The translations under genes were made by a program, and so were the position numbers. Below the pieces are notes generated by a model. It searched no databases, was not told the DNA's origin, and saw only the letters and a list, made by a program, of their open reading frames with translations. From positions 1 through 62,546 of IMG/VR virus record IMGVR_UViG_3300021962_000102: a stretch of 62,546 nucleotides of DNA; one strand, given 5' to 3'. The DNA is from a virus. Positions 1 through 62,546 of this stretch are shown one piece after another (the stretch's first letter is position 1; each line of letters begins with the position of its first letter).

Positions 1-1
1 A

Positions 2-64
2 ATCAAAGCAGTACAAGAGATAGACAAACGTTTAAGAGACGTGGAAGACAAGTTGGCAGAGTAA
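2..64 (+). CDS. C-terminal end of a fibre-type protein (partial)
   Basis: Only the last 20 codons are in the window. The peptide (IKAVQEIDKRL...LAE) is an amphipathic coiled-coil end. It resembles the end of the intramolecular chaperone (Peptidase S74) that terminates many phage tail fibres, but 20 residues cannot prove this. It directly precedes the glycosyltransferase cassette. The fibre gene open at the other end of the window would need such an end, but a direct join of the two window ends is not in frame. Confidence 0.45.
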   Translation: MKAVQEIDKRLRDVEDKLAE

Positions 65-89
65 AAGAAGTTTCATACATTACAACATT

Positions 90-749
90 ATGCGAAGAGT
101 TTTGATTGGTACACCATCTTACGATGGACGAATAGATGTTTGGTTCGCCAACTCCCTAATAGCCACTGTAAAAGAAGCCGAAAAGAAAGGCATCTTTGTA
201 CATGCTATATACACTAGTTACGATTCGTTAATTCAACGAGCACGTAACTCCCTAGTTAAACTAGCCCTAGACGGTAAATACGATGACATATTCTTTATCG
301 ACTCAGATACAGAATGGGAACCAGAATGGTTCTTTCGTCTATTGGAACGTCCCGAACCTGTAGTAGGAGGAGCACTTATTAAGAAAACAGACAAAGAAGG
401 CTACACAGTCAAACTCCTAGATAAACAACTTAAATTTTCTGAGGACAAGAAGCTCATCCAAGCAGACGGAGTTGGTACTGGATTCCTTAAAGTATCCAGA
501 TTCGCTCTAGAGAAACTTTGGCTAGCATCAGATCCGTATACTAGTGAAGGAGAAGAACATAGAATGGTGTTTGACATCAAGGTCGAGAACGGAGACCTAA
601 TCAGTGAGGACTATGTTTTGTGTAACAAATGGCAGAAACTAGGATACAAGGTATGGTTAGATCCTACCATTACCTGTAATCATATCGGTATCAAAAAGTT
701 TAAAGGAGATTTAAATAAGTTTTTAGATAAACAGGAATATGTTCGATAA
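90..749 (+). CDS. GT-A type glycosyltransferase
   Basis: This 219-residue protein looks like a small GT-A glycosyltransferase. It has an N-terminal Rossmann-type strand (VLIGTPSYDG), a conserved RAR segment near residue 55, and an acidic DSDTE motif near residue 71 that would bind the metal and nucleotide sugar. VVGGALIKK near residue 93 and GVGTGFLKV near residue 127 are typical of phage and polysaccharide GT-A enzymes. It overlaps the next glycosyltransferase by 11 nt, so the two are probably translated together. The substrate cannot be told. It may decorate virion proteins or a host surface glycan. Confidence 0.75.
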   Translation: MRRVLIGTPSYDGRIDVWFANSLIATVKEAEKKGIFVHAIYTSYDSLIQRARNSLVKLALDGKYDDIFFIDSDTEWEPEWFFRLLERPEPVVGGALIKKTDKEGYTVKLLDKQLKFSEDKKLIQADGVGTGFLKVSRFALEKLWLASDPYTSEGEEHRMVFDIKVENGDLISEDYVLCNKWQKLGYKVWLDPTITCNHIGIKKFKGDLNKFLDKQEYVR

Positions 750-1647
750 ACCCAAAGGCGGAACCGAGCTAATGCATGATGAGCTCATGGCAAGACTTCC
801 TGAAAATTACAAGGAAGTTTTCTCTATTTTTAATTATCTTCCTTACGCCGATTTTACAAAAAAGACCATTTACTGGAATCAGCTATCGTACGATCAGAAT
901 GCGATCGAACCGCTCAAAGATCCCGAAGTAATCAACAAGATCGATCACTTTGTCTTTGTAAGTCACTGGCAGGCAGAGATGTTTAGGAAGATGTTTAACA
1001 TCCCGGGGTATAAAACCAGCGTAATTAAAAACGCACACACCGGAGTAGGTAAAAGACACGTTTCGGCCCGGGATACAGTCCGGCTGTGTTACACTTCTAC
1101 TCCCTGGCGAGGGTTAGACGTACTGCTAAGAGCATGGGAGATCCTGCAACCTAAAAACTGCGAACTTCATATCTTTTCTAGCACTCAGATCTACGGTAAG
1201 GACTTTGCAGCAACGGCCGAAGACGGATATAAGCATCTATATGATAAATGCCAGGAGCTAGAAGGAGTTGTATACAGAGGCTCCATTCCAAACCAGGAGC
1301 TAAAAGCCGAACTTCCTACCTTCGATATCCTTGCCTACCCCAATACCTTTGAAGAAACTTCCTGTATTGCAGTGATTGAAGCACTAGCTACCGGCCTAAG
1401 GGTAGTAACCTCTAATCTAGGAGCATTACCAGAGACAACCGAAGGATGGGCTAGGATGTATACGTATAAGGTTGACGGAGAGACTCATGCACAGCATTTC
1501 TCTAAAGTTCTAGAACAGGAGATACTCTCTATTCGGCAAGGAAAACTCAATAATCACTTGCAGGAACAGATGCAGATCTATACCAACCGCTGGAGCTGGA
1601 ATGAAAGAATTAACGAATGGATTAATTTGCTAGATGAACTTCAATAA
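739..1647 (+). CDS. GT-B (GT4-like) glycosyltransferase
   Basis: This is a 302-residue GT-B fold enzyme of the GT4 type. The C-terminal half shows a RGLDVLLRAWEIL helix, a FEETSCIAVIEALATG segment (the E-x7-E-like nucleotide-sugar site), then VVTSNLGALPE, the order found in GT4 enzymes. The N-terminal acceptor domain is shorter than in cellular homologues. It overlaps its neighbours on both sides, so it belongs to one operon with the GT-A enzyme and the FkbM methyltransferase. Acceptor and sugar donor are unknown. Confidence 0.82.
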   Translation: MFDKPKGGTELMHDELMARLPENYKEVFSIFNYLPYADFTKKTIYWNQLSYDQNAIEPLKDPEVINKIDHFVFVSHWQAEMFRKMFNIPGYKTSVIKNAHTGVGKRHVSARDTVRLCYTSTPWRGLDVLLRAWEILQPKNCELHIFSSTQIYGKDFAATAEDGYKHLYDKCQELEGVVYRGSIPNQELKAELPTFDILAYPNTFEETSCIAVIEALATGLRVVTSNLGALPETTEGWARMYTYKVDGETHAQHFSKVLEQEILSIRQGKLNNHLQEQMQIYTNRWSWNERINEWINLLDELQ

Positions 1648-2260
1648 TATTAAAAAGCTAGTAGAGTATTCCAGCCCTAAAAGATGCCTGGATATTGGAG
1701 CTCACGTAGGGGAGTTTAGTGCCGATCTAAAAACGATAACACCCCAGTGCGAGATCATCGCTATTGAAGCTAACCCAAATTGCGAACCCTATCTTAATAA
1801 GAAAGGTTTGAGGTACGAGATGATTGGACTGGGTGCCGGACAAGGAACATTCAACCTTTTTATTGAAGCTGAAAACCCAATCGGTACTGGTGCTTCTTTC
1901 TACCGGGAAAACACCCAATGGTATGAAGGAGAAAAAGCAAAAACAATTGAAGTAGCAGTTGATTCTTTAGACAATCGTTCGTATTTTAAAGATGAAATCA
2001 TCGATTTAGTAAAGATTGACGTTCAAGGAGCCGAGCTAGACATCCTGAACGGAGGTAGAGAAACCATCATGAGATCAAATTACGTGATTATGGAAGTTTC
2101 ACTCCTTCAGTACAACATCGGTGCACCTTTGATGGATGCAATCGTTGCTAAAATGAAAGAATATTCCTTCCATATTGAAGATATACTGGAATATCAAAAA
2201 CTTCAGGACGGAACTGTGTTCCAACTTGATGTGTTATTCAAGAACAAATATATTTATTAG
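1634..2260 (+). CDS. FkbM-family methyltransferase
   Basis: This 208-residue protein is a class I SAM-dependent methyltransferase of the FkbM type. Motif I is LDIGAHVGEFS near residue 19, followed by an acidic strand end (AIEANPN) that binds the ribose of SAM. VKIDVQGAELDIL near residue 130 is the characteristic FkbM signature. FkbM enzymes O-methylate polyketides and sugars. Here it starts inside the end of the preceding glycosyltransferase (14-nt overlap), so methylation of the same glycan is the likely role. Confidence 0.85.
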   Translation: MNFNNIKKLVEYSSPKRCLDIGAHVGEFSADLKTITPQCEIIAIEANPNCEPYLNKKGLRYEMIGLGAGQGTFNLFIEAENPIGTGASFYRENTQWYEGEKAKTIEVAVDSLDNRSYFKDEIIDLVKIDVQGAELDILNGGRETIMRSNYVIMEVSLLQYNIGAPLMDAIVAKMKEYSFHIEDILEYQKLQDGTVFQLDVLFKNKYIY

Positions 2261-2279
2261 AAATTAAATATCCTTAACC

Positions 2280-2552
2280 ATGCCAGAACTAGGAATTCAA
2301 GAAACCCACACACCAGAGGAAGTAGCACAATCTATCTCTGCTGCTTTTGATTCAGTACACTTCATCAATACTATCCTTGACGAGACTGCAATGACAGAAG
2401 CCACTCAGGAAGATAAAGAAGCTACTGTTGAGCGTAATGTAGGTCACCTCAAGATCATGCTTGCAAAAGAATGGTTTACTGACGGCTGCACCGAAGCACA
2501 GCTCACCGACCTAAACGCAGCCGTAGCTGCAGGGGAGGAGTATATCGCCTAA
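2280..2552 (+). CDS. Small conserved phage protein, unknown function
   Basis: This acidic 90-residue protein is mostly helical by eye, with no signal peptide or membrane segment. It resembles short conserved proteins found beside structural and glycosylation genes in marine phages, but I cannot assign a function. It sits between the methyltransferase and the sulfotransferase in the same direction, preceded by an A/T-rich leader without a clear Shine-Dalgarno sequence. Confidence 0.7.
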   Translation: MPELGIQETHTPEEVAQSISAAFDSVHFINTILDETAMTEATQEDKEATVERNVGHLKIMLAKEWFTDGCTEAQLTDLNAAVAAGEEYIA

Positions 2553-2594
2553 GATATACTTCCTCTCTTTTAAAAGTTTTGTTTAAATACCGTT

Positions 2595-3416
2595 ATGATA
2601 AAAAAAGTCTTTTATAATAGCTCTATGCCTAGAGCCGGATCTACTTTGATCCAAAATATCTTAGGACAAAATCCCGATCTATATACAACACCTACTTCAG
2701 GTGTTTTTGAGATGCTAGCAGCATCACGTACCATCTTCTCTGACGGTTTAGAGTTTAAAGCACAGGATGAGCAGCAGATGCTCACCGGCTTTAAAGGTTA
2801 CCTCAAAGGAGCGCTATACGGATTTTATGAAGATCTGACCGACAAGCCTTACGTCGTTGATAAATGCAGAGGCTGGAATGCGGAATGGGAGTTTGTAAAT
2901 GCTTTCGATCCTAATCCTAAGATGATCTGTATGATTAGAGACATTCGTGCGGTTTATGCCTCGCTAGAAAAGAAGTACAGAAAGCATCCATTAATCGATC
3001 ATCACATCGCTAACTGGGGTAACCTAACAGGTACTACCACAGACAAGAGAATTGAGGTATGGTCAGCCAATCCTCCTATCGGACCTTCGATGGACCGGAT
3101 CTATCAGGTACTGGTACAGGGTCTACACAAGAATATCTTGTTTGTCAAGTTTGAGGACTTAGCCTCAAATCCGAACGAACAGATGGAGCGTATCTATGAA
3201 TACCTTGAATTACCATACTACCAACATGATTTTAAAAACATCAAACAAATCACTCACGAGGATGATAAGTGGTACGGTATTTTTGGAGACCATATTATCC
3301 GTCAAGAACTTAAACCAGTACGAAACGATTTTGTTGACGTGTTAGGTCCTAACGCGGTTAAGTTGATCGAAAACCATTACGCTTGGTTCTTTAACGATTT
3401 TGGTTATGAGCTATGA
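2595..3416 (+). CDS. Sulfotransferase
   Basis: This 273-residue protein is a PAPS-dependent sulfotransferase-like enzyme. SMPRAGSTLIQNIL near residue 10 is the 5'-phosphosulfate loop. CMIRDIRAVYASLEKKY near residue 117 is the 3'-phosphate-binding strand and helix with Arg and Ser. FVKFEDLASNP near residue 185 matches the conserved downstream segment. Sulfotransferases transfer sulfate to carbohydrate or protein hydroxyls. Its position between glycosyltransferases and an FkbM methyltransferase suggests it sulfates the glycan they build. Confidence 0.83.
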   Translation: MIKKVFYNSSMPRAGSTLIQNILGQNPDLYTTPTSGVFEMLAASRTIFSDGLEFKAQDEQQMLTGFKGYLKGALYGFYEDLTDKPYVVDKCRGWNAEWEFVNAFDPNPKMICMIRDIRAVYASLEKKYRKHPLIDHHIANWGNLTGTTTDKRIEVWSANPPIGPSMDRIYQVLVQGLHKNILFVKFEDLASNPNEQMERIYEYLELPYYQHDFKNIKQITHEDDKWYGIFGDHIIRQELKPVRNDFVDVLGPNAVKLIENHYAWFFNDFGYEL

Positions 3417-3520
3417 GAGTAGGATATCAAACCCAAGTAGACAAACAATATAAGTCTATCCAAGCCGATGGACTCCAAGCATCACCAGTTTTAATATCAG
3501 TTGCGCAAAAAAAAGATAAC

Positions 3521-4408
3521 ATGGAAAAATATATAGTATGGCATATTGAAGGAGGTTTAGGCAAAAACGTAGCCGCTACAGCACTTCTACCTTCACTGGC
3601 TAAAACATACCCAGATAGAAAGATCGTAGTTGTGGCCTCGTACCCGGAAGTGTTTCTAAATCACCCGGATGTTTACCGTGTTTACAGAGTAGGTACGACT
3701 GCTTACTTCTACGAGGATTACATCCTGGGAAAAGACACACTCGTATTCAGACACGAGCCCTACTTCCAGACCGGACACATTCTTAAGCAGAAGCATCTGG
3801 TTGAGAACTGGGCCGAGTTGCTGGGGGTAGAATACAAGAAGCAGCTACCGCAAGTCCATATGAATATGGTACAGAAGAACTTCCAGTTTAGCTGGAAGAG
3901 AGATAAGCCGGTAATGCTGCTGCAGACTAACGGAGGTCTATTCTCCGGCCAGCAAATGGGCTATGCCTGGACCCGGGACATGCCTATTGAACTAGCAGCC
4001 TGGATTGCTGAAAAGTTTGTAAAAGACTACCACATCATTCAGTTAACCCGGGAAGGAACCCCGGTTCTAGAAGGAGTAGAGGTTGTAAACTTTGCTATGA
4101 CTAACATGGAGATGTTTGCTCTAGTGCAGGCTTCAGAAAAGCGAGTATTAATCGATTCTAGCATCCAGCACGTAGCTGCAGGTCTTAACAAACCTTCAAC
4201 GGTATTATGGGTCGGAACTGCACCTGAGAATTTCGGGTACGATATGCATACCAATGTTAAGTCCTTACCTCCTAAAGGTACTACTAAGCTCATTGACGCT
4301 TACCTGTTTGATGCTTCATTTGAAGGAGTACCTCACGAATGTCCGTATAACGATATTCAAGAGATGTTTGATCTTCAAAAGCTAGAGCAGGCTCTAAAAA
4401 AGAAGTAA
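3521..4408 (+). CDS. GT9-like (heptosyltransferase-like) glycosyltransferase
   Basis: About 295 residues. The sequence opens with IVWHIEGGLGKNVAATALLPSL, the N-terminal strand-loop-helix of GT9/ADP-heptose-type transferases. RVLIDSSIQHVAAGLNKPSTVLW near residue 245 corresponds to the nucleotide-sugar site of that family. An in-frame start at 3413 overlaps the sulfotransferase stop (ATGA) and would add 36 residues. I prefer 3521 because it lies immediately before the first conserved strand and after an A-rich leader. It is the last enzyme of the glycan cassette. Confidence 0.72.
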   Translation: MEKYIVWHIEGGLGKNVAATALLPSLAKTYPDRKIVVVASYPEVFLNHPDVYRVYRVGTTAYFYEDYILGKDTLVFRHEPYFQTGHILKQKHLVENWAELLGVEYKKQLPQVHMNMVQKNFQFSWKRDKPVMLLQTNGGLFSGQQMGYAWTRDMPIELAAWIAEKFVKDYHIIQLTREGTPVLEGVEVVNFAMTNMEMFALVQASEKRVLIDSSIQHVAAGLNKPSTVLWVGTAPENFGYDMHTNVKSLPPKGTTKLIDAYLFDASFEGVPHECPYNDIQEMFDLQKLEQALKKK

Positions 4409-4442
4409 GGTGGTGCTCGCCTGCTATTTATAAAGAAATAGT

Positions 4443-4553
4443 ATGAGTTTACACCACAATCCTAGACTTAACACAGCCGGGCTTATTGTAGCACTAGATG
4501 CTGCGGATATAAAGTTGCATAAAATCAATTTTCTTAGTATATTAGCATTGTAA
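4443..4553 (+). pseudogene. Remnant of a fibre/lectin-type gene N-terminus
   Basis: This short open frame (36 codons) reads MSLHHNPRLNTAGLIVALDAAD and then stops shortly after. The pattern NPR-x-x-T-x-GL-x-x-ALDAA is how many phage tail-fibre proteins with a LamG/concanavalin-like domain begin. The rest of such a gene is absent, so this looks like a truncated relic left after replacement of a fibre gene. It could also be a chance peptide. A promoter-like sequence lies within its 3' part. Confidence 0.4.
4515..4543 (+). promoter_or_regulatory. Sigma70-like promoter before the virion gene block
   Basis: TTGCAT and TATATT are separated by 17 bp, a canonical -35/-10 arrangement, about 40 bp upstream of the gene at 4582. 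A nearby GCATTGTAAT string recurs upstream of the last fibre gene (60870s). Whether host or phage sigma uses it is unknown. Confidence 0.4.
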
Positions 4554-4581
4554 TTACACTAACAATTAAAACGTTTTAACA

Positions 4582-4962
4582 ATGGCAGTAACAGCTACAG
4601 TTGAGAAGTTCGGAATGACCTTTTCCGAAGCTTACCACAAGGTAACTCGCCTCACATACGAGTCTACCGACCAAAAGACCTATGTATACGCTGCACCCGC
4701 AGAACCCTCAGTAGATGCTGATGGCAATCCCGTTCCTCCGATGCCTACCCCTCCGACCGAGGCTTGGGTTAAGAAGAACTTCTGCCACTACGAAGTAGCT
4801 ACCTACGCATCTGAGGAAACTCGTGAGGCGCACGCTGAACCTATCTACCGCACGCACTTTAGCTTTGAGCCCGTGCTCGATGCTGAATCTGCGGACATCA
4901 TCGTACAAGCCTACGACCACCTCAAGGCTCAGGCTGGCTACGAAGACGCTGTAGACTGCTAA
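4582..4962 (+). CDS. Conserved small phage protein, possibly fibre-associated
   Basis: This 126-residue protein starts MAVTATVEKFGMTFSEAYHKV, a beginning seen in small conserved proteins near tail-fibre and terminase genes of marine phages. It contains a proline-rich linker (PVPPMPTPPTE) near residue 50 and no membrane segments. It is the first gene after the promoter-like site and leads a run of small genes before the terminase. A minor virion role is possible but unproven. Confidence 0.68.
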   Translation: MAVTATVEKFGMTFSEAYHKVTRLTYESTDQKTYVYAAPAEPSVDADGNPVPPMPTPPTEAWVKKNFCHYEVATYASEETREAHAEPIYRTHFSFEPVLDAESADIIVQAYDHLKAQAGYEDAVDC

Positions 4963-4994
4963 TCGATTAATAATTAACTTAAATAAAATCAAAT

Positions 4995-5282
4995 ATGGCA
5001 CAGATTTCTGAAGATCAATTGAATAAAGCCCGCGAAATTCGCGCGAAGCAACAGCAAATCCAAATGGAGCTAGGAGCTCTTTACGTAAGCGAGAAAGACA
5101 TCGCCACACGTCAAGATACTCTCGTAGCCGAACTCCGCAAGAGCGGTGAAGAGATTCAGTCTTTGATGGCTGAGCTTGCTGAAGTTCACGGACATGGAAC
5201 TCTGAATCTTGAGACTGGTGAGTTCACAGTACAAGATGAAGACTCTAAAGAATCTCCTTTGCGGGTTGTAAAACCTGAGTAG
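4995..5282 (+). CDS. Small coiled-coil protein
   Basis: This 95-residue protein has heptad-like helices from residue 5 to about 65 (many E, K, Q, L) followed by HGHGTLNLETGEF, a tail motif seen in small coiled-coil proteins near the terminase genes of marine phages. Function is unknown; assembly or chaperone-like roles are possible. It lies between two other small genes on the same strand. Confidence 0.68.
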   Translation: MAQISEDQLNKAREIRAKQQQIQMELGALYVSEKDIATRQDTLVAELRKSGEEIQSLMAELAEVHGHGTLNLETGEFTVQDEDSKESPLRVVKPE

Positions 5283-5287
5283 TAATC

Positions 5288-5509
5288 ATGACGAAGCTGA
5301 TAAGAAAAATAAGTATCGGCAGAGATTATAAAAACGATGCAATGCACTACTCCATAGGCCAAGATGTCTATGGGGGGCATTGTATCTGTAGTATAATAGA
5401 AGAAGATAATAAATTCACTATATACATACAAAAAAACGAAGAAGTTATACCTTGGAAAGATTTCAACAAAAACATGGGTATAGCTGTTGAGTATAATCTT
5501 GAGTACTGA
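5288..5509 (+). CDS. Conserved small protein upstream of terminase, unknown function
   Basis: 73 residues beginning MTKLIRKISIGRDYKNDAMH. The KISIG-x-DYK-x-AMHY pattern recurs in small proteins next to terminase genes of related phages. It looks like a small beta-rich protein. Its stop is one base before the ATG of the next gene, suggesting coupled translation. No function can be assigned. Confidence 0.65.
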   Translation: MTKLIRKISIGRDYKNDAMHYSIGQDVYGGHCICSIIEEDNKFTIYIQKNEEVIPWKDFNKNMGIAVEYNLEY

Positions 5510-5510
5510 T

Positions 5511-6110
5511 ATGAGATCAATATTCAACTTTGTTGTTAGGCCAAAAGATTCTAGAAACGCAAATAAAAAAAACGTTGATGGGACTGAACTAATATTAAAC
5601 ACTGACTTGCAAGACCACAAATACGTTAGTAGAGTTGGTGTTGTCGTTGGTGTTCCAAGTATTGGTTGTTTTGGCATAGAACCAGGTGAAGAAATAATTG
5701 TTCATCATAATGTCTTTAGAAGATTTTATGACATACGAGGTGTTGAAAAAAATAGTAGTGCATACTTTGCTGATGACGTTTTTATCGTTAGTCCAGATCA
5801 AGTATTTATGCATAGACAGCCGGGTGGAAAGTGGTATCCTGTTGATGGCTACTGTTTTGTAAAGCCAGTTGAGTCTGACGATATTTGGTCAGAAGAAAAG
5901 GAAAAACAATTGATTGGTGTTTTAAAACATCTAGATTCTAAACTTGAATTACTAGGTTTTAATAATGACGATTTAGTTGGCTTTTGCCCAAGGAGTGAAT
6001 ATGAATTCATAATAGACGGCGAGAGAATGTATAGAGTAGATTCAGACTCAATAGCTATAAACTATGGATATTCAGGAAACGAAAAAGAGTATAATCCAAG
6101 CTGGGCATAA
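5511..6110 (+). CDS. GroES-like beta-barrel protein
   Basis: About 199 residues from the ATG at 5511. The sequence resembles the divergent co-chaperonin-like proteins of marine phages: MRSIFNFVVRPK at the start, ILNTDLQDHKYVSRVGVVVGVP (partly the mobile-loop region), then GEEIIVHHNVFRRF, which matches the barrel strand of GroES (x-V-x-Y-x). A second, more typical GroES lies at 56308 beside groEL. It may help fold virion proteins, as T4 gp31 does. The assignment rests on pattern similarity. The next gene begins inside its 3' end in another frame. Confidence 0.5.
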   Translation: MRSIFNFVVRPKDSRNANKKNVDGTELILNTDLQDHKYVSRVGVVVGVPSIGCFGIEPGEEIIVHHNVFRRFYDIRGVEKNSSAYFADDVFIVSPDQVFMHRQPGGKWYPVDGYCFVKPVESDDIWSEEKEKQLIGVLKHLDSKLELLGFNNDDLVGFCPRSEYEFIIDGERMYRVDSDSIAINYGYSGNEKEYNPSWA

Positions 6111-6342
6111 GGCTGTAGAAGAACTCATAAAGGTTGCGCAAGAAAAAATCATCACAAATACAGAAGACGATGTGTCTGCTGATAGATTAAAAAATGCTGC
6201 TGCGACTAAGAAACTAGCTATATTTGACGCTTTTGAAATCCTATCAAGGATTCAAGAAGAGCAAGCTAGATTAGAAGACAGACCAGTAGAAAGAGAAGAT
6301 AAGCAAGCGTTTAAGGGATTCGCTGAGCGTAGATCAAAATAA
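6064..6342 (+). CDS. Candidate terminase small subunit
   Basis: This 92-residue all-helical protein is encoded directly before the large terminase; its TAA overlaps the terminase ATG by 1 nt. DRLKNAAATKKLAIFDAFEIL near residue 40 is a conserved core in proteins found at this position in related phages. Position and size suggest the DNA-recognition (small) subunit, but no classical TerS fold is evident, so this is an inference. It overlaps the preceding gene by 47 nt. Confidence 0.5.
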   Translation: MDIQETKKSIIQAGHKAVEELIKVAQEKIITNTEDDVSADRLKNAAATKKLAIFDAFEILSRIQEEQARLEDRPVEREDKQAFKGFAERRSK

Positions 6343-8558
6343 TGTACGAACAAACTTTATATAGAGTAGTAGAACCTTTACGCATAAACACCGTAAAGAG
6401 ACTAAACAAATCTAAGAGTTGGAAGTACGGCTATGACAAAGAGCACGATATTGTTGTCATAAGCAAAACCGGCGAAATAGGCGATATATATGAAATTCAA
6501 AATCTCAAGATCGCTTTACCAAAGACGCCGCAGAGTGTGCATGAGTTTGAATCAGGGCGTTGGGAAGTACAAGAGTATCCTAGACAGTTGCGGTCAATAA
6601 AGACTATATTTGATTGGCGGGACACGGATGATTCTTTTAAGGTTAAATGGGAACAGTACATAGACGAAGAGTTCAATAGAAGGGAAAACGGTTTCTGGTT
6701 TAAGAATAACGGCACAAAGACATATATAACAGGTACACACTATATGTACTTACAGTGGTCTAAGATTGATGTTGGTAATCCAGACTTTAGAGAGGCAAAC
6801 AGACTTTTTTTTATTTTCTGGGAAGCTGTAAAAGCAGATAGTAGATGCTACGGAATGTGCTATCTAAAGAACAGACGTAGTGGTTTTTCATTTATGGCTA
6901 GCGGTGAGGTTGTTAATCAAGCAACTATAACATCGGATGCTAGATTTGGAATACTGTCTAAGACTGGTAACGATGCCAAAAAAATGTTCACAGACAAGGT
7001 TGTGCCTATATCTGTAAACTATCCTTTCTTTTTCAAGCCAATTCAAGATGGTATGGATAGACCTAAAACAGAATTAGCTTTTAGGGTTCCTGCGTCTAAA
7101 CTAACCAGAAAGAGAATATCATCTGGTGATCAGAGAGAAGAACTAGAAGGTCTTGACACAACAATAGACTGGAAAAACACAGGTGATAACTCGTACGACG
7201 GTGAAAAGCTAAAACTACTTATTCACGACGAGAGTGGAAAATGGGAAAGACCTGACAATATTCTAAATAACTGGCGCGTAACTAAAACGTGTTTACGTCT
7301 TGGTAGTAGGATAGTTGGAAAGTGCATGATGGGTTCAACATCAAATTCTTTGGAAAAAGGAGGAGATAACTTTAAAAACCTATACTACGATTCAGACGTA
7401 ACTCAGAGAAACAGAAACGGACAGACAAGGTCTGGACTTTATAGTTTGTTTATTCCAATGGAATGGAACTATGAGGGTTTTATAGATAAGTATGGTAATC
7501 CTGTTTTTGACACTCCAGAAGTAGCTGTAGAAGGTCCAGATGGACAATTAATATATGAAGGAGTAATACAGCACTGGGAAAACGAAGTAGACGGATTAAA
7601 GCATAGTCAAGATGCACTAAACGAATTTTACCGTCAGTTTCCAAGAACGGAGGAGCACGCGTTTAGGGATGAAATGAAAAATAGTCTATTTAATCTTGTT
7701 AAGATTTACGATCAAATAGACTACAACGAAGGACTTAGAAATTCTGGAGTCATAAGTGTTGGCAACTTCCAGTGGCGCAACGGAATACAAGATACTGAGG
7801 TTGTGTTTCATCCTGATCCTAATGGAAGATTTAAAATATCGTGGTTTCCACCTAAAAATCTTCAAAATAGTGTGATTGTAAAGAATGGGATGAAGTATCC
7901 TGGCAATGAACACTTAGGTGCATTTGGTTGTGACTCATATGATATATCTGGAACTGTTGACGGTAGAGGTTCAAAAGGAGCATTACACGGTTTAACGAAG
8001 TTCTCGATGGAAGATGTTCCACCATCAACGTTTTTTCTTGAATATATAGCTAGACCTCAAACTGCTGAAATATTCTTTGAGGATGTGTTGATGGCTATAG
8101 TTTTTTATGGTATGCCAATATTAGCAGAGAACGCTAAACCTAGATTACTGTACTACATAAGAAGAAGAGGTTATAGGGGTTTTTCAATGAATAGACCAGA
8201 TAGAAGAAGTAATCAACTATCTGTTACAGAAAGAGAAATAGGTGGCATACCTAACTCTAGTGAAGATATGAAGCAGGCACACGCTGCCGCTATAGAGATG
8301 TATATAGAAAATTATGTCGGGTATAATCCAGATACCGATACACACGGTACGATGTACTTTAACACTACGCTCAACGACTGGGCTAAGTTTGACATAAATA
8401 AAAGAACAAAGCATGACGCTTCTATTAGTTCTGGTTTGGCTATAATGGCATGCAATAGGCATCTTTACGCGCCAACGAAGACAATAGAAAGAGATGTTGT
8501 AAGTTTAGGTCTAGCAAGATTTAAAAATTCAGGGTTTTCATCCGAAATAATAAAATAA
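6342..8558 (+). CDS. terL: Terminase large subunit
   Basis: 738 residues, in the size range of TerL of crAss-like and related phages. The ATPase has a deviant Walker A in KNRRSGFSFMASGE near residue 178 and a Walker B in KLLIHDESGKWE near residue 290. The C-terminal RNase H-like nuclease starts with GCDSYD near residue 528 and ends with KHDASISS near residue 690, where acidic residues bind metal. It pumps DNA into the prohead through the portal encoded next, and cuts concatemers. Confidence 0.93.
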   Translation: MYEQTLYRVVEPLRINTVKRLNKSKSWKYGYDKEHDIVVISKTGEIGDIYEIQNLKIALPKTPQSVHEFESGRWEVQEYPRQLRSIKTIFDWRDTDDSFKVKWEQYIDEEFNRRENGFWFKNNGTKTYITGTHYMYLQWSKIDVGNPDFREANRLFFIFWEAVKADSRCYGMCYLKNRRSGFSFMASGEVVNQATITSDARFGILSKTGNDAKKMFTDKVVPISVNYPFFFKPIQDGMDRPKTELAFRVPASKLTRKRISSGDQREELEGLDTTIDWKNTGDNSYDGEKLKLLIHDESGKWERPDNILNNWRVTKTCLRLGSRIVGKCMMGSTSNSLEKGGDNFKNLYYDSDVTQRNRNGQTRSGLYSLFIPMEWNYEGFIDKYGNPVFDTPEVAVEGPDGQLIYEGVIQHWENEVDGLKHSQDALNEFYRQFPRTEEHAFRDEMKNSLFNLVKIYDQIDYNEGLRNSGVISVGNFQWRNGIQDTEVVFHPDPNGRFKISWFPPKNLQNSVIVKNGMKYPGNEHLGAFGCDSYDISGTVDGRGSKGALHGLTKFSMEDVPPSTFFLEYIARPQTAEIFFEDVLMAIVFYGMPILAENAKPRLLYYIRRRGYRGFSMNRPDRRSNQLSVTEREIGGIPNSSEDMKQAHAAAIEMYIENYVGYNPDTDTHGTMYFNTTLNDWAKFDINKRTKHDASISSGLAIMACNRHLYAPTKTIERDVVSLGLARFKNSGFSSEIIK

Positions 8559-8561
8559 AAA

Positions 8562-10985
8562 ATGGCTGAATCAGTTGTAAAAAGTTACTTTCCTAGTCAA
8601 ATAGCTAGCGATAGAGAAAAAGCCAGTTACGAGTATGGCTTAAACGTAGCTAAAGCTATAGAGCAAGAGTGGTTTAAAGTGGATTCTGGTGTAAACAGAT
8701 TCTACAACAACCAAAATGCATTTCACAGCCTTAGACTTTACGCTAGAGGAGAGCAACCTATCCAAAAGTATAAAGACGAATTGGCTATCAATGGTGATTT
8801 GTCTTACTTGAATCTAGACTGGAAACCAGTTCCCATTATTCCTAAGTTTGTTGACATCGTAGTTAACGGAATAGCTGAAAGAACTTTTGAAATCAAAGCT
8901 TTTTCTCAAGACCCGTACGGCGTTTCTAAGAGAACAGCATATATGGAGTCTATTCTCAGAGACATGCAGACTAGGGAACTATCTGAGTTTGCACAAGAAG
9001 CATTTGGAGTAAACCTATTTGAGAACAATAAAGACGAACTTCCAGAAACCAAAGAAGAACTAGAAGTTCATATGCAGCTTAATTACAAGCAAGCAATAGA
9101 AATAGCTGCTGAACAAGCTATAAACACGATATTTGAAGGTAGTAAGTATGAGAACATAAAGAAAAGAATATACTACGACCTTACGGTCCTTGGCATTGGT
9201 GTTTCTAAAGACGTGTTTACTAAGAGTGAAGGAATCAAAGTTGAGTATGTAGATCCTGCAAACTTTATTTATTCATACACTGAGTCTCCATACTTTGAAG
9301 ATATCTACTACGCTGGAGAAATAAAGTCTATACCCATCAACGAGCTTAAAAAGCAGTTTCCAGAACTTACTGATGATGACCTAAAAGAAATTATTGCTCA
9401 GGGTATACAAAACAACAGAGTTAGAAGTAGCGGCGTTAGCGGTCATAATGAGATCGACGCTAACACTGTTCAGATAATGTACTTCAACTTCAAGACTTAC
9501 GCGAACGAAGTTTACAAGGTAAAAGAAACAGCTACTGGAGCAAGTAAGATTATAATTAAAGACGACGCATTTAATCCTCCTGCAGATATTGCTGAGCAGT
9601 TCTCTAAACTGTCAAGATCTCTTGAGGTTCTTTACGAAGGTGTTTTTGTTGTTGGTACAGAAAAACTCCTTAAATGGGAGATGGCCAAGAACGTGCTTAG
9701 ACCAAAGAGCGATTACACGAAAGTCAAACTCAATTACAGCATCGTAGCTCCTAGAATGTATAAGGGTCGTATAGAGTCTCTAGTTTCGCGTATAACTGGA
9801 TTCGCTGACATGATTCAATTGACACACCTTAAACTGCAACAGGTACTGTCTAGACTTGTTCCAGATGGCATCTATCTTGATGTTGATGGACTTGCTGAAA
9901 TCGATCTTGGAAACGGAACCAACTACAACCCGCAGGAAGCGCTTAATATGTTCTTCCAAACCGGTAGTATCGTAGGTCGTTCATTTACGTCAGATGGCGA
10001 TATGAACCCAGGTAAAGTTCCGATTCAAGAAATAACATCTGGATCTGGCGGAAATAAGATTCCTCAACTCATTAGTACGTATAATTATTACTTACAAATG
10101 ATAAGAGACGTCACTGGCCTCAACGAAGCAAGAGATGGTTCTACTCCAGATGCTAAAGCTTTAGTTGGTGTTCAGAAGTTAGCTGCTGCAAATTCAAACA
10201 CCGCAACCAGACATATTCTACAAGCTGGATTATTTATCACTTCTGACCTTGCCGAGAAAATAGCATTGAGAATATCAGACGTACTTGAGTACTCTCCTAC
10301 TAGGGAAGCTTTTGTTCAGGCTATAGGTGCTCACAATGTAGCTACGATGGATGAGATTTCTAATCTACATTTGCATGACTTTGGTATCTTTATAGATATA
10401 ATGCCAGACGCAGAAGAGAAACAAATGCTTGAGAATAACATTCAAGTTGCGCTAGCACAGCAGACTATAGACCTTGAAGATGCTATTGACATCAGAGAGG
10501 TTAAAAATATTAAGCTTGCTAACCAACTGTTGAAGATTAGAAGAAAGCGTAAACTTCAGCGCGATCAAATGATTACTCAGCAGAATATTCAAGCTCAAGC
10601 ACAGGCCAATGCGCAAACACAACAAGCCGTAGCTATTGCAGAGTCTCAGAAGATACAAGTTGAAACTGGAAGTAAAATCCAACTTGAACAAATGAAGTCA
10701 TCGCTTGCTTCTAAGAGATTAATGGAAGAAAAGCAGGCTAAGAAAGAGTTAATGCAATTTGAGTTTGAATTAAATATGAAACTCAAGCAAATGGAAGCTG
10801 GAGTTTATAAAGAAAAGGAGTCTTTTAAAGAAGATAGAAAAGACGACAGAGCGAAAATGCAAGCTTCACAACAGAGCCAGTTGATAGAGCAAAGAATGAC
10901 TGGTGGTGAGGCTAAAGATTTTGAATCAGCTGGTAATGACATAATTAGCGGTGATTTCAAATTAGGTTCATTTGAACCCAAGTGA
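8562..10985 (+). CDS. Portal protein
   Basis: 807 residues. The body from residue 60 to about 640 matches a portal of the podovirus/crAss-like type, including a conserved GLNEARDGSTPDAKALVGVQKL segment near residue 525 and a DIMPDAEEKQMLENN region near residue 610. The C-terminus from about 650 is a Gln/Lys-rich coiled coil. It would form the dodecameric ring at one capsid vertex, bound by terminase and later by the connectors at 14535 and 15236. Its place between terminase and scaffold supports this. Confidence 0.9.
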   Translation: MAESVVKSYFPSQIASDREKASYEYGLNVAKAIEQEWFKVDSGVNRFYNNQNAFHSLRLYARGEQPIQKYKDELAINGDLSYLNLDWKPVPIIPKFVDIVVNGIAERTFEIKAFSQDPYGVSKRTAYMESILRDMQTRELSEFAQEAFGVNLFENNKDELPETKEELEVHMQLNYKQAIEIAAEQAINTIFEGSKYENIKKRIYYDLTVLGIGVSKDVFTKSEGIKVEYVDPANFIYSYTESPYFEDIYYAGEIKSIPINELKKQFPELTDDDLKEIIAQGIQNNRVRSSGVSGHNEIDANTVQIMYFNFKTYANEVYKVKETATGASKIIIKDDAFNPPADIAEQFSKLSRSLEVLYEGVFVVGTEKLLKWEMAKNVLRPKSDYTKVKLNYSIVAPRMYKGRIESLVSRITGFADMIQLTHLKLQQVLSRLVPDGIYLDVDGLAEIDLGNGTNYNPQEALNMFFQTGSIVGRSFTSDGDMNPGKVPIQEITSGSGGNKIPQLISTYNYYLQMIRDVTGLNEARDGSTPDAKALVGVQKLAAANSNTATRHILQAGLFITSDLAEKIALRISDVLEYSPTREAFVQAIGAHNVATMDEISNLHLHDFGIFIDIMPDAEEKQMLENNIQVALAQQTIDLEDAIDIREVKNIKLANQLLKIRRKRKLQRDQMITQQNIQAQAQANAQTQQAVAIAESQKIQVETGSKIQLEQMKSSLASKRLMEEKQAKKELMQFEFELNMKLKQMEAGVYKEKESFKEDRKDDRAKMQASQQSQLIEQRMTGGEAKDFESAGNDIISGDFKLGSFEPK

Positions 10986-11020
10986 TATAATAATTATACA
11001 ATTTTTTAATATTTTATTTT

Positions 11021-12181
11021 ATGAACGAAGAAATTCAAAGAGATGATGCCAAATCCGATGATGGCGTTATACGCGTATTTATCCCATCAAACAAACAAGC
11101 AGATGAAATCAAAGACGAAACCTTGCGGGTGCAGCCCGATGAAGATGTGCAGCAAGCACAGCCCAGCGAAGATGGGAACGAAGAGCCCGGCGAAGATGTA
11201 CAACACCAAGAGCAGCCCGGCGAAGAAAGTAGGAATGAGGAACAAGGCCTGCTAGAAGAGGTAATCGATCTCCCTGCACAAGAGGAAGCTCAACCCGAGG
11301 AGTATCAATTATCTAAAGAGACTCAAGAAGAGCAAAAGCCAGAAAATAAAATTGAGTTACCAGAGAACATTGAAAAACTGGTAAACTTCATAAATGAAAC
11401 TGGTGGAACTATTGAGGACTATGTACTACTGAATCGCGATGTTGATTCACTTAACGAGTCCCAACTTATAAAAGAATACTATAAGCAAACAAAACCTCAT
11501 CTTAACGACGAGGAAATTCAGTTTCTTATAGAGGATCGATTCAGCTACGATGAAACACTCGATGATGAAATCGACATTAAAAGAAAGAAGTTAGCTTTCA
11601 AAGAAGAAGCTAGCTCGGCGAAGAAGCATCTTTCTAATATGAAAGATCGCTACTACGCTGAATTGAAGGCCGGTTCTAGATTAACTCAGGACCAACAAAA
11701 GGCAGTCGATTTCTTTAACCGTTATAACAAAGAGCAAGAGAGTGTAGCTAAGATTTCTGAACAACAGAAAAATGTATTTCTCAAGAAGACTGATGAGGTC
11801 TTCTCTAACGATTTCAAAGGTTTTGAATATGGCGTTGGCGATAAGAAATACAGATTCAATGTAAAGAATCCGAACGAAATCAAGAACTCCCAGAGCGACA
11901 TTAATAACTTCGTTAGAAAGTTTCTAAATAAAGAGAACGTTATTGAAGATGCTAAGGGATACCACAAGGCTTTGTTCACCGCTATGAACGCTGACGCTAT
12001 AGCTAATCACTTCTATGAGCAAGGAAAAGCTGATGCAATCAAAGAAAGCATCGCTAAGTCCAAGAACGTGGACATGCAGCCAAGAAGCCAACACGAGGGA
12101 GTATCTCAAGTTGGAGGAGTGCAAGTCCGTGCTGTCTCAGGTGATAGCAGCTCTAGGCTTCGAGTTAAGTTCAATAAATAA
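11021..12181 (+). CDS. Capsid scaffold-type protein
   Basis: 386 residues between portal and major capsid. The first 110 residues are a strongly acidic, Q/E/P-rich low-complexity region with QPxED-like repeats; residues 110-300 are charged and helical. Composition and position are typical of a scaffold protein, perhaps removed at maturation. The low-complexity DNA (about 11120-11255) is much more GC-rich than its surroundings and also encodes a SPAKM-repeat peptide in the +1 frame, as described separately. No protease motif was found. Confidence 0.75.
   Translation: MNEEIQRDDAKSDDGVIRVFIPSNKQADEIKDETLRVQPDEDVQQAQPSEDGNEEPGEDVQHQEQPGEESRNEEQGLLEEVIDLPAQEEAQPEEYQLSKETQEEQKPENKIELPENIEKLVNFINETGGTIEDYVLLNRDVDSLNESQLIKEYYKQTKPHLNDEEIQFLIEDRFSYDETLDDEIDIKRKKLAFKEEASSAKKHLSNMKDRYYAELKAGSRLTQDQQKAVDFFNRYNKEQESVAKISEQQKNVFLKKTDEVFSNDFKGFEYGVGDKKYRFNVKNPNEIKNSQSDINNFVRKFLNKENVIEDAKGYHKALFTAMNADAIANHFYEQGKADAIKESIAKSKNVDMQPRSQHEGVSQVGGVQVRAVSGDSSSRLRVKFNK
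11043..11255 (+). CDS. Out-of-frame SPAKM-repeat reading frame inside the scaffold gene
   Basis: A 70-codon frame overlaps the scaffold gene in the +1 frame. Its second half reads as a basic, Cys-containing repeat: CGCSPMKM, then SPAKM twice, then SPAKK, ending in NKAC. SPAKM also occurs in frame in the protein at 57325 (DSPAKMW), so the motif belongs to this phage's protein vocabulary and is unlikely to be chance. Either it is an overprinted small gene or a SPAKM-coding insert is now read in a different frame as the acidic repeat of the scaffold. Expression is not shown. Confidence 0.4.
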   Translation: MMPNPMMALYAYLSHQTNKQMKSKTKPCGCSPMKMCSKHSPAKMGTKSPAKMYNTKSSPAKKVGMRNKAC

Positions 12182-12205
12182 TAATAAACTCTAAAACATA
12201 TTACT

Positions 12206-13621
12206 ATGAGTTTTGTAAATGGTGGAGCATACCCTGCTGGGCTTACTCCTTCTCCCACTAAAACCCTTTTCGATAAGAACTACCTTTCGATTGGAGACAA
12301 TGATTTCAACTTCACGAAGCAATTCCTTCCTGAAGTATACGAAAAAGAAGTAGAGCGTTACGGTAACCGTACGGTTTCTGCTTTCTTGCGTATGGTTGGT
12401 GCTGAAATGCCTATGGCCTCTGACGAGGTTGTATGGACTGAGCAGGGCCGTCTTCACGTAGCATACGACGACGCTGTCATTGCTACCGTTAACGACAACA
12501 CCGACAACACGATCACTATTGCTAACCACGCTATCCGTGCTAACCAAACGATCGTTGTTGCAAAAGGTTACGATACCGTTCGTGCTTTTGTTAAGAGTGT
12601 TACCACCAACTCTATTGAGGCTTTCCCGTACGATGCTGCCACTTGGCCTGCTTCTTTCGTAGCCGCTGGCACGAATCCCGATTTGAAGGTTTTCGTATTC
12701 GGTTCTGAATTCGGTAAAGGTTCTGCTGGTATGCAGGGTTCTATTGACTCTGGTTTCCAGAAGTTCAGCAATAGCCCCATCATCATCAAGGACAAGTACA
12801 GCATCAACGGTTCTGACACTGCTCAGATCGGTTGGGTTGAGGTTACGTCTGAGCTTGGTACTTCTGGCTACCTGTGGTACCTGAAGTCAGAGCACGAGAC
12901 TCGCCTTCGTTTCGAGGACTACCTTGAGATGACGATGGTTGAAGCTGAAAAAGCTGCCGTTTCTATCACTGACGCTTCTTCTGCTACGGTTCGTGGTACG
13001 GAAGGTCTTTTCGCTGCCATTGAGTCTCGCGGTCTGGTATTCAACGACCACGACTTCAACAACTCAACTGGTCTTAACGGTCTTGCTGAGTTCGACCTTA
13101 TCCTTAAGGAGCTTGACAAGCAAGGTGCTATCGAAGAGAACATGCTGTTCCTGAACAGAGGTACTTCTTTGGCTATCGACAACATGCTTGCTCGCGCTAA
13201 CAGCTACGGTACTGGTGGTACTTCTTACGGAGTATTCAACAACTCAGCTGATATGGCTTTGAACCTTGGTTTCTCTGGTTTCCGTCGTGGTTCTTACGAC
13301 TTCTACAAAACCGACTGGAAATACTTGAACGATGCTGCTACTCGCGGTCTTACCGCTGACATCGACGGCGTACTCGTTCCTGCTGGTGTTTCTACGGTTT
13401 ACGACCAAACCCTTGGTAAGAACATCCAACGTCCGTTCTTGCACGTTCGCTACCGCGCTTCTGAAGCCGACGACCGTCGCATGAAGTCTTGGATCACTGG
13501 TTCTGTTGGTGGTAACTACACCAGCGACATCGACGAGATGAACGTTCACATGCTTTCTGAGCGCTGCTTGTGCGTTCAGGGTGCCAACAACTTCATCCTG
13601 TTCAAGCAAACCGCTGCCTAA
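12206..13621 (+). CDS. Major capsid protein
   Basis: 471 residues directly after the scaffold gene. The sequence is free of membrane segments and Gly/Ser/Asn-rich, with the length and texture of HK97-fold capsid proteins of crAss-like and marine podoviruses (start MSFVNGGAYPAGLTPSP, KQFLPEVYEKEVERYGNRTV near residue 39). Codon use is distinctive: third positions are much richer in C and G than in flanking genes, consistent with very high expression. The identification rests on position, length and codon bias as well as sequence. Confidence 0.88.
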   Translation: MSFVNGGAYPAGLTPSPTKTLFDKNYLSIGDNDFNFTKQFLPEVYEKEVERYGNRTVSAFLRMVGAEMPMASDEVVWTEQGRLHVAYDDAVIATVNDNTDNTITIANHAIRANQTIVVAKGYDTVRAFVKSVTTNSIEAFPYDAATWPASFVAAGTNPDLKVFVFGSEFGKGSAGMQGSIDSGFQKFSNSPIIIKDKYSINGSDTAQIGWVEVTSELGTSGYLWYLKSEHETRLRFEDYLEMTMVEAEKAAVSITDASSATVRGTEGLFAAIESRGLVFNDHDFNNSTGLNGLAEFDLILKELDKQGAIEENMLFLNRGTSLAIDNMLARANSYGTGGTSYGVFNNSADMALNLGFSGFRRGSYDFYKTDWKYLNDAATRGLTADIDGVLVPAGVSTVYDQTLGKNIQRPFLHVRYRASEADDRRMKSWITGSVGGNYTSDIDEMNVHMLSERCLCVQGANNFILFKQTAA

Positions 13622-13642
13622 TAGCAGTTTAGTTTAGGGGGC

Positions 13643-13663
13643 ACCCCGGTGTATGGCCGGGGT
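13643..13663 (+). terminator. GC-rich hairpin after the capsid gene
   Basis: ACCCCGG and CCGGGGT form a perfect 7-bp stem with a 7-nt loop 22 nt after the capsid stop. Only a C/T-rich run follows rather than a clean U-tract, so it may stabilise the capsid mRNA end or act as an attenuator rather than a full terminator. Confidence 0.5.
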
Positions 13664-13700
13664 CGCTTCCCTTCTAAAAATTCTTATATTTTATAAAATC

Positions 13701-14474
13701 ATGACAAAAGAGAAAAAGGTGTCCAGTAGCCTCGAAAAAGACTGGGAAATTAAAGACAGAGTATACTTTCTTATTTCTAGAAAAAAGCCGATCATTATGA
13801 CTGTTCCGGCTAGACACACTGAAAAAAGACCATTGCTTTGGTTTGATAACGATTTAGGTTACGAAAGAGAACTTCGTTATGCTACAAACCAAGCTTCTCC
13901 TTTCGTTGACGAACAAGAAGGTCCAGTTACACTTGAGCACATTGTTTTCAGAGATGGAACATTGTTTGTGCCTAGAAATAAGCAAGCACTCCAAAAATTA
14001 CTTTCACTCTACCACCCCCTTAGAAACGGTGTGTACCAAGAGTTTGATGCAGTACAAGAAGCTGTTGATGAACTTGATGTGATTGAATTGGAAATTGAAG
14101 CACTCAACGCCGCTAACAACATGGAGGTTGACGTTGCTGAAGCAATCCTACGCGTAGAACTAGGCTCTAGAGTTGCTACGATGACATCTAAGGAGATTAA
14201 GCGCGATCTGTTGATCTACGCGCGTAGAAATCCAAAGACGTTCTTAGATCTTGCAAAAGACGAAAATGTTCAAATAAGAAATTTCGGAATTAAAGCTGTT
14301 GAAAATGGTATCATTAAGCTTGATGACGATCAGAGAACATTTAAATGGGCAACCAACGGACGTAAGTTAATGACTGTACCCTTTGATGAAAACCCATACT
14401 CTGCACTAGCGGCATTCTTCAAGACTGACGAAGGTGTTGAGATCTATCAGAATATAGAAAAGAGACTTAAATAA
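13701..14474 (+). CDS. Virion-block protein after capsid, unknown function
   Basis: 257 residues from the ATG at 13701; the upstream in-frame ATG at 13653 lies just behind the hairpin. The N-terminal half appears beta-rich (DRVYFLISRKKPIIMTVPARH). The C-terminal half is helical, with residues 150-230 resembling a small DNA- or capsid-binding helical domain (KEIKRDLLIYARRNPKTFLDLA). Proteins with this sequence occur between capsid and connectors in related marine phages. It may be a minor capsid or head-completion protein. Confidence 0.7.
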   Translation: MTKEKKVSSSLEKDWEIKDRVYFLISRKKPIIMTVPARHTEKRPLLWFDNDLGYERELRYATNQASPFVDEQEGPVTLEHIVFRDGTLFVPRNKQALQKLLSLYHPLRNGVYQEFDAVQEAVDELDVIELEIEALNAANNMEVDVAEAILRVELGSRVATMTSKEIKRDLLIYARRNPKTFLDLAKDENVQIRNFGIKAVENGIIKLDDDQRTFKWATNGRKLMTVPFDENPYSALAAFFKTDEGVEIYQNIEKRLK

Positions 14475-14484
14475 TCACCGTGGT

Positions 14485-14515
14485 AAAAGGGTCACCAGCT
14501 ACGGTGGCCCTTTTT
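14485..14515 (+). terminator. Rho-independent terminator
   Basis: AAAAGGGTCACC pairs with GGTGGCCCTTTT across a 6-nt loop and is followed by a U-run, 10 nt after the preceding stop codon. It separates the capsid group from the connector and tail genes and may allow partial read-through. Confidence 0.72.
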
Positions 14516-14534
14516 ACCTTTAACAACAAACGAA

Positions 14535-15233
14535 ATGGCAGTTAGCGTTGATACAGTTTATCAGAGAGTATTAGCTATTCTCAACAAAGAACAACGGGGA
14601 TATGTTACCCCAGAAGAATTCAATTTGTTCGCTAACCAAGCGCAGTTAGATATATTTGAACAATATTTCTACGATATAAACCAATTCGGAAGACTACACG
14701 GAAACGATACAGAGTATTCTGACATGCTTAATATTCTTAATGAGAAAATAAGCGTTTTTGAAAAAGAAATAAATCTAGTTAGATCTGGTAACTTTTACCT
14801 TGTTCCAAGTGATTTATATAGGGTAGGAACGGTAATACTAGTTGATAACAACAAAGAAGTAGAGAGGGTAAATAAAAACGAGTACCTATACTACAACTCT
14901 TCACCCTTAACCAAACCAAAGGATACTAGACCTATATACATAAAAGATATAAATGGATTTAAGGTATTTGGTTCCTCAGAAATAGTATTAGCAAATAAGG
15001 TTAGATTAAACTACATTAAAAAACCAGCTAAAGTCGTTTGGAACTACGAAACAGTATTTGGTTATGCTCAATACGCTGCAACTGGTAGTTCTGATTTTGA
15101 GTTGCATCCATCAGAAGAAACTGAATTAGTAATAAAGATTCTAGCCCTCTGTGGACTTATATTGAAAGATCCGTCTGTTTATCAGATAGCAACTGGCGAA
15201 GAAGTTAGAAATAGTAACGAAGAAAAAGCTTAA
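14535..15233 (+). CDS. Head-tail connector / adaptor-type protein
   Basis: 232 residues. N-terminal helices (YQRVLAILNKEQRGYVTPEEF, FANQAQLDIFEQYF) are followed by a beta region (FYLVPSDLYRVGTVIL) and a C-terminal helical part (SEETELVIKILALCGLIL). This layout matches the connector/tail-tubular-A-like proteins that follow the capsid in podoviruses. The next gene starts 2 nt after its stop and has a related layout, so they could form two adaptor rings between portal and tail. Assignment is by layout and position. Confidence 0.68.
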   Translation: MAVSVDTVYQRVLAILNKEQRGYVTPEEFNLFANQAQLDIFEQYFYDINQFGRLHGNDTEYSDMLNILNEKISVFEKEINLVRSGNFYLVPSDLYRVGTVILVDNNKEVERVNKNEYLYYNSSPLTKPKDTRPIYIKDINGFKVFGSSEIVLANKVRLNYIKKPAKVVWNYETVFGYAQYAATGSSDFELHPSEETELVIKILALCGLILKDPSVYQIATGEEVRNSNEEKA

Positions 15234-15235
15234 AA

Positions 15236-16108
15236 ATGGGTTTATTCAACACGACCGAACACCTTTACTATAATGGTAGTGAATTTGGTGGTTATCAATT
15301 TATAAGCATTGATGACTTGATAAACAATTTTATCATTGCCTACGTTGGTGAGGATAAGATGATTAGCAAGATCAAGAGAACTGATGTTGCTTTCCACGCA
15401 CAAAGGGCTCTTCAAGAACTTAGCTACGATGTTCTTCGTTCTGAAAAATCTCAAGAAATAGAAGTTAGCTCAGCGCTAACTATGGTGCTTCCACACGATT
15501 ATGTCAATTACGTTAAACTAACTTGGTTAGACGACAATGGCATTGAAAGAATTATATACCCAGCTCAGAAGAGTTCTAACCCAGCTGCCATAATTCAAGA
15601 TAGTAATTACAATTACACCACAGACGGTACAAATCTTCTATACGCTCAGAATTCAAATACTTGGGATAAGTTTAAAAGCAATAACCAAGGAAACCAAGAC
15701 GATGTGTCTGCAGATAAGGACACCACGTTTAACTTGGCATTTGGTCAGAGATATGGCATAGAACCCCAACACGCTCAAAGCAACGGTACTTTCTTTATTG
15801 ATCCGATAAAATCAACTATATACTTTAGTTCTGATTTGTCTGGTAAAACCATAACTCTTAAATACATAAGTGATGGCGTTGCCCTTGATGGAGAAATGCA
15901 AGTACATAAGTTTGCTGAGGAAGCAGTTTACAAACACATAGCGCATGCCATTGTATCTACTAGAGCAAACATGCCTGAATATGTTATACAAAGACTTAAG
16001 AGAGAGCGTTTCGCTGCGTTTAGAACCGCGAAAATAAGACTTTCAAATATTAAACTTGAGGAAATAGCTCAAGTTATGAGGGGTAAATCAAAGCACATAA
16101 AGCACTAA
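15236..16108 (+). CDS. Second connector / tail-tube A-like protein
   Basis: 290 residues. IDDLINNFIIAYVGEDKMISKIKRTDVAFHAQRALQELSYD forms the helical N-terminus. A beta domain with LPHDYVNYVKLTWLDDNG follows near residue 85, and the C-terminus is helical and basic (YVIQRLKRERFAAFRTAKIRL). These are hallmarks of the gp11 (T7)/gp4 (P22)-like connector family in podoviruses. It lies in tight spacing between the preceding connector and the large tail protein. Confidence 0.72.
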   Translation: MGLFNTTEHLYYNGSEFGGYQFISIDDLINNFIIAYVGEDKMISKIKRTDVAFHAQRALQELSYDVLRSEKSQEIEVSSALTMVLPHDYVNYVKLTWLDDNGIERIIYPAQKSSNPAAIIQDSNYNYTTDGTNLLYAQNSNTWDKFKSNNQGNQDDVSADKDTTFNLAFGQRYGIEPQHAQSNGTFFIDPIKSTIYFSSDLSGKTITLKYISDGVALDGEMQVHKFAEEAVYKHIAHAIVSTRANMPEYVIQRLKRERFAAFRTAKIRLSNIKLEEIAQVMRGKSKHIKH

Positions 16109-16111
16109 GGT

Positions 16112-19100
16112 ATGCCAGAATTAAAGCGCGTGTTCACTTCGGGTAAAATGAACAAAGATCTTGACGAAAGACTTGTTCCACCTGGAGAATATAGAGATGC
16201 ATTAAATATACAAGTATCTAGCTCTGAAGGTTCTGACGTTGGAGCTGTAGAAAATATATTAGGTAACACTAAGAGAAATGTTAGGTCAGCAGTTGGACAA
16301 ACTGTTTGGCCTAGTGCTTTTGGTATTAATGGCACGTGCATTGGTTCAATAAGAGTTGACCAAGAAGAAAAAATATATTGGTTTATATCTGGTGTAACGG
16401 CAGATGCTATTGTAGAATACGATCAGCAGACAAACCAAGTTGCTCCTATACTAGTAGACAAGAACAGTATATTAAACTTTGATTCGTCAAAACTTATAAC
16501 TGGTATTAACTACCTTGAGGGTATGTTGATTTGGACTGACGACAACTACGAGCCAAAGAAAATAAATATATCTAGATTTAAATCTGGCAGCATTGACTTT
16601 AATACGCATACTGAAGTTTACGGAAGACCATTTATAAACCAAGACATAACTGTTATAAAAAGAAACCCTAGAGGAGTTCTTGGTGTTTCAATGAGCAGCA
16701 CACGAAAGGTTTTTCCAGAAACTGGCTGTGGTATATATCCAGTTTATACTGATTTTAATTTTACAGACGACGCTGGAGCTGGATTTTTTGTAGTAAAACC
16801 AGTTGGTTCTTCTGTCACGTTCACTACAGATGCTAGTGCAAACTGGGCAATAGGAGATGTAATATCATTGTCTGCTAGCGAACTAAATGATGAAAACTTT
16901 GAAGATGAGTTTGCCGTAAGAATAGAAGTAACTGCAAAGTCTGGAACTACTGTAACTGGTGATATTATAACGATATCTAGCAACATATTAGATCAAACAT
17001 ACACTTGGACCTGCATTTTAGAAGAAGAGCGTCCTATGTTTGAATTTAAATTCCCAAGATTTGCTTATAGGTGGAAATACATAGACGGAGAATATTCTAC
17101 GTTTTCACCGTTTACTGATGTTGTATTCCTTCCAAATAACTTCATATACAAATCATCCGACGCGTACAACGAGGGGATGACTAATAACATTCGCTCACTA
17201 ACATTGAATCTACAAGCAAAGTTGGGCGATACGGTTACATTAGACGATGTTCCAGACGACGTAGTAGAAATAGATATACTTTACAAAGAGTCAAATAGCA
17301 CTGTTGTATATAAGGTTGACTCAGTGCCAGTAACTCAAACATCTTACGCTATAACGTCTGAATTGATTGGTAATGTTATTTCAGCTAATCAATTGTTAAG
17401 ACCTTGGGATAACGTTCCTAGAAAAGCGAAAGCACAAGAAGTAATAGGTAATAGAATAGTTTACGGAAACTACGTACAGAACTATAACGGACCAAGCAAT
17501 GTTGATATAACGACTAGTTTGACGTCTAGTTCTGTTATACCTGGAACTCCTAAAAAGTCTATAAAGACGATGCGCTCGTACCAACTTGGTGTTGTATATG
17601 GAGATGAATTTGGTAGAGAAGCACCCGTCGTCACTGGCGCTGGTGGTTCTGTTACTGTAAATAAAGATTTATCTGATAACGCGCCTAGACTTAGTGCTAT
17701 AATAGAATCAACACCCCCAGCTTGGGCATCATACTTTAAATACTTTATAAAAGATACGTCTAATCAATATTACAACCTAGCGTTAGACAGATTCTACAAG
17801 GCCGACAGTGGTGGCGTTTGGTTATCTTTTCCAAGTGCAGAGAGAAGCAAAGTATCTATTGGAGATTATATATTACTGAAAAAAGAACATAATTCTTCTC
17901 TACCTGTAGATAAAGACGTAAGATATAGAGTTCTTGACATAAGTAATGAAGCTCCAACTGATGTTGTTGTTAAAAGAACATTTGAAGTTGGAAGCAAAGT
18001 AAATAAGGCAAGTGGTTCTAATCCAATGGGTGAAGATGTTATATCTTTTAGATTTAATGGCCCAACTCAAGTACAGAACACTAAGTTTTTTGAGGTTTGG
18101 AATGGTTCTGTTATAGTTAGATTCTGGAAAGGAAGTAATGTAACTGATTTTTACGAAATAGAATCTGGAGGATTCACAGGTGCAACCACGACTGAATACA
18201 GTGTTACGTTAAAAGAAAAACTTGGTGCAGACGCTGCTTGGATGGATACACTTGCCGCCGCAGATGAATTCAATGTTCAAGTTTATATAAACAAATACGT
18301 TTATAAAAAAGAGTATCAAGGCAAATTCTTTGTTAAAATAAATAGAGATCCATACTTTGATGAGTATATCATTAATCCATTAACCCAAATTTCTGGAACA
18401 TATAATAGAACTTTCGGTTCTATATTTATAGAAGATGCTCACCTTGATGATCCAACAGATACAATTAAAGAGCCTTCTGACTTTGCTTGGGGTGAGTTTG
18501 GAACCACAAATGAACCAGGAAAACCAAACCAAGGAAGCGCTAGTTTCTTTATATCATACGCACCCCACTCTAGTGGTGTTTCCGGTGGTAATATTGTTAC
18601 TACGGCATTGACTTCTGGAAAATCTTGGTTTGACACTGGTCTTGTTCCGGGAAGATTTATAAAGTTCATTAACGACCCTTCTCAAACTTATTATGAGATA
18701 GGTAACGTTTCAACTGTTTCTCAAGCTAGATTAGGAACTTCATTTCCATTTGGTTCAGACGACGCAGAACTTGTTAAGACTATAACTCTAACTGAGCAAA
18801 TAACAAATGACCCAGACTCTTGGGTTGATGCAGACTTTGAAATATTCATCAAGTCTACCGACTTTGAGGATATATTAGATTCTGATAATGTTATTATTAG
18901 TTCTTCTAATCCAGCTATATTTGAGACCGAACCAAAAGAAGCTGTTGATCTAGATATATACTACGAGGTTGGCGCTGCTTTTCCAATAAACAAACACGGC
19001 CTGCAGAATAATCTTGATTGGTTCAACTGTTTTGGTTTTGGAAACGGTGTTGAGTCAAACAGAATAAGAGACGACTTTAACGCCGTAACCATAGATAAAG

Positions 19101-20422
19101 GTCCAAGAGCTTCATCAACACTAGAAGAACCATATAACGAAGAAAGAAGAGGGAGTGGAATGATTTTCTCTGGTCTTTATAATTCAACTAGCGGTGTTAA
19201 TAATCTTAACCAGTTCTTAATAGCTGAAGACATAACAAAAGACTTAAACCCAACACATGGTACAATACAGAAACTTCACGCTAGAGACACAGATTTGATC
19301 GTACTGTGTGAAGATAAGATTTTCAACGTGATGGCCAATAAGGACGCATTATATGGCGCCGATGGTAATATTAATGTAACGTCTTCGAGAAACGTACTTG
19401 GTCAAGCGATACCATATGTTGGTGAGTTTGGTATTTCTAAAAATCCAGAGTCTTTTGCATCGTATGGTTTTAGAGCATACTTTACTGATAAGAATAGAGG
19501 TAGTGTTATAAGACTGTCTAGAGATGGTATAACTGAAATATCTAGAAAAGGTATGTCTTTTTACCTGAAAGCTGCGCTTGCAGACGCCACAAAAGCAATT
19601 GGTAGTTATGACGACTACAGCGATTGCTACAACCTAACAATAAACGGAGAAACAGTTTCTTTCGAAGAAGCAGTTGACGGTTGGAGTTCTAGAAAATCTT
19701 TTGTAGCTGAAAATGGTGTTTCAATGAACAATGTTTATTACACCTTCAAAAACGGCGAACTGTGGTCGCATGATAACACAAATAGATGTAATTTCTATGG
19801 TGTTCAATATCCAACTAGTATTGAGTTGATATACAACGATTCTCCAGGAAGAATAAAGAACTTCAAAACTCTTTCGTACGAAGGTTCGGAAGGTTGGGTT
19901 TCTCCTTTGATATATACCGATTCTCAAGATGCAGAAGTTCCTTTCTTTAAGAACAAAGAGGGAATATGGTATAACTACATCAAGGGTCTTGAAACAACTT
20001 GGAATAACAACACACAGAGTGGAAGTTTGGATCCAAGAGAATTTTCTGTTCAAGGAATAGACTACGTTGCCGAGGTAGAAATACAAGCTGGTAATTTAGT
20101 TAAGTTGACTTTTACAAACGCTATAAACGTCAGTATACAGGGAGGAATAAACCTAAAAGATGTTGTTTTTATAAAAAATTCAACTGGTAATATTTACTCT
20201 GTTGGAGATTGTATATCTGTTGACAATGAAGAAAACTTTATTATATGTACATTAGCAGCTGGAGTAACTATAAGTGTCGGTGATTTTGTTTTCTTTGCTA
20301 AGAACAGTCAAGTGAACACGTCAGGCATTATAGGTTACTATGCTAACGTTAAAATGGAAGTAAATTCTTCATCGTTTAAAGAACTGTTTGCTGTTAACTC
20401 AGAAGTATTCATAAGTAGTTAA
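16112..20422 (+). CDS. Large tail tubular / stabilization protein
   Basis: 1436 residues, beta-rich throughout. The N-terminus (GKMNKDLDERLVPPGEYRDA, then LNIQVSSSEGSDVGAVENI) is the signature of P22 gp10-like/crAss stabilization and T7 gp12-like tail-tube B proteins in Bacteroidota phages. A DGTNLI-like propeller repeat is less evident, but SRNVLGQAIPYVGEFGISKNPES near residue 1090 is typical of the family's C-terminal half. It probably forms the distal tail tube and receives the fibres. It is much longer than T7 gp12 (about 790). Confidence 0.8.
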   Translation: MPELKRVFTSGKMNKDLDERLVPPGEYRDALNIQVSSSEGSDVGAVENILGNTKRNVRSAVGQTVWPSAFGINGTCIGSIRVDQEEKIYWFISGVTADAIVEYDQQTNQVAPILVDKNSILNFDSSKLITGINYLEGMLIWTDDNYEPKKINISRFKSGSIDFNTHTEVYGRPFINQDITVIKRNPRGVLGVSMSSTRKVFPETGCGIYPVYTDFNFTDDAGAGFFVVKPVGSSVTFTTDASANWAIGDVISLSASELNDENFEDEFAVRIEVTAKSGTTVTGDIITISSNILDQTYTWTCILEEERPMFEFKFPRFAYRWKYIDGEYSTFSPFTDVVFLPNNFIYKSSDAYNEGMTNNIRSLTLNLQAKLGDTVTLDDVPDDVVEIDILYKESNSTVVYKVDSVPVTQTSYAITSELIGNVISANQLLRPWDNVPRKAKAQEVIGNRIVYGNYVQNYNGPSNVDITTSLTSSSVIPGTPKKSIKTMRSYQLGVVYGDEFGREAPVVTGAGGSVTVNKDLSDNAPRLSAIIESTPPAWASYFKYFIKDTSNQYYNLALDRFYKADSGGVWLSFPSAERSKVSIGDYILLKKEHNSSLPVDKDVRYRVLDISNEAPTDVVVKRTFEVGSKVNKASGSNPMGEDVISFRFNGPTQVQNTKFFEVWNGSVIVRFWKGSNVTDFYEIESGGFTGATTTEYSVTLKEKLGADAAWMDTLAAADEFNVQVYINKYVYKKEYQGKFFVKINRDPYFDEYIINPLTQISGTYNRTFGSIFIEDAHLDDPTDTIKEPSDFAWGEFGTTNEPGKPNQGSASFFISYAPHSSGVSGGNIVTTALTSGKSWFDTGLVPGRFIKFINDPSQTYYEIGNVSTVSQARLGTSFPFGSDDAELVKTITLTEQITNDPDSWVDADFEIFIKSTDFEDILDSDNVIISSSNPAIFETEPKEAVDLDIYYEVGAAFPINKHGLQNNLDWFNCFGFGNGVESNRIRDDFNAVTIDKGPRASSTLEEPYNEERRGSGMIFSGLYNSTSGVNNLNQFLIAEDITKDLNPTHGTIQKLHARDTDLIVLCEDKIFNVMANKDALYGADGNINVTSSRNVLGQAIPYVGEFGISKNPESFASYGFRAYFTDKNRGSVIRLSRDGITEISRKGMSFYLKAALADATKAIGSYDDYSDCYNLTINGETVSFEEAVDGWSSRKSFVAENGVSMNNVYYTFKNGELWSHDNTNRCNFYGVQYPTSIELIYNDSPGRIKNFKTLSYEGSEGWVSPLIYTDSQDAEVPFFKNKEGIWYNYIKGLETTWNNNTQSGSLDPREFSVQGIDYVAEVEIQAGNLVKLTFTNAINVSIQGGINLKDVVFIKNSTGNIYSVGDCISVDNEENFIICTLAAGVTISVGDFVFFAKNSQVNTSGIIGYYANVKMEVNSSSFKELFAVNSEVFISS

Positions 20423-20466
20423 TACAGCTACTCGAACTGTAATAATAATTAATAAAAGATAAGATT

Positions 20467-21144
20467 ATGTTTCCAGTAATGGCGGCCGTTGGTGGCCTCG
20501 CTCAATTAGGCATGGGTCTTTATGGTATGAAAAGACGTAGGCAAGAAAGAAGAGAAGCTGACGTTGAGTTTTCTCAGGCCAAAGCTGCATACCAAAACTT
20601 AGACACTACAAACCCATATTTAAACCTTCAAAACCCATACGAAGATTTGTCTGTTAATACACAGCAGGCTGACTTTGTAGCGCAGCAGCAAAACCAAGGT
20701 CTTGCTAACACGCTTGACGCGATGAGCGGTGCTGCTGGTGGAAGTGGTATTGCGGCGTTAGCTCAAGCTATGGCTAACCAACAATCTCAGAATATGCAAG
20801 CCGCATCTGCGTCTATTGGACAGCAAGAAGCTAGTAATCAAGCTATGGCAGCCCAAGGTGCAGCTTCTATTCAGTCTATGGAAAGACAAGGTGAAGTATT
20901 GTCTAGAGGTTGGGAGCGTCAACAAGCGATTGGAGAAACAGAAATGGCCGACGCCAGATTAAGAAACATCAAGGCAGAACAACAATTAGCAACTAACCAA
21001 ATGCTTGGTGGAGTTGGCACGCTAACTGGAGTTGCTCTTGGCGGTGTTCAAAACGCTATCGAAACAATGGGAGACGCTGCTGCTCCGGTAATGCAGTATG
21101 GATTTGGAACCGGTAACATACTAACTGGTCAAAACTACAACTAA
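20467..21144 (+). CDS. Internal/ejection protein, gp14-like position
   Basis: 225 residues. It starts with a hydrophobic glycine-rich segment (AAVGGLAQLGMGLYGMKRRR) followed by an Ala/Gln/Met-rich helical body with little charge. This is the composition of small ejection proteins such as T7 gp14 and P22 gp7-like proteins, which enter the envelope on infection. It is the first of three genes arranged like T7 gp14-gp15-gp16. Its stop overlaps the next ATG. Confidence 0.68.
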   Translation: MFPVMAAVGGLAQLGMGLYGMKRRRQERREADVEFSQAKAAYQNLDTTNPYLNLQNPYEDLSVNTQQADFVAQQQNQGLANTLDAMSGAAGGSGIAALAQAMANQQSQNMQAASASIGQQEASNQAMAAQGAASIQSMERQGEVLSRGWERQQAIGETEMADARLRNIKAEQQLATNQMLGGVGTLTGVALGGVQNAIETMGDAAAPVMQYGFGTGNILTGQNYN

Positions 21145-22508
21145 TGGGAGATTTAGCATTTTTAGCGGCTCAAAAGCCGATTGGTGATCCAACTAGAACG
21201 GTAAACGCATCGGCCTTCACTGAGCCGATGTTCACCTATGGTAAACAAATAGAAGAGCAGAAAAAGCTTAAAGAAGAAAAGAGGAAGAACGCTGGTGCCA
21301 GAATGGAACGAGCAATTAACTCTATGACAAAGGCTTCTAATATAGATAAAGTTCCGGCGCCATATAAGAATTCTGTAAACCAGTTTCTTATGGCTCAGAA
21401 AAATAAATATTACGACGCCGCAAAGTTGCTCTCACAATCGGAGGTTGGTTCAGACAACTATATTGCTGCAGTAGAGCAGATGAACAATATAAACCAAAGT
21501 TTTACTAATCTTGATAAGCAACTACAGCTTTTATCAAGTAGGAAGTTAGAAGCAATAAATGATTTCGATAAAGGTTTGGTTTCCAAGGGAAACAGTCCTG
21601 ACGATGTAGACTGGTTGAGTAAAATGTATACGGACGGTCTGCCTATGCAAATAGGTGAAGGCGGTTCGTTGTATTTTGAGAAAAACGGATCTTATGTTCC
21701 GCTAGACGAAGCTCCAGACTACTTTGTTAAAGATTCTAAGGCGGCTAAGTCTATTATAGACCTTAACTCTAGAATATATAATGCTGGCATAGAGGATAAC
21801 GCAACCACGCGCCAGATGGTTAGAATGAACGTGAGGGAAATAGTTGAATCTGGAGGCAGAGAGACTGCTCTTTCACTTGCTGAGGATGATAGCATATACC
21901 CAGGTGGTCTTGGCATTGTAGATGAAGACCTACTTAGAAACCCAGCAAGATCAGAAGAGCTAAGCAATATAGTCATAGACAACTATACTGACTTGATAAT
22001 AAAGTCTGGTATTCAAGGTAATTCAGATAGACTTTCTAAACAGACTGCTGTTTCTGCTGCCAGATCTGCTGGTAGACCAAGTAGTTCAGCAAAGCAAGGT
22101 TCTTCTTTAAAGACATCTTGGTCAGAAGAAGAGTTGAACGCTTTGAATAGTAAAAACGTACCAGGTGTTAGAGAGGTTGTGCAAGCAATTGAAAGTAATG
22201 CAGATGCGTTTTTTAGAGGAATGAAGTACGATGGTTATGATATAACATCAGCTAAAGTTGCAAACAACGTTGTAACAATAACATACTTAAGGAATAAGCA
22301 ACCTATAACTTATTCTTTCAGTGTGAATAATCCAGAGAAAATTGCTAGTTTTGTTGATCAGAATTTCAGCAAAATTCTTGGATTAAATCCAACATCTAAA
22401 GAAGCAACTCAAGTAAAAACTACTATGAGAGCTTGGGTTAAAAAGAAATCTAGAGGAGCAGCTGGAGGATACTCTATAAGCACCAATGGTTTACCAATTA
22501 AACAATAA
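21144..22508 (+). CDS. Internal/ejection protein, gp15-like position
   Basis: 454 residues. The N-terminal 150 residues are helical and lysine-rich (EEQKKLKEEKRKNAGARMERA). The middle is mixed alpha/beta, and the C-terminus is basic (TTMRAWVKKKSRG). No enzyme motif is seen. Its position between a gp14-like gene and the 2293-residue gp16-like gene suggests an inner-core protein that travels with the DNA. The start codon overlaps the stop of the preceding gene. Confidence 0.62.
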   Translation: MGDLAFLAAQKPIGDPTRTVNASAFTEPMFTYGKQIEEQKKLKEEKRKNAGARMERAINSMTKASNIDKVPAPYKNSVNQFLMAQKNKYYDAAKLLSQSEVGSDNYIAAVEQMNNINQSFTNLDKQLQLLSSRKLEAINDFDKGLVSKGNSPDDVDWLSKMYTDGLPMQIGEGGSLYFEKNGSYVPLDEAPDYFVKDSKAAKSIIDLNSRIYNAGIEDNATTRQMVRMNVREIVESGGRETALSLAEDDSIYPGGLGIVDEDLLRNPARSEELSNIVIDNYTDLIIKSGIQGNSDRLSKQTAVSAARSAGRPSSSAKQGSSLKTSWSEEELNALNSKNVPGVREVVQAIESNADAFFRGMKYDGYDITSAKVANNVVTITYLRNKQPITYSFSVNNPEKIASFVDQNFSKILGLNPTSKEATQVKTTMRAWVKKKSRGAAGGYSISTNGLPIKQ

Positions 22509-22517
22509 CAAATAATC

Positions 22518-25500
22518 ATGGAAGATAATAAATCTTTGTTTCGTTACGACGGAAAAGACTACACTCGCGAACAGATAGATATAGCCGCTGCAGAAAGCGG
22601 TTTATCTTTTGATGATTATATAAGTGAATTTGGATTAGAGCCAATTGATCCTATAAAAAAGATAACGGCCACAGTGGGAGGTGCGACTGTGGATCCAAAA
22701 CCCAAAGCACCAAGTACGGCATCCAAGCCGGTCGCTACTTCATCGGCATCGAAATCAAGTCCGATCGTACCTGATCCAGTAAAGCAGGCAAAGCAAAATA
22801 TAGATTCAATATTGTCTAATCCGTTTAGCGCAGATGAACTTGATAATATTGAGGCTCAGGTAAACGCCAAGCCATCGGTTGGTGTTACTGCTACTACGTT
22901 TGTTGGCGGTATGGGTGGCGGTGTTCCAGTTGTAAGTAAAAAGCCAACATATCCATACGAATCTCAGATTAACGTTGCTAAAAAGCAACTTGGAGTTGGT
23001 GCTACTGAGCAACAGATAAATGATTTAGCTAAAAATCTATATAGAGAGGAGTTAAAGTCTAAACTGGTTAAAAGAAAAGTAGACAATGTACTAAATCAAC
23101 TTGAAGACGAGACAAATAACTGGCAGAGCGTTGGTGAATTTTTTGAATCAGGTCTTGTCACATTGTCAAATCTTGGCTTAGGCGGAAGTGGCCAAGGCGT
23201 TCAGCCAGCTAAGTCAACAAAAGAGAAGAGATACGAAGCTGCCAGACAAGATGTTTCAGCATATGCAACACAGAAGTTAAACGAGAGACAAAAACTGGTA
23301 AACAAATCTGTTGCTGGCGCTAAACTAGCTAGTGCTGTTGTAGAAACAAATATCAATCAATTAAAAGAGATTGAGAAGAACATAAAGAATTCTCAAGACG
23401 CTGTAGAACGCAATGATTTAATTAATCAATATAATGCTGTTCTTGATGACACTAAGTCTGCTGCTGCCGCTTTTGAAGAATACAACGGTGAAGTAAGAAA
23501 GAATATAGACTATGTAAACTACGGTTCTCAAATAGTAAAAGATATACCAAAGTCTTACAACGAGTTAGATGTTTTTGAGAATAGAGTATTTACAACCGCT
23601 CTTACAACCGCCGCTAATCTAGCTGAGTTTGGAGAGACGGGTTCTTTGTATATGCTTAAGGCGCATAATCCCTATGTTGATCCTCAAATAATCAAAGCCA
23701 CATACGCCACGCCTGCTGAATCTTTTGGTGAAGACGTAAGAGAAATAACTGATGCTGCCAGTGTTCAAGTTAGAGATCATAGACCACTTGGAGACATATC
23801 CTCTTGGTCTGACTTTGGCGAGTTTATGGTTGATCTTGCTGGAGACCAAGCTTTTAACACCGGTTTGATGTTTGCTACTGGCGGTGTTGCTGGCGGTGCA
23901 TTACTTGGAGCCGGCGCGGCGGGTGGCAAGATGACAGAGATGTGGGACGCTAGAGCTAAGGGTGAAAACATAAGCGACGCTAAGTTTTTAGGTACGGCAA
24001 TTATATACGGAGGAGCAGAATGGGGAAGTGAATACATCGGTTTCGGCCAGTTAAAGCGCTCTTCTAAAATACTGGCTGACGCACTAGATCAAGGTGCAGT
24101 AACGATGACGCAACTAGGAGAGTCTTTTGGTAAGAAACTTGGTTCTGGACTTCAAGAGTATGGCGTTAACGTGTCTCAAGAAGGTTTTACAGAAGCTGTT
24201 TCTCAACTTGGCCAAAATATCGCTGATATAACGCTACTTGGTCAAAATAAAAGCATATTTGAAGGAGTAGAAGAATCTTTTGTTACGGGTTCTTTGATGT
24301 CTGGTTTGATGTTTCAAGCTCCGACGGTTGTAGCTGGAACAGTTAAACTATTTAATACTGTAGATGAAGTAAAGCAGGTTGACATAAACCAGAAAGAAAT
24401 AAATAGATTAAAACTTCAGTCTATAGAATTATCAAAGCAGATAAAACAGAAAGAAAACGAGGGTGCTGATGCCGCCGAGATTCAAGGTATGTATAGCAAC
24501 AAGAAACAAATTGACGACGTAATAGACGATTTGGCGCTTGCTAACACGGCCTTAATGCAGACTGGTATAGAACGCATAGACAATCTAAGAGATATAGAAA
24601 AAAGCGCTGTTATAGAGCAGTCTAAAAAAATAGCTTTTGCAAATTCGCTAATAAAAAAATATCAAGACATGATTGACTCTAGTGTGGATCTAGATGAGTC
24701 AACAACGTCTGATTTAATAAGCGAAATAAAAAAACTAAACGAATACAAAGACTCTAGTATAGAAACAATAAATGATATAATCAAAGAGTCTGATTTCTCT
24801 AAAACGCTAGACAAAGCGTACAGTGCTATAGAGCAATTTTCTAGTTCAGAGAATGGAGTTCCAACTGATATAATGAAATTTAATGGAGACATTAAGACAA
24901 CATATCAGATGCAGCAGTTTCTTGAATCAGATAAGTTTGCAGCTTATGTAGAAAAAAGATACGGAAAAGAAAAGCTTCAGCAAATAAAGAACGAGGCTTA
25001 CAAGCAGATAAAATTAAACGCTGGTAAGTCTGGTCTAGACGCGTTTAAGTCGAATGAATCTAAGACCAAAGCAAATGCTTTGTTTTTGACTTTCCCAAAC
25101 TTTGACTTAGCTGATGGCACTGAAGTTGAAATGCCTAGGTTTATAGTTTTAAATACTAAAAACGGTCTACACCACGAAACTGGTCACGCAACATTGTTTA
25201 GTGCAATTAGAGAGTCGTACGGAACAGATATTCTATCTACGATGTCTGACTCACTGTTGACTGAACTTAATGCTATTTTTGAATCAGATCCTGATAAGTA
25301 CGAATACGCGTCTAGATTCATAAAGAAACGTGTAGCGATGTACGAACAGCAACACGCTGACTACATAAAGAAATACGCGAACCATCCAGAAATAGAAAAT
25401 ATCACCGCCTGGTCTGAATCTAGACTTGCTGAAGAAAAACTAATAGCTTTCCTTGATTACGTAAAAGATTCGAAGCTAGAGGTAAAAAATGAAGCTAGAT

Positions 25501-28500
25501 TAAAAAATATATTCAAGGCAGTATCAAACGTTCTGGGAAAGGATAAAATGCAAACCTACAACGTTAGAGATGGCAAGGATGTGATGAATATGCTTAGGTC
25601 ATTTAACATGCACTTCGACAAGAAGGACATCGGTACAATGATAAGAAGCATTAATGAAAAGAAACTTCTTGCTGACAATAAGCTTTCTGAGATAGATTCT
25701 AATCTTAAGAAATCAGCAGATATCTTCAGAAAGATAATGAAGTCATTTGCTTCTCTTGCTGATGATATAAAGCCAAGTGCACATCCAAACTCAATACAGG
25801 CTGATAAAGTAAACAAGCTGTACGAAGAAAAAGGTGTTGAAGCAGCTTACGAAATAGCTGAACTATACGGAGGCATGTTGCGCAATGTACTTAGAAGATT
25901 TAAGTATTTGCCTAATTACGAGAACTTCGTAGAGGATATAATGGACGCCGTTAAATACGGAGATAGAGGTTTGTTTGGACTTATAAAGTCTTTTGATCCA
26001 GAGCGTGGTGTTCCTTTAGCTGCATACATAAACAAATACTTAAGCAAGAGAGCACTTGGCTACATAACTGAATACTTAAATCCAGAAGCTGGGTTTATGA
26101 AAGACGTTACTGAGCAGAAAGGCTTAATGGCAGAAGAAGAATACGACTTTGAGATTGATAAGCCAGAGCGTTCACATTCTGTTATACGCAAGTTCTTAGG
26201 ACTTAGCGAAGACCAAATGAATAAGGTTAGAAAGGCAGTTATAAACGCACTAGTATTTAACCCAGACATTCATAAGAAAAGAAAGTGGGTTCCTAGTGAG
26301 TTTAAGAGCGAACTTCTAAAGTCTTTTGAGCTTGACTTGTTTAATCTTGTTAAGTCAGATATATTCCCAAGCAAAAACCAAGATTGGTACCAGTATGCTG
26401 ATCAGATGTATGAATGGATTATAAACGAAGTTCCTATGGAAGTTTGGTTGAGATCCGGCGTTAGCATATTCTACGAGCCAGACATCGACCCAGTAAACAA
26501 TAAGCAAAAAAGGATGACGCCAGGTGAAGCTGAAATGGCTGGTGTTGCAGATATAAATTCTGGTAGATACAAGTGGATTGCTAAAAAGCCGACTAAAGAA
26601 CAGTGGATGGAATACATAAAGGCAGAAGGTATTAATCCAAACACTGGAAAGCCTTATTCTTGGACTACTGTTGGTACTAGAAAAGATACTATAGCCAAAA
26701 TTCTAGCTAGAGAGATGGCTTTTGATGCTACTCTAGAGGTCTTGCAAAATCCAGAACAGCCAACGTACGACTTTGATGGAAATCCAGACGGAGGAAGCAT
26801 AAATGTGATTCACAGAATGACATTGATGTCAGGACAAGAGTATAACAAACTCGCCGTTGTAGCTCAAGTTGCAGATATAATAAACAGAGACCCTAGAGTT
26901 ATGTTTAGTCTATCTGATGGCGGTTCTGTTGATAATAGATCAGCTGCGGCTGCGTTATTCGCAGAAGCTGAACTTATATTCCAAGAAATGGAAATTGTGT
27001 CTGAAGACGTTTCTGACTTGGCCGACGCGTACTCTAGTATCATAATAGATATACTAGATGAAAAGATGAAGGCCGCCGGAATGAAACCAATGTCTGAGAC
27101 TAAGAAGTTAGAGATAATTGAATCTGTACTGGCTATTAAATTCAAGGACGAAAGCAAAGAAAGCGAAGCCTGGAACAAAATCAGGACAGCCGGTATGATT
27201 AGTGTTGCTAAAAGTCTTTCTCAAGCTAGAGCAAAGAGCAAAACACTAATAGAAAGCAACGCACAAACCGCTAGAGAAATAGCTAATGAGATCAGACAAG
27301 AGATAGGTCTTTCTATGACTGCCAGAGAGAAAGAACTTAGCGATAGATTCAATAAGCTTTTGGAAAAGACTTTTGGAATAAAGCAAGGTAAAGTGTTCTC
27401 TGATTTCGATGCTCAAGTTGCGGCAAGCAAGCGATCTATACTTAAGAGTATGGAACTTATGCCTGTGACTGCTGAAGATTTTATTGGTCTTCTATATAGA
27501 ACTTTGTCTCCTGGCAAAGATGGCGAAGATCAAATGGCTTTTTATAGAAAATTCCTTTTGTATCCTTTCTACGACGGGGCAACAAGACACGACGCTGCGC
27601 GTGTTAGAATACTTAGCGGTTATAAAAAGTTAATCCAAGTAAAAAACAACAAGCACAAGCAGTTTAAAAAGATAGCATTCGGAAACTATACTATAGAACA
27701 CGTAATCAGAATAGCCATATGGAATAAGACTGGCGAATCTATAAGTGGTATTAGTTCTGAAGACGTTAAGTCAGCTATTGACTTTGCTAGAAAGATGCCT
27801 TGGGTCAATGAGATCGCAGACGATATAATTGAGATAATGGCACCAGATGGTTATGGTAAGCCACAGCAGAACTGGTTTTTGGGTAACATCGAAAACGATC
27901 TATACAACGCCATAAACGGTCATGTAAGAAAGAATAGAATGAAGGAGTTTGCTACAAACGCCGACGCTATATTCAATGAGTATAATATGAACAAAATACA
28001 AGCTGTGCTTGGTGGTTCATACAGGTTTGCTCTTCAGAACACACTTGAGCGGATGAAGTCTGGTAAGAACAGAATCGCAACTCAAAACGCTTGGGAAAGA
28101 AAGCTCAACAACTGGATAAATGGTTCTGTAGGTGCAATCATGTTCTTGAACATGCGAAGCGCCGTGCTTCAGCTTGTTTCTATGGGTAACTATATAAACT
28201 GGTCTGACAACAATCCAGTTGCTATCGCTAAGGCATACGCTAACACGAAGCAAATGGGTCAAGACATACTCAAGCTTTGGAACTCTGACTTTATGGTTAC
28301 TCGTAGAGATGGTCGTAAGATTGATATCAACGAGGCTGAATTGGTAGAGATGCTAGAAGAGTCTGGTGCTAATCTTGGAAAAATAATCAACTGGATTATA
28401 CAAAAAGGATTCACGCCTACGCAAGTTGCTGACTCAATGGCCATTATACTTGGTGGTGCTCCGTTCTACAGAAATAGAGTTAATACATACCTAAAAGAAG

Positions 28501-29399
28501 GTATGGATTTGAAGAAAGCAGAAGACAAAGCATTTCTTGATTTCAGAGAAACAACTGAAGAATCTCAACAGTCTTCTAGACCAGACCGTATATCACCACA
28601 GCAAGCTAGCTCAGCTGGTAGAATAATCTTGGCATTTGCTAACACTCCAGCTCAGTATTCTAGATTGATGATCAAAGCGGCTAAAGATATAAAGAACGGC
28701 AGAGGCGATCTTAAGACAAACATAAGCAAAATTGCTTACTACGCTATTATTCAGAATATGATATTTAGCTATATGCAGCAGGGTTTGTTTGCGTTATTAT
28801 TCTCTGACGACGAAGAAGAGGTTTCAGAAAAAGAAGCTACAGATTTGATCAACAGTGCCGCTGATTCTATACTTCGCGGTTTTGGAATACAGGGCGCGAT
28901 AATCTCTACATTGAAAAACGTAGCTATAGAATACGGTAGACAAGCAGAAGCGGGAAGATTTAAATCAGATAAAATCTTGCTTCAAGCTGCTAGTATATCT
29001 CCTCCTATTGGAAACAAGGTTAGAAAGATAAACAACATAATGTATAATTCTAGCCAAGTAACAAAAGAAGCCAAGAAGACTGGAGAATATGACTTTACTT
29101 CTAGACCAACTTTAGAAATTGCTGCTGGAGCTATAGAACTAGGTACCAACTTGCCATTGACTAGAGCATTGTCTAAATATGATAACGTCATATCAGCAAT
29201 GAACGAGGACACGCATGTTGTACTTAGAACAGCGATGCTATTTGGTTGGCCAGAGTGGCAATTAATCAAAGAAGAAGATGAAAAATCGTACAAGCCAATG
29301 TCTCAAGATGAATTCGTTGAGCAGATTAAGTCTAAGCAAACCGAAGACTCTGGAGCAATGAGCGAAGAAGATTATATAAACAGTTTAAACAAAAAATAA
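22518..29399 (+). CDS. Giant internal virion/polyvalent protein with metallopeptidase and sigma-like segments
   Basis: 2293 residues, in the gp16-like position after two ejection-type genes. Seen in the sequence: a Pro/Ser/Ala-rich linker at about 60-90; a hydrophobic glycine-rich stretch near 455-475; long charged helices at 620-830; an HExxH zinc-peptidase motif (HHETGH) at about 885-890; and a segment at about 1115-1190 that follows sigma-70 region 2, with GLFGLIKSFDPERG matching the -10-binding core and YLSKRALGYI the following helix. The remainder is helical and resembles large polyvalent phage proteins. Such proteins are ejected with DNA and act early. I saw no lytic transglycosylase motif. 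The sigma match is by eye and needs structural support. Confidence 0.8.
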   Translation: MEDNKSLFRYDGKDYTREQIDIAAAESGLSFDDYISEFGLEPIDPIKKITATVGGATVDPKPKAPSTASKPVATSSASKSSPIVPDPVKQAKQNIDSILSNPFSADELDNIEAQVNAKPSVGVTATTFVGGMGGGVPVVSKKPTYPYESQINVAKKQLGVGATEQQINDLAKNLYREELKSKLVKRKVDNVLNQLEDETNNWQSVGEFFESGLVTLSNLGLGGSGQGVQPAKSTKEKRYEAARQDVSAYATQKLNERQKLVNKSVAGAKLASAVVETNINQLKEIEKNIKNSQDAVERNDLINQYNAVLDDTKSAAAAFEEYNGEVRKNIDYVNYGSQIVKDIPKSYNELDVFENRVFTTALTTAANLAEFGETGSLYMLKAHNPYVDPQIIKATYATPAESFGEDVREITDAASVQVRDHRPLGDISSWSDFGEFMVDLAGDQAFNTGLMFATGGVAGGALLGAGAAGGKMTEMWDARAKGENISDAKFLGTAIIYGGAEWGSEYIGFGQLKRSSKILADALDQGAVTMTQLGESFGKKLGSGLQEYGVNVSQEGFTEAVSQLGQNIADITLLGQNKSIFEGVEESFVTGSLMSGLMFQAPTVVAGTVKLFNTVDEVKQVDINQKEINRLKLQSIELSKQIKQKENEGADAAEIQGMYSNKKQIDDVIDDLALANTALMQTGIERIDNLRDIEKSAVIEQSKKIAFANSLIKKYQDMIDSSVDLDESTTSDLISEIKKLNEYKDSSIETINDIIKESDFSKTLDKAYSAIEQFSSSENGVPTDIMKFNGDIKTTYQMQQFLESDKFAAYVEKRYGKEKLQQIKNEAYKQIKLNAGKSGLDAFKSNESKTKANALFLTFPNFDLADGTEVEMPRFIVLNTKNGLHHETGHATLFSAIRESYGTDILSTMSDSLLTELNAIFESDPDKYEYASRFIKKRVAMYEQQHADYIKKYANHPEIENITAWSESRLAEEKLIAFLDYVKDSKLEVKNEARLKNIFKAVSNVLGKDKMQTYNVRDGKDVMNMLRSFNMHFDKKDIGTMIRSINEKKLLADNKLSEIDSNLKKSADIFRKIMKSFASLADDIKPSAHPNSIQADKVNKLYEEKGVEAAYEIAELYGGMLRNVLRRFKYLPNYENFVEDIMDAVKYGDRGLFGLIKSFDPERGVPLAAYINKYLSKRALGYITEYLNPEAGFMKDVTEQKGLMAEEEYDFEIDKPERSHSVIRKFLGLSEDQMNKVRKAVINALVFNPDIHKKRKWVPSEFKSELLKSFELDLFNLVKSDIFPSKNQDWYQYADQMYEWIINEVPMEVWLRSGVSIFYEPDIDPVNNKQKRMTPGEAEMAGVADINSGRYKWIAKKPTKEQWMEYIKAEGINPNTGKPYSWTTVGTRKDTIAKILAREMAFDATLEVLQNPEQPTYDFDGNPDGGSINVIHRMTLMSGQEYNKLAVVAQVADIINRDPRVMFSLSDGGSVDNRSAAAALFAEAELIFQEMEIVSEDVSDLADAYSSIIIDILDEKMKAAGMKPMSETKKLEIIESVLAIKFKDESKESEAWNKIRTAGMISVAKSLSQARAKSKTLIESNAQTAREIANEIRQEIGLSMTAREKELSDRFNKLLEKTFGIKQGKVFSDFDAQVAASKRSILKSMELMPVTAEDFIGLLYRTLSPGKDGEDQMAFYRKFLLYPFYDGATRHDAARVRILSGYKKLIQVKNNKHKQFKKIAFGNYTIEHVIRIAIWNKTGESISGISSEDVKSAIDFARKMPWVNEIADDIIEIMAPDGYGKPQQNWFLGNIENDLYNAINGHVRKNRMKEFATNADAIFNEYNMNKIQAVLGGSYRFALQNTLERMKSGKNRIATQNAWERKLNNWINGSVGAIMFLNMRSAVLQLVSMGNYINWSDNNPVAIAKAYANTKQMGQDILKLWNSDFMVTRRDGRKIDINEAELVEMLEESGANLGKIINWIIQKGFTPTQVADSMAIILGGAPFYRNRVNTYLKEGMDLKKAEDKAFLDFRETTEESQQSSRPDRISPQQASSAGRIILAFANTPAQYSRLMIKAAKDIKNGRGDLKTNISKIAYYAIIQNMIFSYMQQGLFALLFSDDEEEVSEKEATDLINSAADSILRGFGIQGAIISTLKNVAIEYGRQAEAGRFKSDKILLQAASISPPIGNKVRKINNIMYNSSQVTKEAKKTGEYDFTSRPTLEIAAGAIELGTNLPLTRALSKYDNVISAMNEDTHVVLRTAMLFGWPEWQLIKEEDEKSYKPMSQDEFVEQIKSKQTEDSGAMSEEDYINSLNKK

Positions 29400-29400
29400 A

Positions 29401-29691
29401 ATGGCAGACAAAAGTAAAATGGCTTGTAATAAGCCAATGAAATCAGATAGAGCTGGTAAAAAGAAAATGGTTAAAGCTTGTTCTAATGGTCAAGAAAAGC
29501 TAATTCACTTTGGAGCATCTGGTTATGGACACAACTACAGTGATGCTGCTAGAAAATCTTTTAGAGCAAGGCACGGTTGTGAGTCAGCTGACAATAAATT
29601 AACAGCAAAGTATTGGGCTTGTAAGAATCTATGGGGAGGACCTGGTAAAGACACTAAGTCATCACCTAGAAACGTAAGGGGAAAATACTAA
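29401..29691 (+). CDS. Small basic Cys-containing protein, DUF5872-like
   Basis: 96 residues, strongly basic. The core IHFGASGYGHNYSDAARKSF, followed by RARHGCESADNKLTAKYWACKN, is the pattern of the DUF5872-type proteins widespread in marine phages. Conserved Cys residues (positions about 9, 27, 60, 73) could bind a metal. It starts 1 nt after the giant protein and ends just before the terminator. Function is unknown. Confidence 0.78.
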   Translation: MADKSKMACNKPMKSDRAGKKKMVKACSNGQEKLIHFGASGYGHNYSDAARKSFRARHGCESADNKLTAKYWACKNLWGGPGKDTKSSPRNVRGKY

Positions 29692-29694
29692 ATT

Positions 29695-29728
29695 AAAAAA
29701 GGGGGACTTTCGTCCCCCTTCTTTTTTT
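29695..29728. terminator. Bidirectional terminator between convergent gene blocks
   Basis: GGGGGAC and GTCCCCC form a 7-bp stem with a TTTC loop, flanked by an A-run on the left and a T-run on the right. It therefore works in both directions, ending the plus-strand virion block and the minus-strand nrd operon. Confidence 0.88.
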
Positions 29729-29787
29729 ACAACAACCTATCGTAACAGCAAAACTGGTACACGTAAATATACTTAAAATATTTCAAT

Positions 29788-31563
29788 CTAACCATCACAA
29801 GATAAACAATCTGGATCCATAGCTGATGAAGCTATATCTCCACGAAGCACAGACTCTGTACGCATATAGTACAACGTCTTAACGCCCCTTTTCCAAGCTT
29901 CCATGTGAACTGTGTTTATCCACTTTGGTGTTGCTTCTTTTGGGAATGCCATATTCAAACTAACGCTTTGATCAACGTACTGTTGTCTTATGCCAGCTTG
30001 CTTAACTAGTTCTAATTGATTTATTTCTTTGAACGTTTTAAATACATCTTTTACTTTGTCAGATTCTGATAAAGCTAAAGCGTCTGATTCTATTTCAGAG
30101 TAATTAACCAATTTTCCTTTGTGGAAATACCAATTGTCAAGCTCTTCAATGCCTTGGACAGAACCCCCATCTTCTAAAATCTTATTCCAAGTTTCTGGTG
30201 TGTTAATACCAATGCGCTTGAAAATCTTTTCTAGCTCTGGATTCTTCCTAATAAAAGTACCTTTGGCAGATTGCTCTGTGAAAACATTAGCAGCCCAAGG
30301 TTCAATACCTGGTGAAACGTTTCCGCTTAACTTAGAGTTTGAAACAGTAGGAGCTATAGCACGTAAATGCGTGTTTCGCATACCAGTACCAGAACACCAT
30401 TGTGGTTCTCCGTATATGTCAGCTAGATCACGACTTGCTCTTTCGCTTTCTATTTTTATTTGCTGAAATATAGCTCTAGTTGCAAATTGGGCTTGCAAAC
30501 CCTCAAAAGGTATTCCACGCTGCTGTAGATATGTGTGCCATCCGAGTACACCCAGGCCAAGTGCCCGTCCCTTTTCAGCGGAGCGAACCGAATTTTCGAA
30601 GCCCTTCATATTCTTGGCTTTCTGGATGAACTCTTCTAGAATACCATCTAAGAAGAACGTGGAATAGTATATTAGATCTGTGTCTTTCCATTCGTCATAC
30701 TTAGCAAGATTAACACTTGATAAGCAGCATACAAAACTATGAATCTCATCAGTGTGCAATGCTATTTCAGAACAGATGTTTGTCATATGAACTTTTAGTC
30801 CATTGATTTTATAAGCTTCAGGATTCTGTTTATTCACATTACCCTTAAACATAATGTAAGGCTCACCAGTTGCTTTGCGTTTCTGCAGTAGCTTACTCCA
30901 TTTACGTCTAGCGTCTGGATCACCGTGTTCAAGCTTACGCATAAACTTATCACCAACAATTGCGCATTGATGAAGGTTTAGCGATTGTCTATTGACATCT
31001 CCTTTAGGTTCACGGATCTCAAGCCAGTCTTCAAAGTCTGCGTGGTCAATGTTTAGATTAACCGATGCAGCACCTCGTCTAACTGAACCTTGGCTGGTGG
31101 CGAGTATAGTTGAGTCAAATATTTTGCAGAAAGGAACAACGCCATCAGTAGTGCCGTTATCAGTAATTCTAGAACCAGCTGGTCTAATCATATTGATACC
31201 AATACCAACACCTCCACCGTGTTTTGCTAATAGCATCATTTCTAGGTTTTTAGAACCTATTTCGAAAACGCTATCACCAACGTCAATACCAAAGCAAGAT
31301 ATTGGCAAACCTCTATCAGTGCCAGTATTAGACAATACAGGAGAGGCAAGATTCAACCAGCCTTCCCAGATAAAGTTAAAGAACTTTTCTGCTAGCTCTG
31401 GCTTGTGTAATCTGCGAGCCGCTGTTTTAGCAACGCGATAGTAAGCCTCTCTAGGAGTTTCGTCTGGCAGTAAGTAACCACCAGTTATGGTCTTCTTATA
31501 GACCTCAGTGTCTCCCCACTTTGGATAGTCTTGACCTTTTACCCAATCGTTATTCCATTTCAT
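29788..31563 (-). CDS. nrdA: Ribonucleotide reductase large subunit (class I)
   Basis: 591 residues. It reduces ribonucleotides to deoxyribonucleotides with the NrdB-like partner at 31768. Seen: the first redox Cys in ISCFGID near residue 90; the active-site loop NICSEI near 262 with Asn, the radical Cys and Glu; the second redox Cys in CCLSS near 276; the radical-transfer Tyr pair in LYYMRTES near 565; and a C-terminal CLSCDG thioredoxin-exchange pair. It is shorter than cellular NrdA (about 760) because the N-terminal ATP-cone is missing, so dATP inhibition is probably lost. It is the last gene of the nrd operon. Confidence 0.95.
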   Translation of the reverse strand: MKWNNDWVKGQDYPKWGDTEVYKKTITGGYLLPDETPREAYYRVAKTAARRLHKPELAEKFFNFIWEGWLNLASPVLSNTGTDRGLPISCFGIDVGDSVFEIGSKNLEMMLLAKHGGGVGIGINMIRPAGSRITDNGTTDGVVPFCKIFDSTILATSQGSVRRGAASVNLNIDHADFEDWLEIREPKGDVNRQSLNLHQCAIVGDKFMRKLEHGDPDARRKWSKLLQKRKATGEPYIMFKGNVNKQNPEAYKINGLKVHMTNICSEIALHTDEIHSFVCCLSSVNLAKYDEWKDTDLIYYSTFFLDGILEEFIQKAKNMKGFENSVRSAEKGRALGLGVLGWHTYLQQRGIPFEGLQAQFATRAIFQQIKIESERASRDLADIYGEPQWCSGTGMRNTHLRAIAPTVSNSKLSGNVSPGIEPWAANVFTEQSAKGTFIRKNPELEKIFKRIGINTPETWNKILEDGGSVQGIEELDNWYFHKGKLVNYSEIESDALALSESDKVKDVFKTFKEINQLELVKQAGIRQQYVDQSVSLNMAFPKEATPKWINTVHMEAWKRGVKTLYYMRTESVLRGDIASSAMDPDCLSCDG

Positions 31564-31756
31564 CTTCGCTTATTGCTTTTTTAGTTTTTTCAACAAGCGA
31601 ATCCATAGCCTTTTGATAGTCAGGCAACTGCTTAACTAATTCCATTGTGCCAACACTAAGGTTACGCATATATTCAATTTCGCGCAGCATGTTTTGCAGT
31701 ACAGAACCAAGTGTTTCTATTTGGTTCCGCATTTTAATAAGTTCTTGTTCTTTCAT
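31550..31756 (-). CDS. Small helical protein between nrdB and nrdA
   Basis: 68 residues, entirely helical with heptad-like spacing (MRNQIETLGSVLQNMLREIEYM). It lies between the two reductase genes and overlaps the nrdA start by 14 nt, so it is co-translated. It may be an accessory of the reductase or only a filler gene. No domain is recognised. Confidence 0.65.
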   Translation of the reverse strand: MKEQELIKMRNQIETLGSVLQNMLREIEYMRNLSVGTMELVKQLPDYQKAMDSLVEKTKKAISEDEME

Positions 31757-31767
31757 TTTATTTAATT

Positions 31768-32760
31768 TTACCAGATGTCTTCGAAGTCTTCTGACTCTCC
31801 AGCTTTTGAATAATCAGTTGGTCTAATGGCAAAGAAGTCAGTATGTGTAACTCCTCCAGTTAAATGGTAGAACCAATCTAGTTCAGATGCCATTTGTTTA
31901 TCGTATTCGAAAATAGCTTCGTAACCTAACTCAATTAGTTTTTCGTTAGCGCGTTTTTTAATAAACTCTTTAAGATCAGATGCTTTAAGATTCTCAAGGT
32001 CTCCCATCTCAAACATCTTGTCAATAAAGTTGATTTCCATTTCAACAGCAATTCTAGCTGCGTCTTCAACTTTCTTTCTAACTTGAGTTCTAATCTCAGG
32101 ATGTTCTGAACATAGATGATTAAACAGCGTGCATCCCATCTTGCTGTGAAGACTCTCATCACGCACAGACCATTTCATTTGCTGTCCAATGCCTTTGAGC
32201 AGATTTCTCATCTGAAACGAATACAATACAGCAAAAGATGAATACAATGAAACTCCTTCAGCGAACGCGGAAAAAACTGCTATTGATCTAGCTACATCTT
32301 CGCGGCACTTAGGGCACTTTGAAAGCATGTTGTGATCATAACCTGCCTTTGTATTAACTAGGTTTTCAAATCTAGCAGCAGTAGCTGGCTCGTGCAAAAA
32401 AGCTTCGAAGTCCTCAAGACCAAGTGTTTCGTTAAGATAACTATATGCAGCCGCGTGGATTGTTTCTTGCGAACCAAACATCATTGCCATTTGCTTTATC
32501 TCATGCTTTGGAAACCACTTAGTTACCATAGTGGTCCAGTAATCGCCAACTGCAGTTTCAGTCTGCGCGAAACCCAATAGTATATTACCAACCAGATTAC
32601 GTTCAGCATCAGTTAGGTTCTCTTTGAAATCTTTGACATCGCCCTGCATTGATATTTCAGTGTGAAGCCAAAATGCTTGAGCTTGCTTAAGCCAACCCTC
32701 AGTGTAATACTCTGGGTACTCGAAAGGCTTATAAGCTATTCTTTCGGTAAAAATTCCCAT
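31768..32760 (-). CDS. nrdB: Ribonucleotide reductase small subunit
   Basis: 330 residues, the radical-generating subunit. Metal ligands are visible in QETIHAAAY near residues 97-105 (Glu, His, and the radical Tyr four residues on), AEGVSLY near 165, and RDESLHSKMG near 201 (Glu and His). The Tyr at +4 after the first His indicates a tyrosyl-radical enzyme rather than a Tyr-less class Ic. A CPKCRED segment near 148 is an unusual insert with two Cys. It leads the nrd operon. Confidence 0.95.
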   Translation of the reverse strand: MGIFTERIAYKPFEYPEYYTEGWLKQAQAFWLHTEISMQGDVKDFKENLTDAERNLVGNILLGFAQTETAVGDYWTTMVTKWFPKHEIKQMAMMFGSQETIHAAAYSYLNETLGLEDFEAFLHEPATAARFENLVNTKAGYDHNMLSKCPKCREDVARSIAVFSAFAEGVSLYSSFAVLYSFQMRNLLKGIGQQMKWSVRDESLHSKMGCTLFNHLCSEHPEIRTQVRKKVEDAARIAVEMEINFIDKMFEMGDLENLKASDLKEFIKKRANEKLIELGYEAIFEYDKQMASELDWFYHLTGGVTHTDFFAIRPTDYSKAGESEDFEDIW

Positions 32761-32761
32761 T

Positions 32762-32905
32762 TTAATTACGAAGCTTTAAAGCAAAATCAATAAATGGTAT
32801 ATACAAAACGTGAGTGTTAAACTCTTCGTTCTCGTACGTTCTTATTCCTAACAAAATACCCTTGTAGAATCCAAAACTGAATTCCCAAATAACGTTATCT
32901 TCCAT
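32762..32905 (-). CDS. Small protein of unknown function upstream of nrdB
   Basis: 47 residues from the ATG at 32905 (MEDNVIWEFSFGFYKGILLG). The frame is open further upstream, but this ATG lies directly after the stop of the preceding gene. It is aromatic-rich and probably a small beta protein. Its stop is 1 nt from the nrdB start. Confidence 0.6.
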   Translation of the reverse strand: MEDNVIWEFSFGFYKGILLGIRTYENEEFNTHVLYIPFIDFALKLRN

Positions 32906-32906
32906 T

Positions 32907-33146
32907 TTACTTTTTACTTTTTTGGTTGTTGTTTTCGTAATAATCAATTAACTCCTCTAAATCTCTATATCGTACACATCCCTTGGTATTAATAGACCAT
33001 TTTACAAATGAATCTATTTTTCTTTCTTTGTATTTATTCCTTGCGATTTGCTTCTGCCTTCTAGTATCAAGGCTATCGTCATGTCGCAGTCTTTCTGATT
33101 CTGAGGCTTGTACAAAGCCACGTTGGGTCTTTTTATACTTATCCAT
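32907..33146 (-). CDS. Basic small protein overlapping the nuclease gene
   Basis: 79 residues, rich in Lys/Arg/Glu (RRQKQIARNKYKERK), helical. The first 44 codons overlap the 3' end of the nuclease gene in another frame (133 nt). The C-terminal half does not overlap and fits a small DNA-binding helical protein. Both frames look open and plausible, so the overlap may be real. A shorter start inside the frame is possible. Confidence 0.5.
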   Translation of the reverse strand: MDKYKKTQRGFVQASESERLRHDDSLDTRRQKQIARNKYKERKIDSFVKWSINTKGCVRYRDLEELIDYYENNNQKSKK

Positions 33147-33493
33147 TTTTTAAACATTTTCCATCTAATTGGGAATGATTCGTTAGCTCGACCCTTGCAT
33201 TCGATAATGAAATCTTCAGCAATAAAGTCTGGCGTATATGTGATAGGGAGAACTTTTTTAAAACCCCTTTGATCATATGATCCATTTCCATTAGATTGTC
33301 TTTCATGGCAACTAGTATTGAATACAAAGCCTTCAAATATAACAAACGTTTCACCTTCATACTTCGCTTGTATATTGTACTTCTTTAATTGAGAATACAT
33401 ATATTTCTCAAGTCCAGAAGCAAACGATATACCGTCATATGTTACTTTCTTAGCTAGTACAGGTCCGCGTTTTGTTTTTTTACTTTTTATCAT
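33014..33493 (-). CDS. PD-(D/E)XK endonuclease (DUF1064/Holliday-junction-like)
   Basis: 159 residues. Motifs: SGLEKYMYSQLKKY (Glu of motif I) near residue 28, ITYTPDFIAEDF near 84 and FIIECKGR near 95, which together make the E...PD...ExK catalytic core, then a basic FPIRWKMFKKW helix. The layout matches the DUF1064/T7 endonuclease I-like group, which resolves branched DNA in phage replication. It overlaps the MazG-like gene upstream by 14 nt. Confidence 0.78.
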   Translation of the reverse strand: MIKSKKTKRGPVLAKKVTYDGISFASGLEKYMYSQLKKYNIQAKYEGETFVIFEGFVFNTSCHERQSNGNGSYDQRGFKKVLPITYTPDFIAEDFIIECKGRANESFPIRWKMFKKWISIKRPNVALYKPQNQKDCDMTIALILEGRSKSQGINTKKEK

Positions 33494-33719
33494 TTTGTTC
33501 TAGAAGCTCTTCTTTGACAGCTTGCAAATATAACACTGCATCCATCAACTCTTCTTGAACGTCATTAACATACTTTAAAAGACCTTTTACTTTTTCAGTG
33601 CGCTCTTGATGTAGTGTCATGCCATACTTAGCATATCCAACATCTGATCTTTGTACAAACTTGTCTACGACGCGTTCTACAATTGGGTCTCTAAATGATA
33701 TTGTTTTTTTACTCATCAC
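33480..33719 (-). CDS. Small MazG-like (all-alpha NTP-PPase-related) phage protein
   Basis: 79 residues. The pattern VVDKFVQRSDVGYAKYG, a T-L spacer, then LLKYVNDVQEELMDAVLYL matches a common phage family distantly related to MazG, in which the EELMDA helix holds acidic residues. Nucleotide pyrophosphohydrolysis is plausible but not proven because the full EExxE...ExxD set is incomplete. It lies beside a second MazG-domain protein. Confidence 0.65.
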   Translation of the reverse strand: MMSKKTISFRDPIVERVVDKFVQRSDVGYAKYGMTLHQERTEKVKGLLKYVNDVQEELMDAVLYLQAVKEELLEQNDKK

Positions 33720-34492
33720 AGTGTTGATTTTACAAATGTTCCATCTACCATTTTTCCGCTTCTAGACTTGATTTCATCATACGCTGAATCAATACAAAAC
33801 TCTATTGATGTTCCAGCAAGTTCCGCAAGGTTTGTTAAAACAACAACACAATCGCCAATAGCGTCGATCAATTCTTTTTCGTCTTTTTTGAGTATAGCTT
33901 TGCCTAGTTCGCCGAACTCTTCGCCAAGCTTTACATATTGTGTTTTAACATCTCCAGACGTGTATATACCTCGCTTTTCAGCCCAATCTCTAATGTTGTC
34001 AAACACTGTGTTAGGTATATCACCACTGGCTGGCTTTGGGTTAATGAATTTTTCTTTGTATGCCTTATTATATATGTAACTCTTGTCAGAATCAAATTGA
34101 GACTTAAAAGAGTTTTCATCAAGCCAGTCTATTGTATTGGCATCAATTGAAAAAGTACCGTGTGGCGTTTTCCAAATATGGCCAATGTTTTTTATGAGAT
34201 TTTTTCTCATATCGTTTTTTGACCAGGGGAATGTTGATGTTTGTTCGGTCGAGTTTATCATTTCGTTTGATGATTTAAAAATATTCAAGTACAACGTTTT
34301 ATCTACTGGATAACCGTATTGTTTCTGCAATTCTATTTCTCTATGCGAAACATAGAAAATATCATCGCTTTCTTCAAGAACTTCATATTCATGAGACAAA
34401 TAACCTTGTGACTTTGTAACTCTGTTGTGTAAATTACGAGCTACCCCTATTTTTTTACCGGGGATATGATAAATGTAATACATTTTTTTCAT
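33716..34492 (-). CDS. GIY-YIG nuclease-like domain fused to MazG domain
   Basis: 258 residues with two domains. Residues 1-70: YYIYHIPGKKIGVARNLHNR, with GIY- and YIG-like strands, a conserved Arg after them, Glu in EIELQKQYG and Asn in LYLN, following the GIY-YIG order. Residues about 165-250: VKLGEEFGELGKAIL and KELIDAIGD, the EExxE...ExxD pattern of MazG pyrophosphohydrolases. The fusion joins a DNA-cutting fold to a nucleotide-cleaning fold. It overlaps both the thymidylate-synthase-like gene and the small MazG-like gene by 4 nt each. Confidence 0.72.
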   Translation of the reverse strand: MKKMYYIYHIPGKKIGVARNLHNRVTKSQGYLSHEYEVLEESDDIFYVSHREIELQKQYGYPVDKTLYLNIFKSSNEMINSTEQTSTFPWSKNDMRKNLIKNIGHIWKTPHGTFSIDANTIDWLDENSFKSQFDSDKSYIYNKAYKEKFINPKPASGDIPNTVFDNIRDWAEKRGIYTSGDVKTQYVKLGEEFGELGKAILKKDEKELIDAIGDCVVVLTNLAELAGTSIEFCIDSAYDEIKSRSGKMVDGTFVKSTL

Positions 34493-35139
34493 AGTTTATC
34501 ACTGTATAGATGTAAATTATGCGCGTAGTGGTAGTAATGACCAACCTCAAGTCCAACCTGACGTGCTACCATTTTTTGCAGTTCTGAAAAACAATATTGA
34601 TCGTTGCAGAAGCCGTACCAGAGATCATTAGATCGCATTAGAACAGACATATTCAACAAACCATCGCGTACTGTGAATTGCACAGCGTACGTGCACGGGG
34701 TGTCAGTTTTGTAACTGTCAAATTCTTTTGCATCGTAAATAGTAATCGCGGCTTTCCTTGTTTTAGGATTCGTTCTAAGCAAAGATATAACCTTATGCAA
34801 TTGTCCATTCCTTATCCATTGCCAACCGTAATTTGAGTTAACACGACCGTTTTCGTCAGCCATCTTTTTCCAAATCTGAGGTATTCTACCGTATAAAAGC
34901 CCAAGTGTTTTTATAGAGTTATCACCAGTCAGATACCATTGCCATTCGGCCTCGGCATATGACAAACTCCAATTACGCTCTTTGTCGTGTATAGCATTGT
35001 TTTTTGGCTTTTCAATATAGAAACCAACATTGAATAATGCCTTTGTACCGTCAAAGTCTTCACCGTGTTTGCGGATCTTCTTTTTAAAATACTTAAACGC
35101 TGAGTCTGCGTCTTTAAACTTTGTCTTTATACTTTTCAT
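34489..35139 (-). CDS. Thymidylate synthase-fold enzyme, dCMP hydroxymethylase-like
   Basis: 216 residues from the ATG at 35139. TS-fold motifs: YGWQWIR near 105; RTNPKTRKAAI (phosphate-binding Arg) near 121; PCTYAVQF near 146 with the catalytic Cys; RSNDLWYGF near 167; and GLEVGHYYHYAHNLHLY at the end. Aligning YGFCNDQY with the LGLPFNIA of TS puts Asp at the Asn177 position, which is the hallmark of dCMP hydroxymethylases such as T4 gp42. It also lacks about 50 C-terminal residues of TS. It is therefore TS-related, and dCMP specificity is likely but inferred. Confidence 0.7.
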   Translation of the reverse strand: MKSIKTKFKDADSAFKYFKKKIRKHGEDFDGTKALFNVGFYIEKPKNNAIHDKERNWSLSYAEAEWQWYLTGDNSIKTLGLLYGRIPQIWKKMADENGRVNSNYGWQWIRNGQLHKVISLLRTNPKTRKAAITIYDAKEFDSYKTDTPCTYAVQFTVRDGLLNMSVLMRSNDLWYGFCNDQYCFSELQKMVARQVGLEVGHYYHYAHNLHLYSDKL

Positions 35140-35356
35140 AATAATACCTACAATAAGAGTAAAATTTTTCCCAAGATTCGTTTTGATTGTAATCAACAGG
35201 ATCTCTAACTTCCTTGCCCTTGGATATAAGGCCAACGTAGTAAGTTCCATTTTTATTCGGTCCTCGAAATATCTTAATACCGTTTTTTATACAAAACTCA
35301 ACACATATAATATCTTGCTCGGTAGCTATGTATACGTCTTGTTTTTTCTTTTTCAT
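35114..35356 (-). CDS. Small hypothetical protein
   Basis: 80 residues from the ATG at 35356, which overlaps the stop of the primase-helicase gene (ATGA). It starts with a poly-Lys stretch and has aromatic residues near the C-terminus (YSYCRYYYEKY). It overlaps the next gene by 26 nt. No family is recognised. Confidence 0.55.
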   Translation of the reverse strand: MKKKKQDVYIATEQDIICVEFCIKNGIKIFRGPNKNGTYYVGLISKGKEVRDPVDYNQNESWEKFYSYCRYYYEKYKDKV

Positions 35357-37071
35357 TCCCAAGGCATTTTATCTTCCGACGTGTCAATCATCACATAAGG
35401 GATAAAGCTACCAGATCTTGGTTCCCATTTAAAATGAGCTTCAGCGCCATTCTCTCCTAGGTTTTGAAACTTAACCTTAAGCACTTTTGCTTTTACTGTT
35501 TTTGTTTCGTAATCCCTATGCACCAGCAGACCGTGGTAAGACGCATCGTACCATTCACCGCCGCCTTTGATGTTGTACATAGTTGGTTCTTCAATATTGC
35601 CATCTTTGTCTTTATACATCTTAGTAGGGTGAGCTACGATAATAACAAGTACATCGTACTTTTTAGCAAAAGATTCAATCTTAGTCAAATATTCAAGAGT
35701 GTAAACATTCACATCACCAGAAGAACCTTTATCGTCTCTAACTTTATTAAATGGATCTATGACTAAACATTTAATTCCCTTGCGTTTCACAAGCTCAGCA
35801 CCCTTGCGAAGAACAGCGTCAAGAGTATATCTATCCATATCAATGAAGAAAAAACTATCATTGACGTGTTCAGTTACCTTCTGCCATTGATCTCCTCCAA
35901 TATCAGCAGCCGTTGGCATATCTTGCCATATCTTACGCATTAGCTTATGAGCGTGAAGATACGTTGGAGCATTTTCTGGAGAAGCGTACGCTGTCTTCCA
36001 ACCGTATAGATTGTTATAGCCAACACACATCTGATCTACAAAGTCTGACTTACCACTTGATGGTATTCCAGTTACAGTTATAAATTGACCAGTGTATGTA
36101 CTGAATATCTTGTCAAAGTTTGGTAAACCAATCTGAAAGCCTGGCTTAAAACCATTGCGAACAAAATCAGTGATATCACCTTCTATATCTTTTAACGTTG
36201 TTACGTTTTCTAGAGGTACTGGCTTTGCTTTACTTATAGCTTCTTTAAGAGCTTTTTGTCCGTACTTTATTAAGTATTCATTAGCATCTTTACAGTCTTC
36301 GAAGTTTACCATGTAGCAAACCTCAGCGCCTAGACGTCGTATTAGCTCTTGCTGCAGCGCTTGACCAGGTTCGTCTGAGTCTACTGCTATGATAATTTTC
36401 TCTTTATCTAAGAAATAATCAATACAGTTGTCTAAGTAATCTAAGTTATTATGGTTGAGCGTAGCGCCGTTTGGCACGGATATGGCATTATTAACTCCAG
36501 CTTCGTGCAAAGCTAAAACATCCATTTCACCCTCAACTATAACACAGCTATTTCTACCAACAGTGTTATCTATGTTGTAAAATACTTTCTCAGCTCCTTT
36601 ATATAGTTTAAAGTTTTTTCTGCCGTCTCTGTATTTTATGTTTACAAGTTCACCACCAATAAAATAGTTGAACTGTATTGTGTTTTCTTCTTTGCCAGTT
36701 TGTGGCATGAACTCAACACCTTCTGTAACTTTTAGATCAACAAGTGTTTTAACAGATATACCTCTATCAGAAAACCACTTTGCTATTTTATCGCCTACTG
36801 GAGCGAAATATTCTACTTGAAATGGCTTGACATATTCTTTTTGTCTTTCGCCCTTTCTTTTAAATGTATGAAGTTGAAATACCTCGCTACAGTTGTGGCA
36901 AGTGCCAAGTCCTGTTTCCCAATCATATGAGGCGCACTTTTTGTCTTTATTACCATCCTTTCGGTCAGCGGAGCACAGGGGACAAATCCCCTGCGTCGCG
37001 CCGGCCTCAAGTTCGTATTGATTAAACTTATCAATAGCGAAACCATTAATTTCAGTGTCCTGGATCTGCAT
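35353..37071 (-). CDS. Primase-helicase (T7 gp4/Twinkle-like)
   Basis: 572 residues. It primes and unwinds at the fork. N-terminal zinc site: CPLC at 30-33 and CHNC at 58-61. The TOPRIM primase core has VEGEMDVLALHEAG near 175 and AVDSDEPG near 226. The RecA-like helicase has Walker A TGIPSSGKSD near 335 and a Walker B-like LVIDPFN near 438. The order zinc-TOPRIM-RecA is that of T7 gp4. It is followed downstream by nucleotide genes and preceded by SSB, making a replication operon. I saw no phage DNA polymerase gene in the window. Confidence 0.93.
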   Translation of the reverse strand: MQIQDTEINGFAIDKFNQYELEAGATQGICPLCSADRKDGNKDKKCASYDWETGLGTCHNCSEVFQLHTFKRKGERQKEYVKPFQVEYFAPVGDKIAKWFSDRGISVKTLVDLKVTEGVEFMPQTGKEENTIQFNYFIGGELVNIKYRDGRKNFKLYKGAEKVFYNIDNTVGRNSCVIVEGEMDVLALHEAGVNNAISVPNGATLNHNNLDYLDNCIDYFLDKEKIIIAVDSDEPGQALQQELIRRLGAEVCYMVNFEDCKDANEYLIKYGQKALKEAISKAKPVPLENVTTLKDIEGDITDFVRNGFKPGFQIGLPNFDKIFSTYTGQFITVTGIPSSGKSDFVDQMCVGYNNLYGWKTAYASPENAPTYLHAHKLMRKIWQDMPTAADIGGDQWQKVTEHVNDSFFFIDMDRYTLDAVLRKGAELVKRKGIKCLVIDPFNKVRDDKGSSGDVNVYTLEYLTKIESFAKKYDVLVIIVAHPTKMYKDKDGNIEEPTMYNIKGGGEWYDASYHGLLVHRDYETKTVKAKVLKVKFQNLGENGAEAHFKWEPRSGSFIPYVMIDTSEDKMPWE

Positions 37072-37098
37072 TTTTAAATGCGAAATGTCATTTGTTAA

Positions 37099-37413
37099 TT
37101 AGAAGGGCAAATCGTCGTCAGCAACCTCTACTTTTTTCGGCTTTGGCTGAGGTCTCTGTCCTCCGCCTTGAGAAGGCTGCGGTACATCACCATTTGTCCA
37201 AACGATTTTCGCATTTCCAAGATAAACCTTTTGTTCTTTAGCTTCGCGCTCTTCTTTAGATTGCTCAACTGTAATAGAACCGTGATTTCCGAATTTGTCT
37301 TCGGCATCGTTAATTGTGATCGTCAAAGGCAAGTATTTACCCTTCTTACCATCAATTATTTTATCCTTAGGGATACTGTTTAAGTTAATACTAGCTTTTA
37401 GAATAACGGCCAT
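37099..37413 (-). CDS. ssb: Single-stranded DNA-binding protein
   Basis: 104 residues. Residues 1-75 are an OB-fold-like beta region (LPLTITINDAEDKFG, NAKIVWTNGD). A Gly/Pro/Gln-rich linker follows, and the protein ends in the acidic tip VADDDLPF, which is the SSB C-terminal peptide that recruits replication partners. The body is shorter than cellular SSB. It sits right upstream of the primase-helicase. Confidence 0.85.
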   Translation of the reverse strand: MAVILKASINLNSIPKDKIIDGKKGKYLPLTITINDAEDKFGNHGSITVEQSKEEREAKEQKVYLGNAKIVWTNGDVPQPSQGGGQRPQPKPKKVEVADDDLPF

Positions 37414-37424
37414 TTTGTTTTTGT

Positions 37425-38174
37425 TTACAAGGTTTCATTTATCAGATATTGCTTTTTGTCGAATGAGTCATCCATAACAAAAAGTTTGTAGTTAGCTATT
37501 GCAGCTTCTACTTTTTGCCTTCCACTTTCTAAGAAAGCATCAGAACAGTCAAACACGCCCAGGACGTTCGTGCTCTTGTCAATGGCGATGAATATCATAT
37601 CATAGCCAAAGATTTTTTTATATATATAAGCTTGTGAGTCGTAGTTATATTTCTTAGCAGAACGTCTAAACTCTTTGATATCAGACGTCGTTTTAAGATC
37701 TACAATAGCTTGCTGATCGTGGTTTAATATATCAGCTTTACCCTTAAACATTACACCATCTATCTCTGTAATTCCGGGCACTTCGTAATCAATATTCGAA
37801 AACCCTTCGCCTCTAATTAAGAACCTACAGATGTCGTTTTCTAATATGGTGTCACGCATTAAATGAACCATATCAGCCTCGTGTTCTAACAGACATATCT
37901 CACCATCGCTGATGTCTTTGTATATCTTCGTGTTTCTATTAGAAGCTTCTACAATTTTGAATTTATCTACCTTGTCCGGTTCTAATATAAGAGTGTGGAA
38001 ATATCCACCTACAACCATTGGTACAGTTTTCTCCTTTGGAGTACCGTAACTAATTGGATCGTTAATTAGTGTATCAATGTCAGAATTACTGACAAATTTT
38101 CTACCAAACTCTCCGTAGTAGTTTTCATCGTCTCTAAGCAGTTCAATAATCTGCTCGTTAGTGTACTCTGCCAT
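37425..38174 (-). CDS. RecE-like PD-(D/E)XK exonuclease
   Basis: 249 residues. FKGKADIL near 143 and AIVDLKTT near 156 give the D...(D/E)xK core, and YDSQAYIY near 182 is the downstream Gln-Tyr helix typical of RecB/RecE-type exonucleases. The N-terminal FGRKFVSNSDIDTLINDP resembles the PDDEXK_1 'exodeoxyribonuclease VIII' family. Encoded just after the ERF annealing protein, it would chew ends to single strands for annealing. Confidence 0.83.
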   Translation of the reverse strand: MAEYTNEQIIELLRDDENYYGEFGRKFVSNSDIDTLINDPISYGTPKEKTVPMVVGGYFHTLILEPDKVDKFKIVEASNRNTKIYKDISDGEICLLEHEADMVHLMRDTILENDICRFLIRGEGFSNIDYEVPGITEIDGVMFKGKADILNHDQQAIVDLKTTSDIKEFRRSAKKYNYDSQAYIYKKIFGYDMIFIAIDKSTNVLGVFDCSDAFLESGRQKVEAAIANYKLFVMDDSFDKKQYLINETL

Positions 38175-38175
38175 T

Positions 38176-38730
38176 TTACTTAGCTATTTTAAGCAATTCT
38201 GCTTCAACTTCAGGAGTAAGCTCATATTTAGCTTTGATAGCTTCAATAGAACCACCGTCACTCAAATACTTAACTGCTTTTTCATATTGCTTATCTGTGG
38301 TTGATAATATTGCAAACTTAGTTGGTGCCACTGATGTTTTACCGTGTGAATTAGTTGCATCGGCATCGGCAGTGTCATCAATGAGCAACAAATTACCAAG
38401 CGCATACTTTTTACCATATGATGATGCTGAACCAAACGCTTGTGGTACTTGCATACCTTTCTGTGCTAGATCTACACCAACAACGGCTGTTGCTTTAATA
38501 GTTTGTTCTCCGTCGCTTATCGATGCAGTTGAGACCAAGATTGGTACAGCGGATTCAGTAATAATAGTTTCGTTCACTACGAAATAAACGCCATACTTAG
38601 CATTAATTGGTTTTAGTGCTTCAAGGATGTCTTCAGCGCTTCTGTAGTTGTATTTACCGAAGCTATTGTATCTACTTTTCTGAGCTTTGAACTCCTCTTG
38701 AATAGCAGATAACTTTGATGATAAAGTCAT
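38176..38730 (-). CDS. erf: ERF-family single-strand annealing protein
   Basis: 184 residues. FGKYNYRSAEDILEALKPI near 24 and FGSASSYGKKYALGNLLLID near 99 are the two signatures of the ERF family of phage recombinases. The C-terminal 60 residues form a separate helical piece (TPEVEAELLKIAK). It anneals complementary single strands, pairing with the exonuclease downstream (2-nt gap). A TATATTTG box lies upstream. Confidence 0.88.
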   Translation of the reverse strand: MTLSSKLSAIQEEFKAQKSRYNSFGKYNYRSAEDILEALKPINAKYGVYFVVNETIITESAVPILVSTASISDGEQTIKATAVVGVDLAQKGMQVPQAFGSASSYGKKYALGNLLLIDDTADADATNSHGKTSVAPTKFAILSTTDKQYEKAVKYLSDGGSIEAIKAKYELTPEVEAELLKIAK

Positions 38731-38756
38731 AGGTTGTTGTTTTTTAGTTATTTAAA

Positions 38757-38764
38757 CAAATATA
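38757..38764 (-). promoter_or_regulatory. Bacteroidota-type -7 box before the recombination operon
   Basis: TATATTTG on the minus strand fits the TAnnTTTG -7 element of Bacteroidota housekeeping promoters, 27 bp before the ERF start. No convincing -33 TTG is seen at the usual distance, so this is a weak call. Confidence 0.3.
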
Positions 38765-38782
38765 CAAACAAATTTTGAAGTA

Positions 38783-39532
38783 TTATAAATGGTCTAATAT
38801 TTGGGAATGATCTGTGTTTGCAATTAGTTTATCTATGGCGTCTTTTTTTATTTGGGACACCCTAACGTGAGCTGTTTCTACAAATATTCCTATTTTTTCA
38901 GCTATCTGTTTGGCATTGTGTTTTTCACAATCAAGACCATAGCTTAATCTAAGGACTTCATATTCTCTATCGTTAAGGTTCTTTTTCAAAAGACCCATTA
39001 GATAAGTATTAAGTATGTCTATATTATATGGCTCTGATGAGTCTGGTATGTCGTAGATATAGTTGTCGTCCACATTTGGTTGTTCATCAACAGATAAGAA
39101 TATGCTATTGAAGAACATTGCAACCATTTCTTTGTCTTTTCCACTGTCTTTTCTGATTTGGTTGATTTTGTGTTCGGGTATGCGTATATCACCTCTGTTT
39201 TTGTCGATGGCTCTACGTATTGCACCTTTGATTCTCTTTGATAAGAACGATATGATTGTTTTTTCTTTGTCATCGCTTCTTTCTACTTTTTCCCAATCTA
39301 TTTTATCAACAGCAGTAACCAAACCAATGTTGCCTTCCTGTATTAGGTCTTCTATGTTGAGAACGCCTATTGCTTGCTGTGTAGTAGTAAACTTTCTAGC
39401 AATGCCTTCTACAAGAGGTAAGAACATTGTTATAATGTCATCTCTATGTCTAGAATCTCTATCAACTCTAGATAAAAAGAATTCTACATCTTTTTTGTAT
39501 TTAACGTAATTCGTTATGTTGTACTTTTTCAT
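38783..39532 (-). CDS. Phage sigma factor (sigma-70 family)
   Basis: 249 residues. Region 2: EDLIQEGNIGLVTAVDKID near 68, then FLSKRIKGAIRRAID. Region 3: IRIPEHKINQIRK near 117. Region 4: LNDREYEVLRLSYGLDC near 187, with a helix-turn-helix ending VETAHVRVSQIKKDA. All parts of a small sigma factor are present, and region 1.1 is absent. It would redirect host RNA polymerase to phage promoters. It overlaps the HTH gene upstream by 32 nt. It is quite different from the RpoD-like sigma at 45984. Confidence 0.88.
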   Translation of the reverse strand: MKKYNITNYVKYKKDVEFFLSRVDRDSRHRDDIITMFLPLVEGIARKFTTTQQAIGVLNIEDLIQEGNIGLVTAVDKIDWEKVERSDDKEKTIISFLSKRIKGAIRRAIDKNRGDIRIPEHKINQIRKDSGKDKEMVAMFFNSIFLSVDEQPNVDDNYIYDIPDSSEPYNIDILNTYLMGLLKKNLNDREYEVLRLSYGLDCEKHNAKQIAEKIGIFVETAHVRVSQIKKDAIDKLIANTDHSQILDHL

Positions 39533-40154
39533 AATCCAAGTTCAGTAATTGTTTCTCTTTTTTGAGATCATCACTGATGTTTCTATGAATAGTACGAACA
39601 GAACACTTTAACACCTCTGATAATTTTGAAAATGTAATTTTCTCATTATTATCATGTACGTAAAGCATAGCATCATATATATCGTCTTCGTTTATTTTTT
39701 TACTCTTACCGATAATACTTCCAACTATACTTAGTTTTTCAGTGATAGATAACCCACAGCCTTCCTTGAATATAATCTTTCTGGATTTATTCTTAGGAGA
39801 GAGTTCGAAGTCATATTTGATTAAGTCTTGGATTATATTATGTTTTACTTCTTCACTCGCTGTAAAAGTAATAAAACCATTTAACTTATTTGATAAAAAT
39901 TCTAATATTTCTATTATCTCACTGAATTTTCTACTTGGATTCAAATAAAGTATAACAAGCATGTGCCATTTTAATGACTTATACGATGTTATCCTAGCCT
40001 TGCTTCTAAATAGATCGTAGCATTCATTGGTGCCGTTTTCGTAATAATAGCCCCAAACAAATTCTTGTGTGTAGGTATCGTTAATAGGATTCCTCCTATA
40101 GACGATGCGTCTATTATTAAGGAATTCTAAATTTCGATCTGGGAATTGTGACAT
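39501..40154 (-). CDS. Helix-turn-helix protein, candidate regulator or replication initiator
   Basis: 217 residues. The C-terminal ITFSKLSEVLKCSVRTIHRN near 177-196 is a clear helix-turn-helix. The N-terminal 150 residues are mixed alpha/beta with no known motif. The ATG lies inside a 48-bp inverted repeat that is present twice more at 50532 and 50635, so the protein may bind these sites and control itself. Alternatives are a Rep-like initiator or a repressor/activator. It is translated before, and overlaps, the sigma factor gene. Confidence 0.68.
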   Translation of the reverse strand: MSQFPDRNLEFLNNRRIVYRRNPINDTYTQEFVWGYYYENGTNECYDLFRSKARITSYKSLKWHMLVILYLNPSRKFSEIIEILEFLSNKLNGFITFTASEEVKHNIIQDLIKYDFELSPKNKSRKIIFKEGCGLSITEKLSIVGSIIGKSKKINEDDIYDAMLYVHDNNEKITFSKLSEVLKCSVRTIHRNISDDLKKEKQLLNLDYEKVQHNELR

Positions 40155-40194
40155 TTGCCCCCTACTATATTTTATCTATAACCCTAATGTCACA
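40147..40194. repeat. 48-bp inverted-repeat element, copy 1
   Basis: TGTGACAT and ATGTCACA lie at the outer ends of exactly 48 bp with an A/T-rich centre (TACTATATTTTATCTATAAC). The start codon of the HTH gene is within the left arm. The minus-strand centre contains TAGATAAAATATAG, which could be a -10 region, so bound protein would block transcription. Confidence 0.7.
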
Positions 40195-40255
40195 GTTCTT
40201 GTTTAAGATACAGTGTTTGGTTATTAATTTGTTTCACAAATTTATTAAACTATAT

Positions 40256-40750
40256 TCAACCAAATATCACTTCGTAGTTCTTTTCTGCGATTTCGCGCGT
40301 TGTGAACATTGATGCGAACTTTATTAAAGACTCTTTTTCGTGCCAAGATATGCGCTCAAATGCATCGTGTATAGCATTCTCAGCATCAAGCCTGTCCATC
40401 TTAGGTAACACATCGTCTTTTATGAAGTCAGTCATTTTTTTAATACTTGTGGCTTCTCCAAATTTGTATTTAACCTTGCACCTCTCATATGAGTCAACTG
40501 CTTTTTTATATAACTCTTTATAATCATCGTAAAGCATTCTATCGTCGTGTGTTCTTATATAATAAAGAATCGTTGAGTGGTCCATGCGCAATTGTCTGCC
40601 AAGTTCAGTTGGACCAACAATTTTAAATAGAACGTTGCTTATTGCTATTTTAGGAAGAACTATATCTCTACGTCTAGATCTAATAAGTGGAGCATCGATG
40701 TTGAAATAAAAATCTTGTATTGTTTCTTTTGCTATTGTTACGTATTTCAT
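40256..40750 (-). CDS. DnaA domain IV-like DNA-binding protein
   Basis: 164 residues. RSRRRDIVLPKIAISNVLF near 24-42, followed by VGPTELGRQLRMDHSTILYY near 46-65, resembles the duplex-binding domain IV of DnaA, where DHTTVLHA is the signature; here it is DHSTILYY. The rest is helical. There is no AAA+ ATPase, so it binds DNA but cannot act as full DnaA. It could mark a phage origin or compete for host DnaA boxes. Confidence 0.65.
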   Translation of the reverse strand: MKYVTIAKETIQDFYFNIDAPLIRSRRRDIVLPKIAISNVLFKIVGPTELGRQLRMDHSTILYYIRTHDDRMLYDDYKELYKKAVDSYERCKVKYKFGEATSIKKMTDFIKDDVLPKMDRLDAENAIHDAFERISWHEKESLIKFASMFTTREIAEKNYEVIFG

Positions 40751-40754
40751 GTTG

Positions 40755-41366
40755 TCAATGTTTTAATAGTCCAACTTTTATATTGTTATTGAACCATCTG
40801 GTTGCATATAAATCGTGTTCTGATGCGTTAATATATTCGTCGCGTTTCATCGCGTCTAATGACGAAAAAATAACGGCATGCCTGTCTTTTGTTACATCTA
40901 TATATTCTTTTTGTTTACCACTAGTGCTGAATATTATATCAAAGTTTTCTGGTATTAATTCAGAATTTTGTTTTATAAGCTTAACACTATTTGTGTAACT
41001 GTAGAACCGGATGTTTGGAAATTTATTTGCTATGTCTATCCATTTCTTTAAATAATTAAAAGAATAAAAATCACCAGAGTCATGTACTCTAACGTAAGAA
41101 GGATTTTCATAGGTTATATGTGACGACATGACTTCAACAAAATCATCTTTAAGAGTAGCACTGTATCTTTCTTCGTATGCTTTAGAAGGATTTTTGTATT
41201 TATAAGTTCCTTTCCTAGCATAACAGAACTTGACGCAGTCGCCAGCAAATGGACATGTTACTTTGCCAGTTACAGACTTAAACGCTGGTATACCAAAATT
41301 TAATATGCGCACACCAAAATGTTTTGACGTACGCAGCATTTTAGAATTCTGTGATAATAATTTCAT
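40755..41366 (-). CDS. GP88-family protein
   Basis: 203 residues from the ATG at 41366. CPFAGDCVKFCYA near 38-50 is a conserved Cys cluster, followed by YVRVHDSGDFYS near 92 and FYSYTNSVKLI near 122. These are the signatures of the phage 'gene product 88' family, named from a mycobacteriophage. Function is unknown; a metal centre is likely. The chosen start lies 7 bp after a GATAAT box, so the transcript may be nearly leaderless; the frame is open for 21 more codons upstream. Confidence 0.75.
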   Translation of the reverse strand: MKLLSQNSKMLRTSKHFGVRILNFGIPAFKSVTGKVTCPFAGDCVKFCYARKGTYKYKNPSKAYEERYSATLKDDFVEVMSSHITYENPSYVRVHDSGDFYSFNYLKKWIDIANKFPNIRFYSYTNSVKLIKQNSELIPENFDIIFSTSGKQKEYIDVTKDRHAVIFSSLDAMKRDEYINASEHDLYATRWFNNNIKVGLLKH

Positions 41367-41372
41367 AATTGT

Positions 41373-41378
41373 ATTATC
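41373..41378 (-). promoter_or_regulatory. GATAAT -10-like box before GP88
   Basis: GATAAT followed by ACAATT then ATG. It matches the -10 element of the minus-strand promoter family, but without the GCTATACAC block. If used, the message would be almost leaderless. Confidence 0.3.
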
Positions 41379-41406
41379 AACGAAGTGTTGTTGTTTTGTT
41401 GTGTGG

Positions 41407-41637
41407 TTATGTGTTTTTCTCAAACACAAACAATATGTTTTCCCAAGCTTTTATTTCAAACTCTAATCTAGCTATAGCGGTTTCTTTATACTTGTTTTTG
41501 TTTATCAATGGATTATAACTAGAGATCGTATCTGATAAAACAATTTTGTGATCAGATATATTTTTCATTATTAACTCTCTAGAAACAGAATCAATATATT
41601 GTTTAGAATATTCTATCGTTTCTATATCTAGTTTCAT
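41407..41637 (-). CDS. Small hypothetical helical protein
   Basis: 76 residues from the ATG at 41637, which overlaps the upstream stop by 4 nt (ATGA). Two helices, charged. No family is recognised. The frame stays open further upstream, but the coupled start fits the style of this operon. Confidence 0.55.
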   Translation of the reverse strand: MKLDIETIEYSKQYIDSVSRELIMKNISDHKIVLSDTISSYNPLINKNKYKETAIARLEFEIKAWENILFVFEKNT

Positions 41638-41777
41638 TGTGTTTCTACTATTAAACTTAAAGCTTTTATATAACCATTCCAATACGCTGTTTCTTCAGTA
41701 AGACCCCTATATTTACAAACATTGCGGTTGTACTTAGCTTTTCTGTATTGCTCAATTATTATTTTCTCATTTTTCAT
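41634..41777 (-). CDS. Small protein (47 aa), unknown function
   Basis: Opens MKNEKIIIEQYRKAKYNRN and ends SLIVETQ. Its start overlaps the stop of the gene upstream (AAATGA) and its stop overlaps the next start, so it fits a chain of translationally coupled genes. Helical and basic. Confidence 0.55.
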   Translation of the reverse strand: MKNEKIIIEQYRKAKYNRNVCKYRGLTEETAYWNGYIKALSLIVETQ

Positions 41778-42075
41778 CGTTAAGACTATTTATATAATCT
41801 TCATAACGTAGGCACTCGGCACACACCCATTCATCTTTAGTTGGACTGTTTTGTAAAATCTTTCTGTACACCTCATTTGGTGAGCCGCACCTATCGCATC
41901 TAATACTGTTCTCTAATCCGTATGGATTCCAATCAGCATTATCCTTGAAGTCGCTTGACACCTCTACGTACCATAGACCGAAGTCAAAGATGATAGACCA
42001 AGCTACGTTTGGGTATCGTAACCACGTTACACCAATAGCAAACTGGTCAACGTATTTTCCTTTGCTAATTTTCAT
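41767..42075 (-). CDS. Zinc-ribbon-containing small protein
   Basis: 102 residues from the ATG at 42075. The C-terminal half has two Cys pairs, CDRCGS and CAEC, 24-27 residues apart, as in a zinc ribbon. The N-terminal half is beta-rich with many Trp (WSIIFDFGLWYVEVSSDF). Function is unknown. Confidence 0.62.
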   Translation of the reverse strand: MKISKGKYVDQFAIGVTWLRYPNVAWSIIFDFGLWYVEVSSDFKDNADWNPYGLENSIRCDRCGSPNEVYRKILQNSPTKDEWVCAECLRYEDYINSLNDEK

Positions 42076-42268
42076 TGTCAGATTTTGTTTGGTTATTCGG
42101 ATTTTCTCCGAGTTGAGGTTCATTTTTTGACAACTCTACGATAAAGTCAGCGACCTTCTCGCACTGCTGCTTGTTTAGGAAGTAAAGGCTGTTAGAATGG
42201 AACGTATGACGAATCTTATCGTACACCAACTTCTTTATCAGCGCCCACTTTTCTTCTTCTGTTCTCAT
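42065..42268 (-). CDS. Small hypothetical helical protein
   Basis: 67 residues, helical (EEEKWALIKKLVYDKI), with an acidic, Asn-rich tail. It overlaps both neighbours by a few bases. No family is recognised. Confidence 0.58.
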   Translation of the reverse strand: MRTEEEKWALIKKLVYDKIRHTFHSNSLYFLNKQQCEKVADFIVELSKNEPQLGENPNNQTKSDNEN

Positions 42269-42501
42269 TTGTACTTGCGTATTACTTCAAAGGTTCTCTT
42301 AATGTCAGAATCAAGATGTGGTTTTTGTTCTGCTCTCACAGGATACCAAGCAATAGTATAACCGTGGTTTGCATTCCAGTCTTCTTTCTTCACTCTGTTC
42401 CCGTTGACGCTGTGCAGATATATCCAAGGGATGTTACCCATCAGCTCAAGCTTAATGCCGATACGCTTCATACGATTGATGAAGATGTCAACCTCGTTCA
42501 T
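42265..42501 (-). CDS. Small hypothetical protein
   Basis: 78 residues, with IPWIYLHSVNGNRV and YTIAWYPV strands, suggesting a small alpha/beta fold. It recurs in appearance among small early proteins of Bacteroidota phages. Coupled by 4-nt overlaps on both sides. Confidence 0.6.
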   Translation of the reverse strand: MNEVDIFINRMKRIGIKLELMGNIPWIYLHSVNGNRVKKEDWNANHGYTIAWYPVRAEQKPHLDSDIKRTFEVIRKYK

Positions 42502-42707
42502 TTCTCGTTGGTTTTGTATTCTTTATCAAAAGAATCTGCAATCTGACGGGTGGTCAAATCTCCGTACTTGAAAGCGAAGTCAACCATCTGCTCCTTCTCC
42601 ATTTCTTTGGCTTTAATTAGAATATCATTTGCGTCTGTAAATTCTGATTTTCCATAAAGAAATTTTGATAACTCAATGTGTTGCCACTCTACTGCTGTCT
42701 GTTTCAT
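42498..42707 (-). CDS. Small helical protein, unknown function
   Basis: 69 residues, beginning MKQTAVEWQHIELSKFL with KAKEMEKEQMVDFAFKYG in the middle. This type of MKQTAVEW small protein recurs in Bacteroidota phages and mobile elements. Function is unknown. Confidence 0.62.
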   Translation of the reverse strand: MKQTAVEWQHIELSKFLYGKSEFTDANDILIKAKEMEKEQMVDFAFKYGDLTTRQIADSFDKEYKTNEK

Positions 42708-42868
42708 TTCTCGTTTGTTTTAAAGGTTTCATTTAATAGTTCTGCTAAATCTTGGGCATCTTCTCCGATAGACCCAATTATCTTTCCGTCTACAAGCACG
42801 TTGTATCCGTATTCATCACAACATCCGTCTCCGCAGGTGTGCCAGTATGGTTGAAGTTCTATTTTCAT
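42704..42868 (-). CDS. Small Cys-rich protein (54 aa)
   Basis: Opens MKIELQPYWHTCGDGCCDEYGY and ends KTNEK. The three Cys (C-x3-CC) and nearby His may bind metal. Start and stop overlap neighbouring genes (ATGA junctions), supporting a real gene. Confidence 0.55.
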   Translation of the reverse strand: MKIELQPYWHTCGDGCCDEYGYNVLVDGKIIGSIGEDAQDLAELLNETFKTNEK

Positions 42869-43155
42869 TTCTGCTTAGCGTCAAAGTCTGAATACTTCAG
42901 CCCCCACATTACATTGAACCAGCGCATCTCCTTCTCTGCATAGACTGCTCGCATCTTGAGTTCCTTCATAAGGTACTGCTTACCCCACTCCTTCAGTTCC
43001 TCTCCCTGCTCAAAGGTCATAGTGTACTTCTGAAACCACTTGTCTACGCCACGGATGTCGTCGTAGGTTACGTCGTGTCCAGCAATATCAAACATCTTAT
43101 TGATGATGTCAACGATTGCCTTCTCTTTCTTTTGTTCTCTTGTTAGTCGTTTCAT
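42865..43155 (-). CDS. Small hypothetical protein
   Basis: 96 residues, helical and charged, ending YSDFDAKQK. RWFNVMWGLKYSDF near the C-terminus is aromatic-rich. Overlaps both neighbours by 4 nt. No family is recognised. Confidence 0.6.
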   Translation of the reverse strand: MKRLTREQKKEKAIVDIINKMFDIAGHDVTYDDIRGVDKWFQKYTMTFEQGEELKEWGKQYLMKELKMRAVYAEKEMRWFNVMWGLKYSDFDAKQK

Positions 43156-43304
43156 TCTTCAGTGTTGAAATAGTTAGACGTGCTACACTCCTCACACAAC
43201 CGCTTGCCCTGCATCACAAGACCGAGCTTTGGTGTATGTGTAGTCACCTTCTGGCAGTGTAAGCAGAACTGCTTACCTCGTTTGTGGATTGCGTCTTGTT
43301 TCAT
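43152..43304 (-). CDS. Zinc-ribbon mini-protein (50 aa)
   Basis: MKQDAIHKRGKQFCLHCQK, then CEEC near the C-terminus: two C-x2-C pairs 21 residues apart, a minimal zinc ribbon. It leads the coupled chain of small genes down to 41407. Upstream lies an imperfect AATGTGT/ACACATT inverted repeat. Confidence 0.6.
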   Translation of the reverse strand: MKQDAIHKRGKQFCLHCQKVTTHTPKLGLVMQGKRLCEECSTSNYFNTEE

Positions 43305-43349
43305 AATGTGTGTTTAAATGCACAAAGTGTGTAGGTTTTGTGTGATTTA

Positions 43350-43607
43350 TTACACATTATCCTCAATTAGAATCTCCCAATAGTCGTCGTGTTCAACGAA
43401 CCCATTAACAATTCCTTGTAGTAAATACAGCGACATATTAGTGCCCAAGGATATAAATGGTCCGCCGCTTGGGTCAACAAATATAATCTTGTCGTCATCA
43501 TTCCACCCGTAGCGCGTGTACTTGAAGTCTCCCTTCCAGTCGATGTTGCCGTTCTCGTTCTTTTCAAACGTGAACTCGTCTTTATATCTGTTAGTGTACT
43601 TAATCAT
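43350..43607 (-). CDS. Small hypothetical protein
   Basis: 85 residues, rich in Asp/Asn/Trp (DWKGDFKYTRYGWNDDDK), likely beta-rich. Starts 4 nt inside the end of the phosphatase gene. Unknown function. Confidence 0.58.
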   Translation of the reverse strand: MIKYTNRYKDEFTFEKNENGNIDWKGDFKYTRYGWNDDDKIIFVDPSGGPFISLGTNMSLYLLQGIVNGFVEHDDYWEILIEDNV

Positions 43608-43966
43608 TGGAATGTTTGAATTTTAGCATATACTTCTTTTAGTTCAGACCAAGTACCTAAGTACGTAATTGCTCTAACTTTTCTGTTGTCAATCCATACG
43701 TATTCTTGTCCGTCTTTGATGCGTGGTTTATCCATCACTAATCCATGATACTTGAATCCGTGGTCACTCAACCATTTTTCTGTAACGGCACGGTCTTTTG
43801 ATTCTCTTGCTGTGAAAAAAGTTATAACATTACCATCTTCATACCACTTGTTTATGATTTTTAAAGCGTTGTCATAAACTTTAGCGTATGGGAACAAATG
43901 ACTTTCTTCATTTTTAATGTCATCGCATATTGTTCCGTCAATATCAATTAAGAATACTTTATTCAT
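43604..43966 (-). CDS. HAD-like phosphatase (polynucleotide kinase 3'-phosphatase-like)
   Basis: 120 residues from the ATG at 43966. LIDIDGTI near residue 8 is HAD motif I (DxDGT), ITFFTAR near 55 is motif II, KPRIKDG and YVWIDNR near 85-100 are motifs III/IV. Small phage HAD enzymes of this type remove 3'-phosphates from nucleic acids or act on nucleotides. The frame is open upstream only because it reads through the tRNA-Arg gene, so the first 17 codons of that longer frame are rejected. Confidence 0.75.
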   Translation of the reverse strand: MNKVFLIDIDGTICDDIKNEESHLFPYAKVYDNALKIINKWYEDGNVITFFTARESKDRAVTEKWLSDHGFKYHGLVMDKPRIKDGQEYVWIDNRKVRAITYLGTWSELKEVYAKIQTFQ

Positions 43967-43978
43967 TTTGTTTTTACT

Positions 43979-44055
43979 TGGCACCCCTGACAGGAATCGA
44001 ACCTGTAACCTACGCATTAGAAGTGCGTTGCTCTATCCAGTTGAGCTACAGGGGC
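43979..44055 (-). tRNA. tRNA-Arg (UCU)
   Basis: A complete cloverleaf on the minus strand: acceptor GCCCCTG with CAGGGGT (one G-U pair), D-arm with TAGCTCAACTGGATAGA, anticodon loop CTTCTAA between ACGCA and TGCGT, and T-arm with GGTTCGATTCC. The 3' CCA is encoded. AGA, read by this tRNA, appears frequently in the phage genes (many 'aga' codons), so it may aid translation. Confidence 0.93.
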
Positions 44056-44063
44056 ATAATAGT

Positions 44064-44139
44064 ACGCTCGGTGGGACTCGAACCCACGTGTGACCAGTTA
44101 CCCTTTCTACAAGGTATAAGCTTGAGGGGATACGAGCGT
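44064..44139 (-). tRNA. Degenerate or unusual tRNA-like element
   Basis: 76 nt, directly upstream of tRNA-Arg in the same direction. A perfect 7-bp acceptor stem (ACGCTCG/CGAGCGT) and a perfect T-arm (GTGGG TTCGAGT CCCAC) are present. However, the middle does not fold into a standard D-arm and anticodon arm. The best hairpins are CAAG/CTTG with loop CTTATAC, and CCTT/AAGG. The 3' end continues ACTA, not CCA. It may be a decayed tRNA, an odd truncated tRNA, or a tRNA-like structure. Confidence 0.45.
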
Positions 44140-44146
44140 TTATGCT

Positions 44147-44356
44147 TTAAAACTCAGGATGTATATCGCTATCATTTAGCGAATCGTAGTGTTCTCCGTT
44201 GTTTCCATTGCGTAGTATGATCATCATACGTTGCTCTGCTTCTTTTTCTTCTTCGTCAATCTCAATTTGTTGGAATTGCGCGTGTACTGCGCAGGCATTG
44301 ACTATGTATTTCTGGTCGTCTCCAGGGTCGTCGTCAAGTATCACATTATTGTTCAT
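44147..44356 (-). CDS. Small acidic hypothetical protein
   Basis: 69 residues from the ATG at 44356. Strongly acidic (DDDPGDDQ, EIDEEEKEAEQ). No known motif. Possibly an interaction or mimic protein, but no support for that. Overlaps its upstream neighbour by 4 nt. Confidence 0.55.
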   Translation of the reverse strand: MNNNVILDDDPGDDQKYIVNACAVHAQFQQIEIDEEEKEAEQRMMIILRNGNNGEHYDSLNDSDIHPEF

Positions 44357-44553
44357 TGTTCCCAATATATGAATTTGTAACCATCAGTATTATTAGATGC
44401 TTTGTTTTTCGATCTATCAATCATTGATTTACGTTCTAGCCATCTAGAATACATTTTAGCAACTACTGCATCTCTTTGTCTTTTAAATGGATAGTATTTT
44501 CTAACCTTAGCATTAGCTATTCTTAAAAAGTCATTCATCTGCTTGTCGTCCAT
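44353..44553 (-). CDS. Small basic hypothetical protein
   Basis: 66 residues, basic and helical (VRKYYPFKRQRDAVVAKMYS). It could bind nucleic acid. Overlaps the upstream gene by 23 nt. No family is recognised. Confidence 0.55.
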   Translation of the reverse strand: MDDKQMNDFLRIANAKVRKYYPFKRQRDAVVAKMYSRWLERKSMIDRSKNKASNNTDGYKFIYWEQ

Positions 44554-44803
44554 CTCCTTCTTCTTGTTTAGTGTTGTAAAGCATACTGCAAAATAAAATA
44601 TATGTAGCTATTTTATTATAAATATACTCAGACGGTAGACCATCGTCTTTGTCTGACTTTATAACATTTATAGCAAATTTAGCTGCTAGTTTTTCAACAA
44701 ACACGCTAGCAGCCTCTGCTCCGAATTGTTTATGTACTTCATAAACGCTCTTGCCTATATCTAGAGGGTTTATTTCACTTATGTTAAAGTCTTCCTGATC
44801 CAT
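44531..44803 (-). CDS. Small hypothetical helical protein
   Basis: 90 residues from the ATG at 44803 (MDQEDFNISEINPLDIG). Amphipathic helices and a Cys-containing segment near 73. The start lies inside the end of the preceding small gene. Unknown function. Confidence 0.55.
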   Translation of the reverse strand: MDQEDFNISEINPLDIGKSVYEVHKQFGAEAASVFVEKLAAKFAINVIKSDKDDGLPSEYIYNKIATYILFCSMLYNTKQEEGDGRQADE

Positions 44804-44939
44804 TGTAATACTGCTCAACTATGTTTATTGCCCTGTCCATAGCTTGTAAGTTGGCAGTGTGCACGTTTTTGTTTTTGAGCATCCATTCAACGAATTTAGC
44901 GCTTTTAGAAATACTTTCTGCAAGTTTATCTTGTTTCAT
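44784..44939 (-). CDS. Small helical protein (51 aa)
   Basis: Opens MKQDKLAESISKSAKFVEWM and ends NGSGRL; helical and basic. Starts 2 nt after the stop of the gene upstream and overlaps the next gene by 20 nt, as other genes here do. Unknown function. Confidence 0.5.
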   Translation of the reverse strand: MKQDKLAESISKSAKFVEWMLKNKNVHTANLQAMDRAINIVEQYYNGSGRL

Positions 44940-44941
44940 AA

Positions 44942-45211
44942 TTAATGTTGTTGCCAAATCATCATTGTTCCTGGATCATACCACTCGAAATACCAACCGT
45001 TTTTTTCAACAAGTTCGTTGATTTTTGGATGTACGCCAAATGTGTTGTTCCAAGTATCACTATAGTAATCGAAGAACTGTGGAGTGTAATCTGCAGCTAA
45101 CCAAATGCCTTGATTTTCTACTTTGTGACCATAAAAATCAGATGCGGTACCACACACTTTAAGACCTTTTTCCGAAAGCAGGTCCATTAATTTACTAATA
45201 TCAGTAGCCAT
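44942..45211 (-). CDS. Small hypothetical protein
   Basis: 89 residues, beginning with a helix (DISKLMDLLSEKGLKVCG) and aromatic-rich afterwards, with several Trp and Tyr. Compact alpha/beta fold likely. Unknown function. Overlaps upstream by 11 nt. Confidence 0.6.
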   Translation of the reverse strand: MATDISKLMDLLSEKGLKVCGTASDFYGHKVENQGIWLAADYTPQFFDYYSDTWNNTFGVHPKINELVEKNGWYFEWYDPGTMMIWQQH

Positions 45212-45464
45212 TTTCGTCTAAATAAGCTTGAATTAATTCTTCTAACTTGTTAAAAAACACAATGTTAGAACCGTTTTTATCCACGATTAACGCCTTTGAA
45301 CCTATAGATAGGCTAATTGCATTTACATAAGCATCCCAGCCTGCTTGAGCGCCAGTGCCAGATTCGTAGTCTAATTCTGCTGGAGAATATTCTGCAGATC
45401 CGAACACATCAACTTCAATGTGATCGTTAAAAGGCATTAGCCCAGTTAATTCTATTTTTGACAT
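45201..45464 (-). CDS. Small hypothetical protein
   Basis: 87 residues, acidic, alpha/beta (ALIVDKNGSNIVFFNKLEELI). A GATAAT-type box lies 19 bp upstream of its start. Unknown function. Confidence 0.6.
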   Translation of the reverse strand: MSKIELTGLMPFNDHIEVDVFGSAEYSPAELDYESGTGAQAGWDAYVNAISLSIGSKALIVDKNGSNIVFFNKLEELIQAYLDENGY

Positions 45465-45482
45465 TTAGCTGTTGTTTTATGT

Positions 45483-45488
45483 ATTATC
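45483..45488 (-). promoter_or_regulatory. GATAAT -10-like box
   Basis: GATAATACAT on the minus strand, 19 bp before the ATG at 45464. It matches the -10 element of the minus-strand promoter family, without the GCTATACAC block. Confidence 0.35.
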
Positions 45489-45500
45489 AAACGGTGATCG

Positions 45501-45893
45501 TTACTTGGTTGTGAGGTAAATGTTTTTATTGATCTTACGGTTGTGTGAAATGCTCCACTTGTGTTCATTTGCAGTCACGTAGTCAAGTATGTATAGCAAA
45601 CGATCCTTACGGCTGAGAATCTTTACAACCTTACCATCTATACGCGGGTTGATTGGATAGTATTGGTTTGAGAAGTTTTTACCAATGTTGCGTTGGCGTA
45701 TTACGTTTCCAGCAAGTGTTTCACTGATTGTGAATCCATATCGCGTTTGCCAATATGTACTACCGTTGTTAAGGTTTTTCTTCGGAGCAACAGGTGTTAA
45801 GCCAGCGTCAATAAGCTTTTTCCAAGCGTTGCCTTCTGATTTGATTTCGTCATAGACAATAGTGAGTTCGTAGGGTTTATTTGTCTTTTTCAT
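45501..45893 (-). CDS. Basic hypothetical protein
   Basis: 130 residues, basic (about 20 Lys/Arg), with YWQTRYGFTISETLAGNVIRQ in the middle. Mixed alpha/beta, could bind nucleic acid. No family is recognised. Its start overlaps the end of a tiny membrane-protein gene. Confidence 0.6.
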   Translation of the reverse strand: MKKTNKPYELTIVYDEIKSEGNAWKKLIDAGLTPVAPKKNLNNGSTYWQTRYGFTISETLAGNVIRQRNIGKNFSNQYYPINPRIDGKVVKILSRKDRLLYILDYVTANEHKWSISHNRKINKNIYLTTK

Positions 45894-46005
45894 TTTTTTC
45901 TGATTTTTTATCTAGGTATTTTGACAATAAGAATACTGATACTAAAAACAATAGGAATATTGAAAACGGTATAATCTTGTTTACTACAGTAAGATACTTG
46001 AGCAT
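45877..46005 (-). CDS. Tiny membrane protein (42 aa)
   Basis: One predicted transmembrane helix (IIPFSIFLLFLVSVFLL) followed by a Lys/Glu-rich cytoplasmic-type tail ending NEKDK. Starts inside the end of the sigma-factor gene and overlaps the next gene. Small early phage membrane proteins often interfere with the host, but no role can be assigned. Confidence 0.5.
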   Translation of the reverse strand: MLKYLTVVNKIIPFSIFLLFLVSVFLLSKYLDKKSEKNEKDK

Positions 46006-46844
46006 TTTTTATTTCTTTTTAATCTATTTAATCCGCTGTCTTTTAGTTGACGCGCTTTTTCATCTGGAATATCTAATTCCATAGCTATTTGCTTAATAGT
46101 CTTGGCATGTTCAAACGCGCCTAAATACATTGACACAACCTTGAAGTGCATTGGATTTAAAACCTTCTCTGCAGTTTTCCAAAACAGATTTACTGTAGAC
46201 TCCTGTGTTATATCTTCATCTGGTTGTGCGTAGGTTGTGTTAGGCAACACATCAGATATTGTAGTTGATGATTCATCTCCAGACAGCGTAGCGTCGCTAG
46301 ACGTCATCTCTGCGGTGTGGTTGAACATGTCTAAAACAAAACTCTCTTCAACGCCAAGATGTTCTGCAATCTCAAAAGGTTCTGGTTCTCTAAACAGTTT
46401 CTGCTCGAGCTCAGACGATGCCTTGCGTATCCTATTCATATTGGCATTCCTATTGCCTGGCGTGTATATCTGCTTTGACTTAGTGTCAATTGAGTGTAGT
46501 ATACTCTGCCTGATCCACCACACGGCGAACGATATGAACTTAAAACCTCTTGTTGGATCGAACCTGTCAACAGCCTTAATAAGGCCGATGTTGCCTTCTG
46601 ATATTAAGTCTTCAAGCTTCATACCAGATACTTGATACTGCTTGGCGACAGATACAACAAACCTTAAGTTTGCGCGCGTTAGTTTTTCTTTTGCAACTGG
46701 ATCCCCTGTTTCGTAAATGATTTTAGTTAATTCAAATTCTTCTTCTGGCGTTAATAGTTTTTCTTTAGAAAGCTCTAAAAAGTATTTATCTATTGATTTG
46801 CTTTCGCGTTTAGTAATCTGATTGGCGATCTTAAGTTGGCGCAT
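45984..46844 (-). CDS. RpoD-like sigma factor of Bacteroidota type
   Basis: 286 residues. The start MRQLKIANQITKRES and the 286-residue length match the compact housekeeping RpoD of Bacteroidota, indicating capture from a host. Region 2 is strongly conserved: LTRANLRFVVSVAKQYQ, DLISEGNIGLIKAVDRFDP, RGFKFISFAVWWIRQSIL. Region 3.0 (YTPGNRNANMNRI) and especially region 4 (LNPMHFKVVSMYLGAFEH, then IPDEKARQLKDSGLNRLK) are much altered, so core-binding and -10 reading are kept while -35 recognition probably changed. Likely drives phage middle or late promoters. Confidence 0.9.
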   Translation of the reverse strand: MRQLKIANQITKRESKSIDKYFLELSKEKLLTPEEEFELTKIIYETGDPVAKEKLTRANLRFVVSVAKQYQVSGMKLEDLISEGNIGLIKAVDRFDPTRGFKFISFAVWWIRQSILHSIDTKSKQIYTPGNRNANMNRIRKASSELEQKLFREPEPFEIAEHLGVEESFVLDMFNHTAEMTSSDATLSGDESSTTISDVLPNTTYAQPDEDITQESTVNLFWKTAEKVLNPMHFKVVSMYLGAFEHAKTIKQIAMELDIPDEKARQLKDSGLNRLKRNKKCSSILL

Positions 46845-47059
46845 TAATCTAAAAGTTCTGGATAAAATTCTCGGATAGTCATCTTATCCATTTCATAATA
46901 TGGCGATGACAAGAAATCAAACAACTGTTGCTTTGTGCCCGTTAACAAGGCTATGCCGTAGTTGGTTTTACAGGCGATATTAAACTTGGCACATAAAGAA
47001 ACAAACTCTTGCTCTGGACCAACGTAGTCTAGATCAATAGTTAAAAGTTCTTCTTGCAT
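46844..47059 (-). CDS. Small hypothetical protein
   Basis: 71 residues, acidic, with FVSLCAKFNIACKTNYGIALL. Translationally coupled (1-nt overlap) to the sigma-factor gene and to its upstream neighbour. It could modulate the sigma factor, but that is only contextual. Unknown function. Confidence 0.6.
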   Translation of the reverse strand: MQEELLTIDLDYVGPEQEFVSLCAKFNIACKTNYGIALLTGTKQQLFDFLSSPYYEMDKMTIREFYPELLD

Positions 47060-47391
47060 TAGTAAACGTTTTTAATAAGTATTCTTTGGTGCGAACTACC
47101 GTCCCATTCGACTTCATAGCCTGCGGTTTCAAACGTACGGCGGATTTCTTCACCGTCACCAGCCCACGCGATGTATAGGTTGTTTGTATCTCTAAGATGA
47201 GACTTGTCTTGTGCGTGGTAGAAAACAACCTTTTGCTCTTTGCCTTCTGGCACGGCACTCCATCCGCACCCCTGGCAGCACATGAAGTTTTGCCTAGCGA
47301 AGTACCCTAGTTTACGCAGTTCTTTAAACACTGCGGTTAATTGGCTATTGTCAACACTATAGCGATTGCTGTATCTCGTCGAGCGCCTCAT
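47059..47391 (-). CDS. DUF6891-like small protein
   Basis: 110 residues from the ATG at 47391. QNFMCCQGCGWSAVPEG near 38 carries three Cys, followed by VVFYHAQDKSHLRDTNNLYI, AWAGDGEEIRRTF and EVEWDGSSHQRILI. This string is the pattern of DUF6891-type proteins, common in bacteria and phages. Function is unknown. An upstream start at 47439 is also open. Confidence 0.68.
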   Translation of the reverse strand: MRRSTRYSNRYSVDNSQLTAVFKELRKLGYFARQNFMCCQGCGWSAVPEGKEQKVVFYHAQDKSHLRDTNNLYIAWAGDGEEIRRTFETAGYEVEWDGSSHQRILIKNVY

Positions 47392-47581
47392 AGTTGATGT
47401 CTCCGTTTTGGTTAATGATGTTGTTTTCAATAAGTGCACTAGCGGCGCGGCCGTAAAAGCCTTGTAGTTGCCAAGCCATACCCGTGCGGATAAGGGTTGA
47501 GAACATATTTATAGTGCTAATGTCATCTAGTTCGCCGTTTTCAAAGGCGATAATGTTGTCTAAAGAGAAGTTGTCTTGCAT
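47357..47581 (-). CDS. Small conserved phage protein
   Basis: 74 residues from the ATG at 47581 (MQDNFSLDNIIAFENGELDD). TINMFSTLIRTGMAWQLQGF, then YGRAASALIENNII, is a pattern conserved in small proteins of many phages. Function unknown. A GATAAT box lies 58 bp upstream. Confidence 0.65.
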   Translation of the reverse strand: MQDNFSLDNIIAFENGELDDISTINMFSTLIRTGMAWQLQGFYGRAASALIENNIINQNGDINYEALDEIQQSL

Positions 47582-47639
47582 TGTGGTCGTTGTTGATGTA
47601 ACCAAGAGGCGCTACAGACGTAACGCCCCGTGGTACATT

Positions 47640-47645
47640 ATTATC
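47640..47645 (-). promoter_or_regulatory. GATAAT -10-like box
   Basis: GATAAT on the minus strand upstream of the gene starting at 47581. No GCTATACAC block at the 22-bp distance, so a weaker or different member of the family. Confidence 0.3.
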
Positions 47646-47675
47646 AACTACTTTGACGTAACGCCATCGTGAAGA

Positions 47676-48329
47676 TTAAGAGATAATGCTGAAGTACGTA
47701 CCGTGACCTGGGCGCTCAACAATATGTTCTTCGCCTTCGATTACAAACTTAACTCGCTTGCAGTCTGCAAAGCCGATCTCACGTCGCTCCATTGCTGTTG
47801 ATGAAGCGTGACCATTTCTGATGTAAATCTTTTGATCTGTTTCGTGTGTATTTGTGTCAACTGTAAAGCTATCACCAAAGTTGTGCCATTCTTTTTCTGG
47901 TTGCTTGTAACCACCTTCTTCAAGAACAGAGATTACAACTGGTCGTTGATCATCTGTAGCAGCCAATATCATTTTTTCTGCAAACTTCTTGGTGATATGA
48001 ACTTCTTTTGTGAACGGACTGTTGTTCTCTGCGATTTGTGAACTGATCTTTTCTTTCCAGTCAGAGCAAGCTACATCGTAGATTTTACCAATGCTTTCAC
48101 GCTTTAGCTTAATCATACTTGAGTCATCTGCTAGCTCTAACCAACGGGCGTTGCACCACATATTGTCGTCTTCGGCGAAGCTTACTCGCGCGGTTTCGTC
48201 GCTTGGGTCTACGATGATTACTTCGCCAGTTTTGCCAAGGTATTCGCTACTAATGACACCAACGCCTGGACCTTCTGTAAGGTTAACTACTTTTACTTGT
48301 TGTCCTTCTTTGATTTCGTGGATTTTCAT
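47676..48329 (-). CDS. Hypothetical protein, SH3-like N-terminus
   Basis: 217 residues. Residues 1-70 read like a small beta-barrel (GQQVKVVNLTEGPGVGVISS, then GKTGEVIIVDP), as in KOW/SH3-type modules. The rest is mixed alpha/beta (RPVVISVLEEGGY, KIYIRNGHASSTAMERREIG). RNGHASS resembles RNGLSSS in the protein at 48621, so the two may be distantly related. Function unknown. A GCTATACAC string lies about 60 bp upstream. Confidence 0.6.
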   Translation of the reverse strand: MKIHEIKEGQQVKVVNLTEGPGVGVISSEYLGKTGEVIIVDPSDETARVSFAEDDNMWCNARWLELADDSSMIKLKRESIGKIYDVACSDWKEKISSQIAENNSPFTKEVHITKKFAEKMILAATDDQRPVVISVLEEGGYKQPEKEWHNFGDSFTVDTNTHETDQKIYIRNGHASSTAMERREIGFADCKRVKFVIEGEEHIVERPGHGTYFSIIS

Positions 48330-48387
48330 AAAAAAATAAAATTAAGGTTAAGTGAAAATTAAAGGTTATAACTAGTGTGTATAGCAA

Positions 48388-48594
48388 CTACTGCTGCGGG
48401 AAAAACTTATCTGTATTGCGTTTGACATATTCTAGCCCAGCGATGAAGCCGACGTCAAAGATGCGCATCATCTCTTCTTGAGAACCAGCGAGTTCAGTGA
48501 ACTCAAGGAACTGTTTGTCATCGGAGAATGATACGTAGATGCTGGCCATCTCATTCATTAGCCATTGCTGCATTAGTTGTTCTTGCTCAGTCAT
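48388..48594 (-). CDS. Small hypothetical protein
   Basis: 68 residues, helical and acidic (EQEQLMQQWLMNEMASIYVS). Preceded by a GATAAT box with the TATCTATGTAAAA extension shared with the site at 50163. Unknown function. Confidence 0.58.
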   Translation of the reverse strand: MTEQEQLMQQWLMNEMASIYVSFSDDKQFLEFTELAGSQEEMMRIFDVGFIAGLEYVKRNTDKFFPQQ

Positions 48595-48616
48595 AGTGCT
48601 GTTGTTTTACATAGAT

Positions 48617-48622
48617 ATTATC
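48617..48622 (-). promoter_or_regulatory. GATAAT box with conserved initiation region
   Basis: GATAATATCTATGTAAAA on the minus strand, 23 bp before the ATG at 48594. The same 18 bp occurs at 50151-50168. The upstream gene's stop lies within it, so the promoter sits inside the coding end. Confidence 0.45.
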
Positions 48623-49526
48623 AATGCGCTTGCGTCGCGCGATCGTGAGGACGAAGGCGGAAGTAGTTATCCGCTGTTCCACGGTTAACTACGTCAAACA
48701 CGACCTCGCCAGTATTGACGTTCTCAATACAAATGCGGAAATAGCCTGAAAAACCAATCTCAAAGCATCTATACTCTGGACTACTAGATAAACCATTTCG
48801 GATGTATAGATTGTTGCCGCTGTGCATTTCTAAGTCTATATTGTAGAAACGCTTTTTAACCAATCGCTTATGGTACTTGTTATCCGTGATTGTATCCAAG
48901 AATTTACTGACTACGCTGTACTTGCCCCAATGGTGCATTAGTATTTCGTAGAAAACCCAGTCTTTAGGATCTGGGAAAACGTTAAAAACATCGTAACTAA
49001 ACAGTCTACCTAAAAAGTCTTTCTTGATGTCTAGTTTATCTTCAAGCGGGATCATAGACATGTCAATAGCTTCAAAGAAATCACCTAAATGCTCTTGCAA
49101 ATCTTTAGGGTTCTTAATCACGCTCTTACCACTAAGTGGCCTGATGAAGATGCGGTACTCATCTCGCTTACCAGACGTGGTGAACGCAGCGCCATCGGTT
49201 TGGTACACCATAGTGAAGAAGTCTAAATCATACTTGTTAGACACAAGCAAACCACCGTTCACCTCTGTGAGTGCATCGTTGCCGTAAAGCTTAAATTCTT
49301 TGCCGAAGTGATAGCAACCACCGTTGAGTAGTTTTTTGAACTCAACTTCTTTGTCGCCAGCGTAGTTTTCGATTAAGAAGTCAACCTCTTCCTCGCTCAA
49401 GTGAACCACATCCATAAACACATTAGAACCAGCCATATCTTCAAACTCTCGGCGAGCCTTGCCTGGCAAATCAAAGTAGAACGGCTTTAACTCATCCAGT
49501 TCTACGTAAGTTATTTTTTCTTTCAT
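48621..49526 (-). CDS. Hypothetical protein, 301 aa
   Basis: 301 residues, the largest in this small-gene region. Alpha/beta with no catalytic motif visible. The C-terminal part contains NNLYIRNGLSSSPEYRCFEI and ends HDRATQAH. The RNGLSSS segment resembles one in the protein at 47676. Unknown function; probably soluble. Confidence 0.62.
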   Translation of the reverse strand: MKEKITYVELDELKPFYFDLPGKARREFEDMAGSNVFMDVVHLSEEEVDFLIENYAGDKEVEFKKLLNGGCYHFGKEFKLYGNDALTEVNGGLLVSNKYDLDFFTMVYQTDGAAFTTSGKRDEYRIFIRPLSGKSVIKNPKDLQEHLGDFFEAIDMSMIPLEDKLDIKKDFLGRLFSYDVFNVFPDPKDWVFYEILMHHWGKYSVVSKFLDTITDNKYHKRLVKKRFYNIDLEMHSGNNLYIRNGLSSSPEYRCFEIGFSGYFRICIENVNTGEVVFDVVNRGTADNYFRLRPHDRATQAH

Positions 49527-49637
49527 AGGTTTTTAAGTTAAATGTTAGGGCGACTGCCTAGGGCTAACTACAAGTGCAACCTTTAATCCATCGGTGAAGC
49601 CAAATGCACCAGTAGAAAATACCCTAAGCAATCTGGT

Positions 49638-49895
49638 CTAACCCTTGGCTCCACCAATTTTCTTAATACTACCGATCATAGCCCATCCGATGATAAATCC
49701 AGACATAGACGAGATAACGGCGTTATAATCTTCAACCATACCCTTGTTATCAGGGTCAATGTCAAGCTTGATACCGAACTCGTCATTAAGCATTTCTAAA
49801 AGCATTTCAAACGCAATAGAACTCTGTGCTTCGACCTCGGTGGTCATAGACTCTAAGTGCTTCTCAAAGTCTTCGTAGATAAATGAATCTTGCAT
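49638..49895 (-). CDS. Small protein with C-terminal hydrophobic segment
   Basis: 85 residues. Helical, acidic N-terminus, then a hydrophobic GFIIGWAMIGSI segment near 66, then a basic tip (KKIGGAKG). Could be membrane-associated. Unknown function. Confidence 0.55.
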   Translation of the reverse strand: MQDSFIYEDFEKHLESMTTEVEAQSSIAFEMLLEMLNDEFGIKLDIDPDNKGMVEDYNAVISSMSGFIIGWAMIGSIKKIGGAKG

Positions 49896-49900
49896 ACTAA

Positions 49901-50137
49901 TTATTTTTTAGGCATTGTCTTATACCAAACATTCTTGTAAACCATATTGAACGCCAGTGAACCGATGTAGCCATCTAAACCTTGGCGCTTGTACTCATTG
50001 TACATAGCTTCGTGCATACCCGTTATAGTTGTAGCGTTGAAAACGCCTGACGGGTTTAAATCATCAAAAGTCTCAAGCAACACACCGACTAAAGCGGAGC
50101 GTAAGCTATCAATACTAGGTTCGTGGGTTTGTAGCAT
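49901..50137 (-). CDS. Small hypothetical protein
   Basis: 78 residues, neutral, with helices (SIDSLRSALVGVLLETF). Preceded by a GATAAT promoter-like site at 50163. Unknown function. Confidence 0.55.
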   Translation of the reverse strand: MLQTHEPSIDSLRSALVGVLLETFDDLNPSGVFNATTITGMHEAMYNEYKRQGLDGYIGSLAFNMVYKNVWYKTMPKK

Positions 50138-50162
50138 AACTAAGTTGTGTTTTTACATAGAT

Positions 50163-50168
50163 ATTATC
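50163..50168 (-). promoter_or_regulatory. GATAAT promoter with ACTATACAA block
   Basis: GATAATATCTATGTAAAA on the minus strand, with ACTATACAA 20 bp upstream, so similar to the full GCTATACAC-N22-GATAAT sites but 2 bp tighter. The ATG at 50137 follows after 25 bp. Confidence 0.5.
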
Positions 50169-50219
50169 GTCTGTCTTGCGTCATAAGATTGTATAGTTGA
50201 CAACTACACCATTTTATGG

Positions 50220-50432
50220 TTAAAGCTCGTTAGATTCAACTACAGCCGTGCTAAACGATGCGGCAAGGATAACTAGGCCAAGCACAACCCGCACGTTCTC
50301 ATCAATAGCATAGTAATCCATTGACCCAGTAAACAATACATAGAAAAAGTAAATAACAAACCAAAATAAAACCGATGACACAATAAGAACACCAATAAAC
50401 CGAACGAGTGAAGTGATAACTTCCATAATCAA
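50220..50432 (-). CDS. Small two-helix membrane protein
   Basis: 70 residues with two transmembrane segments, about 10-35 (IGVLIVSSVLFWFVIYFFYV) and 48-63 (VVLGLVILAASFSTAV). Ends in an acidic tip. Transcribed away from the paired inverted repeats at 50532 and 50635, which may control it. Unknown function. Confidence 0.55.
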   Translation of the reverse strand: MIMEVITSLVRFIGVLIVSSVLFWFVIYFFYVLFTGSMDYYAIDENVRVVLGLVILAASFSTAVVESNEL

Positions 50433-50531
50433 GGTGGATAAAGAGTTAAAGTGAAAAAAACTAAGAGGAGGTTCAAAACCCTATCTCACACTAAGTGAAT
50501 AGGAAATGTCACCAAACTAAGCTGAAAAAAC

Positions 50532-50579
50532 TGTGACATTTGCCTTATAAGTAGTATATAGTAACGGGCTATTGTCACA
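50532..50579. repeat. 48-bp inverted-repeat element, copy 2
   Basis: TGTGACATTTGCC and GGGCTATTGTCACA bound a 48-bp element, the same length as copies at 40147 and 50635. An extra half-site ATGTCAC at 50506 precedes it. The centre is TTATAAGTAGTATATAGTA, A/T-rich. Confidence 0.75.
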
Positions 50580-50634
50580 CTTTTGGCGGAGTTTAAGGTT
50601 ACTGGTAATGTCACCAGGTGAACCTCAAAAAAAC

Positions 50635-50682
50635 TGTGACATTAGCCTTATAAGTAATAGATAGTAACAGGCTATTGTCACA
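50635..50682. repeat. 48-bp inverted-repeat element, copy 3
   Basis: TGTGACATTAGCC pairs with GGCTATTGTCACA (12 of 13 positions) within exactly 48 bp. Together with the half-site at 50608 it repeats copy 2 at a ~103-bp period. Probably a protein-binding array (operator, origin iteron or partition-type site). Confidence 0.75.
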
Positions 50683-50690
50683 CTTTTAGT

Positions 50691-50852
50691 TTACTCTGCT
50701 ATGAAGGTCAAACCTTGGCAGGTAAAGAAGTCGCTCTCACTTGTCTTGAAGGTTTTAGGTAGCTCGTTGAGCCTGTGACCTTCGTAAGTTTTTCCTTTGT
50801 ACTGTAACTTGATACGGCGACTGTCGCCTGAATAAAAGAATTTTAGGAACAT
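50691..50852 (-). CDS. Small hypothetical protein (53 aa)
   Basis: Chosen start is the ATG at 50852 (MFLKFFYSGDSRRIKL). The ATG at 50891 is only 4 bp from the -10 box and could not be in the transcript. The leader CTTAAATCCTC before 50852 is also found before the gene starting at 51920, which supports this choice. Short basic beta-type protein, unknown function. Confidence 0.55.
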   Translation of the reverse strand: MFLKFFYSGDSRRIKLQYKGKTYEGHRLNELPKTFKTSESDFFTCQGLTFIAE

Positions 50853-50895
50853 ACCTGAGGATTTAAGGTTTAGGGTGATCGCACTGATCATTTGT

Positions 50896-50932
50896 ATTAT
50901 CAGACGCGGTGTGTATTAGGATTGTGTATAGC
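50896..50932 (-). promoter_or_regulatory. Minus-strand promoter, GCTATACAC-N22-GATAAT
   Basis: GCTATACAC (50924-50932) and GATAAT (50896-50901) are separated by exactly 22 bp, the same spacing as three further sites at 51249, 51592 and 51949. Drives the gene at 50691. Confidence 0.72.
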
Positions 50933-50944
50933 AAAAAATAAAAG

Positions 50945-50967
50945 GAAAAAAGGCACCCGAAGGTGCC
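50945..50967 (-). terminator. UUCG-loop terminator
   Basis: Minus strand GGCACC-TTCG-GGTGCC followed by a T-run, 9 nt after the stop of the gene at 50976. A stable UUCG tetraloop. Confidence 0.88.
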
Positions 50968-50975
50968 CTTAATCC

Positions 50976-51209
50976 TTACTTCAATGCTTCTCGCACGAAT
51001 TTAGGTAGGTTGTTACTATTAGTGTAATTCCCGTATTTATTAAAGCAAGGCATTGCTTCAAACTTAGCTTTAAACAGCTCGAACACTTTATCGTGGTCGT
51101 AGGTCATTTCTTCACCTTTAGTATTCTTAAAAGTGATAGTTAAACCTTTGCCGAGCATATTCTTGGCAATTACAAAGCGATTCTTGGTGACTGAGGTTGA
51201 GGTAGACAT
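50976..51209 (-). CDS. Tandem paralogue 3 of a small protein family
   Basis: 77 residues. Core: TKNRFVIAKNMLGKGLTITF, then FKAKFEAMPCFNKYGNYTNS and NNLPKFVREALK. Near-copy of the proteins at 51326 and 51666. Basic, one conserved Cys. Probably nucleic-acid or host-target binding; unknown. Has its own promoter and terminator. Confidence 0.7.
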   Translation of the reverse strand: MSTSTSVTKNRFVIAKNMLGKGLTITFKNTKGEEMTYDHDKVFELFKAKFEAMPCFNKYGNYTNSNNLPKFVREALK

Positions 51210-51248
51210 AGGAATGAGGTTTTAGACTGAGCGTCGATGCTCATCGTT

Positions 51249-51285
51249 ATTATCCAATAGAGACTGTTTTAGGATTGTGTATAGC
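51249..51285 (-). promoter_or_regulatory. Minus-strand promoter, GCTATACAC-N22-GATAAT
   Basis: GCTATACAC at 51277-51285 and GATAAT at 51249-51254, spacer 22 bp. Drives the paralogue starting at 51209. Confidence 0.72.
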
Positions 51286-51292
51286 AAATTAA

Positions 51293-51319
51293 AAAGAAAA
51301 AAAGAGGAGCTTTCGCTCC
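51293..51319 (-). terminator. GNRA-loop terminator
   Basis: Minus strand GGAGC-GAAA-GCTCC followed by TCTTTTTTT. Ends the paralogue at 51326. Confidence 0.85.
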
Positions 51320-51325
51320 CCTTAG

Positions 51326-51550
51326 TCACTTCAAAGCCTCTCTGATAAACTTTGGTAAGTTATTACTATTCGTATAGTTTCCATACTTATTGAAGCAAGG
51401 CATCTCATCGAACTTACTCTTGAACATCTCGTATACCTTGTCGTGCTCGTAGGTTACTTCCTCACCTTTGGCATTCTTGAATACAATAGTCAGTTCCTTA
51501 CCAATCATATTCTTGGCGATCACGAAACGGTTCTTGGTTACTTGTGGCAT
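51326..51550 (-). CDS. Tandem paralogue 2 of a small protein family
   Basis: 74 residues, MPQVTKNRFVIAKNMIGKEL, with FNKYGNYTNSNNLPKFIREA at the end. About three quarters identical by eye to the protein at 50976. Codon-level differences are larger than protein differences, which suggests selection on the protein. Unknown function. Confidence 0.7.
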   Translation of the reverse strand: MPQVTKNRFVIAKNMIGKELTIVFKNAKGEEVTYEHDKVYEMFKSKFDEMPCFNKYGNYTNSNNLPKFIREALK

Positions 51551-51591
51551 AATAAGTGGTGTTAGACGTAAGCTTTAGTGCTTACATAGGG

Positions 51592-51628
51592 ATTATCCAT
51601 AGGAGCTCGTTAGAATCTTGTGTATAGC
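51592..51628 (-). promoter_or_regulatory. Minus-strand promoter, GCTATACAC-N22-GATAAT
   Basis: GCTATACAC at 51620-51628 and GATAAT at 51592-51597, spacer 22 bp, followed by CCCTATGTAAG. Drives the paralogue starting at 51550. Confidence 0.72.
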
Positions 51629-51640
51629 ATACATAAAAGA

Positions 51641-51660
51641 AAAAAAGGGACCGAAGTCCC
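51641..51660 (-). terminator. UUCG-loop terminator
   Basis: Minus strand GGGAC-TTCG-GTCCC followed by TTTTTT. Ends the paralogue at 51666. Confidence 0.85.
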
Positions 51661-51665
51661 TCGTC

Positions 51666-51920
51666 TTACAGCATACTCGCCATATCTCTTACGAACTTAG
51701 GCAAGTTGTTACTGTTGGTGTAGTTACCGTACTTAGCGAAGCATGGCATCACTTCAAAGCGAGACTTGTTTGCCTCATACACCTTATCGTGATCGTATGT
51801 ACACTCTTCGCCTTTGTGGTTAGTGAATGAGATGATGATTCCTTTACCTAGCATGCTCTTCGCGATAACGAAACGCTTCTTGGCTACTGGTGCTGGGGTG
51901 GGGGTGGCTGTCTTAGACAT
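51666..51920 (-). CDS. Tandem paralogue 1 of a small protein family
   Basis: 84 residues from the ATG at 51920 (MSKTATPTPAPVAKKRF). The longer in-frame start at 51962 overlaps the promoter and is rejected. The core VIAKSMLGKGIIISF and FAKYGNYTNSNNLPKF match the other two copies; the N-terminal Pro/Thr-rich extension is unique. First gene of the minus-strand block after the divergent region, so likely expressed very early. Confidence 0.68.
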   Translation of the reverse strand: MSKTATPTPAPVAKKRFVIAKSMLGKGIIISFTNHKGEECTYDHDKVYEANKSRFEVMPCFAKYGNYTNSNNLPKFVRDMASML

Positions 51921-51948
51921 GATTAGAGGATTTAAGTTAGACATAGGT

Positions 51949-51985
51949 ATTATCCATGGCAACTCGTAAGGATCTCGTGTATAGC
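51949..51985 (-). promoter_or_regulatory. Leftward promoter of the divergent region
   Basis: GCTATACAC at 51977-51985 and GATAAT at 51949-51954, spacer 22 bp, followed by ACCTATGTC. It is the outermost member of the family and begins the minus-strand transcription block. Confidence 0.72.
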
Positions 51986-52262
51986 ATAAACAAACAATAC
52001 CCTAAACATATTCAGAAACAATACACCAGCAGTCGCATCAACACTCAGTCAGTGGCGTAAAAGGCCTAAACCATATAGGTAAACGGTAAATAGGGCCCAG
52101 GCCCGGGTTTACAGATTGACTTTCCTAAACAGGGGCTTCCTCTCCCCGGAGGGGGCCAACACCCAACTTCTATACATCTAACAAAAAAAATACACCTCAC
52201 CTCTATACATCTAACAACTAAATTAGCATTAATGGGAAGTCTTTAAATGTGATAGTGATAAT
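51986..52262. other. Divergent intergenic control region with GC islands
   Basis: About 280 bp with no gene, between the minus-strand and plus-strand blocks. It holds two GC-rich islands in otherwise A/T-rich DNA: GGGCCC and CCCGGG near 52094-52110, and CCCCGGAGGGG near 52145-52155, the latter able to form a hairpin. It also has a 16-bp direct repeat (see separate entry). Candidate for a replication origin, late promoter region or packaging signal. Confidence 0.6.
52169..52217 (+). repeat. Direct repeat TCTATACATCTAACAA (two copies)
   Basis: The 16-bp sequence occurs at 52169-52184 and 52202-52217, 33 bp apart (three helical turns). It shares CTATACA with the upstream block of the leftward promoters, but on the other strand. 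Probably activator or sigma sites for the rightward genes starting at 52263. Confidence 0.6.
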
Positions 52263-52508
52263 ATGGCAAAACAAAAGTTATCTGCGCAGGCATTGCGCGA
52301 CAAAAGAGCTAGGGATTTGGCAGAGGCAAAGAGTCCGCGTAGGACTCGGATGCGTGCTGAGAACCAGAAGAAGCGCAGGGACGCTGAGAAGGATGGTCAG
52401 GACGTTGATGGAAAAGACTACGACCACAATTCTAAGCGCTTTGTGAGTGTTAAGACCAACCGTGGAGGCCACGGAAGGGGTACAAAAGTGTATAATACTA
52501 AGAGGTAA
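52263..52508 (+). CDS. Small very basic protein
   Basis: 81 residues, strongly basic and helical (RDKRARDLAEAKSPRRTRMR), ending KTNRGGHGRGTKVYNTKR. Likely binds nucleic acid; similar small proteins occur in marine phages. First gene of the rightward block; its ATG directly follows a GATAAT string. Confidence 0.65.
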   Translation: MAKQKLSAQALRDKRARDLAEAKSPRRTRMRAENQKKRRDAEKDGQDVDGKDYDHNSKRFVSVKTNRGGHGRGTKVYNTKR

Positions 52509-52624
52509 TGGCAAAGAGTGCAAAAAAGAGGGTTTTCAATGCTAACGGAATCAAGAAGGTTGACAAGACTAGGGTTTCAGTTGGGTTGAAGAACATCGAA
52601 ATCATAAATAAGCTGTCGCTATGA
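52508..52624 (+). CDS. Small basic protein (38 aa)
   Basis: MAKSAKKRVFNANGIKKVDK and a hydrophobic end (NIEIINKLSL). Its start overlaps the previous stop (TAATG) and its stop overlaps the next start (ATGATG), so it is probably translated. Unknown function. Confidence 0.55.
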   Translation: MAKSAKKRVFNANGIKKVDKTRVSVGLKNIEIINKLSL

Positions 52625-53064
52625 TGCGTTTTTCTGCGTTTCTGGTAGTTTTACTGCTCTCGGGGTGCTCAGCACAATGGCACCTAAAGAAAGCTGTTAA
52701 AAAGGACCCTAGTTTGCTTGACAAAAGCATCGTCACCGTGGTTGATACGGTGCTGATTCCTGGTGTTGAGGTGCGCGATACTGTTAGTTTCACTAACACG
52801 GACACCATAGAGATCGTTAAGGACAACTTTCACGTTCGTTTGGTGAAGGTGCGTGATTCTATTTTAGTTGACGGTGGGTGCAAAACTGATACTATAGTGC
52901 GCAAGGTGTCTGTCCCTGTTGAAAAACTTGTGTACAAAGAGAAAAATACTTTCTTTGATAAGGTAAAAAGCCTTTCGTTCTATGTGATAGTTGTTATTAT
53001 ACTGGCTTCAATAGTTAGAAGGTTGATTAAAAGTGTTTGGTGGTATGAAAGACTGGGTAAATAA
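52621..53064 (+). CDS. Unimolecular spanin-like lipoprotein
   Basis: 147 residues. A lipoprotein signal with lipobox (LLLSGC) at about 12-17 places the N-terminus in the outer membrane. A beta-rich periplasmic part follows, and a transmembrane helix at about 118-135 (SFYVIVVIILASIV) anchors the C-terminus in the inner membrane. An N-terminal lipid plus a C-terminal helix is the layout of u-spanins (phage T1 gp11), which fuse the two membranes at lysis. Neighbouring membrane proteins and endolysin support a lysis role. Confidence 0.7.
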   Translation: MMRFSAFLVVLLLSGCSAQWHLKKAVKKDPSLLDKSIVTVVDTVLIPGVEVRDTVSFTNTDTIEIVKDNFHVRLVKVRDSILVDGGCKTDTIVRKVSVPVEKLVYKEKNTFFDKVKSLSFYVIVVIILASIVRRLIKSVWWYERLGK

Positions 53065-53266
53065 ACTACTTGCAGTAGGAGACGATGTTTCATCTAAGCG
53101 TGTCATCGGTGTAATTGGGGCTTTGGTTCTTTTTGGCACTATGATAGCTAATAGCTTTTCACCTATTGATATTGCACCCAGTAAAGAACTAGTTGAAGCG
53201 GTTGAGTACATAACAATAGCGATGTTCTTTGGAACAGCTGTTGAAAAATTTGCAAATAAAAAATAA
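53045..53266 (+). CDS. Holin-like small membrane protein
   Basis: 73 residues from the ATG at 53045 (MKDWVNKLLAVGDDVSSKRV). Two hydrophobic segments, VIGVIGALVLFGTMIANSF and VEYITIAMFFGTAVEKF, with a basic C-tip. Size and topology suit a class II holin. Sits between the u-spanin and other membrane proteins upstream of the endolysin. Confidence 0.6.
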   Translation: MKDWVNKLLAVGDDVSSKRVIGVIGALVLFGTMIANSFSPIDIAPSKELVEAVEYITIAMFFGTAVEKFANKK

Positions 53267-53679
53267 TGCACGTAGCAGACGTAATGGAAGATAGAGGTTT
53301 AAAAAGGGTAGTTAGTATATTTAAGTACAGTGATAGTGAACCCAATGAGGTTTTTACGTCAATACTACATACGTTTATACTACCAGCGGCGCTTTACACA
53401 GAGATGTTTTCTTCTCCAATACTTTGTATTGTATCTATGTTTTGTGGTTTATACCAGGGATACGCTGTTTTATGGCATGGTGGTATTTCCATACGTTCTA
53501 ATGCTGTTAAAATTGCATTTTTGGTTGCCGTAGCTACTGTTTTGAATTACTGGATGGAAGGTATGCTACACGGCTCTAACATGGGCTGGCTATTGGTTTT
53601 GATTTTCTCTGGTTGGAATATCATAAGAGTAGAAAACCAAAAACACATTAATGAACTAAAAAAGAAATACGCTAAGTAA
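53266..53679 (+). CDS. Membrane protein of the lysis cluster
   Basis: 137 residues with three to four transmembrane segments (about 34-50, 52-70, 80-95, 105-120). No enzyme motif. Could be an alternative holin or antiholin. Coupled by overlapping start and stop to both neighbours. Confidence 0.6.
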   Translation: MHVADVMEDRGLKRVVSIFKYSDSEPNEVFTSILHTFILPAALYTEMFSSPILCIVSMFCGLYQGYAVLWHGGISIRSNAVKIAFLVAVATVLNYWMEGMLHGSNMGWLLVLIFSGWNIIRVENQKHINELKKKYAK

Positions 53680-53990
53680 TGGACCTGGCTCAAGTTGTTA
53701 TAACAGTTGTAACGGTGTTAGGCAGTGGTGCTGCCTTTCAGTTTTACACTAATAGGATGAAATTAAGCGCAGATGCTAAAAAAGATGAGCTAGCTAATAG
53801 TGATACGCATTTATACCGTGATGATCTTAAAAACCGTGTCCGTAACCTGGAGGAATTATTGGCTAGATCTGCTGATGAAAAAGATGAAATGCGTCAGCAC
53901 ATACTTAATCTAACTGCTGAGGTTCACTCGCTGCGTGTTAAGGTTGACTTCTTGGAGCGTGAGAATCAAGCACTAAAAATGCGTAAATAA
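53679..53990 (+). CDS. Membrane-anchored coiled-coil protein
   Basis: 103 residues: an N-terminal transmembrane segment (VVITVVTVLGSGAAFQFY), then a long coiled coil to the end (LEELLARSADEKDEM, VDFLERENQALKM). Similar to Rz-type inner-membrane spanins in layout, so it may assist lysis alongside the u-spanin, or act in another envelope step. Confidence 0.6.
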   Translation: MDLAQVVITVVTVLGSGAAFQFYTNRMKLSADAKKDELANSDTHLYRDDLKNRVRNLEELLARSADEKDEMRQHILNLTAEVHSLRVKVDFLERENQALKMRK

Positions 53991-54457
53991 TGAAATTAAG
54001 TAAATATGTATCGCTTGCAGAGGTAACGCGTAGCGACACTGCAAAGCGCAGAGGCATCGACAACTCGCCAACCGAAGAGCATCTTGAAAACCTAAAGACT
54101 ATATGTGTTGACATTTTTGATAAAGTCCGCGAGTACTTTGGTGTACCCATTTACATCTCTAGTGGATATCGCTCAGCCGCTTTGAACAAGGCCATCGGTG
54201 GTAGTGCTACGTCTGACCACAACAAAGGCTGCGCGCTTGACCTAGACCAGGACGGCCATGGCAACGGAGTAACCAACGCGGACGTATTTAACTTTATCAA
54301 GAACAACTTGGAGTATGATCAACTTATCTGGGAGTTCGGTTCTAGCAAGAACCCAGATTGGGTACATGTTGGGTACAGAAAGGGAAAGAATAGAAAGCAA
54401 ACACTAAGAGCAATAAAGGACGCAAGTGGAAAAACAGTATATGCGCCGTTCAAGTAA
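53990..54457 (+). CDS. Peptidase M15 endolysin
   Basis: 155 residues. SSGYRSAALNKAIGG near 57, SDHNKGCALDLD near 75 (His and Asp zinc ligands) and DWVHVGY near 123 (catalytic/ligand His) are the M15A motifs. M15 enzymes cut peptide cross-links of peptidoglycan (L-Ala-D-Glu or D-Ala-type bonds). There is no signal peptide, so release through a holin is expected. Directly downstream of membrane proteins. Confidence 0.9.
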   Translation: MKLSKYVSLAEVTRSDTAKRRGIDNSPTEEHLENLKTICVDIFDKVREYFGVPIYISSGYRSAALNKAIGGSATSDHNKGCALDLDQDGHGNGVTNADVFNFIKNNLEYDQLIWEFGSSKNPDWVHVGYRKGKNRKQTLRAIKDASGKTVYAPFK

Positions 54458-54581
54458 GTTTTATATACAGCTTGACTATGATTTCATCATAAGCCAAATA
54501 GTAAGTGAAGCAAAAATAGAAACGGATAAAATAAAAGAAGAAAATGGCAAAGATAAAAGCACAGTCTGCTGTAACATTTAA
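54441..54581 (+). CDS. Possible small protein (46 aa)
   Basis: MRRSSKFYIQLDYDFIISQI then an acidic helix and a Cys pair. Overlaps the endolysin end by 17 nt and the next gene by 38 nt. Both overlaps are in other frames, so this may be a chance frame; listed with low confidence. Confidence 0.3.
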   Translation: MRRSSKFYIQLDYDFIISQIVSEAKIETDKIKEENGKDKSTVCCNI

Positions 54582-54687
54582 GGCAAAACCAAAGGTCTCT
54601 AGACCTGGAGTACACGCTAAGACTAAAACTTCTAAAAATAAAGCGTCTAAAAACTACGCTAAACCATACGCGGGGCAGGGTAAGTAA
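54544..54687 (+). CDS. Small basic protein (47 aa)
   Basis: MAKIKAQSAVTFKAKPKVSR, then PGVHAKTKTSKNKASKNYAK and PYAGQGK. The pattern RPGVHAKTKTSKNK...YxxPYxGQG recurs in small proteins of marine phages. Very basic; nucleic-acid binding is likely but unproven. Confidence 0.65.
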   Translation: MAKIKAQSAVTFKAKPKVSRPGVHAKTKTSKNKASKNYAKPYAGQGK

Positions 54688-54699
54688 TTCTATTTTTAG

Positions 54700-54707
54700 T
54701 AAATTTG
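54700..54707 (+). promoter_or_regulatory. Bacteroidota-type -7 box before groEL
   Basis: TAAATTTG matches TAnnTTTG, 27 bp before the groEL start. A -33 TTG is not clear. Suggests use of host RNA polymerase for the chaperone genes. Confidence 0.35.
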
Positions 54708-54734
54708 TGTAGTGTTACACAAAAAATTACTATA

Positions 54735-56306
54735 ATGGAATACAATAATCCAAGTGAACTCATTAAAGAGTTGACATTCAGCGCCAGGGCTAGAAACAGA
54801 ATGAAACAAGGCGTTGACAAACTAGCAGCCGCAGTTTCATCAACGTTGGGGGCCAGCGGAAAGTGCGTTATATATGAAGACGCTATGGGTAGACCCATTA
54901 TCACTAAGGATGGTGTTACTGTAGCTGAGTCAGTTGTACTTAAAGACCCGCTAGAAAACATCGGCGCAACGCTTATCAAGGAAGCCGCAAAAAATACTGT
55001 TAAAGAAGCTGGTGACGGAACAACCACCGCTACGGTGCTTTCACACGCTATCCTTACGCACGCATACGAGATTATAGAAAACGAAAACCTTCGTGAACTA
55101 AAGAAAGGTATCGAACAAGCGACAAACGACGTGATTGACTTACTGGAGTCAGCCAAGGTGGAGGTATCTGGAGACATGCTTTACTCTGTCGCCAACATAT
55201 CCACGAATAATGATTCAGAGCTGGCAAAAGTGATTTCAGAAGCATTCACAGCCGTTGGTAACAGCGGCGTTGTCCTAATGGAGGAGTCTGAAACAGACCT
55301 AACGCACGTTGAGATAGTAGACGGCGTACAGTTTGACTCTCCACTCAAGTCGCAGCACTTTATTACAGACGCGGACAAAGAAAAAGCCGTTCTGGAAAAC
55401 CCATATGTACTTATCATGGACTCTAAAATTCCTAATATTAGGAGAATACAAGGAGTTCTAGAATTTGTAATCAAGCAAAATAGATCGTTGCTTATTATCG
55501 CAGACATCGAACAGCAGCCACTCGGTGCACTGTTGATGAACAAGGTACGCGGTAATATCAAGGTCAATGTTGTGGATCAGCCCGGCTTTGGACCAACGCG
55601 GCGTGATACGCTTGAAGACCTAGCTGCAATAACCGGTGCTAAACTCATTTCTGATGAACTGGGTGACGATATCGATTCAATATCTGTTGATGCGCTGGGA
55701 GAGGCCGTAAAAGCCGTTACGGATGGAAAAAACACCGTTATCACTGTTGAAGAGACGAGTGAACTGGTTAGCGAGCGCTTAGCGATTGCTGAGGTAAAAC
55801 TTAAAAGCGAGCAAAATCCGTTTTTCAAAAAGAAGATCGAACAGCGCGTAGCAATGCTTAGCGGTAAGGTTGGTATTGTAAGAGTTGGTGCTAACTCTAA
55901 AATAGAGTTGAAAGAAAAGAAAGATCGTGTTGAAGACGCTATCTACGCTGTTAAGGCCGCTATTCAAGAAGGAATTATCCCAGGCGGTGGTATCGCACTA
56001 CTTAACGCATCGGCAAAACTAAATAAAACTGGAAACTCCAATGGCTACAATGTAGTGCTTAACGCAATTATGGAGCCTTGGATCAAAATAATGACAAATG
56101 CCGACCTAAATCCAGAAGATAGGAAGTACAAAAAGATGAAGCCAGGTCAAGGCGTTGATGTAGTGACTGGAGAAATTGTTGATATGGTTGAGGCTGGTAT
56201 CATTGACCCGCTACTAGTTACTAAGACAGCGCTGAAAAACGCGTCGTCAGTTGCCGCAACTATTATATCGGCAGACGCTGTTATCTCTAACGTTAGAATC
56301 GATTAA
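54735..56306 (+). CDS. groEL: Chaperonin GroEL
   Basis: 523 residues from the ATG at 54735. ATP-binding AGDGTTTATVL near 93, VEDAIYAVKAA near 398 with the catalytic Asp, and IIPGGGIALL near 415 are conserved. The C-terminal GGM-repeat tail of bacterial GroEL is absent. A phage GroEL probably helps fold capsid or other virion proteins, or keeps folding going under infection. GroES follows 1 nt downstream as an operon. Confidence 0.93.
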   Translation: MEYNNPSELIKELTFSARARNRMKQGVDKLAAAVSSTLGASGKCVIYEDAMGRPIITKDGVTVAESVVLKDPLENIGATLIKEAAKNTVKEAGDGTTTATVLSHAILTHAYEIIENENLRELKKGIEQATNDVIDLLESAKVEVSGDMLYSVANISTNNDSELAKVISEAFTAVGNSGVVLMEESETDLTHVEIVDGVQFDSPLKSQHFITDADKEKAVLENPYVLIMDSKIPNIRRIQGVLEFVIKQNRSLLIIADIEQQPLGALLMNKVRGNIKVNVVDQPGFGPTRRDTLEDLAAITGAKLISDELGDDIDSISVDALGEAVKAVTDGKNTVITVEETSELVSERLAIAEVKLKSEQNPFFKKKIEQRVAMLSGKVGIVRVGANSKIELKEKKDRVEDAIYAVKAAIQEGIIPGGGIALLNASAKLNKTGNSNGYNVVLNAIMEPWIKIMTNADLNPEDRKYKKMKPGQGVDVVTGEIVDMVEAGIIDPLLVTKTALKNASSVAATIISADAVISNVRID

Positions 56307-56307
56307 T

Positions 56308-56562
56308 ATGAGAGCAGTTAATTACTACCTGATAGTCAAAAAGTTGAAGCAAGAGGTCGTCAACGTTGGCGGCCTTGAGCTTAACGATGCACTTGCTGAG
56401 CAGCGTTATTTAAAGGCAGAAGTTATTTCTGCTGGAGATAAAGTTGATTTTGTCAAGGAAGGTGAAGTTGTATACTATGACCGTCACGCTGGACACGAAA
56501 TAACTTTTGAAGAAAACGTTTATCAAGTCATCAAAGTCGGTGATATTGTAATAGTAGAATGA
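56308..56562 (+). CDS. groES: Co-chaperonin GroES
   Basis: 84 residues from the ATG at 56308 (MRAVNYYLIVKKLKQEVVNV). The hydrophobic mobile-loop tip GGLEL near 21, GEVVYYDRHAGHE near 53 and a closing VIKVGDIVIVE strand fit GroES. It lacks the longer roof loop of bacterial GroES (95 residues). Pairs with GroEL. Confidence 0.8.
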   Translation: MRAVNYYLIVKKLKQEVVNVGGLELNDALAEQRYLKAEVISAGDKVDFVKEGEVVYYDRHAGHEITFEENVYQVIKVGDIVIVE

Positions 56563-56999
56563 GGTTGAGTTCGCACGACATCCGCGATCTAAAGTTGTTC
56601 AAATACTATAGGTTAGTGAGAAAGTGGGCGTGTGATCAGAATGGCCTTAACGATGCAGATCTAGAATTACTTATGTATCTAGACTGCTTGGGTAGATTTA
56701 ACCGAAAAGACTATATGGACGGAACGTATGCATATCGTTGGGATAAGCATCGTTGGGAACGCCTAAGATCAGAAGGTTGGATCTCCGTTTGGAGAGAACG
56801 CAATAGAACGACACAGAAGTACGCTATATATCAAGTTTCTCAAAAGGGTAAAAACCTTATAATGCGCATATACAGAATTCTTCTTGGTGAAGAAGATGTT
56901 ACGCTAAGTAGTAGAAGCGTTTATTACAATAATAAGTCATACACCGCTAAAGTTAGAAACAAGGCGATAGATGACATGGTAAAAGACAAAGACAGATGA
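56559..56999 (+). CDS. Winged-helix (MarR-like) conserved phage protein
   Basis: 146 residues. YYRLVRKWACDQNGLNDADL near 16, ELLMYLDCLGRFNRKDY and WDKHRWERLRSEGWISVWRE near 62-82 form a winged-helix-type pattern. The family, with ...RNRTTQKYAIYQVS, is very conserved in marine phages and usually near structural genes. Regulatory or virion role unknown. Overlaps groES by 4 nt. Confidence 0.68.
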   Translation: MRLSSHDIRDLKLFKYYRLVRKWACDQNGLNDADLELLMYLDCLGRFNRKDYMDGTYAYRWDKHRWERLRSEGWISVWRERNRTTQKYAIYQVSQKGKNLIMRIYRILLGEEDVTLSSRSVYYNNKSYTAKVRNKAIDDMVKDKDR

Positions 57000-57328
57000 C
57001 AAAGCCAATAACGCATAAGGCGAAAAACCACGAGAACAATAGAAGGATGATGAATCCAACTATAGTTATTGTAGATTTAGAGCCTGGCGTTGTAGCCGAG
57101 GCCAATATAGACGGAAGTATATACATAGACAGAAAAGCATCTCCTAGTAAGATGAAAGAAGCTGTGTCTCATGAGAAAGTGCATTTAAATCAGATGAGTA
57201 GAGGTGATCTTTCTTATGACTCACAAAACGTTTACTGGAAGGGTAAGATCTACAACAGAAACAATATGAACGAGGGCAGCGGAAGTCTTCCCTGGGAAAA
57301 AGAAGCATATAAAAAAGCTAAGAAATGA
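56996..57328 (+). CDS. Small HExxH metallopeptidase-like protein
   Basis: 110 residues. VSHEKVHLNQMSRGDLSYD near 62-80 carries an HExxH zinc motif with nearby Gln and Asp, as in a minimal metallopeptidase. The rest is small and beta-rich. Could process a virion or host protein. Overlaps both neighbours by 4 nt. Confidence 0.6.
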   Translation: MTKPITHKAKNHENNRRMMNPTIVIVDLEPGVVAEANIDGSIYIDRKASPSKMKEAVSHEKVHLNQMSRGDLSYDSQNVYWKGKIYNRNNMNEGSGSLPWEKEAYKKAKK

Positions 57329-58788
57329 AAAGCAAACCAATTACTGCTAAAGCATCTCCGTTAAAGATTAAAGAGGAGAAATCAAAAAAGACAACCACTT
57401 CGTCAACCTCATATGAGACTGACGCAAGTGGAAACCTATTTAAGGTGGACCGCTCTGCGTCCGCTGGCGATGTATTAGCATCGGCCGCGCAACCATCTGG
57501 TGGCTCTAGCGTGCCTAAAGCCGCTGCTAGCGGATCTAAAACATCTAACCCAGACGCATACGTGGCCGGTTTGAAAAAGCGCTTCCCCGGAGCAACTGGT
57601 CAAGATCTTGTTCAAGCAGGTTATATATCTAGCGCATACGCTGATAGATTCCCAGCTAGCCAACAAGCTTCTAGTTCTTCGTCTTCTTCTACTTCATCTA
57701 TGGAGTCAGAGACTAAAACTCCGGTGATGCGTCCAGCAGAACCCGGTAACGAAGGTATGACGACCGATACTCGTTGGAACTGGCAGCAGAAGAACATCAA
57801 CAGAACGCAGCAAAGCCAGCGTAGATCTAACCGCAAGCAAGCTCGCGCTGACATGAAGTACATGGAGTCTCAAGGTCTTGTTGAAAGAACCGGAGATGGT
57901 GGAAGAGGTCAGGGCTATAGATTGACTGAAGCTGGTTCTGCAAACGCAGACGCCGCAAAACGCTATGATCTAAACCAAGCTGATATTTTTGGAGTTGATC
58001 AAACTAGATTTACTAGAGACGAAAAAGGCAATATAACTGGTCGCAACGAATCGTACAACCCACAGGACTCTAGAAAGAACAGAGCGCAAACTGGAACGTA
58101 CAATCCTCACGATGTATATAAAGAGGCAAGACCTGAAGAGCAGTGGAATGTCAATAGACACGGTGATTATGGTAATACAACCACGTCTTCTAGCTCTTCT
58201 AATAATAGAACTGAGTCGTCTACTATGTCTAGTCCTTCTGATTCTAGAGCAGAGTCTTCTACTATGTTTGGTAATGCTCCGCAGGAAAAGATCGAACTAC
58301 CGGCAAAAAAGCAATCGCTAGATATTTCTCAGCCGAATGTTGAAATCATGAGGCAGGTTCCAACGGAGCGTACGTACGATGGTGGTCAACTTGATGAAGT
58401 AGATGTTGTATCTGGCTATAGTGAGCCTGATTTCTCTGAAAAATCAATACTTGGTTCAGAAGGATCTTCAAACGCATTTTTAAGCGGACTAGAGCAAGGT
58501 TCTACTTCTGGGTTGAGAAATGAATCTGCACCTATATCAACTTCTGGTAAATACCAGTCAAGAGGAAATATGGAGGCTATAGATCAAGAAGAAACTCCAC
58601 TGCAGATGAAGTACAAGCATAATCCAAGAATGATGTACAAAGACTCTCCCGCTAAGATGTGGGGAGATGCTAAGACCGAAGCTGGCGACAAAGGCGTGTT
58701 TAACAAAGTAAAGTCTGAGACTGCTTCTAAACCAATCACTAAGTTCTCTAATGGTGGAGGATTTAAAATGAAAGGCTTTAATAAATAA
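57325..58788 (+). CDS. Ser-rich disordered protein with SPAKM motif
   Basis: 487 residues, low-complexity, rich in Ser/Thr/Asn/Gln (SSSSSSTSS near 120). Residues 160-215 look ordered (RKQARADMKYMESQGLVER), like a helical DNA-binding piece, followed by disorder. The C-terminus has YKHNPRMMYKDSPAKMWGDA and ends in a Gly/Lys tail (GGGFKMKGFNK). Probably a virion-associated or DNA-binding accessory. The SPAKM motif links it to the out-of-frame frame at 11043. Confidence 0.6.
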   Translation: MKSKPITAKASPLKIKEEKSKKTTTSSTSYETDASGNLFKVDRSASAGDVLASAAQPSGGSSVPKAAASGSKTSNPDAYVAGLKKRFPGATGQDLVQAGYISSAYADRFPASQQASSSSSSSTSSMESETKTPVMRPAEPGNEGMTTDTRWNWQQKNINRTQQSQRRSNRKQARADMKYMESQGLVERTGDGGRGQGYRLTEAGSANADAAKRYDLNQADIFGVDQTRFTRDEKGNITGRNESYNPQDSRKNRAQTGTYNPHDVYKEARPEEQWNVNRHGDYGNTTTSSSSSNNRTESSTMSSPSDSRAESSTMFGNAPQEKIELPAKKQSLDISQPNVEIMRQVPTERTYDGGQLDEVDVVSGYSEPDFSEKSILGSEGSSNAFLSGLEQGSTSGLRNESAPISTSGKYQSRGNMEAIDQEETPLQMKYKHNPRMMYKDSPAKMWGDAKTEAGDKGVFNKVKSETASKPITKFSNGGGFKMKGFNK

Positions 58789-58898
58789 TGGCTAAGAAAA
58801 CTAATCCTTGTTGGAAAGGATACGAACCTATTGGTATGAAGACTAAATCTGGTAAAAAAGTACCAAACTGCGTTCCAATTACTAAGAAAAAGAAATAG
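58788..58898 (+). CDS. Tiny basic protein (36 aa)
   Basis: MAKKTNPCWKGYEPIGMKTK, then SGKKVPNCVPITKKKK. The CWKGYEPIGMK...VPNCVP pattern is a recurrent mini-protein in marine phages. Two Cys could bind metal. Start overlaps the preceding stop (TAATG). Confidence 0.62.
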   Translation: MAKKTNPCWKGYEPIGMKTKSGKKVPNCVPITKKKK

Positions 58899-58907
58899 TA
58901 TTACTAA

Positions 58908-59603
58908 ATGGCTAGAATCAGTACCTACGTTAACGATACGACAGTATCAGGTCAAGACAAATTGCTTGGTAGTGATTCGACTGAAGCAACTAGAAACTTT
59001 CCTGTTTCTTCTTTAGCCGGTTACTTAGACAACAGTGGTAGTATAACAATATCTGATCAATTAAACTTAAGATTTATAACTGAGTCTGATGATATTGCTA
59101 ACGCCACGTTTTTTAAAGATGGATTTGGCGGTGATGGTAGTAATATTAATTCTTTGCAGATCATATATGTCAGTAAAAGAGACGCCGCTGGTAATTCTTT
59201 GATAGAATATACGAAGAAGATATTCGGTTATAAAATAAACCTAATAGAAATAGGTAATAAAAATAACTTTGCTACTTTTTCTGTAAACTATATAATTAAC
59301 GATGCTGTTTACACTAACTTTTTTAAAGTTTCTATTCAAGCAGTTAGTGGTAACGGTGTTTTATCTTCAGATAAATACTATTCATTTTCTATAGTATCTG
59401 GTGATGAAGCTAAAAATTATACTCACGTTCAAGGAACACCAGCTTCTGTTTGGGAAGTACAACATAGTTTAAATAAAAATCCATCAGTAACAATTGTTGA
59501 TTCTTCAAATAATGTTGTCTACGGTCAAATAGAATATTTAGATTCTAACAATGTTCGTTTAACTTTCGCTAGTGCCTTTAGTGGCAAAGCATATCTTAAT
59601 TAA
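58908..59603 (+). CDS. Tail-fibre-associated beta protein
   Basis: 231 residues. The start MARISTYVNDTTVSGQDKLL and FPVSSLAGYL are typical of small tail proteins in marine phages. The last 50 residues (VWEVQHSLNKNPSVTIVDSS, then VRLTFASAFSGKAYLN) match the end of the next protein, so both share a beta-sandwich module. Probably part of the fibre or tail tip. Confidence 0.7.
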   Translation: MARISTYVNDTTVSGQDKLLGSDSTEATRNFPVSSLAGYLDNSGSITISDQLNLRFITESDDIANATFFKDGFGGDGSNINSLQIIYVSKRDAAGNSLIEYTKKIFGYKINLIEIGNKNNFATFSVNYIINDAVYTNFFKVSIQAVSGNGVLSSDKYYSFSIVSGDEAKNYTHVQGTPASVWEVQHSLNKNPSVTIVDSSNNVVYGQIEYLDSNNVRLTFASAFSGKAYLN

Positions 59604-59609
59604 AAAATT

Positions 59610-60812
59610 ATGGCAATTCCATTTTTGTCCCCTATAGATCTTGGTGGACTAGAAATACTAAACGTAAAAGCTCAATTCATATCTTTCGGGTCTTTGCCTT
59701 CCGCGGCTAGCCACGAGGGTAGATTTGTATATGACTCAACAAACAAGGTACTTAGATACTCTAATGGCGTAGACTGGATTGACGTGTCTGGCGATATTAG
59801 AAGTGTTTCTGCTGGAGATGGTTTAACTGGTGGTGGAAATAGTGGAGACGTTACTCTTCACGTTGGAGCTGGTACTGGTATTACGGTAAACGCTAATGAC
59901 GTACAGCTTGACATCACCAATACCCGTAACGTCGACCACACTGGTCTTAACGTAACCGCAGGTGATGGTTTGACTGGTGGTGGTGAATTAACAGCTGGTG
60001 TTACGCTTAATGTTGTAGCTACTACCAATGCTGGTATCGAGGTTGCTGCCGACGCTATTCGCTTTAAGAACTACGCTAATCTGACCCAGTACAACGTTAT
60101 GATGTGGGGTCCAGGCGGACAACTAACGAATGCCCCGATTGTACGCACGGTAAACCAATCGAATGAGGAAATTATCACGATTCAAGGTAACCTTATCGTT
60201 ACTGGTACGACCACGAGCGTAAACTCAAACGAGGTAAACATCGGCGACAGCATCATCAAGCTTAATTCTGATGCTACTGGCACCGCAACACAGAATGCTG
60301 GTTTTGAGGTTGAGCGTGGTGATGACACGAACGTATCATTTATCTGGGACGAGACTGCTGACCGATTCTCTACCGTTGACCAGAAGTTGCACATTGGTTC
60401 TGTTGATACTATTGTTCCAGGTAGTGATGATTTCTTTTATGTATATGACAACGCTATAGGAGAAACTGGTGAGATTAAGAAAGCCACATACAATTCTGTT
60501 GCTAACCTACTTGGTGCTCCTATACACTATTCGCTTGACGCGGCACAGGGTGCAGTAACTAAGGCTTCTAATACTTACACGGTAACTCACAACCTTGGTA
60601 CTAAAGCTGTTAATGTTCAAGTTGTGGATTACTCAACGCAAGAGACTATTTATGTTGACGTTGCTAGACCAACTAACAATACCATAACAGTAACTTTTGC
60701 ATCAACCGTCGTTGATAACGACTACTACGTTATCCTTATAGCTTCTAAGCGCACTGGAGATACGGTCGCCGGTTCTGAAAATGGCGACGCGCCTGACACG
60801 GCTAACGCCTAA
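59610..60812 (+). CDS. Tail fibre protein
   Basis: 400 residues. Two GDGLTGGG...V-T-L repeats near 70 and 115, ITIQGNLIVTGTTTSVNSNE near 190 and IGDSIIKLNSDATGT near 211 are classic phage fibre shaft modules. The C-terminal TVTHNLGTKAVNVQVVDYS region is a beta module shared with the previous protein. Codons are more GC-rich from about 59900 to 60450, pointing to a recent module exchange. Likely adsorption fibre. Confidence 0.85.
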   Translation: MAIPFLSPIDLGGLEILNVKAQFISFGSLPSAASHEGRFVYDSTNKVLRYSNGVDWIDVSGDIRSVSAGDGLTGGGNSGDVTLHVGAGTGITVNANDVQLDITNTRNVDHTGLNVTAGDGLTGGGELTAGVTLNVVATTNAGIEVAADAIRFKNYANLTQYNVMMWGPGGQLTNAPIVRTVNQSNEEIITIQGNLIVTGTTTSVNSNEVNIGDSIIKLNSDATGTATQNAGFEVERGDDTNVSFIWDETADRFSTVDQKLHIGSVDTIVPGSDDFFYVYDNAIGETGEIKKATYNSVANLLGAPIHYSLDAAQGAVTKASNTYTVTHNLGTKAVNVQVVDYSTQETIYVDVARPTNNTITVTFASTVVDNDYYVILIASKRTGDTVAGSENGDAPDTANA

Positions 60813-60838
60813 TAATTGACACGCTTGAGCAAACAATT

Positions 60839-60867
60839 GGGAGACTAAAATCTCCCTTTTGTTTTTC
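60839..60867 (+). terminator. Rho-independent terminator
   Basis: GGGAGA pairs with TCTCCC across CTAAAA and is followed by TTTTGTTTTTC. Lies 27 nt after the fibre stop and 36 nt before the next gene. Confidence 0.85.
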
Positions 60868-60902
60868 ATGCTTTTATTTGCATTGTAATAGATTATTAGA
60901 AA

Positions 60903-62546
60903 ATGAAGTTTTTATCTCAAGTAAACGTCAACACAGAATACACGCTACCAATAATAGATGGTACAAATGGCCAGGTGTTGACCACCGATGGCACTGGTGC
61001 GGTTTATTGGGGTAATGTTAGTGCTGGTGCAACTAATCTTGATGGGCTAACTGACGTTGAGATTACGTCACCGCAGGCTGGTCAGATACTTAACTATAGT
61101 GTACCATTGGGTGGCACCGTACCAGTATGGAGGAACATTACGTCTCCGTACGCCACAATAGCTTCACCAGCATTCACTGGGATTCCGACGGCCCCCACTG
61201 CGCCCACTTCAACTAACACCACGCAAATTGCAACTACTGCGTTCGTAAAGGCTCAGGGATATCTTACTAGCTACACTGAGACTGACCCAACGGTTCCTTC
61301 TCACGTTAAGTCTATCACAACTACGAATATCACCAACTGGAATGCAGCGTATGACGATTCAATCAGGGCGATTGCATTCAATACAACAAATGGTATTCTA
61401 ACGCTAACACAGCAGGACACTGGCACGCTAACGGTTGACCTTGATGGTAGATACCTTACTTCTTTTACTGAGTCAGACCCAGTATTCGAAGCTAGTGCAG
61501 CATCAGGAATATCTAACGAGGATATTGCGCTCTGGAATGAAGCTTACGGATGGGGTAATCACGCTGATTACGGATACCTTACTTCGTTTACTGAGACCGA
61601 CCCTACCGTTCCTGCTCACGTTAAGTCTATTACTACAACTGAAAAAAGTAACTGGAATACTGCATTTGGTTGGGGTAATCACGCATCTTATGGATACGCC
61701 ACGGAGTCTTATGTAACTACAGCAATCGCAAATCTTGTAGACTCTGCTCCAGATGCTCTTGATACGCTAAACGAGTTGGCGGCAGCTCTCGGTCAAGACC
61801 CGAACTTCGCTACCACCGTAACGAATAGCATTGCCACTAAGATGCCTTATTACCACGGAGCTATTAGTGGTGACCCTGGTACAGCAGTAAACGGTGTAAC
61901 AAGAATATACCCAACAGCAAATGGACCTTTTGGTTTAGGTCACTTTACTGTATTCACCGCACTGCAAGACAGTGTAAACTACGGATGGCAATTCACCGCT
62001 GTTGGCAATGAAGCATACTTTAGAAGTAGGGACACAACATATGGTTCTTGGAATAGACTTTGGTCTGGGTCTGACTTCACGTCAACTAATATTTCCAATT
62101 GGAACACAGCCTACAACGATAGAATCACCGCTGCTGCCGTAACAGGAACAAGCACTAAGACGCTTACGCTTACTCAGGGAGACGGTGGAACTGTTACCGC
62201 TACCTGGACTGATTATGACACGGATAACGATGCTCAGACGATTTCGTATAGTTCTGGCACTAATGAATTGTCTATATCGAACGGTAATAGCATCACCCTC
62301 GATGGACTAGCTACTGAGGATTACGTATTGAGTCAAGGGTTTACCACCTTCCAGCCTTGGAACTCTGGAACGGGAAGCATTAACTATACCGCTGGTAATG
62401 TCGGCATTGGTACTACTAGTCCTAATGAAAAACTGCATGTTAACGGAAGAAATATATTAGTTGGTGATCTTAAAATTGGTAGAGCTAACTCTGTTGATGA
62501 TAGCGGTGGAGATGCGGTTCTTGCAATTGGTAAGCAAGCATTAAAT
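60903..62546 (+). CDS. Long tail fibre protein (3' end beyond window)
   Basis: 548 codons open to the window edge from the ATG at 60903 (MKFLSQVNVNTEYTLPIIDG). Repeated blocks YLTSFTETDP and WGNHADYGYLTSF/WGNHASYGY around 170-270 are typical fibre repeats. Residues 300-420 include a MPYYHGAISGDPGTAVNG-type fibre domain, and NVGIGTTSPNEKLHVNGR near 510 is the classic segment before an S74 chaperone. The C-terminal chaperone is outside the window. A host-recognition role is likely. Confidence 0.88.
   Translation, partial: MKFLSQVNVNTEYTLPIIDGTNGQVLTTDGTGAVYWGNVSAGATNLDGLTDVEITSPQAGQILNYSVPLGGTVPVWRNITSPYATIASPAFTGIPTAPTAPTSTNTTQIATTAFVKAQGYLTSYTETDPTVPSHVKSITTTNITNWNAAYDDSIRAIAFNTTNGILTLTQQDTGTLTVDLDGRYLTSFTESDPVFEASAASGISNEDIALWNEAYGWGNHADYGYLTSFTETDPTVPAHVKSITTTEKSNWNTAFGWGNHASYGYATESYVTTAIANLVDSAPDALDTLNELAAALGQDPNFATTVTNSIATKMPYYHGAISGDPGTAVNGVTRIYPTANGPFGLGHFTVFTALQDSVNYGWQFTAVGNEAYFRSRDTTYGSWNRLWSGSDFTSTNISNWNTAYNDRITAAAVTGTSTKTLTLTQGDGGTVTATWTDYDTDNDAQTISYSSGTNELSISNGNSITLDGLATEDYVLSQGFTTFQPWNSGTGSINYTAGNVGIGTTSPNEKLHVNGRNILVGDLKIGRANSVDDSGGDAVLAIGKQALN

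Follow-up and report, generated by a model that had tools for sequence, protein, structure and literature searches.

The question raised by this locus is whether a giant, ejection-type phage protein carries a domain derived from region 2 of sigma-70 and, if it does, whether that domain could act on transcription as the phage genome enters its host. The window, by which we mean the whole 62,546-nucleotide stretch analysed (IMG/VR record IMGVR_UViG_3300021962_000102), comes from a crAssphage-related virus. The gene concerned and its recognisable parts are as follows.

22518..29399, + strand: open reading frame of the giant protein (P0001, 2293 aa), a polyvalent, ejection-type virion protein
23778..24788, + strand: N-terminal block (residues 421-757) with homologues in the giants of phages phi38:1, elemoA, phi19:3 and Panino
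25173..25187, + strand: HETGH zinc-metallopeptidase (zincin-type) motif, residues 886-890, an HExxH upstream of the domain
25791..26087, + strand: sigma2-like domain, residues 1092-1190, with the Pfam-matched core 1115-1179 at 25860-26054
26160..26516, + strand: helical region after the sigma2-like domain, residues 1215-1333, kept by many relatives and matching no known family
27330..29270, + strand: C-terminal block, residues 1605-2251, shared by more than 60 relatives at about 35-42% identity

The original prediction had placed a segment resembling sigma-70 region 2 at residues 1115-1190, positions 25850-26090. The residue range stands and corresponds to nucleotides 25860-26087; nucleotide 25850 is out of frame. 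The motifs lie where they had been put, namely EDIMD, GLFGLIKSFDPERG from residue 1151 (nucleotide 25968), and YLSKRALGYI. In a Pfam search with the whole 2293-residue protein no family ranks above Sigma70_r2 (E=0.013, residues 1115-1179, 15.8 bits against a cut-off of 24 bits), and with the isolated segment it is the sole family (E=6.7e-4). The Pfam scores of the domain run from E=0.013 to 2.8e-4 and from 15.8 to 21 bits, all under the 24-bit cut-off. The segment has nine matches in NCBIfam, every one a sigma family (best E=6.3e-4), and phmmer against the PDB returns sigma chains for 10 of 11 matches, the best with E=0.0023. Sigma70_r2 is also found at the homologous place, below the cut-off, in five relatives about 15-40% identical (L062, L028, L046, L017 and L034). 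The signal carried by the one sequence is more than chance would give, yet marginal.

Scans for close relatives using the whole giant or the segment alone retrieved nothing; a synteny search based on the muzzle (tail nozzle) protein worked. A muzzle-profile search of IMG/VR gave 80 loci, among which the segment recurs in giant open reading frames directly after the muzzle. By a strict profile there are 19 members at these loci, the window included, and this core was used because an iterated 290-residue profile (38 hits) risks drift. Scanning again, now with the core alignment, we confirmed 189 IMG/VR stretches; 80 were fetched, and in all 80 the domain lies inside a long open reading frame. 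The domain is present in 99 giant proteins of the related phages examined. Its alignment of 66 rows shows 88-97% identity at key positions, and just three of the 66 members reach E<=0.1 against Sigma70_r2 on their own sequence. The family is absent from the curated libraries used, its consensus has no match among 50,697 phage records, and the literature searched, which was thin on subscription papers, holds no earlier description of a giant ejection-type protein with a sigma2-like domain.

What does the family say that the single sequence does not? Searching with a model of stand-alone sigma factors, phage and bacterial, does not bring out the giants directly (E=1.1 for the best of them), and the link therefore needs profile-profile comparison. 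Aligned with hhalign to a profile of stand-alone phage sigma factors, the domain scores 30 (E=4e-5, 75 columns), as opposed to at most 15.8 for 60 column shuffles. Among 99 protein windows taken from the virion proteins of this phage the top three are those that overlap the domain, and the other 96 score no higher than 16.5. The comparison with bacterial sigma factors alone is not decisive, since the domain scores 22 and the best unrelated protein window 21; windows of protein P0002 score 20-21 there, which we treat as noise level. A six-frame scan of 395 Bacteroidota genomes with the domain profile gave two best matches (E=3.7e-5 and 2.6e-4 per genome), both to closely related FliA/WhiG-type sigma factors aligned in region 2. 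The other three matches of that scan (E 1e-3 to 7e-3) belong to unrelated proteins and lie at the level expected by chance. The designed repeat protein 7rdr, top of one PDB profile search, was rejected as a sum of weak repeats.

The fold was modelled with AlphaFold2 from 66 sequences, giving a core pLDDT of 92-96 over most of model residues 11-90 and a pTM of 0.71. Helices are predicted at model residues 2-28, 30-38, 46-59, 64-69 and 79-99, and the model agrees with the sigma2 arrangement of helix 2.1, a kinked helix 2.2 and helices 2.3-2.4. Foldseek against the PDB finds 16 matches at E<=10, and sigma-factor entries account for 10. The best is RpoS (6omf_F; probability 0.98, TM 0.52, 3.5 Å rmsd over 97 columns). 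Against BFVD the top match is an uncharacterized viral protein of 1475 residues (TM 0.73), and at ranks 2-16 most entries carry the name of a phage sigma factor. No Foldseek E-value is individually significant, the best being 0.34 (PDB) and 0.10 (BFVD). The structure search nonetheless returned mainly sigma factors, and not the blank HHpred or fold comparison, or the unrelated helical bundle, that the original prediction had named as evidence against itself. A first AlphaFold2 model (277 residues, 18 rows) had a pLDDT of 70 and was set aside as too uncertain; its matches were non-significant, though mostly to sigma factors. The likeness of residues 1115-1190 to sigma-70 region 2, as proposed, is borne out by Pfam, NCBIfam, PDB, profile and fold evidence, and with sequence, profile and fold evidence taken together the domain is very probably homologous to that region.

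Would such a domain be carried in the virion? The genes upstream of the giant bear on this.

16112..20422, + strand: muzzle (tail nozzle) protein, 1436 aa, Pfam crAss_MUZ_C (E=8e-9)
20467..21144, + strand: first ejection-type gene, 225 aa, syntenic with phi38:1 gp99
21144..22508, + strand: second ejection-type gene, 454 aa, syntenic with phi38:1 gp100

The muzzle is 32-34% identical to its counterparts in Cellulophaga phage phi38:1 and the Flavobacterium elemo phages. The order muzzle, small, medium, giant is common to phi38:1, elemo, phi19:3 and Panino, and the longer order from terminase and portal through to the muzzle and these three genes is shared by the window, phi38:1 and the elemo phages. 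The place of the giant at the end of three ejection-type genes, as first read from the sequence, agrees with this arrangement: it follows the muzzle in the order seen for the virion genes annotated in phi38:1 and relatives. Block 421-757 matches the giants of phi38:1, elemoA, phi19:3 and Panino in profile searches with E=6e-24, 3e-24, 6e-18 and 9e-12, respectively, and phi38:1 gp101, elemoA gp21 and phi19:3 gp129, which are homologous to this block, are annotated structural proteins. We infer packaging of the giant in this phage from that homology to annotated structural proteins; judged from gene order and sequence, the giant with its sigma2-like domain is very likely virion cargo. Both ribonucleotide reductase subunits (29788-32760, - strand) adjoin the giant gene on the opposite strand. 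Elsewhere the window encodes a GroEL (54705-56306, + strand, PHROG E=8.8e-134) and a tRNA-Arg (TCT; 43979-44055, - strand), the only tRNA found.

The giant is a large multidomain protein encoded in a late virion operon and bears an HExxH motif. Its position after the muzzle, the one block related to gp101 and the HExxH before the domain support, at the level of sequence, the layout of a polyvalent ejection protein. The order of parts recurs in the giants: N-terminal ejection block, metallopeptidase motif, sigma2-like domain and conserved C-terminal block. Outside block 421-757 the giant differs from phage to phage, which is typical of polyvalent proteins. The C-terminal 650 residues match no known family, though they are the best conserved part of the giant. 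The elemoA giant (L005:2564-13648, 3694 aa) has a DUF3293 and an HExxH of its own, and the sigma2-like domain was not found in it; judged from this protein, the middle part of the giants seems to be swapped between phages.

The transcription genes of these phages provide a further context. There are two stand-alone sigma genes in the window.

45984..46844, - strand: stand-alone sigma-70 factor, 286 aa, Pfam regions 1.2, 2, 3 and 4, Bacteroidota primary-sigma type
38783..39532, - strand: second stand-alone sigma-70-like factor, 249 aa, Sigma70_r2 (40.7 bits), PHROG 351 (E=2.8e-23)

The first shares up to 46% identity with primary-type sigma factors of Bacteroidota, and a full sigma factor is unusual for a 62-kb podovirus-type genome. 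The second is divergent, and PHROG 351, which it matches, is annotated as RNA polymerase sigma factor; it recurs as an open reading frame of 250-275 residues in near-complete relatives. A Sigma70_r2-matching open reading frame of about that size occurs in all 11 near-complete domain-bearing genomes of one survey, in three of them below the cut-off, and several domain-bearing genomes of another comparison have a stand-alone sigma gene too. In phi38:1, elemoA, elemoD, Panino, phi19:3, MW202828 and crAss001 we found neither a stand-alone sigma gene matching Sigma70_r2 nor the sigma2-like domain in the giant. Domain and stand-alone sigma gene may occur together by common descent within one clade, and not for a functional reason. 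The crAss001 RNA polymerase gp50 has no match in the window or in 14 relatives, at a BLAST level of comparison that a very divergent polymerase could escape. The DFDxD catalytic motif of the crass-type virion RNA polymerase is absent from P0001, and a DFDGNPD string near residue 1418, considered as a polymerase motif, was rejected as it is absent at the like place in relatives.

What might the domain do? The description 'sigma2-derived domain, probably virion-delivered' is supported. Given homology to sigma2 and a place in the virion, we put the chance that the domain acts on transcription at slightly better than even. The whole reading, of a sigma2-like domain in a polyvalent ejected protein that acts at the first transcription on the entering genome, we hold tentatively, a little short of an even chance. 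On this reading the giant would be packed and then ejected together with the phage DNA, and the domain possibly freed after ejection by the neighbouring peptidase. It could then bind promoter-type DNA through its kept aromatic and basic helix, or engage host RNA polymerase, and so help the host enzyme and the stand-alone sigma factors of the phage to start phage genes. Entry into the cell and contact with host RNA polymerase or promoter DNA are steps that we infer. A broader version, in which a large group of uncultured crAss-related phages deliver a sigma-derived domain fused to peptidase and ejection parts as a replacement for a packaged RNA polymerase, with the host polymerase captured or redirected before any phage expression, is possible but doubtful.

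Conservation, mapped onto the numbering of E. coli sigma70, shows what has been kept. Scaffold positions are retained: D403 is Asp in 70% of sequences, G408, G411 and G424 are Gly in 84%, 91% and 85%, and F419 is Tyr in 88% and Phe in 11%. Region 2.2, part of the core-polymerase interface in sigma70 through Gln406, Glu407 and Asn409, is altered, with Q406 to Glu or Leu, E407 to Thr or Ile and N409 to Lys or Glu; of the core-binding set that a functional sigma factor has (D403, Q406, E407, N409) D403 alone is kept, at the 70% given. Direct binding to polymerase in the standard mode is uncertain because these residues are mostly changed. Pfam recognises neither region 3 nor region 4, the latter concerned with -35 and flap binding, in the giant, and the full set of regions is found only in the stand-alone sigma gene. 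The most conserved part of the domain is the equivalent of regions 2.3 and 2.4. On the -10 face F427 is Leu in 97%, Y430 is aromatic (Tyr 89%, Trp 8%, Phe 2%), W433 is Lys in 79% and W434 is Phe (48%) or Tyr (26%), 74% in all; nearby on the helix T432 is Asn in 97% and A438 is Arg in 89%. The stand-alone phage sigma factor P0016 likewise has lysine at the W433 place. As read from the alignment, the domain keeps the scaffold and the DNA-facing helix in altered form, without the usual polymerase-binding signature.

This pattern would also suit a sigma2-derived module for handling nucleic acid that has lost polymerase binding and holds DNA in the capsid or guides its entering end. The best-kept positions are those equivalent to 2.3 and 2.4 (Leu427, Tyr430, Asn432, Lys433 and Arg438), the core-binding face of 2.2 is changed and the giant sits among ejection proteins. 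Against this, the consistent presence of stand-alone sigma factors in domain-bearing genomes suggests a transcription context, and the DNA binding invoked is itself putative; we regard DNA handling as a rather unlikely explanation.

Alternatively the role of the domain might be tied to the metallopeptidase beside it, as partner or as substrate. It could be a sigma mimic by which a host protein that binds sigma, for instance an anti-sigma factor, is brought to the peptidase, or a spacer that the enzyme cuts in maturation or ejection. In 93 of the 99 domain-bearing giants an HExxH lies 144-294 residues (median 165) before the domain, a near-fixed spacing, and there are 94 such motifs in all 223,213 residues of these proteins. 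No domain is commoner in polyvalent proteins than the zincin-like peptidases, which have been proposed to process them (PMC5512222). No peptidase family of Pfam matched the giant, the zincin assignment being by the HExxH motif. Modules can travel together without joint function, and we consider a role as peptidase partner or substrate decidedly unlikely. The least probable alternative is a convergent, small, all-helical bundle with no homology to sigma: the individual fold and sequence scores are marginal and all-helical domains yield spurious matches, but several libraries and methods agree on sigma factors, aligned in one register, where shuffled, reversed and unrelated-window controls do not, and the unbiased scan of Bacteroidota genomes ranks two FliA/WhiG-type sigma factors first.

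Comparison with known systems sets the tentatively favoured reading, a virion-delivered domain acting at first transcription, in context. The domain shares with sigma-70 region 2, in particular that of FliA/WhiG-type factors and of the phage's own sigma factors, the order of helices and both profile and fold matches; a DxIxxGxxG motif is followed by a Y/F-x-P-x-x-G turn and then a long helix with an aromatic residue. Unlike sigma-70 it lies inside a virion-type protein of 1000-3300 residues with no recognised region 3 or 4, and most core-binding residues and W433 are changed. The structural proteins phi38:1 gp101 and elemo gp21 occupy the same place and are homologous over residues 421-757, but we found no sigma2-like domain in either and their genomes lack a Sigma70_r2 match. 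Mass spectrometry of crAss001 virions detected gp47 together with the RNA polymerase-associated gp49 and gp50 (PMC10172136). In that phage too the muzzle and two cargo genes precede a giant gene, whose product gp47 also has an HExxH; P0001 differs in having no sequence match to gp47, gp49 or gp50. The N4-like virion RNA polymerase is again a giant ejected protein with a transcription module beside a zincin-type metallopeptidase (PMC5512222, a text in which the word 'sigma' does not occur). N4 carries a whole RNA polymerase, whereas in the giant described here a sigma2-like domain is recognised and a polymerase is not. Whether a virion carries a sigma-like module becomes a testable question, and if it does, takeover of host transcription may begin while phage DNA is still entering. 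Relatives without a recognisable crAss-type polymerase have both stand-alone sigma genes and, within a packaged-type giant, a sigma2-like domain. If that domain is active in transcription, a third route to the expression of phage genes at DNA entry would join those of crAss001 and the N4-like phages.

Follow-up and report, generated by a model that had tools for sequence, protein, structure and literature searches.

A conserved inverted-repeat element of about 47 bp, probably an operator, at the start of an HTH-protein gene in a group of uncultivated marine phages

The IMG/VR virus record IMGVR_UViG_3300021962_000102 was analysed over its whole length of 62,546 bases (hereafter, the window). 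The record encodes a portal protein, a capsid-type protein, GroEL, an endolysin and a ribonucleotide reductase, and also a thymidylate synthase, an ERF annealing protein and a primase/helicase. The portal protein is related to those of Cellulophaga, Maribacter and Flavobacterium phages, and a group of putative Flavobacteriaceae phages carrying GroEL together with a sigma-70-type gene has been reported (Nishimura et al. 2017, PMC5332604). Three copies of an inverted repeat (TGTGACA...TGTCACA) are found in the window, one of them at the start of a gene for an HTH protein:

38783-39532, minus strand: sigma-70-type sigma factor of 249 aa (Pfam Sigma70_r2 and r4; phrog_351)
39501-40154, minus strand: HTH protein of 217 aa, with a C-terminal HTH at about residues 153-208; the probable binder of the element
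40147-40194, minus strand: element copy 1, TGTGACATTAGGGTTATAGATAAAATATAGTAGGGGGCAAATGTCACA (minus-strand reading), covering the HTH start codon
50506-50682, no strand assigned: diverged tandem duplication of about 103 bp that contains copies 2 and 3 and both ATGTCAC strings
50532-50579, plus strand: element copy 2, in non-coding DNA flanked by the minus-strand early ORFs 50220-50432 and 50691-50891
50635-50682, plus strand: element copy 3, a tandem duplicate of copy 2
52080-52262, plus strand: intergenic region between divergent early and late genes, preceding the first late gene (52263-52508); an element lies here in relatives and none in the window

Each of the three copies is 48 bp long, and their 8-bp outer arms contain 0, 1 and 1 mismatch in copies 1, 2 and 3, respectively. 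A search for 8-bp arms placed 32 bp apart, with up to three mismatches, returned three matches against 0.34 expected, and no shuffled sequence reached three; when a two-arm profile made from the relatives alone was run over the 62.5 kb, the same three copies and no others were recovered, with scores of 39-45, all shuffles remaining below 8. The preliminary description of this DNA, which had placed three 48-bp inverted repeats at these positions, had if anything understated them. It was also right in its claims that copy 1 covers the ATG of the HTH ORF (40154-40152, minus strand), a start that is supported because homologues begin with MSxxRN at the same place, and that copies 2 and 3 form a tandem arrangement of about 103 bp: their local alignment score is 120, compared to 45 for the best of 200 shuffles, and the duplication was not called by Tandem Repeats Finder. 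The length given there, exactly 48 bp, is true of the window and widens to 46-48 bp across the relatives. Two ATGTCAC strings at 50506 and 50608 had furthermore been described as additional half-sites; the strings are present as part of the duplication, but neither matches the extended half-site of about 20 bp and their reading as binding half-sites did not hold. As a 7-mer, ATGTCAC is not rare in the window (6 found, 7.5 expected), and all six occurrences lie inside or adjoining element sites. This placement hinted at an avoidance of stray sites, which was not seen in 1.17 Mb of the relatives (ratio 1.06).

The relatives investigated are 69 IMG/VR loci obtained from a scan with the HTH protein, to which their homologues show 44-59% identity. 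At the HTH start the element was present, whole or in part, in 69/69 loci, and in its regular form of 46-48 bp in 67 of them; the two exceptions are L021, with a 36-bp version that is shorter by about one helical turn, and L056, where mainly the right half is kept. Conservation of the sites in relatives, on which the preliminary description had staked its proposal, thus turned out to be strong. A pattern scan of viral sequences gave at least 119 further element stretches among the matches listed. In total 275 copies were counted in the relatives, 115 at HTH starts and 160 elsewhere, a count that includes redundant contigs and, among the 160, a few chance or coding matches; the distinct element sequences number 86 at HTH starts and about 120 at distal positions. 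The length of 46-48 bp is shared by 267 of the 275 copies (114/115 at HTH starts, 153/160 distal). There are usually one or two distal copies per genome, located 5-9 kb from the copy at the HTH start and in non-coding DNA. When 24 long contigs were searched with a stricter, exact pattern, each had one to four matches and none a scatter of them. Literature searches found no description of the element.

Two side observations concern the contigs themselves. IMGVR_UViG_3300047157_000162, a contig of 129.5 kb, carries two different HTH-element modules (L005 and L012) and probably represents two phage genomes joined in assembly. L005, L061, L090 and L187 share, near their early-type copies, homologous stretches that look like the sequencing-adapter string CTCTTCCGATCT (AGATCGGAAGAG); these stretches vary between contigs, suggesting natural sequence, with contamination as a less likely source.

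Aligned copies show that the half-site comprises about 20 bp and that both halves correspond to TGTGACAWTAGSCTRTTA, the right half being followed by CT. Both arms show little or no variation in TGACA and in the G at position 11, and the AGTAA of the right half is 95-100% conserved. The variable, A/T-rich centre noticed from the window alone was also found in the relatives, in which it is 79-91% A/T, and distal copies often have a longer palindrome, with AAAA(G/C) before and CTTTT after the element. Codon 2 of the HTH gene, a serine, falls in the right arm; this codon is TCA in 57/57 genes, while TCA accounts for 148 of the 637 other serines in the same genes, which indicates that the constraint acts on DNA. 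Position 8 (TGTGACA[8]TAG; noticed in L001-L191) behaves differently from the rest of the arm. Among distal copies the two arms are complementary at this position in 5/119 cases against 32.5 expected, and after clustering at 90% identity in 2/60 against 18.3 expected. Clustering at 80% leaves 13 sequences, of which one is complementary (4.0 expected, P about 0.05), and with so few sequences the independence of the effect from shared descent is unsettled, strong as it is in number. The combinations observed are many (TT, AA, CA, TG, CT, AG, CC, GG), so that it is not a matter of one frozen pair.

The HTH gene is closely linked to the sigma factor, whose start (39532) overlaps the end of the HTH gene (39501). 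In all 68 loci with enough sequence the sigma factor follows the HTH gene, and a gene order is kept that consists of HTH, sigma, ERF, DUF3799, the gene at 37099, primase/helicase and thymidylate synthase. For the 217-aa protein the Pfam family HTH_11 stays below the cut-off, and it is seen in 52/55 homologues. The AlphaFold2 model has a mean pLDDT of 88, and residues 153-208 align to generic HTH domains, including MntR and sigma-type domains, with a VIA-align Z of about 5. Searches of the PDB by sequence and with Foldseek gave no match for the whole protein beyond generic HTH folds in its C-terminal part; residues 1-138, when folded alone (pLDDT 89), likewise had no PDB match and nothing above Z 5. 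These negative searches do not establish a new fold. A predicted viral protein, A0A516MIB4, does match the HTH protein well (Foldseek E 1.2e-10, TM 0.56, 26% identity), and neither the HTH nor the sigma protein has a close match in INPHARED. As a guess, a protein of two domains could account for half-sites of 20 bp.

Two other ORFs of the window may be mentioned here. A 164-aa ORF located just upstream of the HTH gene (40256-40750) is weakly similar to the C-terminal DNA-binding domain of DnaA (E 0.03) and was not found in the loci of the relatives. A second sigma-70-type factor, encoded at 45984-46844, is more canonical, with regions 1.2, 2, 3 and 4.

As regards the gene with which the element is associated, a scan with the sigma factor yielded 55 loci, and the element was found at the HTH start in 52/52 of those where this start is on the contig; of the others, one starts within the HTH gene and L255 only at the sigma gene. 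The 53-kb contig G041/L253 has the sigma factor and lacks both the HTH gene and the element. MW202828 and Maribacter phage Panino, two complete genomes related through their portal proteins, have no homologues of the HTH or sigma proteins, and no element was found in their 138 kb. The element is therefore absent from 3/3 related records that do not encode the HTH protein. On seven contigs that carry distal elements, both the HTH gene and the sigma factor are lacking, which suggests that in these cases the HTH-sigma module simply falls outside the contig. From these comparisons of sequence the element goes with the HTH gene, the three negatives being a small number. Its presence at the HTH start in 69 loci and its absence where that gene is missing suggest that the element is recognised by a DNA-binding protein, probably the product of that gene, although the binder could instead be a host protein or the sigma factor.

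In the relatives, the main distal copy is situated in the divergent region that separates the early genes from the first late one, a homologue of the gene at window position 52263. Downstream of the distal element, at a distance of 19-28 bp, a -10-like motif, GTRAn(T/A)TA, was found in about 51 cases against about 2.6 expected, and smaller clusters of this motif are centred near 35, 48 and 55 bp; overall the motif occurs within 62 bp in 71/125 distinct distal copies, most of these at the first of the late genes. Other distal copies form a second class, placed within the early operon, and have no recognisable promoter that adjoins them consistently. In two relatives a fourth copy was identified (L261, 1111-1156; L262, 1840-1885); it follows the capsid-type gene, precedes the next structural gene by 27-31 bp, is in reverse orientation and stands beside a GC hairpin. 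The window keeps the divergent region at 52080-52262 without an element there and has a duplicated early-operon copy instead; lacking a copy at the late promoter, it cannot use the element for late activation.

The same region of the window consists of long structured non-coding DNA with GGGCCC, GGCCCGGG, GGGGGCCAACACCC and a duplicated CTATACATCTAACA. A similar structured region is kept upstream of the distal element of the relatives, and it may thus be a promoter region in its own right or an origin. On the early side, three tandem paralogous ORFs of the VTKNRFVIAKNM.. family are encoded on the minus strand at 50976-51962, each preceded by TGTGTATAGC / GCTATACACA, a motif also present at 48376. 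These repeats look like a repeated early-promoter cassette. As a partner of the early-type element copies, the early motif TGTGTATAGC was discarded, being present in just 7/54.

The explanation that we consider probable is that the element serves as a DNA operator, about 47 bp in length, to which the HTH protein most likely binds and through which this protein would regulate its own gene and control other operons. Bound to the copy over its own start codon, the HTH protein would limit its own synthesis and that of the sigma factor that follows, and at the distal copies it would control the neighbouring operons. In the relatives, where the site stands just upstream of the -10-like motif, activation of late genes together with the phage sigma factor appears the most likely role; in the window, which has lost the late-promoter copy and carries two early-operon copies, an effect on early genes would be expected. 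We infer both the identity of the bound protein and the direction of control, repression or activation. As would be expected of the operator of an autoregulated gene, the element is conserved together with the HTH gene (69/69 loci; absent in three records without it). The preliminary description had left the choice between a repressor or activator, an initiator at an origin and a partition-like complex, with the HTH protein as the candidate binder. Two things favour a regulator, namely the presence of the sigma factor behind the HTH gene in 68/68 loci and the distal copies before the late -10-like motif; nothing in the analyses made supported partition.

An origin deserves some consideration, in that the HTH protein might be a replication initiator that acts at a distal non-coding origin and autoregulates at its own start. 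Its gene heads a replication module of conserved order, the distal region of the relatives is long, structured, partly conserved, non-coding and located between divergent operons, and the cumulative GC skew has its minimum near 50 kb. On the other hand, GC skew tracks gene orientation and offers no separate signal, the usual one or two distal inverted repeats per genome do not make an iteron array, and the window retains the divergent region yet has lost its element. Moreover, the constant neighbour is a sigma factor and not a helicase loader, and a profile comparison with the annotated replication initiation protein of Maribacter phage Panino revealed no relation, making this a minor possibility. 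It also seems unlikely that the phage sigma factor and RNA polymerase use the element itself as a promoter, with GTGACA as -35 box and the A/T-rich stretch before AGTAA as -10 box, in which case the length of 46-48 bp would reflect a spacer of 16-18 bp. The strong conservation of AGTAA (95-100%) and the orientation of most copies, with the HTH gene or the late operon downstream, would fit such a promoter, and a consensus scan gave GTGACA-18-TATAGT and GTGACA-18-GATAGT in copies 2 and 3; these are two hits compared to 1.0 in shuffles, however, and the second base of the -10 box, normally the most conserved one, is A in just 56-58%. In addition, the right arm TGTCACA and the left TAGSCT, which a promoter does not need, are conserved like the supposed boxes, some copies are reversed relative to the downstream gene, and contig G041 has the sigma factor without the element.

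The remaining readings concern the structure or rearrangement of nucleic acid. Position 8, if selected to be non-complementary though its identity changes, would suggest that the element acts via DNA structure, either extruded or folded with an obligatory mismatch or in a strictly asymmetric complex of the HTH protein with sigma factor and RNA polymerase; this we regard as quite unlikely. An mRNA hairpin that hides the start codon or terminates transcription is disfavoured and very improbable. The strands can fold (-17.2 kcal/mol for copy 3 with RNA parameters), the median z is about -3 to -4 relative to simple shuffles, and T-runs follow copies 2 and 3 on the minus strand. Against an RNA stem, the arms show no covariation across 86 HTH-start and 119 distal copies, paired cells being at or below the expectation for independent arms nearly everywhere the arms vary, and one position is kept unpaired. 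Besides, the distal copies are non-coding and stand upstream of genes on either strand, the region has no called terminator-like site and the element matches no Rfam family, the only Rfam hits in the window being two tRNAs on the minus strand (43982-44055 and 44063-44139). Finally, site-specific recombination or inversion between oppositely oriented copies is disfavoured as well and hardly credible: the copies do flank a segment of 5-10 kb, mostly in opposite orientation, but their centres, where strand exchange requires identity, differ between copies within one genome, and an inverted arrangement of the segment was seen in none of the loci.

Among known systems, protein p4 of Bacillus phage phi29 binds four sites between the early promoters A2c and A2b and the late promoter A3; these sites are imperfect, asymmetric inverted repeats with the consensus CTTTTT-15 bp-AAAATG, and p4 represses the early promoters while activating the late one (PMC3100819). 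By analogy, p4 is the nearest functional parallel to the operator regulon favoured here. In both cases a small phage regulator, here a probable one, goes with several sites that are imperfect, asymmetric inverted repeats and constant in length, and in many relatives, as in phi29, sites precede the late promoter within the divergent early/late region, where the window has no copy. The sequences, in contrast, are unrelated (CTTTTT-15 bp-AAAATG in p4 sites, TGTGACA...TGTCACA over 47 bp here), and a copy over the regulator's own start codon and the phage sigma factor with which the HTH gene is paired set the present system apart. No relationship between p4 and the HTH protein was found either in the PDB searches by sequence and with Foldseek, so the parallel is one of working alike and not of membership.

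Phage late-gene systems are known to pair a sigma factor with a co-activator, as T4 gp55 with gp33/gp45, or T4 MotA. Like them, the phages studied here have a sigma factor of their own that, with an accessory DNA-binding protein, is a candidate for a late switch; they differ in that the visible part is a long palindromic operator. Autoregulated plasmid replication initiators of the RepE/pi type have an inverted repeat at their own start and further sites elsewhere. The HTH gene shares with these the inverted repeat at its own start and the other, distant sites; it differs in that the element has no iteron array and the HTH protein no detected initiator homology.

In an uncultivated marine phage group, which is large and whose structural relatives infect Flavobacteriia, a single consensus of the probable operator would mark the master regulator, the sigma factor paired with it and those operons that it probably controls. 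At the thresholds used, Pfam, PHROGs and the PDB contain no characterised member of the HTH protein's family, and binding of the HTH protein, if shown for one site, would define a new family of phage regulators and open the early/late switch of these phages to direct study.
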